A DNA stretch of 64,000 bases. Source: Malacoplasma iowae (lineage in GTDB: Bacteria; Bacillota_I; Bacilli_A; Mycoplasmatales; Mycoplasmoidaceae). Numbering within the stretch: position 1 is the stretch's first letter; each line of letters starts with the position of its first letter. Positions 1 through 64,000 of the stretch are shown one piece after another. Below the pieces are notes generated by a model. It was not told the origin of the DNA. It saw only the letters and a program-made list of their open reading frames with translations, and ran no database searches. Location of the stretch: NCBI RefSeq assembly GCF_900660615.1, contig NZ_LR215023.1, positions 124,001 to 188,000 of the forward strand. The letters run 5' to 3'. The position numbers and the translations under genes were made by a program.

Positions 1-879
1 GATAACATTGAAGCTTTTGATAATACTAGTTTATCTGTCAACAGTTACCAAGTTATGAATTCTGAAGACTTATATAAAATTGTTTCAAAAATAAAAGCAG
101 TGATACTTGAATGTCAGTCTTCAATTAATAAAACAGAATCTGAAATCAAAAATTATTGTTCAAAGTTTGATTTAACTTTATATCCAATTGTTGTTCAAGA
201 GTTCAATAATTATTATGATGTTTGTTTATCTATAAACAATTTAATCGTAAAAGAAATTGAGTTTTTAGATTACTACATTGAATTATTAGAAAACGATAAG
301 AGTGTTTCTGTTGATTTAAGTTTCTATAATGCTTCATCTTGAATTAGAGTAAAAGATTTAATAAATCTTTTAATAGATAAAAACAAAACACTTTATAAAT
401 TATTTTTTGAAATAACATATTTAAGAGACAAAACAACAGATGTAGATCTTGATATTGATAACCAAAAAATGGTTGAAAAAAAAGATGGAACAAAACCTAT
501 TATTCAAGATTCAAATTATATTCATGCACTATTTGAAAATAGCAGTCAAATAAATATTCCAGATAGTGAAAATTCTAGTAATGAAAAAGTTGAAAAAAAT
601 ATTGATGAAAAATTGGATGAATTTAGATCAGAAATTAATGAACAAATTAATGGGTTATCAGAAAAATTGTTGGATCAAATTAAACAAATTGGTAATAACT
701 ATATAAATGTTGAAAATAATAAATATAAAACTTCTACTAATCAACAAAATAAAAATGATTATGAATTAATAAAAAATTTAAAATTAAAAGTAGTATTAAC
801 AGAACTTGAAAAAATAAAAAAAGAAATTGACTTGTATGAAAATCAAGAATTAAGTGATATTTTAAATCACATAAACTAA
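1..879 (+). CDS. Coiled-coil protein, 3' part (5' end outside window)
   Basis: The reading frame is open from base 1, so the start lies upstream. About 292 residues are visible, ending at TAA 877-879, and TGA at 340-342 is read as Trp. The sequence is rich in Asn, Glu, Lys, Ile and Leu. The second half (from about base 560) has heptad-like spacing typical of coiled coil, with runs such as EKNIDEKLDEFRSEINEQIN. There is no signal peptide, membrane segment or enzyme motif in the visible part. It lies 15 bases before the 2273-aa coiled-coil gene and is probably cotranscribed with it. I recognise no family; a structural partner of the next three proteins is an inference from position and composition. 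Confidence 0.75.
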
Positions 880-894
880 CAAAGGAGTGCTTTT

Positions 895-3800
895 ATGTCA
901 ATAAATAGAAATAAGATTAATATCGATTCATTAACTGAACAACTTGAAAATATTGTTGAAGAATACAACAATATTGATTTTGATATTACATTAAATCAAC
1001 CTTCTGTTGTTAGTTTAGAAAATAAACTATCATCACTTAACCAAGAAAATCAATTTCTTGAAAATGAAATAAAACTACTTAAAAATTATCTTTCATACAA
1101 AATTGAATCTTTAAATAATGAAAACAAGTTTGATAACATTTTTAACAAATTTTTAGAATACTTTAAAAGTGGTAAATATTCTTCAAAAGAACTAATGAAA
1201 AAATTTTCCCAATATGTTGAAAAAGAATTTTCTGGTGAGCTAATAAATACAATTGATTTTAATAATTTAAACAATTTAAGTTCTAAAGAAAATCTTTCAA
1301 TTGAAAAAATTGAACAAGCTTTTGAAATCGCACTTGATGAAATTAGAAAAATTCAATCATCAAAAAATAGTTTTATAAACAAAATTGTGTCTGAAAATGC
1401 ACTATCTTATTCATCAACAGATAAAATTTTGCACAATGTTTTTGAACATTTAGATGGAATTGAAAATAAACTTTTCTCTCAAATTCAAAAAGTGTTCTAT
1501 GAACAAAAAGATGTTTTAGCTAACTCTTACCAGTTAGAAAATTTCAACATTTTAAAAAACAATGTTTTAAATGTTATTAGCGACAACATTAATAATTTAA
1601 AAAATGAATTTATTAATTTTGTTTCTTTCAATAAATATTTAGACAAAAAAATTGATAATTTTAGACATACAGCTCCAGAATTTTCTGATACATTAGGGCA
1701 AACATTTAAACCCGAAAGCAATGATGATAAATTTGAAAATCTTGAAGCAAAAGTTAATACACTAATCAATGTTATTAATGATCTTAAAAATAATGATAAT
1801 ATAGAAAACTTTGATCAAATTATTAGAACAACAACTAATAATATGGTTGAAGAAAAATTTTTAGCACTTGAAAACAAACTTACTAAATTAATAAAAGATT
1901 TAGATGAAAAAAATAGTAAGATTTTAGAAAACCAAAATACTTCTAAAAATGATGTTGATGTTGAAAAATTAATTAACACAATAAAAACATCAATTACTGA
2001 AGAAAATAAAAACTTTATTTCTAAAATAATTGAAAACAATTTAAATGAGAAAAAAGATATTTTATCTTTATTAAAAAGAATTCAAAAACAAAGTGAACAA
2101 AAAAGCAATGATTATGAAATGGAAAATAAGCAAGCTAAAAATTCACAAAAATTATTAGAACTTGAGCACTTAATCTTGAGACAAAATGATGAAATAGAAA
2201 ACTTGTTGAGAGAAAAAAATGATGCTTTGTATGAAATTGAAAACATTTTAAATAGTCAACAGAAAAAAGCAATTACTCAAGAAACATTAGATAGTATTCA
2301 AAAATCTATAGTTGATATAGCAGATTCTTTTAATTCAAAAATAAATTATCTTGAAACTAGTTTAGCAACTAAATTAGATGATCTAAATTTAAGTGCTAAT
2401 ATTTCTGATGAGATTTCAAGAAACATTGGTAATGTAGAAAATAGATTATTACAAAACTATGAAAATATTAAAACTAATTTCAATATCAATCTAGAAGAAA
2501 TAAAAAACAAGCTAGATGACACTACAACTACTGATGATTTGAAATTCAAAATGAATGATATTTTATCAGTTGTAACTGATGTTAAAGACTCTAACAACTA
2601 TGCTAACATTGAAAGAATATTAGATACAAAGACTTCTGAAGTTATAGATAAAAAAATTATTGAATTAGAAACTAAATTCAATGAAGTTTTAAACATGATG
2701 AATGAAAACAACAAAAACTCTATAGCTGAAGATAGAAAAGAAACTAAAAAATTAATTTCTAATTTTGAAGAAATACTTGAAACTTTAAAACAAGAAAAAA
2801 ATGATCTTATTGAATCTGTTAATATAAACAATGAAAAAATATTATCAAGAACAGAACATGAATCACAATTAATTTTAAATCAATTCAATAAGTTCTTATC
2901 TGACCTTAAAACTGAAAAAGAACAATCAAAACACGAATATGAAAGTCTTATCAATGCTGTTATAACTAATAACCAAAATGAAAAAAGACAGATTATGAAA
3001 TTAATTGATAAGTTGGAAAAAGAAGGTTCTGGATTAGATTCACAAAGAGCAATTGAAAACAGTAAAAAACTTACTCAATTAGAATATTTAATATTGAGAC
3101 AAAATGATGAATTAGAATCACTATTAAATGAAAAAGAATTAACTTTAGATGCATTAGAAAAAGTTTTAACTTCTAAACATGACAATGTTAATTTAATTGA
3201 TAACATACAAGCATCTATATATCAAATTTCTGATGAGTTTAATGAAAAAATTAGTGAGTTGGAAAAAAACTTTGCTGAAAAATTAGATGGATTAAATTTG
3301 AATTCTTCTAACCTTTCAGATGAGATGTCTAAAAATATTGCAAATATAGAAAATAGATTATTGCAAAATTATGAAACAATTAAAAATAGTTTTAATGCCA
3401 GCATAGAAGAAATTCAAAACAATTTAGATAATAGTGAATTAGTTGAATCACTTAAATTCAAAATGAATGACATTCTTTCTGTTGTGAATGATGTTAAAGA
3501 TTCAAATAATTATGCAAATATAGAAAGAATTTTAGATTCAAAAACATCAGAAGTTTTAGATAAAAAAATTATAGAACTTGAAGCAAAAATTAATGATTTA
3601 ATTAAATCTATTGCTGAAGACAATAGAAACATGATGTCAGAAGACAAAATAGAAACTAAAAAATTAATTAATAACTTTGAAGAAATTTTGGAATCAATAA
3701 GAAAAGAAAAAGAAGAACTTGTTGAATCTATTGCGTTAAACAATCAAAAGATTTTCAACAAAACTGAAACAGAATCTAAAGCAATAATTGAAAGAATGGA

Positions 3801-6800
3801 TAATTTCCTTGATTATTTAAAGAACCAAAAAGAAGAATCTGAAATTAGAAATCAAGAATTAATTACATCTTTAATTAGTAGCAACGAAAACGAAAAGAAA
3901 CAAATTCTTAAATTAATTAAAAAACTAGAAGATGAACGTGACATTGAAAATGAACAAGAGTTTTTAAGATCAATTGAGAATAGTAAAAAACTAACTCAAT
4001 TAGAATATTTAATTCTTAAACAAAATGACGAGTTTGAGTTATTGCCTGATGAAAAACAAAAAGCTATTGAGCAGTTAGAACAAACATTAAATGAATTTAA
4101 TGGTAAACCACGTAATGAAGAAACATTTAATAGAATTGAAGCTTCTATAAGAACTATATCTGATGATTTTGAAGACAAAATTAATGCTTTAGAGAAAACC
4201 TTCTCTGCTAAATTAGAAGATTTAAACATTCAATCAAGTATTTCTTCAGAATTATCTAGAAACATTCAAAGTATTGAAAACAGACTTCTTGATAACTATG
4301 AAAAACTTAGAAACAACTTTAACTCTGAAATGGAGTTAATTAAAAATAATTTAGATAATGAAGAAAGAATAGAAAAACTTCAAAATAAAATTAATGACAT
4401 TATCACAAAAGTTGATGATGTAAAAGAAACAAATAACTTTGCTAATATAGAAAGAATTTTAAACACTACTACAAGTGAAGTGATGGATCAAAAAATAGTT
4501 GAACTTGAAGAAAAGTTTAATGAAGTTATTAATGTTATTAACAGAAACAATGAACATCAAACAGAGCAAGGTAGAGAATACCACAAACAACTAGTTAATA
4601 GTTTTGAAGATATTGTTACTTCTTTAAAAAGAGACAAAGAAGAATTTATTGATTCTATTAACACTAACAACGAAAACATTATTAGAAAATCTCAAGAAGA
4701 ATCAAGACAATTACTAGAAAGAATGGAAAATTTAATTGAAGCCTTAAAAATAGAAAAAGAGGAATCTAAAATTGAACACCAAAACTTCTTTAGTAACATT
4801 GTCATGAATAATGAAAATGAAAAAAAATACATTATTTCTTTATTAAAGAAAGTTGAAGATAATGTTTTAACAAATGGTGGATTAAACCAACAAAGAGCTA
4901 TTGAAAACAATAGAAAGCTTGTTGAACTTGATTATCTTATTTTGAAACAAAATGATGAGATTGAATCTTTATTAGCAGATAAACAAGATGCACTTGAAAC
5001 AATTGAAAAATTAATTCATGAAAATAGAAAAGAAATATTAAATAGTGCAACTTTAGATCATGTTAGAGATAGCATATTAGATATTGCACAAACTTTTGAA
5101 GTTAGAATTAATAATCTTGAAGAATCGTTTAATAGAGAATTTAGAAAAATAAATATTAAGTCACTAGGTGAACAACTAAATTCTGATAGAGAAAACATAA
5201 ACAGCAATATTAATAATTTAGAAAATAAATTAATTAGTAATTATGAACAAATAAAAGACAATATAAATGAAAGTTTTGAATCTATTCTATCTTCAATAAA
5301 TAGTAATGGCAAAGACAATAATTCTTTATATGAATTAACTAATTTAATAGATAGAAAGTTTGATAAATTAGAATATCTTTATAAAGATATAGATTCAAAA
5401 AATGAATTATTTAAAAATGAAATAGTTGAAAGAATTCAAGATTTTGCAAATAGATCTTCAGATTCAAATGCTTTAAATGAAGGTTTAAACAAAATAGAAA
5501 AAATGTTGAACAATTCACTAATTAATATTCAAGAAGCCGCAGAAAATTCATATGAAAAAATAGATACAAAAATTTCTAAAATTGGAAATACAACAGATTC
5601 AATTGTTAGTGAATTAAAACAACATCAAACAGTATTTGATAATCTAAGTTCTAAATTACTTAATAACTTTGATAAATATGAAGAATTACTTATTAAAAGT
5701 TTAGACAAAGATAGAAGAAATTATGAAGAATTGAAACTTATTATTTCAGAACACTTTCATAAAAAAGAACAACAATTGAATGAAGCAGAACTTGCTAAAC
5801 TTGAATCATTAAATAAAAAACTTGATAACTTAGTAGATTTAATAGATTTACAAGAACAAGAAATAAATTCTCTTGTACAAGAAAAAGATGAAGTTATTAA
5901 AAAACTAAATAGTAGTCTTAAAAAGAATGACTTTACTACAGATGAAATTGAAAACATATCATCAATAATTGAAGAAAAAATAAATTTATGCTTAAAGAGA
6001 ATTTTAGAATCTCCTGATAACATTTCAAATTTCTTTTTAAGTAATAATCATCAAAATGAGTTTGCTCAAGTAAATGATAAAATTGATGAACTTTCAAAAT
6101 ATGTTCATGACAATATTGAAATTCATAAAAATAATTCATCATTTAAAGATCTTGTAAAAATGGAAAGTTTTAAAGATGCTCATAATCTAGATTTTGTTTT
6201 TGATAAATTAACAAACATCCAAAAAGATTTATTGAATATTTTAAAAACAGATATTGAATCTTTAGATAAAGATGGAATTGTTAAAATTCAAAAAGATATT
6301 AGTGCTTTTAAATTCAATTTATTAAATATTGAAAATGATGTGATTTTATTGAAAACTAAAATAAACAGTAATGTAATTTCAGAAAATTATGTTAATGAAA
6401 ATGATTTCAAAGAAATACTTCAAATCAATAATAAGAAAATTTCAATGATTGAAGATTTAATAGAAAAAAATAATACTATTTTATCTGATCTTTCAATAGA
6501 AAAAGAAAAAATACTTTCTAAAACTGAAAAAGATTTAAGTGCTAATTTCAATATAAATGATAACGATAATTTAGAAATTATTTTAGAAGCTAAAGCAAAT
6601 ACAGTTATTGATAAAATGATTGATGAAATTAAAAAGACACAAAGTGAAGAAATTTCAAAAATTGAAAGTCGTTTCCAACAATTAGAAAATAAACTGGATG
6701 CAAAACAAAATAATAATTTATTAGATGGTGAATTAAAAAACAAAATTAATTCTATTGAAGACATGATTTCAAATTCTTTTAAATCACTTGCTAAAGTAAA

Positions 6801-7716
6801 TGAAGATCTAGTTAACTATTTAGATGAAAGATTAAATGAAAACAATGATTCATTTAACCAAATAGTTAAAAAGTTTGAAGAAGGAAGACAAGAAATAAAA
6901 AATGAAATCATTGCTCAATCTAATGCCTTAAAAAAACAAATGGCATTATTAAATAATGATGAAATTGAATTGTATAAATCTGAATTACAAAATTATTCAA
7001 ACAAACTGAAAAAAGCACAAGCTGAAATATCAGAATTAGAAGCTAAATATCAAAATTCAAATAATGAAATTTTAGACAAAGATAGAATAATCTTAGGACA
7101 AGAATTCAGATTAGAACACATTGAAGAATTAATTGATAATTTAAGTTTACAAATAGATTCATTTGTAGAAGAAAAAAATGAATTAATTAATTTAATGTCA
7201 GACAAACTAGATTATCTTGGCAAACTTGAAGCTCCAGAAAAAGATGAATTTATAGAACTTGAATCTGACAATTTAGAAACTAACAAATTCCAAAAAATAA
7301 TTGTTGATGAAACATCAAATATGATTCAAGAAAAATTCAAAGAACTTAGATCTAATTTCGAAGATTATGCTAATGAAATTAAATTAACATTTGAAGCGAT
7401 TAACAAAGAACAAAACGAATTGACTAACAATCAAATTACTAACAAAAAAGAAAATGATGAAAATATTTTAACAATCGAAAAAAGATTGAAAAATATAGAA
7501 AAGTTTATTTTTAAAAATGAATCTAAAAATTCTAATAGTAATGACAATAATTTAGAATTACAAAAAATTAATCAATATGACGATAATACATTAAAATTAT
7601 TAAATTATAATATTTTATTTTATGTAGATGAATTAGAAAGAAGAAAAAAAGAAATAGAAATTTTCTATAAAAAAATTAGAAGTTTAAAAAACTATTTAGA
7701 TAAAGAATCTAATTAG
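895..7716 (+). CDS. Giant repeat-containing coiled-coil protein (2273 aa)
   Basis: The start follows a strong Shine-Dalgarno (AAAGGAG at 881-887). The protein is almost wholly predicted coiled coil: Asn/Glu/Lys/Leu/Ile/Ser-rich, without Trp, signal peptide or membrane segment. It contains internal repeats of about 306 residues. The motif LExLILxQNDExExLL recurs near residues 422, 728, 1035 and 1344, with weaker versions near 1636 and 2065. A second motif, NIERILDTKTSEVIDKKI-like, recurs near 573, 877 and 1186, with weak relatives near 306, 1892 and 2131. A third (IENRLLQNYE) lies between them. This resembles large mycoplasma cytoskeletal or attachment-organelle proteins in style, but I recognise no specific homolog. 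Best guess: filamentous scaffold of the terminal organelle (inference). Confidence 0.85.
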   Translation: MSINRNKINIDSLTEQLENIVEEYNNIDFDITLNQPSVVSLENKLSSLNQENQFLENEIKLLKNYLSYKIESLNNENKFDNIFNKFLEYFKSGKYSSKELMKKFSQYVEKEFSGELINTIDFNNLNNLSSKENLSIEKIEQAFEIALDEIRKIQSSKNSFINKIVSENALSYSSTDKILHNVFEHLDGIENKLFSQIQKVFYEQKDVLANSYQLENFNILKNNVLNVISDNINNLKNEFINFVSFNKYLDKKIDNFRHTAPEFSDTLGQTFKPESNDDKFENLEAKVNTLINVINDLKNNDNIENFDQIIRTTTNNMVEEKFLALENKLTKLIKDLDEKNSKILENQNTSKNDVDVEKLINTIKTSITEENKNFISKIIENNLNEKKDILSLLKRIQKQSEQKSNDYEMENKQAKNSQKLLELEHLILRQNDEIENLLREKNDALYEIENILNSQQKKAITQETLDSIQKSIVDIADSFNSKINYLETSLATKLDDLNLSANISDEISRNIGNVENRLLQNYENIKTNFNINLEEIKNKLDDTTTTDDLKFKMNDILSVVTDVKDSNNYANIERILDTKTSEVIDKKIIELETKFNEVLNMMNENNKNSIAEDRKETKKLISNFEEILETLKQEKNDLIESVNINNEKILSRTEHESQLILNQFNKFLSDLKTEKEQSKHEYESLINAVITNNQNEKRQIMKLIDKLEKEGSGLDSQRAIENSKKLTQLEYLILRQNDELESLLNEKELTLDALEKVLTSKHDNVNLIDNIQASIYQISDEFNEKISELEKNFAEKLDGLNLNSSNLSDEMSKNIANIENRLLQNYETIKNSFNASIEEIQNNLDNSELVESLKFKMNDILSVVNDVKDSNNYANIERILDSKTSEVLDKKIIELEAKINDLIKSIAEDNRNMMSEDKIETKKLINNFEEILESIRKEKEELVESIALNNQKIFNKTETESKAIIERMDNFLDYLKNQKEESEIRNQELITSLISSNENEKKQILKLIKKLEDERDIENEQEFLRSIENSKKLTQLEYLILKQNDEFELLPDEKQKAIEQLEQTLNEFNGKPRNEETFNRIEASIRTISDDFEDKINALEKTFSAKLEDLNIQSSISSELSRNIQSIENRLLDNYEKLRNNFNSEMELIKNNLDNEERIEKLQNKINDIITKVDDVKETNNFANIERILNTTTSEVMDQKIVELEEKFNEVINVINRNNEHQTEQGREYHKQLVNSFEDIVTSLKRDKEEFIDSINTNNENIIRKSQEESRQLLERMENLIEALKIEKEESKIEHQNFFSNIVMNNENEKKYIISLLKKVEDNVLTNGGLNQQRAIENNRKLVELDYLILKQNDEIESLLADKQDALETIEKLIHENRKEILNSATLDHVRDSILDIAQTFEVRINNLEESFNREFRKINIKSLGEQLNSDRENINSNINNLENKLISNYEQIKDNINESFESILSSINSNGKDNNSLYELTNLIDRKFDKLEYLYKDIDSKNELFKNEIVERIQDFANRSSDSNALNEGLNKIEKMLNNSLINIQEAAENSYEKIDTKISKIGNTTDSIVSELKQHQTVFDNLSSKLLNNFDKYEELLIKSLDKDRRNYEELKLIISEHFHKKEQQLNEAELAKLESLNKKLDNLVDLIDLQEQEINSLVQEKDEVIKKLNSSLKKNDFTTDEIENISSIIEEKINLCLKRILESPDNISNFFLSNNHQNEFAQVNDKIDELSKYVHDNIEIHKNNSSFKDLVKMESFKDAHNLDFVFDKLTNIQKDLLNILKTDIESLDKDGIVKIQKDISAFKFNLLNIENDVILLKTKINSNVISENYVNENDFKEILQINNKKISMIEDLIEKNNTILSDLSIEKEKILSKTEKDLSANFNINDNDNLEIILEAKANTVIDKMIDEIKKTQSEEISKIESRFQQLENKLDAKQNNNLLDGELKNKINSIEDMISNSFKSLAKVNEDLVNYLDERLNENNDSFNQIVKKFEEGRQEIKNEIIAQSNALKKQMALLNNDEIELYKSELQNYSNKLKKAQAEISELEAKYQNSNNEILDKDRIILGQEFRLEHIEELIDNLSLQIDSFVEEKNELINLMSDKLDYLGKLEAPEKDEFIELESDNLETNKFQKIIVDETSNMIQEKFKELRSNFEDYANEIKLTFEAINKEQNELTNNQITNKKENDENILTIEKRLKNIEKFIFKNESKNSNSNDNNLELQKINQYDDNTLKLLNYNILFYVDELERRKKEIEIFYKKIRSLKNYLDKESN

Positions 7717-7739
7717 TAATTGTCAAGAAAGGTATTAAT

Positions 7740-10352
7740 ATGTCAACTAATAAAAAATGAGAAACTGAAAATATTATTGATTTCATTGATGATGTTCAGT
7801 TTTGTGATCATAATAGCGAAATTGAAACTAATGTTTTAATTAGAGAAGAAGCTCAATATTTAGCTAAAAATTTAATTAATAAGAAAAATCTTAAAGATCT
7901 TTCAAAAAAAATGAAAGATTCTGATAATGAATTAGTCAATTCTAAAGATATAGAAAACTTAAATTTAAACTTAGATACTAATAATTATTTATTATCTAAA
8001 ATTGAAGATAAATTAAATAATTATAAAAATTTTGGTTTTGAAAAAGATATATATGATGTAAATGATGATCAAGAATCATCAAACATTTCTAATGATTCTT
8101 CTCAAAATGATGATCAGTTAAATGACATAAAAAATACTCTAATTCAAAACAATCTAAATTTGGAAAAAACTTTTTCTTCTTTTGAAAACTTTATGAATAA
8201 TGCTTTAGAAAAAATGGATTCAATTCTTAATAAGAAAAGCAGTCAAAATTACAGTGAACCAATTTTTGTTGAAGAACATTCAACTAAACTAGATGGTGTT
8301 GAAGAAATAAAATGAGATGAATGTATTGGTGAAGAATTTGAAACTAGCAACAATGATGAGAGACTTGAATCTTTGAATTCATTAATAAATGAACAATCAA
8401 ATTTTGCAAGCAAACAAGAAGAGCTTGCAAGACAATTGGATGTATTAAAAGATAATATTGAACATTTAAATAACATTAATGAATTACAATATGGTACTTT
8501 AAGTGAAAAGCATTCTCTTGATATTCATGAACTTCAAAATGAAATGAATTTATTTAGAAACAAGTTTGAAAATTTAAATTTAGAAATTAATAAAATTTAT
8601 TCGATTTGAACAGAAAACAATTCATTATTAAACAATTTAGAAAAACTACTAATTGAATTAAATGGTAAAAATGATGAATTATTAATTGATAGAGAAGTTT
8701 ATATTGAAGAACTACATAATAAAACAATTGATAATGAAAAATATATCAATGAACTTTTAATTCAAAATGAGGATTTAAAACATCAATTTTCTAATTTCTC
8801 AAAACAAATTGATAACATATCAGAATTTAAGGATAGTTTATTAGATTCAGTAGATGAAAAAATTTCTAAAAACAATTCTTTAATTGATGAACAACTTAAA
8901 CAAGAATTTAATAGTCTAAGAGAAGAAATGAAAGACATTTCTATTCAAACAGTTGAATCAGAACTTAGCAAAAGAAATTTATTACATTTAGAAAATATTC
9001 TTAAACAAGAAAAAATTGTTGACACTGTTTTATCAAGTGAAGTATTTAACTTTGCTTTAGAAAGTAAATTAAATAATATTTTAAGTAATGATCAAAACAA
9101 TGTTTTAATGAAAAACATTCACAATGGTTTTGATTTATATAAAAATCAAATCATCGACCAAATTACTGAATCTGACAGAATAAGAAATATCATTTCAATA
9201 GAAGCTAATAATTTAGTAAATCTTTTAAAAACTGATGTTACAGAAAAAATCAATGATACAAAAGAATATATGTATCAAAAGAATTTTGCTCTAAATGAAA
9301 GAATTGTTGACCTAGAACATAAGATAAATAATATTAGTCTTGATGAAAAAGAAATTTATGACATGATATCTTCTTCAGAAGAAATTGAAAACATTATAAA
9401 TGACAAGTTAATTTTTATAATTAATGAAAAGCTAAATACTATCCAAGATGATATTTCATTTATAAATAGAAAACTTGAAGAAGATCTTAAAGAATATGTG
9501 GACAACAATTTAAAAAACAGAGTTGTTTCTGAAGTTGTTAATTCAGATAAAATGAGACATATCAAAAATGAAACTTTACAATCTGTTTACTCTGAATTAT
9601 TAAAAAGAGATGAAAAAATATCTCTTCATGGTGAAGAAATATTAAAGAATTATGAAACTTTACTTGAAAACAACAGAATTCTTGAAAACTTAGAAAAGCT
9701 TGTAATTAAACAAGTGGAAGAGGTTGATGGGTTCAGAAAAGATAAAGAAGATTCTATAGATTTAATTATGGAAAAAATTAGTGATCAAAAAGCTAATATT
9801 ATCGATTTACAAAACAAAATTCAAGATGTTATTAGTGGTGAACACTTAATTGGTAATAAATCTATTGATGGTGTTGAAGGAATAGATAAAGATATCTATG
9901 AAAACATCAAATTAATGACTCTTAATTTAGTAAAAGAAGAAATTAAAAAACTTAATCTAATTAATAAAGATGATGCTTCAAAAGTTGAACCAATTTTTGC
10001 AAACCAAAATGATGAACCAGAATCTGACTTCTTTAAAAATAGAATCCAAGATATTTTAAGTAAACTAAATCAAAGCTATGAACCATTAGATGTAAAAAAA
10101 GATTTAGTAGATCTAAATATTAAAATGGATGATCTAAAAAAAGAAAGTGATGACTCAAACGCTAATGATGATTTTTCTTGATTTTATGAACAAGAACTAA
10201 AAAATCATAAAGAAGAAAAAAATATAGCTAAACAAATTGGCGAAAAAGATAATGAGATAAAATTTTCATACGAAAACATCGATTATGAAGAATTAAGAAA
10301 TAGCACAGAAAATGATTATATAAATCACAACGATTTCAATAGAAGAAAGTAA
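7740..10352 (+). CDS. Coiled-coil protein of the same cluster (870 aa)
   Basis: The gene starts at ATG 7740 behind AAGAAAGG and ends at TAA 10350-10352. TGA codons (for example at 8313, 8607 and 10179) are read as Trp; with standard stops it would look like several fragments. It is acidic, Asn/Glu/Lys-rich and mostly coiled coil, with no membrane segment. It shares motifs with its neighbours: near the N-terminus VLIREEAQYLAKNLI (compare VRKEAIELIKNKI in the next gene), and internally NLEKLVIKQVEEVDGFRKDK, which matches the LExLILxQNDExExLL anchor of the 2273-aa protein. Probably one operon (23-base gap upstream, 24-base gap downstream). A structural role is inferred. Confidence 0.82.
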
Positions 10353-10376
10353 TGCTTTAAAAAGTGGGAGTGGGAA

Positions 10377-12887
10377 ATGAACAATAATAAAAATCTTGAT
10401 ATGATTTTTGATTTTGATAAGTCTGATAGAATTGAAGAACTTAAATCTAATCCAGAATTTCAAAAGTTGCCTTATAATCAACAAGTAATATTACTAACTG
10501 GTGAAAAACTTCTAGAAATCGATGCGAAAATTAGAAATCAAACATCTCAAATAAATAACTTTTTCAAACAATTTAATAATTCATTAACTGATACAAATCC
10601 TAATGGAATTATTTCTGATGAATTAATAAGAAGTCTTGTTAGAGAAGAAGCTACAAAACTTCTTGAAGAAAATATGAATTCAGCAACTGTAATTGATGAA
10701 GACAAAATAGCAAAAATTGTTCAAGAAAAATATAATGAAGAACTTTATAATCTTGAAGATAAATTTGAAAATGTTACACAAGAAACAATTAGAAATTTTG
10801 ACGAATCAATTAGTGATGCTTTAGAAAAAGTTGAAAACCTTTCTCAATTTGAAATTAAAGCTAGAGAAGAAATTCAAAAAAGCCAAGACATGATTTATCT
10901 TTTAGAAGAAGAGCTTGCAAGACAAAAAGAAGAAAATGAATTATTGAAAAGTCAAATAGATGAAAGATTTAGTCAAATAGAAGAAGCTAATTTAAATGGT
11001 AGATCTGATATATTAAATTATGAATATCACGATGTAAGGTTTGAAACATTTGAAGACCTTGAATCTTTCATAAAACAAGAAGCTCAAAAAATAGCTAAGA
11101 AAGAAGTAGAAGATTATATTCATGACTACTATCTATTTTCAGATGATAGAAAAGACAAAGTTATTGAAAAACTTTTTGAAGAAAACCAATTAAAAGATTC
11201 TGAAGTTTCAAAAGTTTACCAAATTCAAATTGATAACAACAAAAAACTTGATGATCTTGAACTATTATTAGAACAACAAAATAGACAAATTAGATCACTT
11301 GATGAAGATAGACAAAATTTAATTCTTACTTTAGAACAAGTATTTAAAGAAAAAGATGTCGACATTAAAAAAGTATTAGATACAAAACCTTTTGATTCAA
11401 TAGATAACTCTAATATTTATAAAGAAATTGATGTTCTTGATGATGGTAGTGATAGTGGTTCAAAAACTTATCATGTTAATACAGGTAATATTTTGAACAA
11501 AGATGAAATTGAAATTCTTGTAAGAAAAGAAGCTATTGAATTAATTAAAAATAAAATTAGTTTACTTGAATCAGAAAAAGATAGAGTTTTAACTGACGAA
11601 AGTGTTGAAGATAAACTTAGAGAAATCGAAAATATTTCACATAGTGAAAATGAAATAATTAAACAGCTTGAAGAAACAAATATTAGAATAAAAGAATTAG
11701 AAGATCAATTAAAAAAACAAATTGAAGAAAACATAAATCTTAAAAATGATTTATTTGATGAAATATCTAGAAATAATGGTTCAGAAAATATTAATTTAAA
11801 TTTAGAAAATAATGATAATATAAATAATGATATAGAATCGCTTAATATTTATTCAGAAGAGAGTGAAGAGGATATGAAACACAATTATTACAATGGGGCT
11901 TTTCCAATTCCAGGTACTAAAATAACTAGAATCAACAATTATAAAGTTAGCAATGACCTTGATGATTCTTCTTTTGAAGATTCACACAAAGTTATTAGAG
12001 AAGATGCAGAAAGAATTTCTACTGTAAATGAAGTTGAAACAATTAAACCAGTGGAAACAACAGCATGACAAGAAAATAGCCAAAAAATTCTTGACCTTGA
12101 AAATGTTATTTTAAAACAAGAACAAGAAATTAAAAGATTAAGAGATGAAAAAACACAAGAACAATCTGTTGATGGTATGTCAAGAGAAGCTCTTGAAGTT
12201 TTAGTTAAAAAAGAAGCTTTAAAAATAGTTAATGAAGAAATTAATCAAAATAAAAAATCTGTTGGTAACCAAGTTTTAACTGAAATTGATGATGCAATAA
12301 AAACAACTTTAAGAAAATTACAAGAACTAAGTTCTATGCAACAAAAAACAATTGATGACATAGAAATGACTAACAAGAAAATTCATGATATTGAATCACA
12401 ATTAAAATATACAGATTCTGGTAAATCATCTGAAATTGAAGAAGAATTAGCAAGAGTTGAATTAGAAAAATTAATTCAAGAAAAATATAAAATTAACAAT
12501 CAGTATAAAGAAGCTAATTATGCTGATGAAATTAGAAAAATTGAAGAAGAAAGAAGAAAAATAGAAGAAACTCTTGAGTTAGAAAGAATAAGACTTTTAA
12601 CTGAAATTGAAAACAATAGAAGACAAATGCAAGAACTTTCTGAACAACAAAAACAAGAGGAAAATGTGTTTCAACCACAACCACAAGTAATTATTCCTCA
12701 ACCAGTTAATGTTGTTGAACCAGCTCCAGTAGTTGTTGAAGAACCTAAACCAGTTGTTGAAACTAAAAAAGAACCAGAACCTGCAATAATTCTTGAAGCA
12801 CCTAAAAAGAAAAGAAAACAACAAGTTTTCTATGAAATTAAAATCCACTCTACTCCAAAACTAACAAGAGCAGATCTTGAAAAATAA
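10377..12887 (+). CDS. Coiled-coil protein with Pro-rich basic C-terminus (836 aa)
   Basis: ATG 10377 follows a purine-rich site (GGGAGTGGGAA). TGA 12066 is read as Trp, joining two long open segments. The protein is coiled coil with at least three copies of an (I/L)VRKEAxxLI motif (about residues 86, 380 and 605) and copies of the LExLILxQ-type anchor, for example ILDLENVILKQEQEIKRL. The last ~75 residues are different: a Pro/Val/Glu-rich stretch (VEPAPVVVEEPKPVVETKK) followed by a basic patch KKKRKQQ and the tail YEIKIHSTPKLTRADLEK. Pro-rich plus basic tails are common in mycoplasma cytoskeletal proteins and may serve as a linker or anchor (inference). It is the last gene of the array; a terminator follows. 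Confidence 0.83.
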
Positions 12888-12894
12888 TTTATTT

Positions 12895-12922
12895 GACAAA
12901 CCAAATAGGTTTGTCTTTTTTT
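12895..12922 (+). terminator. Rho-independent terminator of the coiled-coil operon
   Basis: Perfect 8-bp stem GACAAACC / GGTTTGTC with a 5-base loop, followed by seven T. It starts 7 bases after the stop of the 836-aa gene and separates the coiled-coil operon from efp. Confidence 0.9.
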
Positions 12923-12994
12923 ATTGTTTAATTGATTTTTGATTATAAAATTTATACAATTATAAATAGTATTGTATTTAGAGGGAAATTTATA

Positions 12995-13561
12995 ATGGCT
13001 CAAATTATTCATGCAAAAGATCTAAGACCAGGACATACATTTTTATTCAAAAATAATTTGTATTTAGTAATTGAAAACTCATTTAACAAAACTGCTATGA
13101 GAGAAGGAATAGTTAAATGTAAAGTTAAAAACTTAAGAACACAATCTATAACTATTGAAGTGCTTACAGGAGAAAAATTAGAACAAGCACCTGTAATGAA
13201 ATCAAAAGCTACATTTTCTTATATGGACAAATCTAACTTTGTTTTTTTAGATAGTGAAACTTTTGAACAAATTGAAATTCCTATGAATAAACTTGAATGA
13301 GAAAAAAACTTCATTGTAGAAGGAAGTGAAGTTAATGTATTAAAGTTTAATGATGAAATATTAAGCATTGATTTACCAGAACAAGTTGCTTTAGGTGTTA
13401 AATATGCTGAAGAAGCTGTTCAAGGTAATACTGTTCAAACTGCAATGAAAAAAGCAACTTTGGAAACTGATTATGAATTAGATGTACCTCAATTCATAAA
13501 AACTGGGGAAAGAATAGTTGTTAAAACAGCTGATGGAACATATGTAGGAAGGGAAAAATAG
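12995..13561 (+). CDS. efp: Elongation factor P
   Basis: 188 aa, the normal EF-P length. It opens with [16 protein letters not shown] and ends with [21 protein letters not shown], typical of domain III. EF-P binds ribosomes stalled on polyproline and promotes peptide bond formation. I chose ATG 12995 because it follows GAGGG (12981-12985) and matches the family N-terminus; an in-frame ATG at 12932 adds an unconserved leader. TGA 13298 is Trp. The loop that normally carries the modified Lys or Arg reads NKTAMREG (residues 31-38) instead of a PGKG form. As I recall, M. genitalium EF-P has a very similar loop, so this looks like a lineage variant. First gene of the efp-nusB-rsmE-mtaB string. Confidence 0.95.
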
Positions 13562-13564
13562 TTT

Positions 13565-13849
13565 ATGATAAAGGTTAATTCTAATAAATTTGGTGGAATC
13601 TTTGTTGAAGAAAATTTATTAAAAAATTCTTTTCTAGATGTTTTAAAAAGCTATGTTAAAGGTGAATATGTTAAAAACATTGATTTTGAAGTAAAGAGAA
13701 ATGTTTTGAAGTATATTAACATTCACTTTTCAAAAAGTACTGAAATTTCAAAAAAAGAAGAATTAAACATGTACAATCAGTTACTTTTTTTATTAAATAC
13801 TAAATTTCAAATAAGTAATAAGCCTATATCTTTTATTTATGAAAACTAA
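13565..13849 (+). CDS. Small hypothetical protein in the yqhY position
   Basis: 94 aa, starting 3 bases after the efp stop and overlapping the nusB start by 11 bases, so translation is probably coupled. In many Firmicutes an Asp23/Gls24-family gene (yqhY) sits between efp and nusB. This protein begins MIKVNSNKFGGIFVEENLLK and could be a shortened, strongly diverged member, but I cannot see the family motif clearly. No signal peptide or membrane segment. Confidence 0.7.
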   Translation: MIKVNSNKFGGIFVEENLLKNSFLDVLKSYVKGEYVKNIDFEVKRNVLKYINIHFSKSTEISKKEELNMYNQLLFLLNTKFQISNKPISFIYEN

Positions 13850-14240
13850 TAATTTATCTCAATGGGAAAAAAGAGTTGCAGTCTTTAAATTTGTTTATTC
13901 AGTTTTGATTTCAGATCTTTCAAAAGAAGAAACTATTAAAAAGTTTGAACTTGAGTTAAAAAATACAATTAATGATGAATACATCAACACTATAACTTTA
14001 TATTTTATTGAGAATAGAAGTTTTTTAGAACAAACCCTAGAAAAACACATATTAAAAAATTGGACAATTGATAGAGTTGATTTTATTGATAAGTCAATTA
14101 TTTATGCTTCGATTTCTGAGTTTAAATCATGTAATGTAAACAAAGGAATAATTATAGATCAAGCAGTAATTACAGCTAAAAAATATGGAATAGAAAATTC
14201 ATATAAATTTGTAAATTATATTTTGGATAAGGTTTTGTAG
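13839..14240 (+). CDS. nusB: Transcription antitermination factor NusB
   Basis: 133 aa, all-helical. The C-terminal half carries the family pattern WTIDRVDFIDKSIIYASISE followed by KGIIIDQAVITAKKYG, matching NusB helices around the RNA/NusE surface. NusB with S10 (NusE) binds boxA in rRNA leaders and promotes antitermination. BoxA-like leaders are visible in the rRNA operon 3 kb downstream. The gene overlaps its upstream neighbour by 11 bases and shares one base with the rsmE start. Confidence 0.9.
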   Translation: MKTNNLSQWEKRVAVFKFVYSVLISDLSKEETIKKFELELKNTINDEYINTITLYFIENRSFLEQTLEKHILKNWTIDRVDFIDKSIIYASISEFKSCNVNKGIIIDQAVITAKKYGIENSYKFVNYILDKVL

Positions 14241-14944
14241 TGCAAAAATTTAGGGTTATAAATAAAAATAATAAAATCATTTTTGATAAAAATGATGAAT
14301 ACCATATTACTAAAGTTTTAAGAAAAAAAATTAATGACACCATTGAATGTTATGACAACAATGGTAGTTTTTTAATTACTCAAATATCAAGCATAAATCC
14401 ATTAAGGGTAACTATCAAACAGGAAACAAAAATTGAAATTGAACCATATCCTATTACAGCATATATAGGTTTAATAAAGAAAAATAATTTTGAATTAATT
14501 GTTGAAAAGCTTAATGAATTAAATATTTCAAAAATAGTACCAGTTGTTTTTTCTAGAAGCCAAAACAACATATATTTAGACTATAAAAGGCTTAATCGGA
14601 TTGTTGTTGAATCATGTAAACAAAGTAATAGAGTAAATCCCTTAATAATTGAAAACCAAATTAAATTTGATGAATTACTAGAAAAAATAAAAGGTTCTAC
14701 TACTTTTTTATGTTCTGAAAAAGAAACATCAAAAAACATTAATAATTATGATTTAAAGATTAAAAATGGTGATATTATAAATTTTATAATTGGCTGTGAA
14801 GGTGGTTTCACTATTGACGAACTAAATCAACTAAATAGTTTGACATTGCCAATAACCTTAACAAAAACAATTTTAAGAAGTGAAACAGCAGCCATATATA
14901 CAGCATCAATATTAATAGAAAGGCTAAAGTATGAAAGAAACTAA
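14240..14944 (+). CDS. rsmE: 16S rRNA (uracil-1498-N3)-methyltransferase RsmE
   Basis: 234 aa, SPOUT-class fold. The N-terminal PUA-like part contains HITKVLRKKINDTIECYDNNG. The C-terminal knotted SAM site has the signatures ESCKQSNR (about 123-130), IIGCEGGFTIDE (about 183-194) and ILRSETAAI (about 211-219). It methylates U1498 of 16S rRNA. The start is a GTG overlapping the nusB stop (TAGTG), a translational-coupling arrangement. Its end overlaps the start of the following membrane protein. Confidence 0.93.
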   Translation: MQKFRVINKNNKIIFDKNDEYHITKVLRKKINDTIECYDNNGSFLITQISSINPLRVTIKQETKIEIEPYPITAYIGLIKKNNFELIVEKLNELNISKIVPVVFSRSQNNIYLDYKRLNRIVVESCKQSNRVNPLIIENQIKFDELLEKIKGSTTFLCSEKETSKNINNYDLKIKNGDIINFIIGCEGGFTIDELNQLNSLTLPITLTKTILRSETAAIYTASILIERLKYERN

Positions 14945-15485
14945 ATTTGAAAATATTTTTTTTACTCTAGCTTGAATTTTATTTATTATTGGCATAATTG
15001 TATCATCAATACTTATGATAAATTTTTCTAAGCTTACATCAGGTTCTGGTGAATCAAATTGAATGAGTCCATTATTTATGCTTCCGATTGGTATTTCAAC
15101 TGTGTTGTGTGATGTTCTTTTGTTTGTTTACTTATTTTTCAAAAGAAAATATTTTGTTTTAATAAAAATGCATGTTCAAAAGAAATGGATGTATTTAACA
15201 TATGTAGCTGTAGCTGTTTTAGTATTTAATCAAGTAGTTGTCATTATAATGGGAATCTGTGCTTATTTTTTGAATTTAAGAGCAATAGAAAATTATTACA
15301 TGTATGTCTTAATTGCAATATCGATGTTAATTAATATGGTTGCTGTTATTCTTAATACTATTTCTAAATTTATGATAAAAGTTGACATTACTATCAAAAG
15401 AAGAGGACAAGAATTTAATGATGATCAAATTACTAAAATAATTAAAGAGCAAACTGAAAAAACAATAGATCATACTAAAAAATAG
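14931..15485 (+). CDS. Four-helix membrane protein, hypothetical (184 aa)
   Basis: ATG 14931 lies inside the 3' end of rsmE (14-base overlap). TGA at about 14973 and 15060 are Trp. Four hydrophobic segments are visible, at roughly residues 8-30, 45-67, 85-112 and 120-142, followed by a charged cytoplasmic tail with [20 protein letters not shown]. No family recognised. Confidence 0.75.
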
Positions 15486-15495
15486 GAGAAAGATT

Positions 15496-16812
15496 GTGAA
15501 TAATGATACAAAAATTAATACATTCGCTATTCATACATTAGGTTGTAAAGTTAATCTTTTTGAATCTAACTCCATTAAAAATGATTTGATTATGAACGGG
15601 CTAGTTGAGGTTCCTTTTGATTCAAAAGCTGATGTTTATATTATTAATACTTGTACTGTAACAAATAAAGCAGACGCCAAATCTAGACTATATATAAAAA
15701 GAGCACATGTACAAAATAAAGACGCAATAATTATTGTTGCAGGATGTATGTCTCAAGTTAATAAAGACTTAATGGACAAACTTAAAATTTCAATCCAAAT
15801 TGGTAATAAATATAAAAATAGTGTTTTTGATTTAATTAATGAATATCTTAAAAAAAGAGAAAGAATTTATCGGGTTGAAAACATACTTGCTGAGAAAAAA
15901 TTTGAACAAACAACACAAGATTTTATTTTCCTTGAAAATACAAGGGCTTTTATAAAAATCCAAGATGGATGTAACTTTATGTGTTCTTATTGTATTATTC
16001 CCTTTTCAAGAGGAAGACAAAGATCACAAAAAATGGAAAGTATTCTAGAAAAGATTAAAACATTAGTTTCAAAAAATTTTAAAGAAATTGTTTTAACTGG
16101 TGTTAACACTGCAGGTTATTTAGATGAAAACAATAACACTTTTTTTGATCTTTTAAACAATATAAATAAATTAGATGGTGATTTTAGAGTAAGAATATCT
16201 TCTTTAGAACCATTTCAAATAAATGATGAAATAATAGATCTTGTTACATCAAATAAAAAAAGGTTTTGCCAACATTGACACATATGTTTACAATCTGGTA
16301 GTGATGATGTTTTGAAAAAAATGAACAGAAAATACACAACTGATGAGTTTTACAAGTTGATGCAAAAAATTTTAAATAAATCACCATTAACAAATTTCAC
16401 AACTGATTATATTGTTGGTTTTCCAACAGAAACAGATGAAGACCAAAAAAAATCTATTGATTTTTTAAACAAAATAAAATTATATGATATGCATATTTTT
16501 CCATACTCTAAAAGAAATAATACAAGATCATCTCATTATAAAGATATTAATGACTCAACAAAAAAAGATAGAGTTAAAGAAATAACAAAATTAAACTATT
16601 TGAATAAAAAAGAAAATTTAAAAAAATATATTGGTAAAACATGTGAAGTTCTTTTTGAAAAGAAAAAAGAAGATGAAAAAATGTGAAGCGGATATAGCAA
16701 TGAATATTGTAGAGTAATGGTTGAATCAGGTGATAATTTAGAAAATAAAATGCTAAAAGTTAGAATTAAAAAAATCTTTTTTGACTCTTTAGTTGGTGAA
16801 ATAATTGATTAA
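15496..16812 (+). CDS. mtaB: tRNA t6A37 methylthiotransferase MtaB
   Basis: 438 aa, GTG start behind AGGAGAAAG. UPF0004 domain first: [11 protein letters not shown] (about 14-24), [15 protein letters not shown] and VAGCMSQ supply the three cluster-binding Cys. The radical-SAM motif CNFMCSYC (Cys 159, 163, 166) follows, then a TRAM-like C-terminus. TGCKVN plus [10 protein letters not shown] is the pattern of MtaB/YqeV (ms2t6A37 formation) rather than MiaB. TGA at 16276 and 16684 are read as Trp, so this is one gene. A terminator follows directly. Confidence 0.92.
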
Positions 16813-16843
16813 AACAATAGTTGGTTTCCAATTATTGTTTTTT
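16813..16843 (+). terminator. Rho-independent terminator after mtaB
   Basis: 12-bp stem AACAATAGTTGG / CCAATTATTGTT (one G-U pair) with a TTT loop, then a T tract. It overlaps the mtaB stop. Confidence 0.88.
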
Positions 16844-16858
16844 ATTTTTAATAAAATG

Positions 16859-16887
16859 TTGTAAAAAAATAGGAATTATGATATTAT
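16859..16887 (+). promoter_or_regulatory. Possible rRNA promoter (upstream)
   Basis: TTGTAA (16859-16864), a 17-bp spacer and TATTAT (16882-16887). It lies about 235 bases before the 16S gene and just after the mtaB terminator. A second candidate -10 box TATAAT lies at 17005-17010 without a well-spaced -35. Assigned by pattern only. Confidence 0.45.
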
Positions 16888-17090
16888 ATTAATTGTCTAT
16901 AATTACATGCTAAGAATTTTTGATAAATTCTTGTTAATCTTTGAAACAATTCTAAATAAAATTAACAAAAAATAATTTTGTTTATGAATTTTTAAAAAAG
17001 TATGTATAATTATATTGTTTGTGTTATTTAACAATAAATAATTTGTTTAATAAAAATAGTGCAAACAATGTGTTTAAGACACAGACAGAA

Positions 17091-17117
17091 TGTTCTTTGA
17101 AAACTAAATAGAATCCG
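17091..17117 (+). promoter_or_regulatory. boxA-like leader and 5' arm of the 16S processing stem
   Basis: GTTCTTTGAAAACT (17092-17105) recurs before 23S at 18785-18798 and resembles rRNA antitermination leaders bound by NusB/NusE. Bases 17101-17117 are exactly complementary to 18744-18760 downstream of 16S (17 bp, extendable by one), forming the stem expected for RNase III cutting of pre-16S. Confidence 0.75.
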
Positions 17118-17121
17118 TCAA

Positions 17122-18636
<1,515 letters not shown>

Positions 18637-18856
18637 AACGGAGTTAATTAAATTTTTAATTAACACTATTTAAATTAGTGTACTTTATATAAAAATCCAG
18701 TTATTACTTAAAACCCAAATGAATTTTAATTGTAATAACAGGTCGGATTCTATTTAGTTTTGAGAGATATATTCTCTCATGATAGTTCTTTGAAAACTGA
18801 ATATTATAACAATCTTTTTAGTCTAATCATATTGAAAAATATAATAAGGATACATA
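18637..18856 (+). other. 16S-23S spacer without tRNA genes
   Basis: About 220 bases. It contains the 3' arm of the 16S processing stem (18744-18760), a small hairpin TGAGAGA/TCTCTCA (18761-18779), a second boxA-like leader (18785-18798) and the 5' arm of the 23S stem (18796-18815). The latter pairs with 21761-21768 and 21776-21787 after 23S (8 + 12 bp with a 7-base bulge). I see no tRNA cloverleaf, as in other mycoplasmas with no tRNA in this spacer. Confidence 0.8.
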
Positions 18857-21733
<2,877 letters not shown>

Positions 21734-21807
21734 GTATTTAAAGAAAATGACGTTATTACTAGATTGTTAATTTACATAATATTCAGTTCTCAGAGAACTA
21801 TCAAAGA

Positions 21808-21911
<104 letters not shown>

Positions 21912-21946
21912 CTAAAAATACCCATCTAATTGGGTATTTTTAGTTT
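21912..21946 (+). terminator. Terminator of the rRNA operon
   Basis: 13-bp stem CTAAAAATACCCA / TGGGTATTTTTAG around a 6-base loop, followed by T residues, immediately after 5S. Confidence 0.9.
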
Positions 21947-21980
21947 ATAATGATAATAATTATCACAAAGGAACCAATTT

Positions 21981-22160
21981 ATGGCAGTACAACAAAGAAG
22001 AGTAACACATTCAAGAAAAGGAATGAGAAGAAGTCATCATCATTTAGAAGAGGCTACTTTAACTTCTTGTAAAAAATGTGGGAAAAAAATAATACCGCAT
22101 AGAGTTTGTAAATCATGTGGTAATTATAACAACAGAAAAGTATTAGATATTGAAAGCTAG
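21981..22160 (+). CDS. rpmF: 50S ribosomal protein L32
   Basis: 59 aa, opening with MAVQQRRVTHSRKGMRRSHH, the L32 pattern. It keeps two CxxC knuckles, CKKC and CKSC, which bind zinc. Shine-Dalgarno AAAGGAA lies at 21967-21973. Basic throughout. Monocistronic between two terminators. Confidence 0.95.
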   Translation: MAVQQRRVTHSRKGMRRSHHHLEEATLTSCKKCGKKIIPHRVCKSCGNYNNRKVLDIES

Positions 22161-22164
22161 TACA

Positions 22165-22197
22165 AACAAGATAATGTTTAGTTATCTTGTTTTTTTA
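22165..22197 (+). terminator. Terminator after rpmF
   Basis: Stem AACAAGATAA / TTATCTTGTT with a 7-base loop, followed by a run of T. Confidence 0.9.
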
Positions 22198-22215
22198 TTG
22201 TAGAATTATAAAGAT

Positions 22216-22440
22216 ATGAAAAAAGAAGTTATTGATCAAAATATAGAAATTAAAGAAACTGATAGTAAGATAAATAAAAATGATAATATAGAAAAAGCAA
22301 TTTTATATAACAAAGAATTTGAATTAATTAAAGTTTATCCAAGAAACAGATTATTCAATTCATTTTTAGTTGTTTTTCTATTTGTTTCATTTATTTTTTT
22401 AGGTATTATCATTGGTTGCCTTGTGATTATTTTTGGTTAA
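22216..22440 (+). CDS. Small single-pass membrane protein (74 aa)
   Basis: A charged N-terminal 45 residues is followed by one long hydrophobic helix, about residues 48-73 (FNSFLVVFLFVSFIFLGIII), to the C-terminus. This suggests a tail-anchored protein with a cytoplasmic N-terminus. It ends 20 bases before the flavoprotein start. No recognised family. Confidence 0.6.
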   Translation: MKKEVIDQNIEIKETDSKINKNDNIEKAILYNKEFELIKVYPRNRLFNSFLVVFLFVSFIFLGIIIGCLVIIFG

Positions 22441-22460
22441 TTTATTTTATTGTGGTGAAT

Positions 22461-23414
22461 ATGAAAGAAATAATTAAAACTAAAATTTGTATTATTGGAG
22501 GTGGTGTTGCTGGTATGTTTGCAGCAACTACCGCTAGTTTTTTTAAGTTCGATAATATTCTTCTTGAAAAAAATCCTTTTTTAGGAGGACAAGTTACTCA
22601 ACTTTATCCAAGTAAGTATGTATATGATTTTCCAACAAAAATAAAAGATAGATCTAAAGCTATTGTTGATGAATTAGAAGAACAAATGAATTCATATAAA
22701 GAAACTAAAGTTTACAAATCAATAGAAGTGTTAGATATTTTATCTTTAGAAAATGATCAATATAAAATTGTTACTGACAAAAATTTTGATATCATTTGTG
22801 ATTTTTTAATTATTGCTAGTGGAATTGGTATGTTTAAATTAAACCAATTAGAAATTGACAATCAACCAATAGTAGCAGAGAACATTCATTACACTGTTAA
22901 CACTCACAACCCAATTTATAAAGATAAAAAAATTGTTGTTTTAGGTGGTGGTGATTCAGCACTTGATTGAGCAAACTATTTTGTTGAAGATAAAATCACT
23001 AATGATGTAAGTATAGTTCATAGAAGAAATGAATATAGAGCAAAACCATTAAGTGTTGAAATGTTATCTAAAAACAAAGTTAAAGAATATAAAGATTATC
23101 TTCCAGTTGAAATTGAAAATAATTGCATTACCATTGAACACAACCAAACAAAACAAAAAGAAAAACTTTTATATGACTTTTTAATAGTTCAATATGGTCA
23201 AACACCTTCTTTAATAAAAATTGATTTATTGGAAAAAATGGAAAAAATAGGTAATAAGATAAAAATTGATATTAATCAAAAAACAAATCTTAAAAATATT
23301 TATGCAATTGGTGATTGTACATATTATCCATGTAAACCTAATACAATAGTTACAGCTTGTGCTGATGCTACTAAAGTTATTTGACATATTGCTAAAAATA
23401 AATCTCCTTGGTAA
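22461..23414 (+). CDS. Ferredoxin/flavodoxin-NADP+ reductase-like flavoprotein (YumC type)
   Basis: 317 aa, two-dinucleotide-binding-domain flavoprotein. FAD site GGGVAGMFAA (residues 13-22), then the family stretch NPFLGGQVTQLYPSKYVYDF. The NAD(P) site is GGGDSALDW (162-170, its Trp encoded by TGA) and the second FAD contact is IYAIGDCTYYP. The redox-active CxxC of thioredoxin reductase is absent, while the LGGQ..LYPxKYxYD pattern is that of type-2 ferredoxin-NADP reductases (B. subtilis YumC). The electron partner is unknown in this window. ATG 22461 was chosen because the fold starts right after it; an in-frame ATG at 22416 lies inside the preceding gene. Confidence 0.85.
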
Positions 23415-23442
23415 ATCTTTGTGAAAACACAAAGATTTTTTT
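23413..23442 (+). terminator. Terminator after the FNR-like gene
   Basis: Stem AAATCTTTGTG / CACAAAGATTT with an AAAA loop and a T tail; it starts within the TAA stop. Confidence 0.9.
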
Positions 23443-23501
23443 ATTTATTGCACAATTGATTTATTTTTTAATTTATTTGTAAATAAAATATAATTTTATA
23501 T

Positions 23502-24341
23502 ATGAAAAAAATATATGTTATTGCTACTCCAATTGGTGATTTAAAAGAGGTTTCTGAAAAAGCAATTTCTGCTTTTAATGAAGTTGAAATTATGTTTTGC
23601 GAAGATACTAGGAATACAAAAAAACTTTTATCTCTTTTAAACATAGATTTTAAAAATAAAACATTTATTAGTTCCAATGGTTTTAATGAAAAAAGTAGAG
23701 TTGAATCTTTTGTTTTTGAAGATAAAATTTATGGAATTGTAAGTGATGCTGGTTATCCTTTAATAAGTGATCCAGGATATCTTATAGTTCAAAAAGCATA
23801 TCAAGAAAAAATTAAAATAGAAATAGTAAATGGTCCATGTTCAATTAATCATGCTTTAATGTTATGTGGTTATCCAATTAATAATTTTTATTTCAATGGA
23901 TTTTTAAGCAAAAATAAAAATGAAGCTTTAAAAAAACTTAATGAATTAAAAACAATTAATACAGTATTAGTCATTTTTGAGTCAGTTCATAATTTATTGA
24001 ATACATTAAAATTGATAAGTGATGTTTTTGGAAAAGATAAACAAATATGTGTTTGTAGAGAATTAAGTAAAATGAATGAAACAATTTACAAAGATACATA
24101 TGATAACCTAATTGAACAAATAACGCTAAAAGGTGAATTTGTTATTGTTATAAACAACACATCACAAAAAACAAAAGATAAAGAAAATGAAATTGATTAT
24201 CTAAGTTTTCATAATGAAGTTAAATTGCTTGTTAAGCAAGGTCACAAAGAAAAAGATGCATGTAAGCTTGTAGCATATAAATTTGATATATCAAGTAACA
24301 AACTTTTTAATTCTTTACAACAAAAGAAAAATATTGTCTAA
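23502..24341 (+). CDS. rsmI: 16S rRNA (cytidine-1402-2'-O)-methyltransferase RsmI
   Basis: 279 aa. Tetrapyrrole-methylase fold: IATPIGDLKEVSEKA near the N-terminus, FCEDTRNTKKLL (about 31-42), DAGYPLISDPGY (SAM pocket) and NGPCSINHALMLCG. It modifies C1402 in the ribosomal decoding centre together with RsmH. No TGA codons inside. Followed after 18 bases by a membrane protein gene. Confidence 0.93.
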   Translation: MKKIYVIATPIGDLKEVSEKAISAFNEVEIMFCEDTRNTKKLLSLLNIDFKNKTFISSNGFNEKSRVESFVFEDKIYGIVSDAGYPLISDPGYLIVQKAYQEKIKIEIVNGPCSINHALMLCGYPINNFYFNGFLSKNKNEALKKLNELKTINTVLVIFESVHNLLNTLKLISDVFGKDKQICVCRELSKMNETIYKDTYDNLIEQITLKGEFVIVINNTSQKTKDKENEIDYLSFHNEVKLLVKQGHKEKDACKLVAYKFDISSNKLFNSLQQKKNIV

Positions 24342-24359
24342 TTATAATGGTGTTTAATT

Positions 24360-25040
24360 ATGTTGGGAAAAAATTTATATAGAGTAAATACAAGTTGACT
24401 TCCAGGTTCTGGTGTAATGTCATTAACAGCACTTTTGTTGTTCGCATTAGCATCAGGAATTATGATTATTAACTTCCAATTTATTAGTGCATATAACACT
24501 AATGATAAGACACAATCTTCATATTATGATTTATCAGCATATCCTTTAGCTTTGATATTAGCAGTATTTAACGTTTTTATTGTTATATATTATATTTTTA
24601 ATGCTTGAATATGATGTGTTTCTTATACAAAAAGTATGGGCAAAAGAAAAAAGTTTAATTTGTTTGCCATTATATATTGTTTAATTTTTTCGATTCTATT
24701 TTTATGTGATTGTGTACTAAGATTATTTTTTGTTTTTTCTAATTTAAGTGCATTTTTTAACTTAAAAGGTTCTGACCCACCATTAGTTGTTCAAAACCCA
24801 TCTGACCCTAATGCCTTTTGAGGTTTTCAACCTTATCTTTTAATGGCTATTGGATTAATTTCGTTTTTTGCTTATGGAATAATTTGATATTTACAGAGAA
24901 AATGATTTAAAACAGAAGATGCTGAAAATTCAAAAAAAGATGTTAAAGATCATTATAGAAAAATTGAGTTTAATAGAAAAGTAAAAGCAGTTAATAAAGG
25001 TAAAGCTAAAAATTTATCTAAGAAAATAAAGGTGTTCTAA
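24360..25040 (+). CDS. Four-helix membrane protein, hypothetical (226 aa)
   Basis: Start ATG 24360, end TAA 25038-25040; several TGA codons (24393, 24606, 24612 and others) encode Trp. Hydrophobic helices lie around residues 20-40, 62-88, 100-123 and 160-180, and there is a basic C-terminal tail (KVKAVNKGKAKNLSKKIKVF). No Shine-Dalgarno of note at the start. It ends one base before the rarA start, so the two are probably cotranscribed. Family not recognised. Confidence 0.75.
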
Positions 25041-25041
25041 A

Positions 25042-26265
25042 TTGAAAAAAACAATTGATTTGATTCCAAATGATTTTGACGAAATGATTGGGTCAAATAT
25101 TAATTTTGGAAAAGGTTCATTAATTAGAAAAATGATTGAAAATAATTCAATCATTTCTTTTTTATTTTTTGGTCCACCAGGAACTGGGAAAAGCTTAGCT
25201 ATTAAATTACTATTAAAAAAATTAAATCTTAATTATCATTATTTTAATTCTTCATCAGATAAGAAAAAAGACTTAGAAGAAATATTACAAAAAACAAAAT
25301 CAGGTGAAAAACCAATTATTATTGTTGAAGAAATTCACAGATTAAATAAAGACAAGCAAGATAGTCTGTTGTATTATCTTGAAAAAGATTTAATAACAAT
25401 TGCTGCAACTACTACAGAAAATCCTTATTTTGTAGTTAATCCTGCAATAAGAAGTAGAATATTTTTATATGAAATAAAAAGATTAGATGATCAAATAATA
25501 ATTGATGAATTAACATCATATTTAAAATCTAAAAAAATAGATTTAGATAAAATTATTATTGAAAAAATTGTGGTTTCTAACTTTGGCGATTTTAGAAAAA
25601 TATTTTCATGTATCAAGCTAGTGTTGGATTACTATAAAGGTGAATCAACTGAAACAATTTTGAAAATGTTATCTAACGATGTTGGCTCAAACATTGATAT
25701 TGAAAATACAGTTTATTATGATTTTCTTTCAGCATTTCATAAATCAATAAGAGGCAGTGACCCAGATGCTGCTGTTTATTATCTTGCTTGTTTATTACAA
25801 AATAATAATTTGTTACCTATCTTTAGAAGACTTTATGCTGTAGCATATGAAGATATTGGTCTTGCTAATCCAGAACTTTCTTCAAGGGTTCATGCTGCAA
25901 TTGAAGCAGCAAAAGCTATTGGAATGCCAGAGGCAAGAATTCCACTTAGTGCAATAACTATTGAACTAGCCTTATCACCTAAATCAAATTCTGCAATCAA
26001 TGCAATTGATGAAGCAATAGCTGTTGTTGAAAAAAATCATTATTTACCACCTAAACATATCTGTGATAATCATTATAGTAACGCTGTTAATTTAGGAGTT
26101 AATGGATATAAATATCCTCATAACTACAATTTTAATTGGGTTGAACAAGATTATCTTCCAAAACAAATTAAAAACAAAAAGTTTTACAATTATAATAAAT
26201 TTAGTTTATTTGAAACTAAACAGCAAAAATATTGAAAAACAATAAAAAAAGAAAGAGATAAATAA
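25042..26265 (+). CDS. rarA: Replication-associated recombination protein A (AAA+ ATPase)
   Basis: 407 aa. Walker A GPPGTGKS (44-51); Walker B region IIIVEEIHR (92-100), with Glu where Asp is usual; sensor ATTENP; and the strongly conserved C-terminal block [20 protein letters not shown]. These define the RarA/MgsA/WRNIP1 family, which acts at stalled forks. The start is TTG 25042, behind AAAGGTG at a good distance and matching the expected N-terminus. TGA 26233 is Trp, adding ten residues to the tail. metG follows after 2 bases. Confidence 0.92.
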
Positions 26266-26267
26266 TA

Positions 26268-27834
<1,567 letters not shown>

Positions 27835-27845
<11 letters not shown>

Positions 27846-28512
27846 TATACTTTTTATATATGATATTTCTAAAACGCTTGATGCAATTAAACTAGAATTA
27901 GATTCTGAACTTTTTGTAATTGATGCATGTAATGATTTTGACACAGCAAAAGAAAAACTTTCAGTATTAAAGTATGACATTGTCATACTATCTTATGATA
28001 ATGATAATTTTAATGATGCTATTGCAATGATTCAATTAGTTAGAAGTAAATCAGTATTAATTGATATTATTGCTTATTCTCACTTTTATAATTTAGAAAA
28101 TATTTTAAATATCTACAAAGCAGGTTCCAATGATTTTATTCTTGCACCAATTGAACCAAAAATTTTAAAAGCAAAAATTTTATCAATGTCTAGAAAGTAT
28201 GAAGTGTTAAATTCAAAATACTTTAATAATATTGTTAAATATGGAGACTTTGTTGTTGATAGAGATGCAAATATTGTCTTTTTAAAAAATACACAAGTAG
28301 ATTTCACAAAAAAAGAATATAGAATAATTAGATATTTAATGAAAGCCAATGGTACACCAGTTTCAAAAGCTGAATTACAAAAAGCTATTTGAGGATATGA
28401 GGATGAAAAATCAAAAATTGTTGAAGTTACAATATCTCAAATAAAGAAAAAATTGAATAACAAATATTTAAAAACAGTTTTAAAAGAAGGTTATATTCTT
28501 GAATCTAAATAA
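27835..28512 (+). CDS. OmpR/PhoB-like regulator with degenerate receiver domain
   Basis: 225 aa. Residues 1-120 have the alternating pattern of a receiver domain (ILFIYD, YDIVILS, DIIAYS, NDFILAPIEP). The phosphoacceptor Asp position is Ser53, the conserved Lys of the KP motif is Ala104, and the second acidic residue near residue 10 is missing. Residues ~133-225 form a winged-helix OmpR domain: DFTKKEYRIIRYLMKANGTP, then VEVTISQIKKKLN and a terminal KEGYILE hairpin. It is therefore probably a phosphorylation-independent DNA-binding regulator. No histidine kinase lies nearby. It immediately precedes the pst operon, suggesting control of phosphate uptake (inference). Confidence 0.85.
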
Positions 28513-28528
28513 CTCTATAAGGGGATTT

Positions 28529-28572
28529 TTAATTAGGTAAATAAATTTTTTACTTAGTTAAAAATTTTTTTT
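28529..28572 (+). terminator. Probable terminator between the regulator and pst
   Basis: TTAATTAGGTAA (28529-28540) pairs over 12 positions (two G-U) with TTACTTAGTTAA (28550-28561), followed by AAA and eight T. Confidence 0.65.
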
Positions 28573-28575
28573 ATT

Positions 28576-28604
28576 TTGTTTCTCTTATTTTTGTATCATA
28601 TAGA
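28576..28604 (+). promoter_or_regulatory. Possible promoter of the pst operon
   Basis: TTGTTT, a 17-bp spacer and TATAGA, 30 bases before the pstS start. In AT-rich DNA this is suggestive only. I see no clear direct-repeat PHO box. Confidence 0.35.
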
Positions 28605-28633
28605 TAAATAAATAAGTAAAGTGAGATAAATAA

Positions 28634-29863
28634 ATGCAATTTAAAAGAATTGTTAAAATAGCTAGTTACTCTTTTTTGGTTATTGCTCCTATTGGTGTTA
28701 TAGCTGGATTTGCAAAAGCTTGAAATGCTCCAGAATCAATCAACATAGCTGGTTCATCAGCAGTTCAACCTTTGATGACTGCTTTGGGGAATGATTATAA
28801 AAATGCTGACGTTACAATTCAAGCAGGAGGTTCAAGTGAAGGAATGAAAGTTGCTGCAACTTTAGAAAAGGACTTAGGTAATGCTTCAAAAAATACTTAT
28901 AGTTCAGTTCAAAAAGCAACTATTGCAAATAATTCATATGACAAAAATGTTTGAAAAAACAATGGTATAAAAACAGTTACATTTGCTTGGGATGGTCTTG
29001 CTGTTGTTTATAAACCATCAAATCCCAACTCAAATCTAATAATAAATAAAACTAATATTTATGATATATATGCTTTGTTTTCGGGGATTAAAACCTATAC
29101 ATTATCTGATCTATTAAATAAGAATAATTCAAATAATGAACAAATTAATGAACCAAATATTATTATGACTCCATATGCTAGAACAGGTGGTGCTAGTGCA
29201 TCAGGTACAGCTACATCATTCTTAGAGGAATCATCATTGACTACAGAAAAAGGTTGAGAAGATTGAGGTAAAAAAAATAGTGTTGATCCTAATGAAGTAA
29301 AAAGAGCTTTATCAACTGGTAGATATTTGGGTTCTCATGTTGTAAACACAAATGAATCAAATGTTGAATCATGAAACAGAGTAAGCTCTGATAATAGGGT
29401 CGGTTCAATAGTTTATTTATCTCTTGGGTTTGTTGAGAAAAATCTAAGTGTTATTCAAAGTAGAGGTTTTAGAATAGCAAAAATGGAAGTTGAACAAAAA
29501 GAAAATGGTAAACAAAATAAAACTGAAATTGTAGAAGCATCTATTGCTAATGTTTCAAATGGTACATATTTATGATCTTCTCCATTAAATACCATGATAT
29601 CTACAGTTCATGCAACCCAAGCAACAAAAGATTTTTTATGATGAATTTTAACAAGCGAAGAAGCTAAACAATTAATCCAAAATGCAGGTTATGCGATTGT
29701 TACTGACGAAAAGAAATTTAAAATGGTAAGCAAAAAAGATTTTGAAGAAAAAAAAGAGTGAAAAGATGTTGATCAAAAAACTTTTTTTGATTTTAAAAAT
29801 TCAGATGTAACAATGTATGAATCAAATAGTTCAAATAACAATTGATATGGAGTTCCAAAATAA
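28634..29863 (+). CDS. pstS: Phosphate ABC transporter substrate-binding protein PstS
   Basis: 409 aa. Phosphate-binding signatures of PstS are recognisable: INIAGSSAVQPLMTALG, QAGGSSEGMKVA and YARTGGASASGTATSF. The N-terminus has one hydrophobic helix (about residues 9-27) ending GFAKAW with no Cys, so there is no lipobox. It must be tethered as an uncleaved signal anchor or be cleaved by signal peptidase I. Many TGA codons are Trp. It is longer than the usual ~300-aa PstS, with an extended C-terminal region. The stop overlaps the start of the permease gene (TAATG). Confidence 0.88.
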
Positions 29864-31884
29864 TGAAATTATTTGTAAAAAAAGATCAACTTAAAAAGGA
29901 TGTTAAACAAAGAAGAATCACCTTTGATTTGATAACTGAAAAGGCAACTCTTGCAATATCACTTCTAATGGGTTTAGTCTTATTTGGAATTATTGGTTTT
30001 ATTCTTTATAAATCTATACTTGGTTTCCAATTTTATGGAATAGAAAATATATTGTTTTCAAATAGCTTTAATATTTCTGATGGTAAAAATACAGGAACAT
30101 CATTCTGACTACCATTTTCATCAACAATTTTAACGACATTTATTTCATTGTTAATTGCTGTTCCAATCGGAATTAAAACATCTGTCTTTATTAAATTTAG
30201 GATAAAGAAAAAATATAGAAAAATATTTAGAATAATTAGTGAAACTCTTGCAGGAATCCCATCTGTTATCTTTGGTTTATTTGCTTCAATTTCTCTTGGT
30301 GAAGTAATGAAATTCTTTGGAATAAGTTCTTATTCTATTATCAATGCTTCTATTATGTTATCTTTCATGGTTTTACCAACAATCATTGCAATGACACTTA
30401 ATTCTCTTGAAAGTGTTGATGATAACCTTTTAACAAATCCTATTACAATGGGAAACACAAAAACAAGAGCAATTTACAAAGTTTATAAAAAAGCTGCAAG
30501 AAACGGAATTATAGTTGGTGTTATTCTTGCAATGGGTAGAGCAATTGGTGAGACAATGGCTTTATCTATGATATTGCAAAATGAAAGCCGTTACTCTGAT
30601 GTATTAAGTAGTGGTTTAATTGGTATATTAACAAGCGATTTAAAAACAATATCTGTAGTTATTTCAACTAATATGTTTGGTGAAAATGCAAATGAAACAA
30701 CAAGATCATTATTGTTTGCTTTCGGATTTATTTTATTTGTTTTTATAATGATCTTTAATTTAATGGTTTTATTTATAACAAAGAGCAAAAATAATAAAAA
30801 ACACAAATTTAAATGAATTGACACTTCAATTAATTTTTTAGTCAATAGTTTTATGTTAATTCCAAATGCTATTGCAAATGCATTTGATTATGTATTTTTC
30901 TCATATCGTAGAAAAACAAAATTACAAACGCCTGAAGAAATTATTTTATATACAAGAAAAAGAACTGAATCATACAAATTAGCTAATGTTTATACTTGAT
31001 ATAAATTAATGTGAGAAATTATTTCTGTATCTATTTGTTTTGCTTTCTTAGCTTGATTAATATTGGATATAATTTCTAACGGATTATATGCTTGAGGTTT
31101 ACCTTCATCTACTGTATTTCAATATTCAAAAAATACAACTGGGCAAGCATTTTTGAACACTTTATTAATCATAATAGTTTCAATATTTATTTCTTTACCA
31201 TTTGCCCTTTTAACAGCAATATATTTAACAGAATATAGTAAAAACAAAATGTTTAAAACTTCAGTTAATTTCTTCTTGGATTCACTTGGTTCAACACCAT
31301 CAATTCTATTTGGTATGTTTGGTTTAATATTCTTCATTGAAACACTAGGAATGACAAGTGGTGGTAGTAGAGGTTATTCTCTAATTGCTGGTGCATTAAC
31401 AATAGTGCTAGTTATTATTCCGAGTTTTACTAGAAGTATTCAGCAAATACTTGTACAAATTCCAAATGAAATTAGAACAAACGCTTTAGCACTTGGTACA
31501 TCAAAACTTCAGCTTATTACTAAAATAATTTTACCAAGTGCAATAACTGGAATTGTATCAACTACTATATTATCTATTGGTAGGGTCTTAAGTGAAACAG
31601 CTCCACTATATTTAACAGCTGGTCTTACAAGCTCTTCAGCAATTTCACTTGATAGATCAGGGCAAACTTTAACAACAAGAATTTATGCTCAATTATTTAA
31701 CATAGATTTAGTCAATAGTACAAACATCATGTATGAAGTTGCACTTGTTACTTTACTTTTAGTTTTAGGATTAATTTTTATTGGTTACTACATAGTACCA
31801 AACTATAAAAAGATAATTAAATATCTAGATGACAAGACAACATTTTTATATGTTTGAATAAAAGATAAAATAAAAAATAAATAA
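29863..31884 (+). CDS. pstA: Fused phosphate ABC permease PstC-PstA
   Basis: 673 aa in one frame, with TGA read as Trp (30106, 30814, 31855 and others). It carries two complete permease halves. The first (~1-305) has SETLAGIPSVIFGLFA and the EAA-like AMGRAIGETMALSMI; the second (~345-673) has LDSLGSTPSILFGMFGL and SIGRVLSETAPLYLT. These are the PstC and PstA signatures. A single long pst permease is also, as I recall, annotated in M. genitalium, so the fusion is probably lineage-wide. The linker (around residues 308-345) contains a soluble basic stretch. Confidence 0.9.
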
Positions 31885-31902
31885 AAGAAAGAAGACTTAA
31901 AA

Positions 31903-32757
31903 ATGGAAGAGAAAAAAGAAAATAAAATTAAAAGTTTATTTAAAAGAAAAAATAACAAATATATTATTACAAATGATGTTAAAGAAGATTTTGATTCTCA
32001 AAATGCTTTTGAAATTGTTAATTTCAATTTTTGATACAACAATAAAGCTAAACAAGCATTGTTTGATATTAATTTAAATATCAAACATAATAAAGTAACA
32101 TCTTTTATTGGCCCCTCAGGTTGTGGAAAGTCAACTTTCTTAAGAATGTTAAATAGAATGAATGATTTAATTGATAATGTTTCATATAGTGGTGACATTT
32201 ACTTCAACAAAGAAAATATATATTCTAAAAAAACTTCAGTTCTTGAATTAAGAAGTAATGTTGGAATGGTTTTTCAAAAACCCACTCCTTTCCCAATGTC
32301 AATTTATAACAATATTGCTTATGGTTTAAGATCGCAAGGAATAAGAGATAAAAAATTACTTGATGAAATTGTTGAAAGATCATTAAAACAAGCTGCCCTT
32401 TGAGAAGAAGTAAAAAATAATTTAGATGATCTTGCAACAGGATTATCTGGTGGTCAACAACAAAGATTGTGTATAGCAAGAGCAATTGCTTTATCACCTA
32501 AAGTATTATTAATGGATGAACCAACATCAGCTCTTGACCCTATTGCAACTAGTAAAATTGAAGAATTAATTTTAGAATTAAAAGAGAACTATACAATTGT
32601 TATTGTTACTCACTCAATGGCCCAAGCCCAAAGAATTAGTGATGATACTGTATTCTTTTTCAATGGTCAAATAATAGAATCTGGTAAAACAAAAGATATA
32701 TTTATGCAACCAAAAGAACAAAAAACAAAAGATTATGTAAATGGAAGGATTGGATAA
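31903..32757 (+). CDS. pstB: Phosphate ABC transporter ATP-binding protein PstB
   Basis: 284 aa. Walker [10 protein letters not shown] (70-78), PstB-specific [10 protein letters not shown]-loop [16 protein letters not shown], signature LSGGQQQR (from 181), Walker [14 protein letters not shown] and switch His in VTHSM. It has an extra ~35-residue charged N-terminal extension compared with the usual ~250 aa. Energises phosphate import with the fused permease. phoU starts 2 bases downstream. Confidence 0.95.
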
Positions 32758-32759
32758 TT

Positions 32760-33407
32760 ATGGCTATAAATTTTTTAAGTTTAGAAAAATCTGAAATAGA
32801 ATTGAAAGCTAATTTTATTGATCTTTTAAAACAAACACAATTTTTACATGAAGATCTTTATAATTGTCTTGTAAAAAATATTCCAATAGACGAAGAAAAA
32901 CTTGAAGATTTTTTGGAGTTAAAAACTAGAATTAATGATTTAAAAAGAGATATAAGGGATGACTCTATTTGAATTCTTTCAAAAGACCAACCTAGAGCTT
33001 CTCATTTAAGATTTATCATTGCAGTTCTTTATTCAATTAAAGATAATGATCGAATCTCTCAATATGCATATAATGTTGCTAAATGAATCAATAGATATCC
33101 TTTATCATCTAACATGAGATCTTCAATTCCACTTCTTTTAAAAAAATCTAATCTTTTTTTTCAAAAGGTAATAAATGTTGTTAGTTCAGATAATGTTAAA
33201 GAATATGAAGCAGAAATAAAAAAAGATGCTTTAGATTATAGAAATTTTTATAAAGAATTTATTAAAGGAATGATTAAGAAAAACAATTTAAATTCAGATG
33301 AATCAATTGATATGTATTTCAACATCTCATTAATATTTAAATGTTTTGAAAGAACTGTTGATCATTTATTAGAAATTTTTAAAAACTTTATGCTAATTTC
33401 TAGATAA
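32760..33407 (+). CDS. phoU: Phosphate transport regulator PhoU
   Basis: 215 aa, all-helical, at the PhoU position after pstB. Two PhoU-type three-helix repeats are suggested by DQPRASHLRFIIAVLYSIKDNDRI (split here as RASHLR and AVLYSIKDNDRIS) and FKCFERTVDHLLEIF. PhoU normally links PstSCAB to the PhoR kinase; no kinase is visible here, so it may act directly on the transporter. TGA 32970 and 33084 are Trp. Confidence 0.87.
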
Positions 33408-33424
33408 TTTAAAACTAAAAGCAA

Positions 33425-33447
33425 AAACTCCTAAATTTTAGGAGTTT
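33425..33447 (+). repeat. Left 23-bp target duplication of IS copy 1 (phoU terminator hairpin)
   Basis: Perfect hairpin with arms AAACTCCTAA / TTAGGAGTTT and a 3-base loop. An identical copy lies at 34610-34632 on the other side of the IS. Only the right copy keeps the following T run, so the original terminator was TTAGGAG plus TTTTTTT and the left copy has lost its U-tract. Confidence 0.93.
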
Positions 33448-34609
33448 GCTCGATTGACATGTGAAGTGCAACACTCAAAAAAGAGTGTGCACTTCATTTG
33501 TTTTGTTTGTAAGTGTTCACTAATAAAAAGATAATGAATATTAGGAGTGCTTATGAAAACTTATAAACATTTAACAAAAGAAGAAAGATGCTTAATTTAT
33601 TTTCTTTGAAATAAAGAAAAATATTCTATGAATAAGATTGCAAAAATCTTAAATAAAAACAAATCAACAATATCAAGAGAATTAAAAAGAAACACATCTT
33701 CAACAGGGATTTATTATTCATCAACTGCTCACAAAAAATACATTAGAAGAAAATCAAATTGTCATATGTTTTTTATGTTGAAGTACAAAAACTTCACAGA
33801 TCTTTTTATTCAAAAATTTAATCCTAAATCTCATGGTGTAGAAGCTACAATTTTTTGAATAAAAGAAAACTATCCGTTAGTTAAAGTTCCAAGTGCTAGG
33901 CAAGTATTTAGATGAATCAATAGCAAGATTTGAAAGATACAAAGAAGAGATTGTTTAAGAAGAAAATATGTTAAAGGAAAAAGAAGAAAAATAGGTATAT
34001 TTTCTAAAATTGATGGAAAATACTGCATTCCTTATAGTCTAAGACCAGAAAAGATAAACAATAGAAAAGAATTTGGACATTGAGAAGCTGATCTAATAGT
34101 TAGTAAAAGGCAAAGTGGTTATTACCACTTATTGACATTAGTGGAAAGAAAAACAAGGTTGGCAATTATTAGAAAAATAAAAGGGAAGAACGCTAGATCA
34201 ATGATGGCTAAAATGTATACCATTATTCGAGATGAAAAACTCCCAATAAAAAGCATCACTGTTGATAATGGGTTAGAGTTTCAAATGATGGGAATAACTG
34301 CAAAACAATTCAACTTTAAAGTTTATTATTGCCAACCTTATTCTTCATTCCAAAGAGGGTCCAACGAGAACATAAATGGGATAGTTAGAAGATGATATAA
34401 AAAAGGAACTGACTTCAGTTTAGTAAGTGAAGATAAAATAAAAACTCTTGAATGAAAAGTAAACAACATCCCAAGAAAAATGTTTGGTTATAAAACAGCT
34501 TACCAAATGTATCAAGAAAATATTTAAAAGAAAAAAACTCTCAACTTATATTTCAAAGTCGAGAGTTTAATGTAACATTGAAGTGTTGCACTTCACATGT
34601 CAGTTAGGG
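33448..34609 (+). mobile_element. IS30-family insertion sequence, copy 1 (IS1630-like, 1162 bp)
   Basis: Bounded by terminal inverted repeats sharing TGACATGTGAAGTGCAACAC (left from about 33457; right reads the complement near 34582-34603). It lies between two 23-bp duplicates of a hairpin. The left end contains an imperfect hairpin (GAAGTGC...GCACTTC, 33471-33497) able to block read-through. The right end holds a hairpin with ACTCTC/GAGAGT arms as the element's own terminator. Two further near-identical copies lie at 50587-51747 and 57448-58608. Confidence 0.95.
33553..34527 (+). CDS. IS30-family transposase, copy 1
   Basis: 324 aa. N-terminal HTH: KEERCLIYFLWNKEKYSMNK followed by ILNKNKSTISRELKRN, the IS30 signature. 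Catalytic DDE residues are Asp180 (HWEADLIV), Asp238 (ITVDNGLEF) and Glu272 (GSNENING), with exactly 33 residues between the second Asp and Glu as in IS30. Four or more TGA codons encode Trp, and the frame is intact, so the enzyme is probably functional. ATG 33553 follows AGGAGTG. It differs from the other copies by a few bases, for example Thr where copies 2 and 3 have Asn in SxAHKK. Confidence 0.95.
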
Positions 34610-34632
34610 AAACTCCTAAATTTTAGGAGTTT
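34610..34632 (+). repeat. Right 23-bp target duplication of IS copy 1 (retains terminator)
   Basis: Identical to 33425-33447 and followed by four more T (34633-34636 region), so it still looks like a working terminator. Confidence 0.93.
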
Positions 34633-34724
34633 TTTTGTTATTTTCTTTCAAAAAAATCTATTTATAAAGTGGGGAGGTAAAAAGAAAATAAAATTACAAA
34701 ATATTTTTTTAAAGGAGTAAAATA

Positions 34725-34985
34725 ATGCAAAAATTAACAATAAAAGAAAAACAAGAAATTAGAGGCGGGTTTAATTGATGAGCAATTGGTATACTTGTAT
34801 CATTAATAATTCAAGCAGTAGTTTCTTTAATACAAGGAGCTACTGGGGTTTATCAAGTTGCTACTGCTAAATCAACTGGTGATTCATCAACAAAACAAAA
34901 TTATAGTTCTTATACTAGAAATAATGGATTTTTAAGACTTTCAAAATATCCATCTAGAACAAACATAAATATGGGTATTTTATAG
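34725..34985 (+). CDS. Small peptide precursor with double-glycine-type leader (86 aa)
   Basis: ATG 34725 follows a perfect AAAGGAG (34711-34717). The N-terminus MQKLTIKEKQEIRGG resembles the leader of class II bacteriocins and quorum peptides that are cut after Gly-Gly by C39-peptidase ABC transporters. After Gly15 comes FNWWAIGILVSLIIQAVVSL, an aromatic and hydrophobic helix, then a polar Ser/Thr/Asn/Tyr-rich tail. Two adjacent TGA codons (34776-34781) are both Trp. No transporter or immunity gene is visible nearby. A small membrane-anchored protein is the main alternative. A strong terminator follows, so it is a self-contained unit. Confidence 0.6.
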
Positions 34986-35038
34986 TTTATATATAAATCA
35001 ATACAATCTAGATATTAAATATCACAAGTAATAATTTA

Positions 35039-35073
35039 CCCCTAAACAAAATTGTTTAGGGGTTTTGTTTTTT
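35039..35073 (+). terminator. Terminator after the small peptide gene
   Basis: 9-bp stem CCCCTAAAC / GTTTAGGGG, 6-base loop, then TTTTGTTTTTT. It also lies just beyond the hemW stop on the minus strand and could act in both directions. Confidence 0.9.
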
Positions 35074-36121
35074 ATATTAGGTCAATTAAAATTTCATTCA
35101 AAATGTTAACATTGTTAGCTTTTAGTTTATTGTCTTTAATAGTTACCAAAGAATAATTAATTTTGTTTTTAAAATATTCATATGCTTTTTTATTTATTTC
35201 TTTATTAAGGTCTATTCCATCAATTTTTCTCAACCCCATCATCAGTATGTATAAGTAAATATCTTTTTGTTTTCAATTTTGATTTTTTTTATAATAGTTT
35301 AAATAACTACCATAATTTTGATAGTAAACATTTTTTTCAAAACCATATGCACCAATTCCAATAGCTTTTCAATCTTCAAGATCTCAATAAGCTAAATTAT
35401 GTTTTGAAAAGTATTTTTTATCAATAGATCAATTTGAAACTTCATATCTTGTATATCCAATCTTTTCCATTACATTTTCAATATGTTCTAATTGGTCCTC
35501 TTCTGTTTCTATATCAATAACTTCATTTCTTTTATTCATAATTGATCCATCTTTTATTTCTAAAGCATAAAAAGATACATGTTTGATATTGTTTCTTTTA
35601 ATAAATTCAATTGATTCATTTATGTCACTAATTTTTAATAATGGTAAATTATAAATAAAATCACAAGAAACATTATTAATGTTATGTTTATATAAAAGAT
35701 TTATTGCTTTTTCAACTACAATGTTTGTGTGCTTTCTGTTTAGCAATCTAAGAATTTTTTCATTTGTTGTTTGAACTCCAAGTGAAACCCGATTTACATT
35801 ATTATTTTTTAAAATATTAACCTGGCTTTCGGTTACAAATTCTGGATTTAGTTCAATTGTGAATTCGGTTTGAGAATCAATATTTTTTTGTAATGAAGAT
35901 AATAAAATATCAAGATTATGGTCAGATAAAAAATTAGGGGTTCCCCCACCTATATAAATAGTTTTGCACTTATTGAAAAAACCTGAAATTTCATCCACTA
36001 TTTTTTCTAAATATAAATCAACCTCTTCGTTTGAAGAAGGAATTTTTCTTACAAAATCACAGTATGTACATATATGCTTGCAAAATGGGATGTGAATGTA
36101 TAAATGTTTTGTATTATTCAT
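35072..36121 (-). CDS. hemW: HemW-like radical SAM protein
   Basis: 349 aa on the minus strand. Radical-SAM motif CKHICTYC (Cys14, Cys18, Cys21), preceded by LYIHIPF, then IYIGGGTPNFL and ELNPEFVT, the HemN/HemW pattern. HemW lacks the extra Cys and N-terminal extension of true HemN oxidases and is a heme chaperone in other bacteria. Heme use is not expected in mycoplasmas, so the real role is unclear. Several TGA codons (first at 35429-35431) are Trp; the C-terminal 119 residues appear only with that code. The start overlaps miaA by 8 bases. Confidence 0.85.
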
Positions 36122-36998
36122 TTAAGAATCCTTCAATAAAATTTTTTATTTCATTATAATTAGTGCCATTGTATTGAATATCAACATTAAATTTATTTTT
36201 AATTCATGTAATCTGTCTTTTAGCATAATTTCTTGTTTTCTTTTGGATTGATTCAATATCGATTTCTTTATCAAATATTATTGCCTCATAAACTTCTTTA
36301 TAACCTATTGCTTTAAGTGAATTTAAATTCATTAGATTTTGATCTTTGATTAATAAATTTTTAAGTTCTTCTTTTCAACCTAAATTGATCATTTCAATTA
36401 CTCTTGAATTAATTTTTTCATACAAGAATTCTCTTGAACAGTTTGTGCTTATTAAAATATATCTATATTTTGGTTTGAAATTATTTTTATCCATCTCAGA
36501 TTTTTTTTGGTTATTGTTTGATTCGATAATTCTCAATGCTTGTTCTAATCTTTTACGATTATTAACACTAATTTTTTGTGCTTCTTCATGATCTAATAAC
36601 TTTAATTTGTCATGTAATTCTTGGTTTGTGAAATTTTTGTATTCTAGTGTTTCGTCAACATCAACTAAATGGTAATTTTTTATTATTGCATCTATATATA
36701 AATTAGATCCACCACAAACTACAAAAGTATCTTCATCTGAATTATCAATTAATTCATAAACTTCATCTTTAAATTTTTTTAAGTGTCACTCATCATAAAT
36801 GCTTTTTGAATTTATGAAAAAATGTTTTATTTGTTTTAGTTCATCACTTGTTGGTTTGTTAATTCCAGCATTTAACTCTTTATATACTTGAAAAGCATCA
36901 GCATTAATAATTGATAGATTAAAATCTTTGGCTATTTTAAGAGCCAAAGAACTTTTTCCACTAGCTGTTGGTCCAACAATAATAATTAGTTTTTTCAT
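36114..36998 (-). CDS. miaA: tRNA dimethylallyltransferase
   Basis: 294 aa on the minus strand. P-loop GPTASGKSS (9-17), INADAFQVYKELNAGINKPT (the DSxQVY..xxIGTAKP equivalent, with Ala for Ser) and CGGSNLYIDAI. It prenylates A37 of UNN-decoding tRNAs. TGA at 36786 and two later ones are Trp. It ends by overlapping hemW (ATGAATAA), so the pair is translationally coupled. Confidence 0.92.
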
Positions 36999-37032
36999 TT
37001 GTATTAATTATATAAATTAAGATTGAATATAA

Positions 37033-37060
37033 ATAAAAAACTAACAGATAACTGCTAGTT
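37033..37060 (-). terminator. Terminator of ppa
   Basis: On the minus strand, AACTAGCAG / CTGTTAGTT (one G-U pair) with a TTAT loop, then a T run; 30 bases after the ppa stop. T runs flank both sides, so it may work in both directions. Confidence 0.85.
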
Positions 37061-37090
37061 TTTTTTAAAACTATATTATTTTGGAATTAA

Positions 37091-37636
37091 TTATTTTGAA
37101 TATTTTTCTGGATGTTCTTTTTGCATTTTTGCAACGAATTCATCTTTATCCATTTTTCCATATTTGTTCATTAATTCAACACATTCTTGATATTCTTTTT
37201 GTGCTCATTTTTCATCTTTAAAACCTTTAATTACAACAGTTTTGTTTTGAAGGTTTTTATAACATTGGAAGAAATCTTTTACTTCAAGTAGTAAATGTTC
37301 ATTAAGATCACTTAATTTATTAATGTGTTTGTATCTTGGATCACAATCAATTACAGTGATAAGTTTTGTATCAGTTTCTCCACCATCTATCATTTCCATT
37401 GCACCGATCACTCTTACTGGAACAACAACACCTGGTAAAAATTCTTGATCACTTACTATTAATGCATCCAATTCATCACCATCTCAGTCTAAAGCTTCTT
37501 TTATAAAACCATAATTCATAGGGTAACTACTAGAACCATATAAAATTCTGTCTACAGATATTTGTTTTGTTTTTCTATCATACTCATATTTAATTTTTGA
37601 ATTTTTTGGTATTTCAATTGTTACATTTAATTTCAT
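37091..37636 (-). CDS. ppa: Inorganic pyrophosphatase (family I)
   Basis: 181 aa on the minus strand. Signature DGDELDALI (about 52-60; family DGDPxDVLV), upstream [14 protein letters not shown], then [18 protein letters not shown] and IDCDPRY. It hydrolyses PPi, driving biosynthetic reactions. TGA (Trp) codons near both ends hide the true length under the standard code. The start ATG at 37636 follows AAAGGA. Single gene with its own terminator. Confidence 0.95.
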
Positions 37637-37841
37637 ACATAATCCTTTCAATTACACAATAATATTATATTAATTGATAAACAGTTATTTTTTACATTTA
37701 TAAATATTTTGATAAAGTTTGTTTTGTTTTTAATTTGGAATAAAATGAGATTTAATTATTTTTATATTTAAACTTATTAAATTAAAGAAATTTTAATAAT
37801 AAAAAACAATACAAAATTAAGTGGGTATATGTTTGCATTTT
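37637..37841. other. Intergenic region between divergent ppa and infC
   Basis: About 200 bases of very AT-rich DNA that must hold the divergent promoters. No ORF, tRNA or repeat recognised. Confidence 0.5.
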
Positions 37842-37850
37842 TGATATAAT
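37842..37850 (+). promoter_or_regulatory. Extended -10 promoter of infC-rpmI-rplT
   Basis: TGATATAAT is an extended -10 element (TG-N-TATAAT). No strong -35 is needed. Transcription would begin close to 37857, where the structured leader starts. Confidence 0.6.
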
Positions 37851-37856
37851 TATTTT

Positions 37857-38009
37857 GTATAAAGAAAGTAGTGTTAACTCACCTGATTCTTAATTAATTA
37901 CAGAGAATAGGTAAAAAGCTTAGAATTACATAGTATTTTATTAAATTATTAATTCTGTTTTGTTAAACATACTTTTGTGTACAACATAAGTATGTTTATT
38001 TCTTTATAC
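37857..38009 (+). ncRNA. Structured infC leader, probable L20-type autoregulatory RNA
   Basis: An 11-bp perfect closing stem (GTATAAAGAAA 37857-37867 with TTTCTTTATAC 37999-38009) encloses three hairpins. These are ACCTGATTCT / AGAATAGGT (37881-37890 with 37904-37912, one bulge), AGAATTA / TAATTCT (37922-37928 with 37950-37956) and TAAACATACTT / AAGTATGTTTA (37964-37974 with 37988-37998). It ends 12 bases before the Shine-Dalgarno. Leaders binding ribosomal protein L20 are known before infC-rpmI-rplT in low-GC bacteria; assignment to that class is by position and fold. Confidence 0.72.
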
Positions 38010-38032
38010 AAGTTAAAATTTTAAGGAATCGT

Positions 38033-38548
38033 ATGAAAAACAAATTTGTTTTGAATGAGGATATTAGAGAAAAAACTTTGCTTGTCATTGATGAAAAGGG
38101 TAACAAACTTGGAACAATGTCAAAAGATGAAGCTTTAGAGCTTGCAAAACAAAAAGACTTGGATTTGGTTTTATTTTCTAGTGGTGACTTACCAACAGCT
38201 AAAATAATAGATTATGGTAAGTTTATTTATGAATCTAAAAAGAAAAATAAAGAATCTAAAAAGAATCAAGTACAAGTTAAAAATAAGGAAATAAAAGTTA
38301 AACCTGTTATTGGTACACATGATTTAAATGTTAGAGTTGAAAACGCTAAAAAATGACTTGATAGCGGTTATAGAATTAGATTTGTAGTTTTAGCTTATGG
38401 TAGAATAGGCACAAAAACAGATCAAATTTTTGAAGTTTATGAAAAATTTATTTCTCTTGTTGGTGATAAAGCAATTGTTCAATCTCCGCTTAAAAAAGCA
38501 AGTGGAGTTCAATATGAATCTTTCCTAATACCAAACAATAAAAAATAG
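38033..38548 (+). CDS. infC: Translation initiation factor IF-3
   Basis: 171 aa. N-domain NEDIREKTLLVIDEKGNKLG and MSKDEALELAKQKDLDLVL, followed by AKIIDYGKFIYESKKKNK, all typical. TGA 38354 (Trp) joins the C-domain. First gene of infC-rpmI-rplT. The start is an ordinary ATG behind AAGGA, unlike the rare AUU of many infC genes. Confidence 0.95.
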
Positions 38549-38556
38549 GAGTCTTT

Positions 38557-38748
38557 ATGAAAGTAAAACAAAAAACTAAAAAAGCTGTTTCTAAAAGAAT
38601 GAGCAAAACAGGAACTGGGGAATTAAAAAGAAAACACGCTTACAGATCTCACCTTGCTCACAATAAAACAACTAAACAAAAAAGACACTCAAGAAAAGAT
38701 ACTTTAGTTAGTGCTTCAGATAAAAGAAGATACGATCAATTAATTTAA
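38557..38748 (+). CDS. rpmI: 50S ribosomal protein L35
   Basis: 63 aa, highly basic. MKVKQKTKKAVSKRMSKTGT followed by KRKHAYRSHLAHNKTTKQKR matches L35 (K.K.KT...A..KRFK.T..G....RA...H.L..K). Lies 8 bases after infC, with AGGAG upstream. Confidence 0.95.
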   Translation: MKVKQKTKKAVSKRMSKTGTGELKRKHAYRSHLAHNKTTKQKRHSRKDTLVSASDKRRYDQLI

Positions 38749-38768
38749 TTTTTTAAGGAGAAACAAAA

Positions 38769-39119
38769 ATGAGAACTACGTCAGGGTCAACTACAAGACA
38801 AAGAAGAAAAAGATGATTAAAAAAAGCTGAAGGTACTTGAGGTGTAAATCATAGTTCATATAGAAATGCTAAACAAACAGTAATTAAAGCATCACAATAT
38901 GCTTATAGAGATCGTAAAAACAAAAAAAGAGACTTTAGAAAATTATGAATTGCAAGAATTAATGCAGCAGTAAGAAGTGAAGGTTATACTTACTCTAAAT
39001 TTATGGCTCAATTAAAAGCTAAAAAAATTGAAATTAATAGAAAAATGCTTTCTGAATTTGCAATTCACCAACCAGAAGAATTTAAAAAATTCCTTCACAA
39101 TGTAATGCTTAATAATTAA
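38769..39119 (+). CDS. rplT: 50S ribosomal protein L20
   Basis: 116 aa, basic. [40 protein letters not shown] and [15 protein letters not shown] are characteristic of L20. Four TGA codons are Trp (for example in KRWLK and KLWIA), which is why no long standard-code ORF appears. L20 is the likely ligand of the upstream leader. A terminator follows. Confidence 0.95.
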
Positions 39120-39158
39120 TTTAAAAATATTCCAATTTAAACATGGATACAAAATTTG

Positions 39159-39199
39159 GACAATAATTCAATTCGTAAGAAAAGAATTATTGTCTTTTT
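39159..39199 (+). terminator. Terminator of infC-rpmI-rplT
   Basis: 11-bp stem GACAATAATTC / GAATTATTGTC with a 14-base loop and five T. Confidence 0.85.
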
Positions 39200-39912
39200 A
39201 TATCTAAACAATTAATAGTTGATTAACAATTAGAATTATTTAATATTTAAAATAAATCTAAATCATTATGTTAAAAAAATAACAAGTATAAAAAGTAACA
39301 ACTATTATTAAAAAAATGATTTAGAAACAAAATCAAAAAGTTGATGCATCATAATGAAGATAAGACTATTTAATATCAAAAATAGAAAAATCACTAAATA
39401 AAAATAAAGGCTTTAGTAATCCAAAGAAAAAACAAACCAAACATTAAATATAAAAGCGATGACTTCTGTTTATTCTTCAAGATATTTTAAATAGGTTATT
39501 AAAAAAAATTAATCTAATTAATGTTTAAGATAGGAAATTTTCTTAATAATTAAGTTATTTAATTTTGTTTATCATTTTAAAAACTGAACTTATTTATAAA
39601 TTAAATACTTCATAATTAAATTTTAGTGAACTGAGAATTATTTTTCTTAGTTTATAAATTATTACAATAATGGAATGATTTAAAAAAATTAAATTGAATA
39701 AATTCAAATTAGTATAGATTAAATTTATAAATAAAAAACATGAAATTTAAATTATTGTCCAAATTTCATGTTCGTGTTTAATTAGGATCATTTTTTTATA
39801 TCAAATTTATAAATAACTATTATTTAAGATAAGCTTTTATACAATTAGATAAAATAAATTTAAAAATTTTTGTTATTTTAATATTATTAGTTTAATAAAT
39901 TTTATAGGGAAT
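39200..39912. other. Gene-free AT-rich region
   Basis: About 710 bases with stops in all frames even when TGA is read as Trp. Visible features are a hairpin AACATGAAATTT / AAATTTCATGTT (39737-39748 with 39761-39772) and a 17-bp inverted repeat: 39152-39168 is the exact complement of 39750-39766. Possibly a remnant of an eroded gene or mobile element. No tRNA or small RNA recognised. Confidence 0.5.
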
Positions 39913-39939
39913 AATAAAAAGGTATCTTTTGATACCTTT
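39913..39939 (-). terminator. Terminator of the SHOCT protein gene
   Basis: On the minus strand, AAAGGTATC / GATACCTTT with an AAAA loop and a T tail, directly after the stop at 39942. Confidence 0.88.
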
Positions 39940-39941
39940 GA

Positions 39942-40541
39942 TTATAATGTTTCTTCTTTTATTTTTTTAAATTCTTCTTCCGTTATTAATCCTTGTTTAT
40001 ATAACTCAGCTGCTTGTGATAATTTAGAAAATTTATCTAAATTATTATTACCATCATTATTTTGTTTATTGTTTGGACTAACAATGTTTGCATTATTACC
40101 ATAATTTTGAGAGGTATTAACTATTGGACCTTTTTTAGCTTTTTCAATCAAACCTTTAACTAAAAAATATGCAACAATGTTTAAAACAAATCCACCAAAA
40201 AATATTGAAAGTATTGCTACAATTTTTAAAGTTGAAAAATCAGAACTCACTAATACATTTGTGTCATTGCTATTTTCAAGTGTTATCGATTTCACTAAAC
40301 ATATAATTACCAATACAAATTCTATAATTAAAGAAATTAAGAAAATGAATAAGAATGCATAAGCTACTTTTGTTAAATTATTAACATTTTGAACACTTTG
40401 AAAACCATTGTAAATAGTAGATGTTAATGCAGTTGAGTAAAAAACAAAAAATAGAATCATAAATAAAACTCAAAGAAGACACATTACTATAGAAATTTTA
40501 AGTAATTTCTTTAGCTTCTCAGCGTTTTCTATAAAATTCAT
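39942..40541 (-). CDS. Membrane protein with C-terminal SHOCT domain (199 aa)
   Basis: Minus strand. Start ATG at 40541 follows TAGGAG; one TGA (Trp) early in the gene hides 27 residues. Three hydrophobic helices lie at about residues 14-40, 60-86 and 105-127. A low-complexity Asn/Gln linker follows, and then KLSQAAELYKQGLITEEEF with KKIKEETL, a clear SHOCT motif (short C-terminal domain found at the end of many membrane proteins). The function of SHOCT is thought to be oligomerisation. Monocistronic. Confidence 0.82.
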
Positions 40542-40563
40542 ATTTCTCCTATAATATTCCTCT

Positions 40564-40592
40564 AAGTGGTTATTAATATACAATAACCACTT
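40564..40592. promoter_or_regulatory. 11-bp inverted repeat upstream of the SHOCT gene
   Basis: AAGTGGTTATT (40564-40574) and AATAACCACTT (40582-40592), 7 bases apart, 22 bases upstream of the minus-strand start. Could be a leader hairpin, an operator, or a plus-strand terminator (TTTT follows). Nothing distinguishes these. Confidence 0.4.
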
Positions 40593-40772
40593 TTTATATT
40601 ATCGTAAATGATATGACAGAAACATAAAAAAATAAAAAGGACTACAATTAGCTTTTATTTACAAAAAAATAAAATTTTTATAAATTTCTATGAATATAAA
40701 ATCAATTAAAAAAAACTTATGCTAATATATTGGGGTTGTTAAATTATAATAGTTAGATTAATAGGATAAAAA

Positions 40773-41540
40773 ATGAGATTTATAAAAGAAAGAAATTTTC
40801 AGAGTTTAACTAATTGTTTTTACAAAAACTATTTAATTATCTTAATTTTGGCATTTGTTTCAGGACTTCTTGATTTTTACATGATAAAAAACTATTTTAT
40901 TTTTGTTACCACACAAACTGGGAACCTTGTTTATTTTGGTTTAAGTTTACTTAATGGGCAATTATATCAAGATGGATTTGTTTATACATTTCATAATTCT
41001 TACTTGTATTTATTACCATTTATTGTCATATTAATATCATCATTTGTATTTCATTTTATTGATAAAAAACCTTATTCAATTTGATTTATATATTTTATGT
41101 TTGCTTTAGAAATAATTTATTTTGTTGTTTGGTCTATATTTGCTAATAACATAAAACTATATATTGGAAACACAAACAACATTAATCCTGTTGCAATTTT
41201 AACAATTATTTTGGTAACAATATTTATAAGTTTTCACTTAACTATTTTTAATCAGGATAAAAATGTAATTTATGCAAATGTAGTTTCAATGGGTGATATT
41301 ATAAATGCATCAAGATCTTTGCATGATTTTTTTGTTACTAAAAATAAGAATCAACTATTAGTTTTTTTTAAATATATGTTTATTATTATTTTATTTGTAA
41401 TAGCAATATTATTTTCCTATTTACTTGATAGATTTTTAAATTTTAAAACATTATATTTGATTCCACTTTTCATACTTTTAAATTTAATTATTCTTTGGAT
41501 TAATCATTTTAAAACAACAAGATATTATATTGAACTTTAA
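40773..41540 (+). CDS. DUF1275 (YoaK-like) membrane protein
   Basis: 255 aa, about six membrane helices. The N-terminal block LAFVSGLLDFYMIKNYFIFV followed by TTQTGNLVYFGLSL matches the DUF1275 pattern (G..D......F.....TGN.V..G), with NVVSMGDIINASRSL later. TGA 41082 is Trp. A TATAAT at 40745-40750 is a candidate -10. The substrate of this family is unknown. Confidence 0.82.
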
Positions 41541-41670
41541 TATAATTATTTTTTTATTTATTGATAATAATTTTTGTTAAATTACAAATCACAACAAATA
41601 TTAAGACAATGTTTTAATATTCTTTTTTTTTAATGTTCTACTTTGCAATTTGTAATTTTAAATTTCTGAA

Positions 41671-41697
41671 TAAAAAAATAGTGCTTCAACACTATTA
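41671..41697 (-). terminator. Terminator of the 11-residue-repeat protein gene
   Basis: On the minus strand, AATAGTG / CACTATT with a 6-base loop followed by seven T, just past the stop at 41714. Confidence 0.82.
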
Positions 41698-41713
41698 ATT
41701 TAATAAAGTATAT

Positions 41714-42499
41714 TTAGCTTTTTTTCGATTTGAATTCTTCTATATTAGATTTGATTTCTGTTTTGAATTCTACCATATCTGATTTGATTTCTGATTTGAA
41801 TGATTCCATATCTGATTTGATTTCTGTTTTAAATTCTTCCATATCAGATTTTATTTCTAATTTAAATTCTTCCATTTCAGATTTCATCTCAGATTTAAAT
41901 GATTCCATTTCAGATTTGATTTCTGTTTTAAATTCTTCCATATCTGATTTTATATCAGATTTAAATGATTCCATTTCTGATTTGATTTCTGATTTAAATT
42001 CTTCCATTTCAGATTTTATTTCTGATTTAAATGATTCCATTTCTGATTTAATCTCAGATTTGAATGATTCCATTTCAGATTTCATCTCAGACTTAAATGA
42101 TTTCATTTCAGATTTCAAAGATTTTATTTCTGATTTTAGGCAAGCAACATCATTAGAAATTTGATCAACTTTGATTGTTAATTCATCAATTTTAATTGTA
42201 AGATCTTTTATTTGTTGGTTATTTATATACAAAATTTCTTCAATTTTGTCTAATCTATTATTTGTTTGCTCTTTGAATTCAAGCATTTCTTTTTTAAAAG
42301 AATCAAATTCTGATTTTAATACATATTTTTCCACAATTATGTTACCTTCCTCTTGTTTTAATTTTAAGTTAAATTCAATTATTTTTTTGTCTTCATCATC
42401 AAAATTTTCTCTTTTAAAAATTTCAATTAATTTTAAGCTTTTAGAATTGAATGTTTTTTTGAACTCTTCCTTTGTGGTTTTTGTTCAATTTTTGTTCAT
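41714..42499 (-). CDS. Coiled-coil protein of tandem 11-residue repeats (261 aa)
   Basis: Minus strand. ATG 42499 follows a strong GGAGGTG; the part before 42334 was recovered by reading a TGA as Trp. Residues 1-55 are charged. Then YVLKSEFDSFKKEMLEFKEQ and IDELTIKVDQISNDV resemble mycoplasma DUF16-type coiled coils. From about residue 125 there are about a dozen tandem copies of an 11-residue unit, consensus KSEMExFKSEI, matching 33-bp DNA repeats. Eleven-residue periodicity gives a nearly straight hendecad coiled coil, probably trimeric or tetrameric. No signal peptide. The repeats invite slippage-driven length change. Function unknown. Confidence 0.85.
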
Positions 42500-42830
42500 A
42501 GACACCTCCATTATTTATGGGGTACTACTTTATTATTTTCCAGTATTTATTTTGTGATTACAAATATTGTTATCTCATGTTCCCACTTTATAAATAAATT
42601 TTTGGAAAAGAAAATAACAAATTTTATATAAAAAATTTATTTTATTTTTGATTAACTTTATAAGTTTTAAAATTTTTAGATAAATAATTACCATATATAA
42701 AAACTAATAGTTTTAATAAATAAAAATAATTCATGAATTTAATTTATTTTTTAAGTATAAATATTTTTTCATATCGATAATGTGAAAGATAAAATATATA
42801 ATGTATTTATTTTTTAAATAGGAGTTTATT
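42500..42830. other. Intergenic region between divergent genes
   Basis: About 330 AT-rich bases. It contains a candidate -10 TATAAT (42797-42802) for deoD, 29 bases before its start, with a weak -35. No ORF or RNA gene recognised. Confidence 0.5.
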
Positions 42831-43538
42831 ATGACACCACATATCAAAGCAAAAAAAACAGATTTTGCTAAAGTAGTATTAATGCCTGGAGACCCACTTA
42901 GAGCAAAGTGAATAGCTGAAAACTTTTTAGAAGAAGTTGAACAAATTAATGAAATAAGAGGAATGTTAGCTTTTACTGGAACATATAAAGGACATAAAGT
43001 ATCAATTATGGGTCATGGAATGGGAATTCCATCAATTGGTATTTATAGCTATGAATTGTATAAATTTTTTGATGTAGAAACAATTATTAGAATAGGTAGT
43101 GCTGGTGCTTATAAAAAAGAAGTTCAAGTTGGTTCTGTTGCTTTAACTAAAGAAGCAACTTCAGAATCAACATATGCTGATTTATTAAATGTTAAAACAG
43201 ATAATAATGTATTATACCCATCAAAAGAAATTAATACCATTATTGAAAAAACAGCAAAAGAATTAAATATTAATTTATTAAGTGCTAGAATTCATAGTTC
43301 TGATGTTTTCTATGGTGTAAGAACTGTAGATGAGATTGTTAAAAAAACAAATGCTGATCTTGTTGAAATGGAATCTTTTGCATTATTTGCAAATGCTAAA
43401 TTATTAAATAAAAAAGCTGCTTGTTTACTAACATGTAGTGATTCACTTGTAACACATGAAGCAATGAGTGCTGAAGATAGACAAACTAAGTTTGTTGACA
43501 TGGTTAAGTTAGCTTTAGAATCTGCCATAAAAATATAG
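42831..43538 (+). CDS. deoD: Purine-nucleoside phosphorylase (DeoD type)
   Basis: 235 aa. Phosphate-binding MPGDPLRAKW (18-27), MGHGMGIPSIGIYSYEL, IRIGSAGA and the ribose contact LVEMESFALF, with CSDSL near the C-terminus carrying the catalytic Asp. It splits purine nucleosides to base and (deoxy)ribose-1-phosphate. Shine-Dalgarno AGGAG; TGA 42909 is Trp. First gene of the nucleoside salvage operon. Confidence 0.95.
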
Positions 43539-43546
43539 GGATGATT

Positions 43547-44845
43547 ATGAATATAGTTGATTTAATTTTAAAAAAGAAAACACGACAGAAAATAAATGAA
43601 AAAGAATTTGATTTTTTTATCAAAGGTGTTTTGGATAATAGTATAAAAGATTATCAAATATCGGCTTTTATGATGGCAATTTGCTTTAATGGTTTGGATG
43701 ATGATGAATCTTTTTATTTAACCAAAGCAATGACTTTGAATGGTGAAACAATAAATTTTGATGAAATAAAAGATACAATTGTAGATAAACATTCAACAGG
43801 TGGTATTGGTGATAAAGTGAGCTTAATTTTAGTTCCTTTACTTGCATCAATGAATATAAATGTTGCAAAAATGTCAGGGAAAGGTCTTGGATTTACAGGT
43901 GGGACAATTGATAAACTTCACTCAATTGGAATAAAAACAGAATTAAAAGACAAAGAATACATTGATTTGTTAAAAAAAGAACATATGTTTTTTATTTCTC
44001 AAAGTGAAAAAATTGCTCCAGCTGATAAAATTCTTTATTCGATAAGAGATACATCTGGGACAATTGATAACATTTCTTTGATTGCAGCTTCAATAATGTC
44101 AAAAAAAATAGCAACAAATGCTGATCTTATATATCTTGATGTTAAAGTTGGAGATGGTGCTTTTTTTAAAACAATAAAAGAAGCTAGAAAATTTAGTAAG
44201 TTATGTATTAGTATTGGTAAAAAATTCAACAAAAAAGTGATTGCTCATTTAACAAATATGGAAAAACCACTTGGAAGAGCAATTGGTAATTTAATTGAAA
44301 TAAAAGAATCATTAGATTTTCTATCTAGAAAAAATGAACCATCAAATCTAAAAGATTTAATTTACTCTTTTGCATCAGATATCTTGATTGATTTAAGTAA
44401 AGCAAAAGATAAACAAGAAGCATATAAATTAATTGACAAAACAATTAATGATAAAAGTGCATTTAATAAATTTTCTAATTGGTCAAAACTTCAAGGTTGT
44501 AAATTGGATTTAAATAAAATTGATGAAATTTATAATCCAAAATATAAAATAGAAATTCTTTCAGAACAAAATGGTTATCTAGAATTTATCTCAAATGAAT
44601 TATTTGGATATAGTCTTATTGATATAAAAGCAGGAAGAATTAATAAAGAAGACAAATTAGATTATTTATCTGGAATATATTTAAATAAAATTTGTGGTGA
44701 TAAAGTAAGTGTTAATGATGTTATATTAACAGTTTATTCAAGCACACCAATAAGTGATAAAGTAATAGAAAGTTTAAAAAACAATATATTATATACAAAC
44801 AAACCCAAAAAAGCTTCAAAAGAAATATTGGAGGTTATTAGATAA
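43547..44845 (+). CDS. deoA: Pyrimidine-nucleoside / thymidine phosphorylase
   Basis: 432 aa. Phosphate loop KHSTGGIGDKVSLILVP (from residue 81), KMSGKGLGFTGGTIDKLHSI, and active-site SIRDTSGTIDNISLIAASIMSKK. I prefer ATG 43547 over in-frame ATG 43541, because the latter directly abuts the likely ribosome site TAGGG. Releases pyrimidine base and deoxyribose-1-phosphate. Tightly linked to deoD and cdd. Confidence 0.94.
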   Translation: MNIVDLILKKKTRQKINEKEFDFFIKGVLDNSIKDYQISAFMMAICFNGLDDDESFYLTKAMTLNGETINFDEIKDTIVDKHSTGGIGDKVSLILVPLLASMNINVAKMSGKGLGFTGGTIDKLHSIGIKTELKDKEYIDLLKKEHMFFISQSEKIAPADKILYSIRDTSGTIDNISLIAASIMSKKIATNADLIYLDVKVGDGAFFKTIKEARKFSKLCISIGKKFNKKVIAHLTNMEKPLGRAIGNLIEIKESLDFLSRKNEPSNLKDLIYSFASDILIDLSKAKDKQEAYKLIDKTINDKSAFNKFSNWSKLQGCKLDLNKIDEIYNPKYKIEILSEQNGYLEFISNELFGYSLIDIKAGRINKEDKLDYLSGIYLNKICGDKVSVNDVILTVYSSTPISDKVIESLKNNILYTNKPKKASKEILEVIR

Positions 44846-44848
44846 TTT

Positions 44849-45250
44849 ATGAATACTAAACTTATTTTTGATAAATTAATGGAATTAAAAGAAAATGCAT
44901 ATGTACCATATTCTGATTTTTATGTTAGTGCAATTGTAAAAAGTAATGGTAAATATTACTATGGTGTAAACATTGAAAATTCATCTTACCCTGTAACTTT
45001 ATGTGCTGAACGTAGTGCAATAGCAGCAGCTATTTCTAGTGGGAATAGATCAATTGATGAAGTGTATCTTTTAACTAAATCTAATGGTTTTGGAATGCCT
45101 TGTGGTATGTGCAGACAATTCATGAGTGATTTTATGAAAGATGATGATCAAAAAATTTATGTTTTTAATAAATTTGGTCAATATAAAATTTATACGATTG
45201 GTGAAATATTAAAAAATCGTTTTACCCATGAAGATTTAATTAATAGATAG
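44849..45250 (+). CDS. cdd: Cytidine deaminase
   Basis: 133 aa, homotetrameric type. Zinc site CAERSA (Cys52, catalytic Glu54) and PCGMC (Cys85, Cys88); VNIENSSYPVTLCAERSA is the classic stretch. Converts cytidine and deoxycytidine to uridine forms, feeding the phosphorylases upstream. Starts 3 bases after deoA. Confidence 0.96.
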   Translation: MNTKLIFDKLMELKENAYVPYSDFYVSAIVKSNGKYYYGVNIENSSYPVTLCAERSAIAAAISSGNRSIDEVYLLTKSNGFGMPCGMCRQFMSDFMKDDDQKIYVFNKFGQYKIYTIGEILKNRFTHEDLINR

Positions 45251-45260
45251 GAGACTAAAT

Positions 45261-46898
45261 ATGTATATTGAAAATAAATATTACTTACTTTGATTGAACT
45301 CGCCAAGACTTTCAAATGAAGCGAAAAATTATTTAACTAAAATGGATATTAACCAAATTGAAAGTAGTTTTACTGGACAAAAAATGAATTTTGGAACAGC
45401 AGGTATAAGACAGGAAATGGGACCTGGTACAAATAGAATGAATTCTTTTACATACCAACAAATGGCTGAAGGTTATGCAAAGTTTATATTAAATAGAAAG
45501 CCTGAAGGTGCTGTTGTTTTAATTGCTCATGATAATAGAAAAAATGCTGATATGTTTTCTATGGTTTGTGCAAAAGTTTTAACAAGTTTTGGTATTAGAG
45601 TTGTTATGTTTAAAGATAATCAAATGAAAGCAACTCCAATTGCATCTTATACAATTATTAGAAATGAGTATGATGGTGGAATTATCATCACTGCAAGCCA
45701 TAACCCAAAAAACTATTCAGGTTTTAAAGTTTATAACAACACAGGTAAACAAATTTCAACTGAAGAAGCTGATGAAATTGTGTCATACATGCCTGAAAAT
45801 GAAGAAATTTTAAATTTAAATTATCAACCTCAAAATGAACTAATTTCTTATCTTGATGAATCAATAGATGATGCTTATTTTTATGATGCTGTAGAATGTT
45901 TAATTAATACAGATCTTGAAAGTAAAAAATATATTCCTGTTGTTTATACTGCTCATCATGGAACAGCATCTATTGATTTTAAAAGGTTTATGGAATCTTT
46001 AAATTATGTTTCAATTATTCCAACTAAACAGCAATGTGTTCAAGATCCAAATTTTAGTTATTCACCAATAATGAATCCAGAAGAGCCAAAATCTTTTGAA
46101 TTAGCAATTAAATATGCTGAGAAAGCGAAAGCTAATGTAATATTTGGATTAGACCCAGATTCTGATAGATTAGCAGTTGTTGTAAAACACAATAATGAAT
46201 GGTATTTCTTATCTGGAAATGAAATGGGAATTATATATAGTTATTATGTTTTAAAAAATAAAGAATTTAACAGAACTCCTTTTATAGTTTCAACTTATGT
46301 ATCAACTTTTTTAATTGATAAAATAGCTGAAGCTTTTAATGCAAAAGTTTATAGAACTGCAACAGGTTTTAAAAACATTGCAGAAGCAATAAATGAGCAT
46401 TCTCCATATGAAGACTTTGTTGTAGGTTTTGAAGAAGCGATAGGTTCATTAAACTCAACAATTTGTAGAGATAAAGATGGTTTTCAAGCTGCTGCTCTTG
46501 CTTTAGAAATTATTACACATTGTAATGTTAAATCTATGACTTTAGTTGATTATCTTGAACAAGAAATTTATCCTCAATTTGGATATTGAAGTGGTGGTAC
46601 TGTTTATTACACATTCAATAGTTTAAATTGAAGGGATGAAATGAATAATAAATTAAGATATTTATCATCACTTAAGGACATATATATTAATGGTTTTAAA
46701 TTATTATCAAATACATTCAACAAGGAAGCAAGTGCTTTAGAATGAGAATTTGAAAATGGTGTTTGAATTAAATTTAGAATATCTGGTACAGAACCTAAAT
46801 TTAAAGCTTATTTTAATGTTTATGGTACAGATAATGTTAATTCAAAAGAAAATTTAGTAGAATTCAAAAAAGCAATAAATGATTTAATGAGAAGATAA
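45261..46898 (+). CDS. manB: Phosphohexomutase / phosphopentomutase (ManB type)
   Basis: 545 aa, alpha-D-phosphohexomutase superfamily. Catalytic phosphoserine in TASHNP (Ser146 region), metal site DPDSDR (about 298-303), sugar-binding GFEEAIGS and C-terminal RISGTEPKFKAY phosphate loop. TGA codons at 46587, 46629, 46743 and others are Trp. Start ATG 45261 behind AGGAG. In mycoplasmas this gene closes the nucleoside salvage cluster and may convert (deoxy)ribose-1-P to the 5-P; specificity cannot be read from sequence. Confidence 0.92.
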
Positions 46899-46901
46899 AT
46901 T

Positions 46902-46919
46902 GGGTTTAAGCCCTTTTTT
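46902..46919 (+). terminator. Short terminator after the phosphomutase gene
   Basis: GGGTTTAAGCCC (weak 3-5 bp stem) plus six T, 4 bases after the stop. Confidence 0.6.
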
Positions 46920-46990
46920 ATTTTGAATATTTATAGATTAGTTTTTGTATGTTATTACAAAAACTTTTTTTATTTTTTTACCATTTAGAC

Positions 46991-47022
46991 TTGCTTTTTT
47001 TTTTTTTTTTTTTGAGTATACT
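46991..47022 (+). promoter_or_regulatory. Poly-T spacer promoter of lipoprotein 1 (T19)
   Basis: TTGCTT (46991-46996) as -35, uninterrupted T run of 19 (46995-47013), GAG, then TATACT (47017-47022) as -10. Spacer 20 bp, three more than optimal. Same block before all six lipoprotein genes. Confidence 0.75.
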
Positions 47023-47055
47023 TTTTGTAAATTTTAAGGATAGGAAAAGAAAATT

Positions 47056-48588
47056 ATGAAAAATAAAAAGACAAAATGGATTAAATTATTGTCAATTGGT
47101 GGGGCAGTAATGGCTATAGGTGCAGTCCCTGTAGCAATGACTGCTTGTGCTAAAAAATCAACAAGTCAAACTGTAACTAAAGTTACTCCAAAAATTAAAT
47201 CTGATATTACAATAGTTGGAAAATTTTCAGATTTAGTTAGCACAACTGATGGTACAACAACTGACCAATTAATTAGTCAAGATTTGCAAAAAGATCTTAG
47301 TAAAGTTCTTGAAAATAGTAATGAAATTAAGGAAGCAAAAGTTACTTTCAATTCAAATTTAACTGATGAAGATAAGAAATTTAATGATGGAAAAACTGAA
47401 TATAGCACTTGAAAAACAAGTGCATCACAAAATGTAGTTTATTATTCATCAACATCGCCACAATTAACTGTGAAATCTACAAAAGATTTAAATACACAAA
47501 TTACTACTAATTTGAATGAAATTATGAAAAAAGCAGGTTTTGCTAGCTCAGAAAATAAAGATTTCAAATTAAATGATGTTAATAAAATTGGTGTTGATAA
47601 AGATATGTTACATGTAAGTGTTACTGCAACAGATAAAGGTGGTAAAAAAGCTAGTCCAACTGATGTTGATTTAGTAATACCAACATCTGATATAAATTTT
47701 GCACCAGATAAAGCAACTGTTGAAGTAAGTGGTACAAATGTTAATACAAAAAATCAACAAGTAACATTTAAATATGATGTCGGTATAGATTCAACAGTTA
47801 ATTTTACTAAAACAACTATTGATTTAGATGCTGGTAAAAATATTACAAATGGAACAGATGTTTTAGAAGCATTGGGGTGAAAACAAGTTAGTGCTGCAAA
47901 TAAACAATTATCAAGACATGCTCTAATAAGTACTTTTGTTGAAAAAGAAGGAACTGGAATTAGTGATATAAATTCTGAAAAAATGGGTAATGATATTGGT
48001 GTATTTAATTCTAAATTTACTAATTTTAAAGTTACAGAAACTGAAAAAAATAGTGGTTTATATAATTTAACAGTATCAGCTATTCCGAATGATGGTTATC
48101 AATGAGATGATGGTACTAAAGATCAAAAAGAACTAACAATAGCAACTAATGTTGATATTAATGTTAAAGATGCAGAAGTAACTGGTATAGAAAATTATAA
48201 AAAAACTGACCCATGAGGATTGGAAAGTTATACTAAAGGTCCTGAAAAATCTGACGAATTACAAACAATAAAAGATTTTTATAAAAATGAAAATAATGTT
48301 AATGATTTATTAAATTATGTAAATTTAAACGATAATGATAATGGTGGAATTTTAAATAGTACATATGGTAAACCTAGATTAAAAAATGTTCAATTTACAT
48401 CCATAAAAGTTGAAAATATAGAATTGATAGCTAAAAGTCAAAAAGAAGATGAAAAACAAATTTTGATTCCTTTAGTTCTTTCTCCAATAAATTCTCATAC
48501 ATGAAAAGACTCATCTGAAAATACTAATATATGAGCAAAACCAGACACATATTTCTACGTAACAATTCCGTTCAAAACGGTTCAATAA
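47056..48588 (+). CDS. P35-like surface lipoprotein 1 (510 aa)
   Basis: Lipoprotein signal: basic start MKNKKTKWIK, hydrophobic core, lipobox AMTAC with Cys31, then a Lys-rich mature N-terminus. TGA at 47410, 47878, 48211, 48502 and others are Trp. The mature protein has no enzyme motif. A conserved central block DLVIPTSDINFAPDKATVEV and GTNVNTKNQQVTFKYDVGID recurs in lipoproteins 4 and 6. It resembles the P35 paralog family of M. penetrans, abundant immunodominant surface antigens. Same length as lipoproteins 4 and 6. Its own poly-T promoter and terminator make it an independent unit. Confidence 0.88.
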
Positions 48589-48609
48589 ATTTTGTAGTTT
48601 CATCATTAA

Positions 48610-48647
48610 AAATAAAAGAGAAGACAAAAATTCTCTTTTATTTTTTT
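48610..48647 (+). terminator. Terminator of lipoprotein 1
   Basis: 12-bp stem AATAAAAGAGAA / TTCTCTTTTATT and a T run. Confidence 0.88.
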
Positions 48648-48714
48648 GTTTAATTTTGATTATTTTATCCATTCATTTATTAATAAATATTAATAAATTT
48701 CCACTCTTTCAGAC

Positions 48715-48743
48715 TTGCTTTTTTTTTTTTTTTTGAGTATACT
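48715..48743 (+). promoter_or_regulatory. Poly-T spacer promoter of lipoprotein 2 (T16)
   Basis: TTGCTT (48715-48720), T run of 16 (48719-48734), GAG, TATACT (48738-48743). Spacer exactly 17 bp, the optimum. The only one of six copies with this length, so predicted ON. Confidence 0.78.
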
Positions 48744-48775
48744 TTTTGTAAATTTTAAGGATAGGAAAGAAAAAT

Positions 48776-50530
48776 ATGAAAATAAAATTACTAAAAACCA
48801 TAGGTATAATTGGTTGTTTGGGTATTGTTGGAGCTACTCCAGTGATGCTAACATCTTGTAAAAAGAAAAGCACATCACAAAGCGCAACTATTACTCCACA
48901 ATTAAAAACTAAAATAACTGGAGTTGGTGGATTAGATGAATTCATTACAACATCAAGTAAAGCAGATGATGTTAATAAAAATTTAAATGATGTATTAAAT
49001 AATAATATGGAATCAGTTATTTCAAATTGAGAATCTATTCCTGAAAATGAAAGAAACAATATAAAAATAGATTCAACATTAAGCGGATGAGATAACACAT
49101 CTTGAGGGGATAAAACATTTGATCAATGAAGTGAAGAAAATACATCTACTACAGTTCAATGAAAGGGTTCAAAAACTGAAGTTAACGATAAAGAAAAAGT
49201 TGATTTTAAATCTAATAAAGAATTAAAAGAATTTTTAAATAGTAATATAGTACAAATTTCAAAAAATGCTATTGATAATCTTGGAAATAAAAAACCAAGT
49301 TTAGCTGATGCTGATATTAAGGTAACTGAAAATGGAAATTTATTAGTTGCTATTAAAGTTACAGAAGGTGAAACAGAAGGTTCAAATAGATTAAAAAGAG
49401 ATGTAAGTGCTACAACTACAAACTACACCCTATCTATTCCATCTGAACTAATAAACTTTGATCCAACTATTAATTTACAAGTTTCATATGGAAACAATCA
49501 ATCGATATCTACAGAAGTGGTATTTAATTATACAGTTACAAGTTCATCATTAATTGAACAAACTTTTACAGAATCTGCTAATAAAAAGACTATAACATTA
49601 GCTGAAATGAGTCCAACTGAAAGTGATACTATTGGTTTATGAAAAACTGTTACAGATGAAGGAATTCTTAAAGCTCTTGGTTGATTAGATATCAATGAAA
49701 GTTTAGAAGAAGGGCACAAGGATGGTGATGGTATTGATGTTGGTTTATTAAAAGAAGATACAATAATTTCTGATCTTGGAATTGATGGCTTAACTAAAGA
49801 AAAATTACTTGGTATTGAAATTCAGATGGACCAAAGAGATATTTCTCAAACTAATTACAATGGAGAATATTCGATTTTGGTTTCAACAATCGGTGATAAT
49901 TCAGAATCTGTAGATCTTAACTTAAGCTTTAATACTTACAAAATTGTTTCACAAAAAACTTCTAATAATACACAACACCCATTGCAAGTTAATGTTCCTA
50001 ATGCATATTACACAGATAATGTTAAAAGTGGAACAGATACTAATCTTGTGACAAACATCAATTTAACAAAAGAAAATTTTAAAGGACAATTAAAATTAAA
50101 AGATACTAATGAATCTAATGCTGGTTCCACATTTATTAAAAGTAAATTCGAAAATAATTCAGCATCTTATAGAGAATTTATAAAAAAATTAGATGAGTCT
50201 GGATTAAATATGTTCAAATATGTTAATTTAGAATTTACAGATGTTGTTGTTTCAGAAGAAAACAATACAGACAAATCTAATGATAATACAAATGGAATGT
50301 ATTCTGGAAATATTATAAAATTAAAAGTTACTACAAAAAAAGGTTTCAGTTTCAAGAAATCATTTACAAATAATAGTATACAATATAACAAAAACACAAG
50401 CGGCGATTTATTTTTATACATTAGTTTTACTTACAAAAATCAAGCTAACTATGCAAACTCGTCAATAACATTTGGTCCAAATGTTGATGGAGGCGGAGAT
50501 TTTCAATTCATACCGAACAGTAATAAATAA
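48776..50530 (+). CDS. P35-like surface lipoprotein 2 (584 aa)
   Basis: Signal MKIKLLKTIGIIGCLGIVGA and lipobox MLTSC with Cys28, followed by KKKS. About ten TGA codons are Trp; the stretch 49031-49825 shows long ORFs only with that code. It belongs to a second subfamily with lipoprotein 3: shared blocks SLADADIKV, ENGNLLVAIK, YTLSIPSELINFDPTINLQV, TIGLWKTVTDEGILKALGWL and HPLQVNVPNAYY. After that last block (about residue 405) the two diverge completely. The IPSxxINFxP core links it distantly to the other lipoproteins here. Outward-facing and lipid-anchored; function probably antigenic variation. Confidence 0.88.
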
Positions 50531-50545
50531 TTATTTTTGATAAAT

Positions 50546-50586
50546 ATAAAAACACCACAATGCAAGTTTCATAGTGGTGTTTTTAT
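50546..50586. repeat. Left 41-bp target duplication of IS copy 2 (terminator hairpin)
   Basis: Perfect inverted repeat with arms ATAAAAACACCAC / GTGGTGTTTTTAT and a 15-base loop, 15 bases after lipoprotein 2; it was the terminator of that gene. Identical copy at 51748-51788. Confidence 0.94.
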
Positions 50587-51747
50587 CCCTAACTGACATG
50601 TGAAGTGCAACACTTCAATGTTACATTAAACTCTCGACTTTGAAATATAAGTTGAGAGTTTTTTGTTTTAAATATTTTCTTGATACATTTGGTAAGCTGT
50701 TTTATAACCAAACATTTTTCTTGGGATGTTGTTTACTTTTCATTCAAGAGTTTTTATTTTATCTTCACTTACTAAACTGAAGTCAGTTCCTTTTTTATAT
50801 CATCTTCTAACTATCCCATTTATGTTCTCGTTGGACCCTCTTTGGAATGAAGAATAAGGTTGGCAATAATAAACTTTAAAGTTGAATTGTTTTGCAGTTA
50901 TTCCCATCATTTGAAACTCTAACCCATTATCAACAGTGATGCTTTTTATTGGGAGTTTTTCATCTCGAATAATGGTATACATTTTAGCCATCATTGATCT
51001 AGCGTTTTTACCTTTTATTTTTCTAATAATTGCCAACCTTGTTTTTCTTTCTACTAATGTTAATAAGTGGTAATAACCACTTTGCCTTTTACTAACTATT
51101 AGATCAGCTTCTCAATGTCCAAATTCTTTTCTTTTGTTTATCTTTTCTGGTCTTAGACTATAAGGAATGCAGTATTTTCCATCAATTTTAGAAAATATAC
51201 CTATTTTTCTTCTTTTTCCTTTAACATATTTTCTTCTTAAACAATCTCTTCTTTGTATCTTTCAAATCTTGCTATTGATTCATCTAAATACTTGCCTAGC
51301 ACTTGGAACTTTAACTAATGGATAGTTTTCTTTTATTCAAAAAATTGTAGCTTCTACACCATGAGATTTAGGATTAAATTTTTGAATAAAAAGATCTGTG
51401 AAGTTTTTGTACTTCAACATAAAAAACATATGACAATTTGATTTTCTTCTAATGTATTTTTTGTGAGCATTTGATGAATAATAAATTCCTGTTGAAGATG
51501 TGTTTCTTTTTAATTCTCTTGATATTGTTGATTTGTTTTTATTTAAGATTTTTGCAATCTTATTCATAGAATATTTTTCTTTATTTCAAAGAAAATAAAT
51601 TAAGCATCTTTCTTCTTTTGTTAAATGTTTATAAGTTTTCATAAGCACTCCTAATATTCATTATCTTTTTATTAGTGAACACTTACAAACAAAACAAATG
51701 AAGTGCACACTCTTTTTCGAGTGTTGCACTTCACATGTCAGTCGAGC
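50587..51747 (-). mobile_element. IS30-family insertion sequence, copy 2 (1161 bp, reversed)
   Basis: Near-identical to copies 1 and 3 but inserted in the opposite orientation, between lipoproteins 2 and 3. Ends CCCTAACTGACATGTGAAG (left) and CTTCACATGTCAGTCGAGC (right). Flanked by 41-bp hairpin duplicates. Confidence 0.95.
50668..51642 (-). CDS. IS30-family transposase, copy 2
   Basis: 324 aa on the minus strand, intact when TGA is read as Trp. Same HTH and Asp180/Asp238/Glu272 triad as copy 1. Start ATG at 51642 behind AGGAGTG, stop at 50668-50670. Confidence 0.95.
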
Positions 51748-51788
51748 ATAAAAACACCACAATGCAAGTTTCATAGTGGTGTTTTTAT
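51748..51788. repeat. Right 41-bp target duplication of IS copy 2
   Basis: Identical to 50546-50586, including both complete hairpin arms. Confidence 0.94.
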
Positions 51789-51957
51789 ATTTATCATTTT
51801 CACTTATTTAAAAAACTTTATATCTAAAGATAATAATAAAAAGTTTAAATTAATGTATTTATAATAAATAATTTTTTCGATTAAAAATCAATTAATTTTT
51901 GATTATTTTATCCCTTCATTTATTAATAAATATTAATAAATTTTTACTCTTTCAGAC

Positions 51958-51989
51958 TTGCTTTTTTTTTTTTTTTTTTTGAGTATACT
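51958..51989 (+). promoter_or_regulatory. Poly-T spacer promoter of lipoprotein 3 (T19)
   Basis: TTGCTT (51958-51963), T run of 19 (51962-51980), GAG, TATACT (51984-51989); spacer 20 bp. The ~50 bases upstream (TTATTAATAAATATTAATAA and ACTCTTTCAGAC) match lipoprotein 2, showing that the promoter was duplicated with the gene. Confidence 0.75.
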
Positions 51990-52022
51990 TTTTGTAAATT
52001 TTTAAGGATAGGAAAGAAAAAT

Positions 52023-53831
52023 ATGAAAATAAAATTACTAAAAACCATAGGTATAATTGGTTGTTTAGGTATTGTTGGAGCTACTCCAGTGATGCTAACA
52101 TCATGTAAAAAGAAAAGCACATCGCAAAGTGCAACTGTTACTCCACAATTGAAAAAATCAATTAGTGGAATTGGAAGTTTAGATGAATTCATTACTACAT
52201 CAAGTAAAGCAAATGATGTTAACACTAATGTTAAATTTGTTTTGAATTCTAACAAAGAATCAGTTATTGCTAACTGAGTATGTATTCCAGAGAGTGAAAG
52301 AAATAATATAAATTTAGATACTAGCTTAGTTGGGTGAGATAATGACAATTGAGGTTCAATGTCTTTTGATGATTGAAATAAAACAAGTCAATCTACAAAA
52401 GTTGAATGAAAAGGTTCTAAAGATTCAGCAAATTCAAATGAAAAATTAGAATTTAAATCAAATAAAGAATTAAGAGATTTTTTAAACTCTAATATAGAAA
52501 AAATTTCAAAAAATGCAATAACAAATCTTGGTGATAAAAAAGCAAGTTTAGCTGATGCTGATATTAAGGTTGATGAGAATGGAAATTTATTAGTTGCGAT
52601 TAAAACAGAAGAGGCTACAAAAACTAATATAGATAGATCAAAGAGGGATGTTAAAACTACTACTACAAACTATACTCTATCTATCCCATCTAATGTAATT
52701 AACTTTAATCCAACTATTAATCTAAAGGCTTCATTTGGCAATAATCAATCTACATCAGCAGAAGTTGTGTTCACTTATACTGTTACAAGCACACCTTTAA
52801 TTGAACAAACTTTTGCAACAAATGCTAATAATAAAAAAGCAATAACATTAGCAGAAATGGCAACCTCTGATAGTGATTCTATTGGATTGTGAAAAACAGT
52901 TACAGATGAAGGAATTCTTAAAGCTTTAGGTTGATTAGATAGTAATAAAAGTTTAGAAGAAGGTCATGTTGATGGTGATGGCATTGATTCAACATTATTA
53001 AAAGAAGACACAATAATTTCTGATCTTGGAATCGATGGCTTAACTAAAGAAAAATTACTTGGTATTCAAATTGAAATGAAACAAAGAGATGTTTCCAAAA
53101 CAGATTACAATGGAGAATATAATATAATAGTTTCTACAACTTTGAATAATGGACAAAATACAGATCTAAATTTGAATTTCAACACATATAAAATTGTTTC
53201 TCAAAAATCAGAAAGCGAAATGCAACATCCATTACAAGTTAATGTTCCGAATGCATACTATATAGATAGCTACATTGGTCAACAAAATGATGGATCTCAA
53301 TATAGAACTGTTTTAGATTTGACTATTGGTTCAGAAAATAATTTATTATCAACTCCTTTTAAAATTGCAGGTAAAAATGTTGAAAATGGTTCAAATAACA
53401 ACAACAATAAATATATTGAAGATAATTTCAAAAACCAAACAATACTAAATGCTTTTATTAAACATGTTAATAATCAAATTAATCAATCTAAACATTTTAA
53501 CTTATTAAATGGTTTTGATTTAAAATTGTCAGAAACAAATGGAATAGTTCACAGAGGGGAAACTAATCAAACAGGTAATTTTATAAGTGGATATGAAAAA
53601 GTCATTACATTAGAACTAACATTGAGAAAAGGTTTCACATATGTGAAAAAATCTTTAGATAATTTTGCTATAAGTCAGTCAAATAAAACTATTAAATTAT
53701 CTAATAGTTCTATAAGCAATAAGAAAATTTCTTTTGGATTTAGTTTTTCATCTCAAACAGACAACACAAAGACGTTAAATTTGGACAATTTAATAAGCAT
53801 TTCAGAATATGAGACTCAATTAAAAATGTAA
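52023..53831 (+). CDS. P35-like surface lipoprotein 3 (602 aa)
   Basis: Closest paralog of lipoprotein 2: identical first 28 residues including lipobox MLTSC (Cys28), and parallel blocks SLADADIKVDENGNLLVAIK, YTLSIPSNVINFNPTINLKA, WKTVTDEGILKALGWL and MQHPLQVNVPNAYY. The last ~180 residues are unrelated to lipoprotein 2, as if exchanged. Many TGA codons are Trp. Surface lipid-anchored antigen by family; no enzymatic signature. Followed by a strong terminator. Confidence 0.88.
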
Positions 53832-53910
53832 TTGTATAAACAATTTTGAATTGCTAAAAAAACAATTTAAAAACAAAAAACAATATTATTTGTAATTAAC
53901 ACATTAGTTA

Positions 53911-53950
53911 ACAAACAAAACCCACAATTTTTGCGGGTTTTGTTTGTTTT
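53911..53950 (+). terminator. Terminator of lipoprotein 3
   Basis: 13-bp stem ACAAACAAAACCC / GGGTTTTGTTTGT with an 11-base loop and further T. Confidence 0.88.
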
Positions 53951-54141
53951 AAATACATAACAAAAATCTAAAAATAAAAGCATAATGTTTGATTTCTTTT
54001 TTAGAAAAATAATTTTTACTCTATTTTAAATATTAAAAATTTTTAAGCAAAAAACAATAGCCAAATTTTTTAAATGGTTTCATATTATAAAAAAATAAAA
54101 CTTATTTTTAATAATTTATTTTTGTTTTTTATCATTTAGAC
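53951..54141. other. AT-rich gap before lipoprotein 4
   Basis: About 190 bases without ORF or RNA gene. From stop 53831 to start 54206 the only recognisable elements are the terminator and the poly-T promoter. Confidence 0.5.
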
Positions 54142-54173
54142 TTGCTTTTTTTTTTTTTTTTTTTGAGTATACT
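54142..54173 (+). promoter_or_regulatory. Poly-T spacer promoter of lipoprotein 4 (T19)
   Basis: TTGCTT (54142-54147), T run of 19 (54146-54164), GAG, TATACT (54168-54173); spacer 20 bp. Confidence 0.75.
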
Positions 54174-54205
54174 TTTTGTAAATTTTAAGGATAGGAAAGA
54201 AAATT

Positions 54206-55738
54206 ATGAAAAATAAAAAGACAAAATGGATTAGATTATTGTCGATTGGTGGGGCGGTAATGGCTATAGGTTCAGTCCCTATAGCAATGACAGCTTGTGC
54301 TAAAAAATTGACAAGTCAAACTGTAACCAAAGTTACTCCAAAAATTAAATCTGATATCAAAATAGTCGGCAAATTTTCAGATTTGGTTAGTGCAGATGTA
54401 GGCACAACAACTGATCAACTAATTAGCCAAGATTTGCAAAAAGATATTAGCAAAGTTGTTGATAATAGTGACCAATTAAGTGGTGCAAAAGTTACATTTA
54501 ATTCAAATTTAACTGATAATGATAAGAAGTTTAATGATGGAACAAAGAATTATAATGATTGAAAATTGTCAGCTTCCTCTAATATAGTTTATTATTCATC
54601 AAATTCCCCACAATTAAATGTAAAATCTACGAAAGATTTAAATGTACAAATTACTAGTAGTTTAAATGAAATAATGAAAAATGCAGGTTTTACTAATGCA
54701 TCAACTAAAGATTTTAAATTAAATGGTAGTAATAAAATTGGTATTGATAATGATAAGCTACATGTAAGTGTTACCGCAACAGATAAAGGTGTTGGAAAAG
54801 CTGGTTCAACTGAAATTGATTTAGTAATACCAACATCTGATATAAATTTTGCACCTGAAAAAGCAACTGTTGAAATAAGTGGTACAAATGTAGATACAAA
54901 AAAACAACAAGTAACATTTAAATATGATGTTGGTATAGATTCATCAGTTAACTATACATTGAATAAATTAGATTTAAATGAAGGAAAGAAAATTGAAAAT
55001 AATATTGATGTTTTAGAAGTATTAGGTTGAAAACAGGTTCAAGCTACAGATAAACAATTATCAAGACATGCTTTAGTGAGTACTTTTGTTGAAAAAGAAG
55101 GAACTGGAACTAATGACATAAATTCTCAGAAAATGGGTAATGATATTGGGGTGTTTAATTCTAAATTTACTAATTTTCAAGTTACTGAAACTCAAAGTGG
55201 AAGTGGTTTATATAATTTAACAGTAACTGCAACTCCAAATGATGGTTATCAATGAGATGATGGTACTAAAGATCAAAAAGAACTGAAAATAGCAACTAAT
55301 GTTGATATTAATGTTAAAGATGCTAGTGTTGATAAAAGCGTAAAAAATAATATGAAAAAAGAAGCCTGAGGACTTGACGCTTATGATAAAAGTCCTAATG
55401 AAAGTGACTTAGAAAAGATAAAAGAATTCTTTAAAGTTCAAGAAAATGCTAATTATTTATTAAGTTATGCTAATGGAAAAGAGGCTGGAAAAGAAGGTGT
55501 TTTGAATAGCCGTTTTGGAAGTACAACTTTACTCAATGTTGAATTTACATCTATAAAAGTTGAAAACATAGAAATAGTTGATAAAAAAACAAAAGCAAAT
55601 GAAAAACAAATTTTGATACCTTTAGTTCTTTCTCCAATAAATTCTCATACATGAAAAGACAATTCTGAAAGCACTAATATATGAGTAAAATCAGACACAT
55701 ATTTTTATGTAACTATCCCAATTGGAAATGCCAAATAA
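54206..55738 (+). CDS. P35-like surface lipoprotein 4 (510 aa)
   Basis: Signal MKNKKTKWIRLLSIGG, lipobox AMTAC (Cys31). Same length as lipoproteins 1 and 6 and alignable end to end with them: TKVTPKIKSDIKIVGKFSDL, DLVIPTSDINFAPEKATVEI, then NDIGVFNSKFTNF and a C-terminal LIPLVLSPINSHTW plus SDTYFYVTIP. Variation is concentrated in short windows (for example near 54960-55010 and 55325-55520). TGA 54560, 55028, 55367 and others are Trp. Exposed antigen by family. Confidence 0.88.
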
Positions 55739-55756
55739 TATTTATACACACAACAA

Positions 55757-55795
55757 AAAAATAAAAGAAAAAGAAAAATTTTCTTTTATTTTTTT
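55757..55795 (+). terminator. Terminator of lipoprotein 4
   Basis: 12-bp stem AATAAAAGAAAA / TTTTCTTTTATT with a T run. It is nearly the same hairpin as after lipoprotein 1, so the duplication unit included the terminator. Confidence 0.85.
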
Positions 55796-55828
55796 GTTTA
55801 ATTTTGATAATTTTTTCTTTGTTTAGAC

Positions 55829-55860
55829 TTGCTTTTTTTTTTTTTTTTTTTGAGTATACT
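55829..55860 (+). promoter_or_regulatory. Poly-T spacer promoter of lipoprotein 5 (T19)
   Basis: TTGCTT (55829-55834), T run of 19 (55833-55851), GAG, TATACT (55855-55860); spacer 20 bp. Confidence 0.75.
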
Positions 55861-55893
55861 TTTTGTAAATTTTAAGGATAGTGAAAGAAAAAT

Positions 55894-57381
55894 ATGAAAA
55901 ATAAAAAGACAAAATTAATTAGATTATTAACAATTGGTGGAGCTGTAATGGCAATGGGCGCAGTCCCTATAGTAATGACAGCTTGTGCTAAAAAAACTAA
56001 TTCAAATAATGATTCTGTGTCAACTTTTGTTCCTCAACTTAATACTAGTAATATAAAAGTTCATGGTGATTTAAAAGAGCTAGTTGATGGAAATGTTGAT
56101 GAAATTTTATCTAATTTAGTATCAAAAAACAATGTATTAAAAACTATTGTTACTAATGCAGATGAATACAATGGAGGAGATTTAACTAATATAACTGCAA
56201 ATGTTGAAGTTAAAAAAAGTGAAAACGGTGAAAACAATTGAGGAACTCAAGAGTATAGTTCTTGAAAGTCGGGAACTACACCTATTTACTATAGTATTAA
56301 TTTAGACAATATTACAGTTAAAAATAAAAATGAGTTATATACAAAATTAACTGAAAACAACCAATTAAATAAAATATTTGAAGCATCTGGTGTTAGTGTT
56401 TCAAATAAAACTCTATCAATAGTTACAGACACTGATGTTTCACTAGAAGGCGATTTGTTACATGTTAATGTTGAAGTAAAAGAAGATGCTGAAAGTACAA
56501 TGAAATATGACCTTAGAATACCAGCATCTGATATTAACTATACTCCAGATATTAAATCAGTAACTTTTGAAGGTGAAAATGTTAAAACTACAGTTGTTGA
56601 AGGTTCAAAAACAAAAATTACTTTTGATGCAGGAATAGATTCTACTGTGAGCAACCAATTGTTAAATACAATTGATTTTAAAAGCGAAGTTAATTCAGAC
56701 GATCAAATAACAACTCAAAAAATTTTAGATAAACTTAATTTCACAATGACTCAATCTGATCCAGAGAAAATAATAAAAAGTTCTGCACAAAAAACACTAT
56801 TAACTAATAATTCATTAGATATTCAAGATGCTGTTACTGAAAATTTAAATAGTGAAAAAATTGGTGAAGCTTTAGGTGTGTTTAACACAGAATTTAAAAG
56901 TGTTTCTATCACAAAAGCTCATGAAACATATGATGGTCAATATAAATTAACAGCAATTGGTTCTCCAAAAGATGGTCACACATGAATAGATGGAACTACA
57001 GAAGAAAAGAGTTTTGAATTTAATGGTATTAGAACTACTTATCAAGGCTCAACTTGAAAGAGCGCAGCTGCTGTTAATAACGGCATATCAAATTTTGATA
57101 TTGGAAAAAAAGCTGATAAAGAAAGTTTTGATGCATATTTTACTGACAAAACTAATCAAGATAATTTTGCCAAAATGATATATAGTATGCTTAAATCAGC
57201 AAATGAACAATCTGGTATGCAAAATGTACATGTTGTATATTTAAGTTCAACATGAACATCTGAAACTAATTCCGTTGTTAGAGTTGGTTTTAGAACAAAT
57301 GAAGGGTATTCATGAGTTACTGATAAAGACGACAAAAAATCAGAATTTAATGTAAAAATTAATTCATTTAAAATGTATTAA
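55894..57381 (+). CDS. P35-like surface lipoprotein 5, divergent (495 aa)
   Basis: The signal region (MKNKKTKLIRLLTIGG, lipobox VMTAC, Cys31) is nearly that of lipoproteins 1, 4 and 6, but the mature part is strongly divergent. Only the core DLRIPASDINYTPDIKSVTF and KITFDAGIDSTVS and the EALGVFNTEFKSV block still align. The leader and promoter are thus conserved on a different antigen body. TGA 56239, 56263, 56983, 57055 and others are Trp. It ends only 22 bases before the IS copy 3 target. Confidence 0.87.
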
Positions 57382-57403
57382 AATAGATGTTTTTTAAAAT
57401 TTA

Positions 57404-57447
57404 AACTAGGACATTAAATGGGACAAAACCATTTTGATGTCCTAGTT
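57404..57447. repeat. Left 44-bp target duplication of IS copy 3 (terminator hairpin)
   Basis: Arms AACTAGGACAT / ATGTCCTAGTT with a nested AAATGG / CCATTT pairing. Identical copy at 58609-58652. Probably the terminator of lipoprotein 5. Confidence 0.94.
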
Positions 57448-58608
57448 GCTCGACTGACATGTGAAGTGCAACACTCGAAAAAGAGTGTGCACTTCATTTG
57501 TTTTGTTTGTAAGTGTTCACTAATAAAAAGATAATGAATATTAGGAGTGCTTATGAAAACTTATAAACATTTAACAAAAGAAGAAAGATGCTTAATTTAT
57601 TTTCTTTGAAATAAAGAAAAATATTCTATGAATAAGATTGCAAAAATCTTAAATAAAAACAAATCAACAATATCAAGAGAATTAAAAAGAAACACATCTT
57701 CAACAGGAATTTATTATTCATCAAATGCTCACAAAAAATACATTAGAAGAAAATCAAATTGTCATATGTTTTTTATGTTGAAGTACAAAAACTTCACAGA
57801 TCTTTTTATTCAAAAATTTAATCCTAAATCTCATGGTGTAGAAGCTACAATTTTTTGAATAAAAGAAAACTATCCATTAGTTAAAGTTCCAAGTGCTAGG
57901 CAAGTATTTAGATGAATCAATAGCAAGATTTGAAAGATACAAAGAAGAGATTGTTTAAGAAGAAAATATGTTAAAGGAAAAAGAAGAAAAATAGGTATAT
58001 TTTCTAAAATTGATGGAAAATACTGCATTCCTTATAGTCTAAGACCAGAAAAGATAAACAAAAGAAAAGAATTTGGACATTGAGAAGCTGATCTAATAGT
58101 TAGTAAAAGGCAAAGTGGTTATTACCACTTATTAACATTAGTAGAAAGAAAAACAAGGTTGGCAATTATTAGAAAAATAAAAGGTAAAAACGCTAGATCA
58201 ATGATGGCTAAAATGTATACCATTATTCGAGATGAAAAACTCCCAATAAAAAGCATCACTGTTGATAATGGGTTAGAGTTTCAAATGATGGGAATAACTG
58301 CAAAACAATTCAACTTTAAAGTTTATTATTGCCAACCTTATTCTTCATTCCAAAGAGGGTCCAACGAGAACATAAATGGGATAGTTAGAAGATGATATAA
58401 AAAAGGAACTGACTTCAGTTTAGTAAGTGAAGATAAAATAAAAACTCTTGAATGAAAAGTAAACAACATCCCAAGAAAAATGTTTGGTTATAAAACAGCT
58501 TACCAAATGTATCAAGAAAATATTTAAAACAAAAAACTCTCAACTTATATTTCAAAGTCGAGAGTTTAATGTAACATTGAAGTGTTGCACTTCACATGTC
58601 AGTTAGGG
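57448..58608 (+). mobile_element. IS30-family insertion sequence, copy 3 (1161 bp)
   Basis: Between lipoproteins 5 and 6, same orientation as copy 1. Left end GCTCGACTGACATGTGAAG; right end is the matching inverted repeat finishing TCAGTTAGGG. Flanked by 44-bp duplicates. Confidence 0.95.
57553..58527 (+). CDS. IS30-family transposase, copy 3
   Basis: 324 aa, intact with TGA as Trp; HTH and DD(33)E residues as in copies 1 and 2, and SNAHKK as in copy 2. ATG 57553 behind AGGAGTG. Confidence 0.95.
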
Positions 58609-58652
58609 AACTAGGACATTAAATGGGACAAAACCATTTTGATGTCCTAGTT
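58609..58652. repeat. Right 44-bp target duplication of IS copy 3
   Basis: Identical to 57404-57447. Confidence 0.94.
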
Positions 58653-58734
58653 TACTCTTTTATTTTTATTAAATTTATGGTTTTTTATTTCTAGAATTTT
58701 TAACAAACATTAATATTTTTTTTACCATTTAGAC

Positions 58735-58766
58735 TTGCTTTTTTTTTTTTTTTTTTTGAGTATACT
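58735..58766 (+). promoter_or_regulatory. Poly-T spacer promoter of lipoprotein 6 (T19)
   Basis: TTGCTT (58735-58740), T run of 19 (58739-58757), GAG, TATACT (58761-58766); spacer 20 bp. Confidence 0.75.
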
Positions 58767-58799
58767 TTTTGTAAATTTTAAGGATAGGAAAATAGAAAT

Positions 58800-60332
58800 A
58801 TGAAAAATAAAAAGACAAAATTTATTAAGTTATTGTCAATTGGAGGAGCTTTTATGGCTATAGGTGCAGTGCCTATAGCAATGACAGCTTGTGCTAAAAA
58901 ATCAGCAAGTCAAACTGTAACTAAAGTTACTCCAAAAATTAAATCTGATATTACATTAGTTGGAAAATTTTCAGATTTAGTTAGTGTAGATGCAGACATG
59001 TCAACTGATCAACTAATTAGCAAAGATTTGCAAGAAGATCTTAGCAAAGTTGTTGATAATAGTGAACAATTAAATGGCGCAAAAGTTACATTTAACTCAA
59101 ATTTATCCGAAGAAGATAAGAAGTTCAATGATGGAACAAAAGATTATAGTGAATGAAAAGTAAGCGCATCATCTAATGTGGTTTATTATTCGTCAACATC
59201 TCCACAATTAAATGTAAAATCAACAAAAGATTTAAATACACAGATTACTACTAATTTGGATGAGATAATTAAGAAAACAGGTTTTACTGATGCATCAACT
59301 AAAGATTTTAAATTAAATGGTAGTAATAAAATTGGTATTGATAATGATAAGCTACATGTAAGTGTTACTGCGACAGATAAAGGTGCTGGAAAAGCTGAAC
59401 CAACTGAAATTGATTTAGTAATACCAACATCAGATATTAATTTCACACCAGAAAAATCAACAGTTGAAATAAGTGGCACAAATGTTGATACAAAAAAACA
59501 ACAAGTAACATTTAAATATGATGTCGGTATAGATTCAACAGTTAATTACACTAAAACAACTATTGATTTAGAAGCTGGTAAAGATATTACAAATGGGACT
59601 GATGTTTTGGAAGCATTAGGATGAAATAAAGCTGCTAGCGTTCAAAGTAAACAATTATCAAGAAATGCTTTAATGAGTACTTTTGCTGGTGGACAAAAAG
59701 CTGGAACAGATGACATAGATTCTCAGAAAATGGGTAATGATATTGGTGTATTTAATTCTAAATTTACTAATTTTCAAGTTATTGAAACTGAAAAAGGAAG
59801 TGGTTTATATAATCTAACAGTATCAGCTACTCCAAATGAAGGATACTTATGAGATGATGGTACTAACACAACTAAAAATTTAACAATAGCTAGTAATGTA
59901 GATATTAATGTTAAAGATGCAGAAGTTACTAGTGCAGTAACTAATAATGTGGAGAGTAGTCCATGAGGACTTAATATGTATAACAAAGGTCCTAGTGGAA
60001 ATGAAATAGAAACAATAAAAACATTTTTTAAAACTCAAAATAATATTAATGATTTATTAAATTATGTAAATAATGACTCAACTAATGGAATTATAAATAC
60101 AACATATGGAAAACAAAATTTAATAAATGTAGAATTTACATCTATAAAAGCTGACAATATAAAGTTAATTGATAAAAAAGCTAAAACTAAAGCAGGAGAA
60201 AAAGAAATACTGATACCATTAGTTTTATCTCCAAAGAACTCACATACATGAAAAGATTCAAGTGCATCTAACATTTGAACAAAAGATAGTACATATTTTT
60301 ATGTGACAATACCAACAAAAGTTGCTGCTTAA
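58800..60332 (+). CDS. P35-like surface lipoprotein 6 (510 aa)
   Basis: Signal MKNKKTKFIKLLSIGG with lipobox AMTAC (Cys31). Third member of the 510-aa group with lipoproteins 1 and 4: TKVTPKIKSDITLVGKFSDL, NKIGIDNDKLHVSVTATDKG, DLVIPTSDINFTPEKSTVEI, ending STYFYVTIPTKVAA. TGA at 59154, 59622, 59964, 60249 and others are Trp. Lipid-anchored surface antigen by family. Confidence 0.88.
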
Positions 60333-60355
60333 ACAAATTAAATATTAATCTTAAC

Positions 60356-60388
60356 AAAAGAGCATTTATTTGCTCTTTTTATTTTTTT
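60356..60388 (+). terminator. Terminator of lipoprotein 6
   Basis: 9-bp stem AAAAGAGCA / TGCTCTTTT with a 6-base loop and a T-rich tail. Confidence 0.85.
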
Positions 60389-60638
60389 ATGTATTTGTTT
60401 TTAAAAAAATAAAGTCTTAAATTAATTTTTTTTGGTTTAGTTTTGCATAATATATTTATTTACCATAAATACATACACATAGTTTATAAACGTAACTAAA
60501 AACTTTTTAATTATTTATTTATAAATGTAAAATTAATTTGTGAATATATAAATTATTAAGTTTATTTATATTCCATTTTATGTAAATATTCATTTTTATA
60601 TTTTATTAAACATTCACATTAATTTTAGGAGAAACATA
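60389..60638. other. AT-rich region upstream of the glycolytic genes
   Basis: About 250 bases that should contain the tpiA promoter; several AT-rich -10-like matches exist and none stands out. No ORF or RNA gene seen. Confidence 0.45.
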
Positions 60639-61400
60639 ATGAATAATGTAATTATTGGAAACTGAAAAATGTTTAAAACTTTAGAAGATATTAAGAAATT
60701 TAAAAAAGAATTTTATGCTGAAATTAAGAAACAAAAACCAATTGTTGAGTATGGAATCGCTGTACCATCAATTTATTTATTAGAAGCAAAAAAAATATTT
60801 AAAAAAGATAAAAAAATGCACATATATGCACAAGATGCTCATTATAAAAATGAAGGTGCTTTCACTGGTAATATATCTTATACTCAATTAATAGATTGTA
60901 ATATTGAGGGTAGTATTATTGGTCACTCTGAAAGAAGAGAAATGTTTAATGATACTGATGAAACAATTAATTTAAAAACAAAAACTTTATTAGAAAATGA
61001 TTTAACTGTTATTTTATGTGTTGGTGAAAGCTTACAAACATATGAAAAAAAGAAATCAGTAGAATTTGTTTTAGATCAAATAAAAAAAGATCTTAAAGAT
61101 ATAGATAAAAACTTGTTAAAAAAATTAATAATAGCTTATGAACCAATTTGAGCAATTGGTACTGGTAAAGTTCCAACTGTTGAAGAAGTTGATAACATGT
61201 TATTAAAAATAAGAAATGAAATTGAAAAATTATATGATAGTGAATCTGCAAATAACATTAAGATTCAATATGGTGGTAGTGTTAATTTAAAAAATGTTAA
61301 GGATTTTATGAAAGCTGCCAATGTTAATGGTGCGCTAGTTGGATCAGCATCACTTGATGGAAAAAATTTTGCAGAACTTTTAATTAATGGAGGAAAATAA
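60639..61400 (+). CDS. tpiA: Triosephosphate isomerase
   Basis: 253 aa, TIM barrel. Catalytic Lys in GNWKM (Lys10), His96 in IIGHSERR, Glu168 in YEPIWAIGTGK, and phosphate loops YGGSVN and GALVGSASL. TGA (Trp) at 60663 and 61149 splits it under the standard code. Shine-Dalgarno AGGAG. Interconverts DHAP and GAP. gpmI follows 2 bases after. Confidence 0.97.
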
Positions 61401-61402
61401 TA

Positions 61403-62911
61403 ATGAAAAAACCAATTGTATTAGCTATACTTGATGGTTATGGTCATCTTAATAAAAATAAAGGTAATGCAATTTTTAATGCAAAAACTCCTTGTATGGA
61501 TATGTTAATTAAAGAATACCCAAATTTATTATTACAAGCTTCGGGAAAATATGTTGGTTTACCAGAAGGACAAATAGGTAATTCTGAGGTTGGACACTTA
61601 AACATAGGAGCAGGAAGAATTGTTTACACTGGATTATCTTTAATTAATAAAGACATAGAAGAAGATAATTTTAAAAATAACGAAGTACTTAATGAAGCTT
61701 TTGAATTTGTTAAAAAAAATAATTCTACACTTCACATAATGGGGTTATTATCTCCTGGTGGTGTGCACTCAAATCAATTGCACATTTTTAAAATTATAGA
61801 AGCTGCATCAAAAAACAATTTAATTCCAGTGGTTCATATTTTTGGTGATGGTAGAGACGTTGAACCTAAATCAATTAAAAATTACATCATTTCATTAAAT
61901 GATGTTTTAAAAACATATGGTGGAAAAATTGGGACTATTTCTGGAAGATTTTATGCAATGGATAGAGATAAAAGATTTGAAAGAACAGAACTTGCATACA
62001 AAACTTTATTAGGCGACAATAACAATTTTTATGAAGATGCTTTAAATTATATTGATAGTCAATATGATCAAAATATAACAGATGAATTTTTAGTTCCAGC
62101 AACTAAAAAAGATCAAAGTGTTTATATTAAAGATAATGATGCAATTATATTTGCTAATTTTAGACCTGATAGAGCAAGACAATTATCACATTTATTTATA
62201 GGTTCACAATTGTATCAAGAAAAACCTTATAAGAGTTTAAATAATATTTATTTTGCTACTATGATGAATTATGAAGGTATTGAACCTAGCGGTGTTTTAT
62301 ACCCAACAGTTGTTTTAAAAAACACAATTGGTGAAATTTTTGAGAAAAATAATATTAAACAATTAAGAATTGCTGAAACTGAAAAATATGCTCATGTTAC
62401 TTTCTTTATGGATGGTGGTGCTGAAATAAGTTTTAAAAATGAAGATAAAATACTTATTCCATCTCCAAAAGTTACAACTTACGATTTAGCACCTAATATG
62501 TCAGCTATTGAAATAACTGATAAATTATTAACAGTTGTTGATCAATATGATGCTGTTATATTAAATTATGCTAATGCTGACATGGTGGGTCATACTGGGG
62601 ATTATCAAAAAACTGTTGAATCAATTGAATGTTTAGATAAACAAATAGAAAGATTGTACAAAAAAGTTAAAGAACTTAATGGTACATTATTCATAACAGC
62701 AGATCATGGAAATGCAGAAGAGATGATAGATGATAATGGTAATAAAATTACTAAACATACAACAAACCCAGTGCCATTTATAATTACAGACAAAAACATA
62801 AAATTAAATGATGTTGATGCTAATCTTTCAAATATTGCACCAACAATTTTAGAGTATATGAATATTGATATTCCAAGTGAGATGACATCAAAATCATTAT
62901 TAAAAAAATAA
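61403..62911 (+). CDS. gpmI: 2,3-bisphosphoglycerate-independent phosphoglycerate mutase
   Basis: 502 aa. Metal-site start AILDGYG (Asp11), phosphoserine Ser61 in IGNSEVGHLNIGAGR, FGDGRDVEPKS, NFRPDRARQ, NYANADMVGHTG and TADHGNAEEM, all diagnostic of the alkaline-phosphatase-superfamily iPGM. No TGA inside. Converts 3-PGA to 2-PGA, the step before enolase downstream. Confidence 0.97.
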   Translation: MKKPIVLAILDGYGHLNKNKGNAIFNAKTPCMDMLIKEYPNLLLQASGKYVGLPEGQIGNSEVGHLNIGAGRIVYTGLSLINKDIEEDNFKNNEVLNEAFEFVKKNNSTLHIMGLLSPGGVHSNQLHIFKIIEAASKNNLIPVVHIFGDGRDVEPKSIKNYIISLNDVLKTYGGKIGTISGRFYAMDRDKRFERTELAYKTLLGDNNNFYEDALNYIDSQYDQNITDEFLVPATKKDQSVYIKDNDAIIFANFRPDRARQLSHLFIGSQLYQEKPYKSLNNIYFATMMNYEGIEPSGVLYPTVVLKNTIGEIFEKNNIKQLRIAETEKYAHVTFFMDGGAEISFKNEDKILIPSPKVTTYDLAPNMSAIEITDKLLTVVDQYDAVILNYANADMVGHTGDYQKTVESIECLDKQIERLYKKVKELNGTLFITADHGNAEEMIDDNGNKITKHTTNPVPFIITDKNIKLNDVDANLSNIAPTILEYMNIDIPSEMTSKSLLKK

Positions 62912-62940
62912 TAACTTGTTTTAGAATTATATATGTTAGT

Positions 62941-62960
62941 AAAAACTATAATTAGTTTTT
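62941..62960 (+). terminator. Possible hairpin between gpmI and eno
   Basis: Perfect 8-bp stem AAAAACTA / TAGTTTTT with a TAAT loop, all A-U except one pair, no further T run. May be a weak terminator or attenuator 22 bases before the eno start. Confidence 0.4.
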
Positions 62961-62981
62961 AATATATTTAAGGAGAATAAA

Positions 62982-64000
62982 ATGTTTAATAAATTTAAAA
63001 TTACTAAAATTGAGGCTTATGAGGTTTTAGATTCGAGAGGATTCCCAACAGTTGCTTGTAAAGTTTACTGTGGTGATATTTTTGGAAAAGCTATGGTTCC
63101 ATCAGGTGCTTCAACTGGAGAAAGAGAAGCTGTTGAATTAAGAGATGGAGACAAAACAAGATATGGTGGTAAAGGAGTATTAACTGCTGTTAAAAACGTT
63201 AATGAAATCATTGCTCCTGCATTATTAAAAAAAGACTGTAGAAACCAAACTGAAATTGATGAAATAATGATTAAACTAGATGGTACACCAAATAAAGCAA
63301 AACTTGGTGCTAACGCTATTTTATCTGTTTCACTTGCAGTTGCTAAACTTGCTGCAATTTTAAGTAGAAAACCATTGTACAAATACATTAAAGAAAACAT
63401 GCTAAATGAAACAAATGGAAAATATATTATGCCTGTTCCAATGTTAAATGTTATTAATGGTGGTGCACATGCTGATAACACAATTGATTTCCAAGAATTT
63501 ATGTTTATGCCAGTAGGTGCTAAATCAATTACAGAAGCTTGTAGAATTGCATCTGAATGTTTCCATGCTTTACAAAGCATTCTTAAATCAAAAAAACTTA
63601 ACACTAACAAAGGTGATGAAGGTGGTTTTGCACCAGATTTAAAAGATGCTGATCAAGCATTAAAATTAATGGTTGAAGCTGTTGAAAAAGCTGGATACAA
63701 AGCTGGTATTGATAAAGATGTTGCATTTGCTTTAGACCCAGCAACTTCTGAATTATATGATAATAACAAAAAAGTTTATGTATTTGATAAAGCTATTAAA
63801 GCTAAAATATTAGATGCTAAAAAGGGTACAAAAACTTCAGAAGAAATGATTGAATATTGAAATAAAGAATGTGAAAAATACCCAATTATTTCTATTGAAG
63901 ATGGTTTAGCTGAAAATGATTGAGACGGATTTGCTTTAATGGTTCAAAAAATGGGTAACAAAGTCCAAATAGTTGGTGATGATTTATTTTGTACAAATCC
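62982..64000 (+). CDS. eno: Enolase (3' end outside window)
   Basis: The first 339 codons are visible. N-terminal [15 protein letters not shown], flexible loop [48 protein letters not shown] and [16 protein letters not shown]-type metal site (residues near 300), ending GDDLF at the window edge. TGA 63858 and 63921 are Trp. Shine-Dalgarno AAGGAG. Dehydrates 2-PGA to PEP; in some mycoplasmas it is also found on the surface, which cannot be judged here. Confidence 0.97.

Follow-up and report, generated by a model that had tools for sequence, protein, structure and literature searches.

A six-gene operon of motif-sharing coiled-coil proteins as a candidate skeleton of the attachment organelle in the M. 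iowae / M. penetrans group

Mycoplasmas appear to have evolved polar attachment organelles more than once, but it is for the M. pneumoniae core that the parts are well described. A terminal organelle is also present in M. penetrans and M. iowae (Jurkovic 2012, as cited in PMC9282661), which raises the question of what forms its internal skeleton. We analysed a window of 64 kb (G000:C1:124001-188000) from a single-contig genome of 1,278,574 bp, with open reading frames called under genetic code 4. The window opens on about 13 kb of coiled-coil genes, which an original prediction had proposed as a candidate for the scaffold of the organelle. Here we ask what these genes encode, how far they extend and where else they occur.

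The array is real, but its extent had been underestimated. In place of the four genes first counted there are six, A-F, covering 19,141 bp between lepA and efp; the 5' edge of the window cuts the cluster, so that the supposed protein of 292 aa is the C-terminus of the truncated gene C. The coiled-coil genes A (706 aa) and B (983 aa) lie upstream of the window and were found by reading the 5' sequence; the other four are given in Table 1. The gene order is lepA, A-F, efp, nusB, rsmE, an unknown gene and mtaB, with lepA and efp assigned by Pfam and nusB, rsmE and mtaB named by eye. Only 15-24 nt separate neighbouring genes within A-F, and the terminator that follows F is also present in the nearest relative; the sequence supports A-F as one compact transcription unit. 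A promoter-like site 5' of A carries little weight because such sites are no commoner than in shuffled sequence. All six genes are under purifying selection, with dN/dS values of 0.064-0.175 against the nearest relative (G007); the flanking lepA and efp give 0.019 and 0.032 in the same comparison.

Table 1. Features of the operon that lie in the 64-kb window (positions are those of the window)
Feature	Window position	Strand	Remarks
Gene C, last 292 of 672 aa	1..879	+	Start upstream, L005:14861 = genome C1:122861
Gene D, giant coiled-coil protein, 2273 aa	895..7716	+	~300-aa units
D M1 copy 1, aa 416-452	2140..2250	+	M1 profile
D M1 copy 2, aa 722-758	3058..3168	+	M1 profile
D repeat unit, aa 894-1202, 309 aa	3574..4500	+	One unit, missing from G007 D
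D M1 copy 3, aa 1029-1065	3979..4089	+	M1 profile
D M1 copy 4, aa 1338-1374	4906..5016	+	M1 profile
D M1 copy 5, aa 1639-1675	5809..5919	+	M1 profile
D M1 copy 6, aa 2069-2105	7099..7209	+	M1 profile; weak
Gene E, coiled-coil protein, 870 aa	7740..10352	+	Two M1 copies
E M1 copy 1, aa 293-329	8616..8726	+	M1 profile
E M1 copy 2, aa 644-680	9669..9779	+	M1 profile
Gene F, 836 aa	10377..12887	+	Helices and disordered linkers, Pro/Glu-rich tail, basic C-terminal peptide
F M1 copy 1, aa 287-323	11235..11345	+	M1 profile
F M1 copy 2, aa 567-592	12075..12152	+	M1 profile; partial, kept in sister genus
F basic C-terminal peptide (KKKRKQQVFYEIKIHSTPKLTRADLEK)	12804..12884	+	Kept in two genera
Intrinsic terminator of the operon	12895..12915	+	8-bp stem then T run, directly 3' of F

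The six proteins share a simple physical character. Their net charges run from -35 to -136, and none has a membrane-like segment (19-residue hydropathy peaks below 1 throughout). A significant heptad-like periodicity of hydrophobic residues marks 71% of the windows of D and 14-53% of those of the other five; F satisfies the coiled-coil criterion in places only, and long stretches of it are predicted to be unstructured. The earlier description of 13 kb coding for nothing but coiled coils is therefore roughly right, with F as its partly unstructured member. Acidic coiled coils that have neither membrane segment nor catalytic domain, are encoded together and carry a common motif point to structural proteins that co-assemble, and it is this co-assembly that we infer for A-F.

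We considered whether the cluster might be no skeleton at all, and instead an SMC-like, phage tail or defence set, or a set of surface proteins. Homology to a known family was rejected after comparison with Pfam, NCBIfam, PHROGs and PDB sequences, which returned generic coiled-coil matches only. In fact, no Pfam or NCBIfam domain scores above its curated cut-off in A-F, ATP-binding head domains of the SMC / Rad50 type included. The matches that such a reading could call upon are DUF7603 to F (E 4e-4, below cut-off), ZorA to A (18 bits, with a cut-off of 190), and weak, generic matches of the D unit to apolipoprotein, viral spike and tape-measure coiled coils. They are outweighed by the sub-threshold rank of every one of these domain matches, by the lack of any PHROGs match between lepA upstream and efp downstream, a context that is not that of a phage, and by vertical conservation within one lineage of proteins that have no membrane-like segment. 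We regard this reading as very improbable; homology to SMC or phage tail proteins, which the original prediction had named as speaking against it, was found in none of Pfam, NCBIfam or PHROGs.

What ties the proteins together is a repeated motif. The sequence LExLILxQNDExExLL, noticed at the outset as recurring within and between three of the proteins, forms the core of a motif of 37-44 residues, M1, which B-F, all proteins but A, contain. A 37-residue profile built from eleven seeds taken from B-F has the consensus NxxKLxELExLIxxQNxEIExLxxEKxxxIxxLExxL, and 85 of its matches outscore the best match in the same proteins reversed. At E<=0.01 the genome has 14 matches to M1, of which 13 fall in the operon and the remaining one is weak (E 0.005). 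As a control for circularity we rebuilt the profile from 28 D copies only. This D-only profile recovers the copies of B, C and F at the expected places, for example with E 2e-7 (B of G005), 4e-7 (F of G002) and 4e-4 (C of the genome analysed here), the best reversed match having E 0.09; it is weaker on the copies of E (0.002 at best). The recurrence thus passes its reversed controls, and the common ancestry suggested from it is supported for at least the M1 regions of B-F. Across 95 genomes of the family, a 44-residue M1 profile matches the 10 members of the genus and 3 of one sister genus; the 82 other family genomes, including M. genitalium (580,076 bp, recognised by its HMW1), give no match at E<=0.01. 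A generic coiled-coil match is thus not what M1 represents.

The copies are also regularly placed. Neighbouring M1 motifs lie 285-319 residues apart along the bulk of D; the interval is 295-311 in B, 336-351 in E and 264-280 in F. Gene C has a single copy, upstream of the window. A second motif, M2, had been noted alongside the first. It is likewise real, with 46 matches that outscore the best reversed match, but its strong matches are limited to this genome and its closest relatives; the M. penetrans lineage has it in weak form or not at all.

Protein D is built of ~300-residue units. Complete D proteins across the genomes range from 1620 to 3317 aa, and between three and seven M1 copies can be recognised in D. 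The D protein of the nearest relative is one whole unit short (Table 1), and its unit at 727 resembles two units of our D, those at 722 (67%) and at 1029 (71%), the pattern that recombination between repeats would leave on gaining or losing a unit. Units 1-3 of our D resemble each other at 45-54%, versus 22-27% for any M. penetrans unit, so that the repeats have been expanded or homogenised separately in the two lineages. A predicted model of the D unit, checked for a spectrin-like bundle, is a row of long helices, with a confidence (pTM 0.30) too low to separate the two. Similarly, the model of F consists of helices linked by unstructured stretches (low confidence, pTM 0.19). At these values the models leave room for rods or for folded bundles.

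The core of F that is kept in both genera comprises (I) the stretch DMK..YYNG...TKI, (II) the second M1 copy, and (III) the C-terminal peptide KRKQ..F.E...H..PK.T.AD. The last was considered as a shared targeting peptide and rejected as such, since F is the one protein of this genome that carries it. We note also a short conserved peptide, EDMKHNYYNGAFPIPGTKITRINN (F aa 498-521, window 11868-11939), in a stretch predicted to be unstructured and kept in the sister genus; it looks like a binding motif for some partner. Gene A evolves fast (17-28% identity to A proteins of the M. penetrans type). Among its best conserved parts is NYLPKRKVRE...KWKEMDLEQWLSNPNN (~aa 112-175, L005:10080-10240), perhaps a small helical domain; a GYF-like domain in A, suspected by eye, was rejected for want of Pfam support.

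The cluster is conserved within its lineage. The order A-F is the same in the five genomes of the genus with spanning contigs (in one of them A is cut by the contig end), the partial contigs of the remaining genomes agree with it, and it is kept across the genus, including in the congener of 1,358,633 bp (G001) that we take to be M. penetrans. F is found in 10/10 genus genomes and 3/3 sister-genus genomes, and its profile finds nothing in the other 285 genomes sampled from the order; like M1, F is absent from the 82 other family genomes. A is found in 8/10 genus genomes, the two without it being fragmented drafts whose completeness is 78-79%. G009 has an intact cluster with efp on another contig, so the six genes stay together by themselves. 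The gene directly before A in G001 encodes DDAH, and MYPE1510 has been described as DDAH (PMC2751442); A-F of that genome are therefore probably MYPE1520-MYPE1570, loci that are not named in the literature searched.

The sister genus has a two-gene version at the same site, in which an F-like gene (404-489 aa) lies 3' of a long coiled-coil gene; in the one genome where the latter is complete it encodes 3334 aa with M1 copies, and efp is next to the pair. The simplest account is that a two-gene ancestor, consisting of a giant M1-bearing protein and F, grew to six genes in the genus, and we would read the change in this direction. The idea that a coiled-coil cluster stood beside efp ancestrally was rejected, none being present upstream of efp in eight other genera (one genome each).

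Elsewhere in the window, genes resembling lipoproteins form an array (47056-48588, 54206-55738 and 58800-60332), with similar starts in those at 55894-57381, 48776-50530 and 52023-53831. Two of 510 aa match MpPF1 (M penetrans paralogue family 1; E 9e-59 and 2e-53), the genes at 47056-48588 and 54206-55738 share 80% DNA identity, and the whole is likely a variable surface lipoprotein array. Together with the kinship to G001, the MpPF1 lipoproteins place the genome in the M. iowae / M. penetrans group, as far as such markers allow. An IS30-like transposase (HTH_38 plus integrase core) is present at 33547-34527, 50668-51648 and 57547-58527, in copies that are ~99% identical and two of which adjoin lipoprotein genes; a fourth copy, of 326 aa, lies upstream of lepA (L005:4452-5432).

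Does this lineage then use the known organelle proteins? The EAGR box (PF16713), the signature of HMW1, P65 and TopJ, has 0 matches in this genome and 9 congeners, against 6-18 matches in each of three genomes of genus g7 that served as positive control. The HMW1 N-terminal domain (TIGR03836) is found in 0/10 genus genomes and is present in G015 and in the HMW1 of M. genitalium. The earlier remark that the M. pneumoniae cytoskeletal proteins are not obviously conserved is consistent with both results, and some other skeleton is needed. We also ran the M1, D-unit and F profiles against HMW2, P65 and HMW1 of M. genitalium, with reversed controls. M1 reaches 8.1 bits against HMW2 (E 0.013; reversed 4.1), the best D-unit score against the three proteins is 11.9 (reversed 10.4), and BLAST gives one match, of F of G001 to HMW2 (E 0.003). 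None of these is convincing, and homology to the three proteins was rejected on this basis, with the proviso that coiled coils could hide remote homology. Since M1 and F are confined to two genera and match none of these proteins convincingly, A-F are a lineage-specific structural system.

With a terminal organelle present and both signature domains absent, no better candidate for the organelle skeleton than the operon emerged from this analysis. We consider it probable, with moderate confidence, that A-F form a lineage-specific internal cytoskeleton, most likely as the core of the polar attachment organelle in the M. iowae / M. penetrans group. Presence in every sampled member of the genus (mostly drafts) fits this idea; the genomes concerned form one lineage, so that the link to the organelle rests on a single evolutionary event. 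The main rival is a general scaffold, a skeleton that spans the cell or serves division, gives this wall-less lineage its shape and is not specific to the organelle. Coiled-coil rods with a common motif, one operon and no membrane segment fit that rival equally well, as does an operon found in every genus genome whatever the cell shape. However, FtsZ is present throughout the genus, indicating that division has its own machine, and other wall-less genera of the family live without the operon; we therefore judge the general scaffold unlikely. We note in passing that the frame enclosing the FtsZ match (G000:C1:956931-957422, and congeners) has 509-612 codons in the genus and 352-404 codons in the other genera sampled, suggesting a long FtsZ extension.

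If A-F do form the organelle skeleton, D would be a long coiled-coil rod, and so, less markedly, would B, C and E; in these rods M1, recurring every ~300 residues (~45 nm if fully helical), would act as a repeated contact node. Through M1, rods may then bundle among themselves and with M1 copies in the other proteins. F, with its disordered linkers and basic C-terminal peptide, may serve the bundle as a cross-linker or a cap, or link it to a further component. In this scheme the helical rod as native form, the assembly, the role of M1 and the polar location are all inferred. A dynamic variant makes the operon a force-transmitting part of the gliding apparatus, with D rods coupling an internal motor to surface adhesins. 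M. penetrans glides tip first (PMC9282661), and long repeat rods with disordered partners could pass on force, a reading that overlaps with that of an organelle skeleton; none of A-F, on the other hand, has a membrane segment or a catalytic domain, ATPase or other, and we hold a primary role in force transmission to be quite improbable.

A more far-reaching version of the organelle skeleton, which we offer as a tentative possibility, is that it is an independently evolved second bacterial organelle skeleton working as a modular ruler. M1, at a common ~300-residue spacing in five proteins, would hold rods in register, the number of D units would set filament length in each species, and the whole would have grown from the two-gene ancestor. 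M1 as contact node and unit number as length setter are proposals; a change in D unit number between close species gives a direct prediction on filament length.

The closest known parallel is the M. pneumoniae / M. genitalium core (HMW1, HMW2, P65, TopJ and P200). In M. genitalium the long rod protein HMW2 (1805 aa) is encoded beside the disordered, coiled-coil P65 (372 aa), and in M. pneumoniae the rod HMW2 is stabilised by disordered P65 (PMC11940719). The build of P65, an acidic Pro-rich disordered part plus coiled coils (PMC11940719), is much like that of F. In contrast to A-F, genomes of the M. pneumoniae group have no counterpart of the M1 repeat. The likeness to the internal 'jellyfish' skeleton of Mycoplasma mobile is one of kind only, in that it too is lineage-specific, belongs to a gliding mycoplasma and is unrelated to the M. 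pneumoniae skeleton; M. mobile may or may not be among the 285 genomes of the order negative for the F profile. Nearest in lineage and organelle are the detergent-insoluble attachment-organelle proteins of M. penetrans, reportedly studied by Distelhorst et al. in 2017 (J Bacteriol). That study is said to list 12 candidate proteins, some of them believed to come from the A-F locus, and reportedly does not describe the shared motif, the 300-aa unit or the sister-genus precursor. If A-F proteins are indeed among them, part of the organelle link has been known before, and our contribution consists of the limits of the operon, the sharing of M1 by five proteins, a 300-residue unit that varies in number, and the precursor in the sister genus. 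In sum, the six-gene operon would provide a parts list, open to testing, for the M. penetrans / M. iowae organelle, and it could then be compared with the M. pneumoniae skeleton as one of two convergent solutions.
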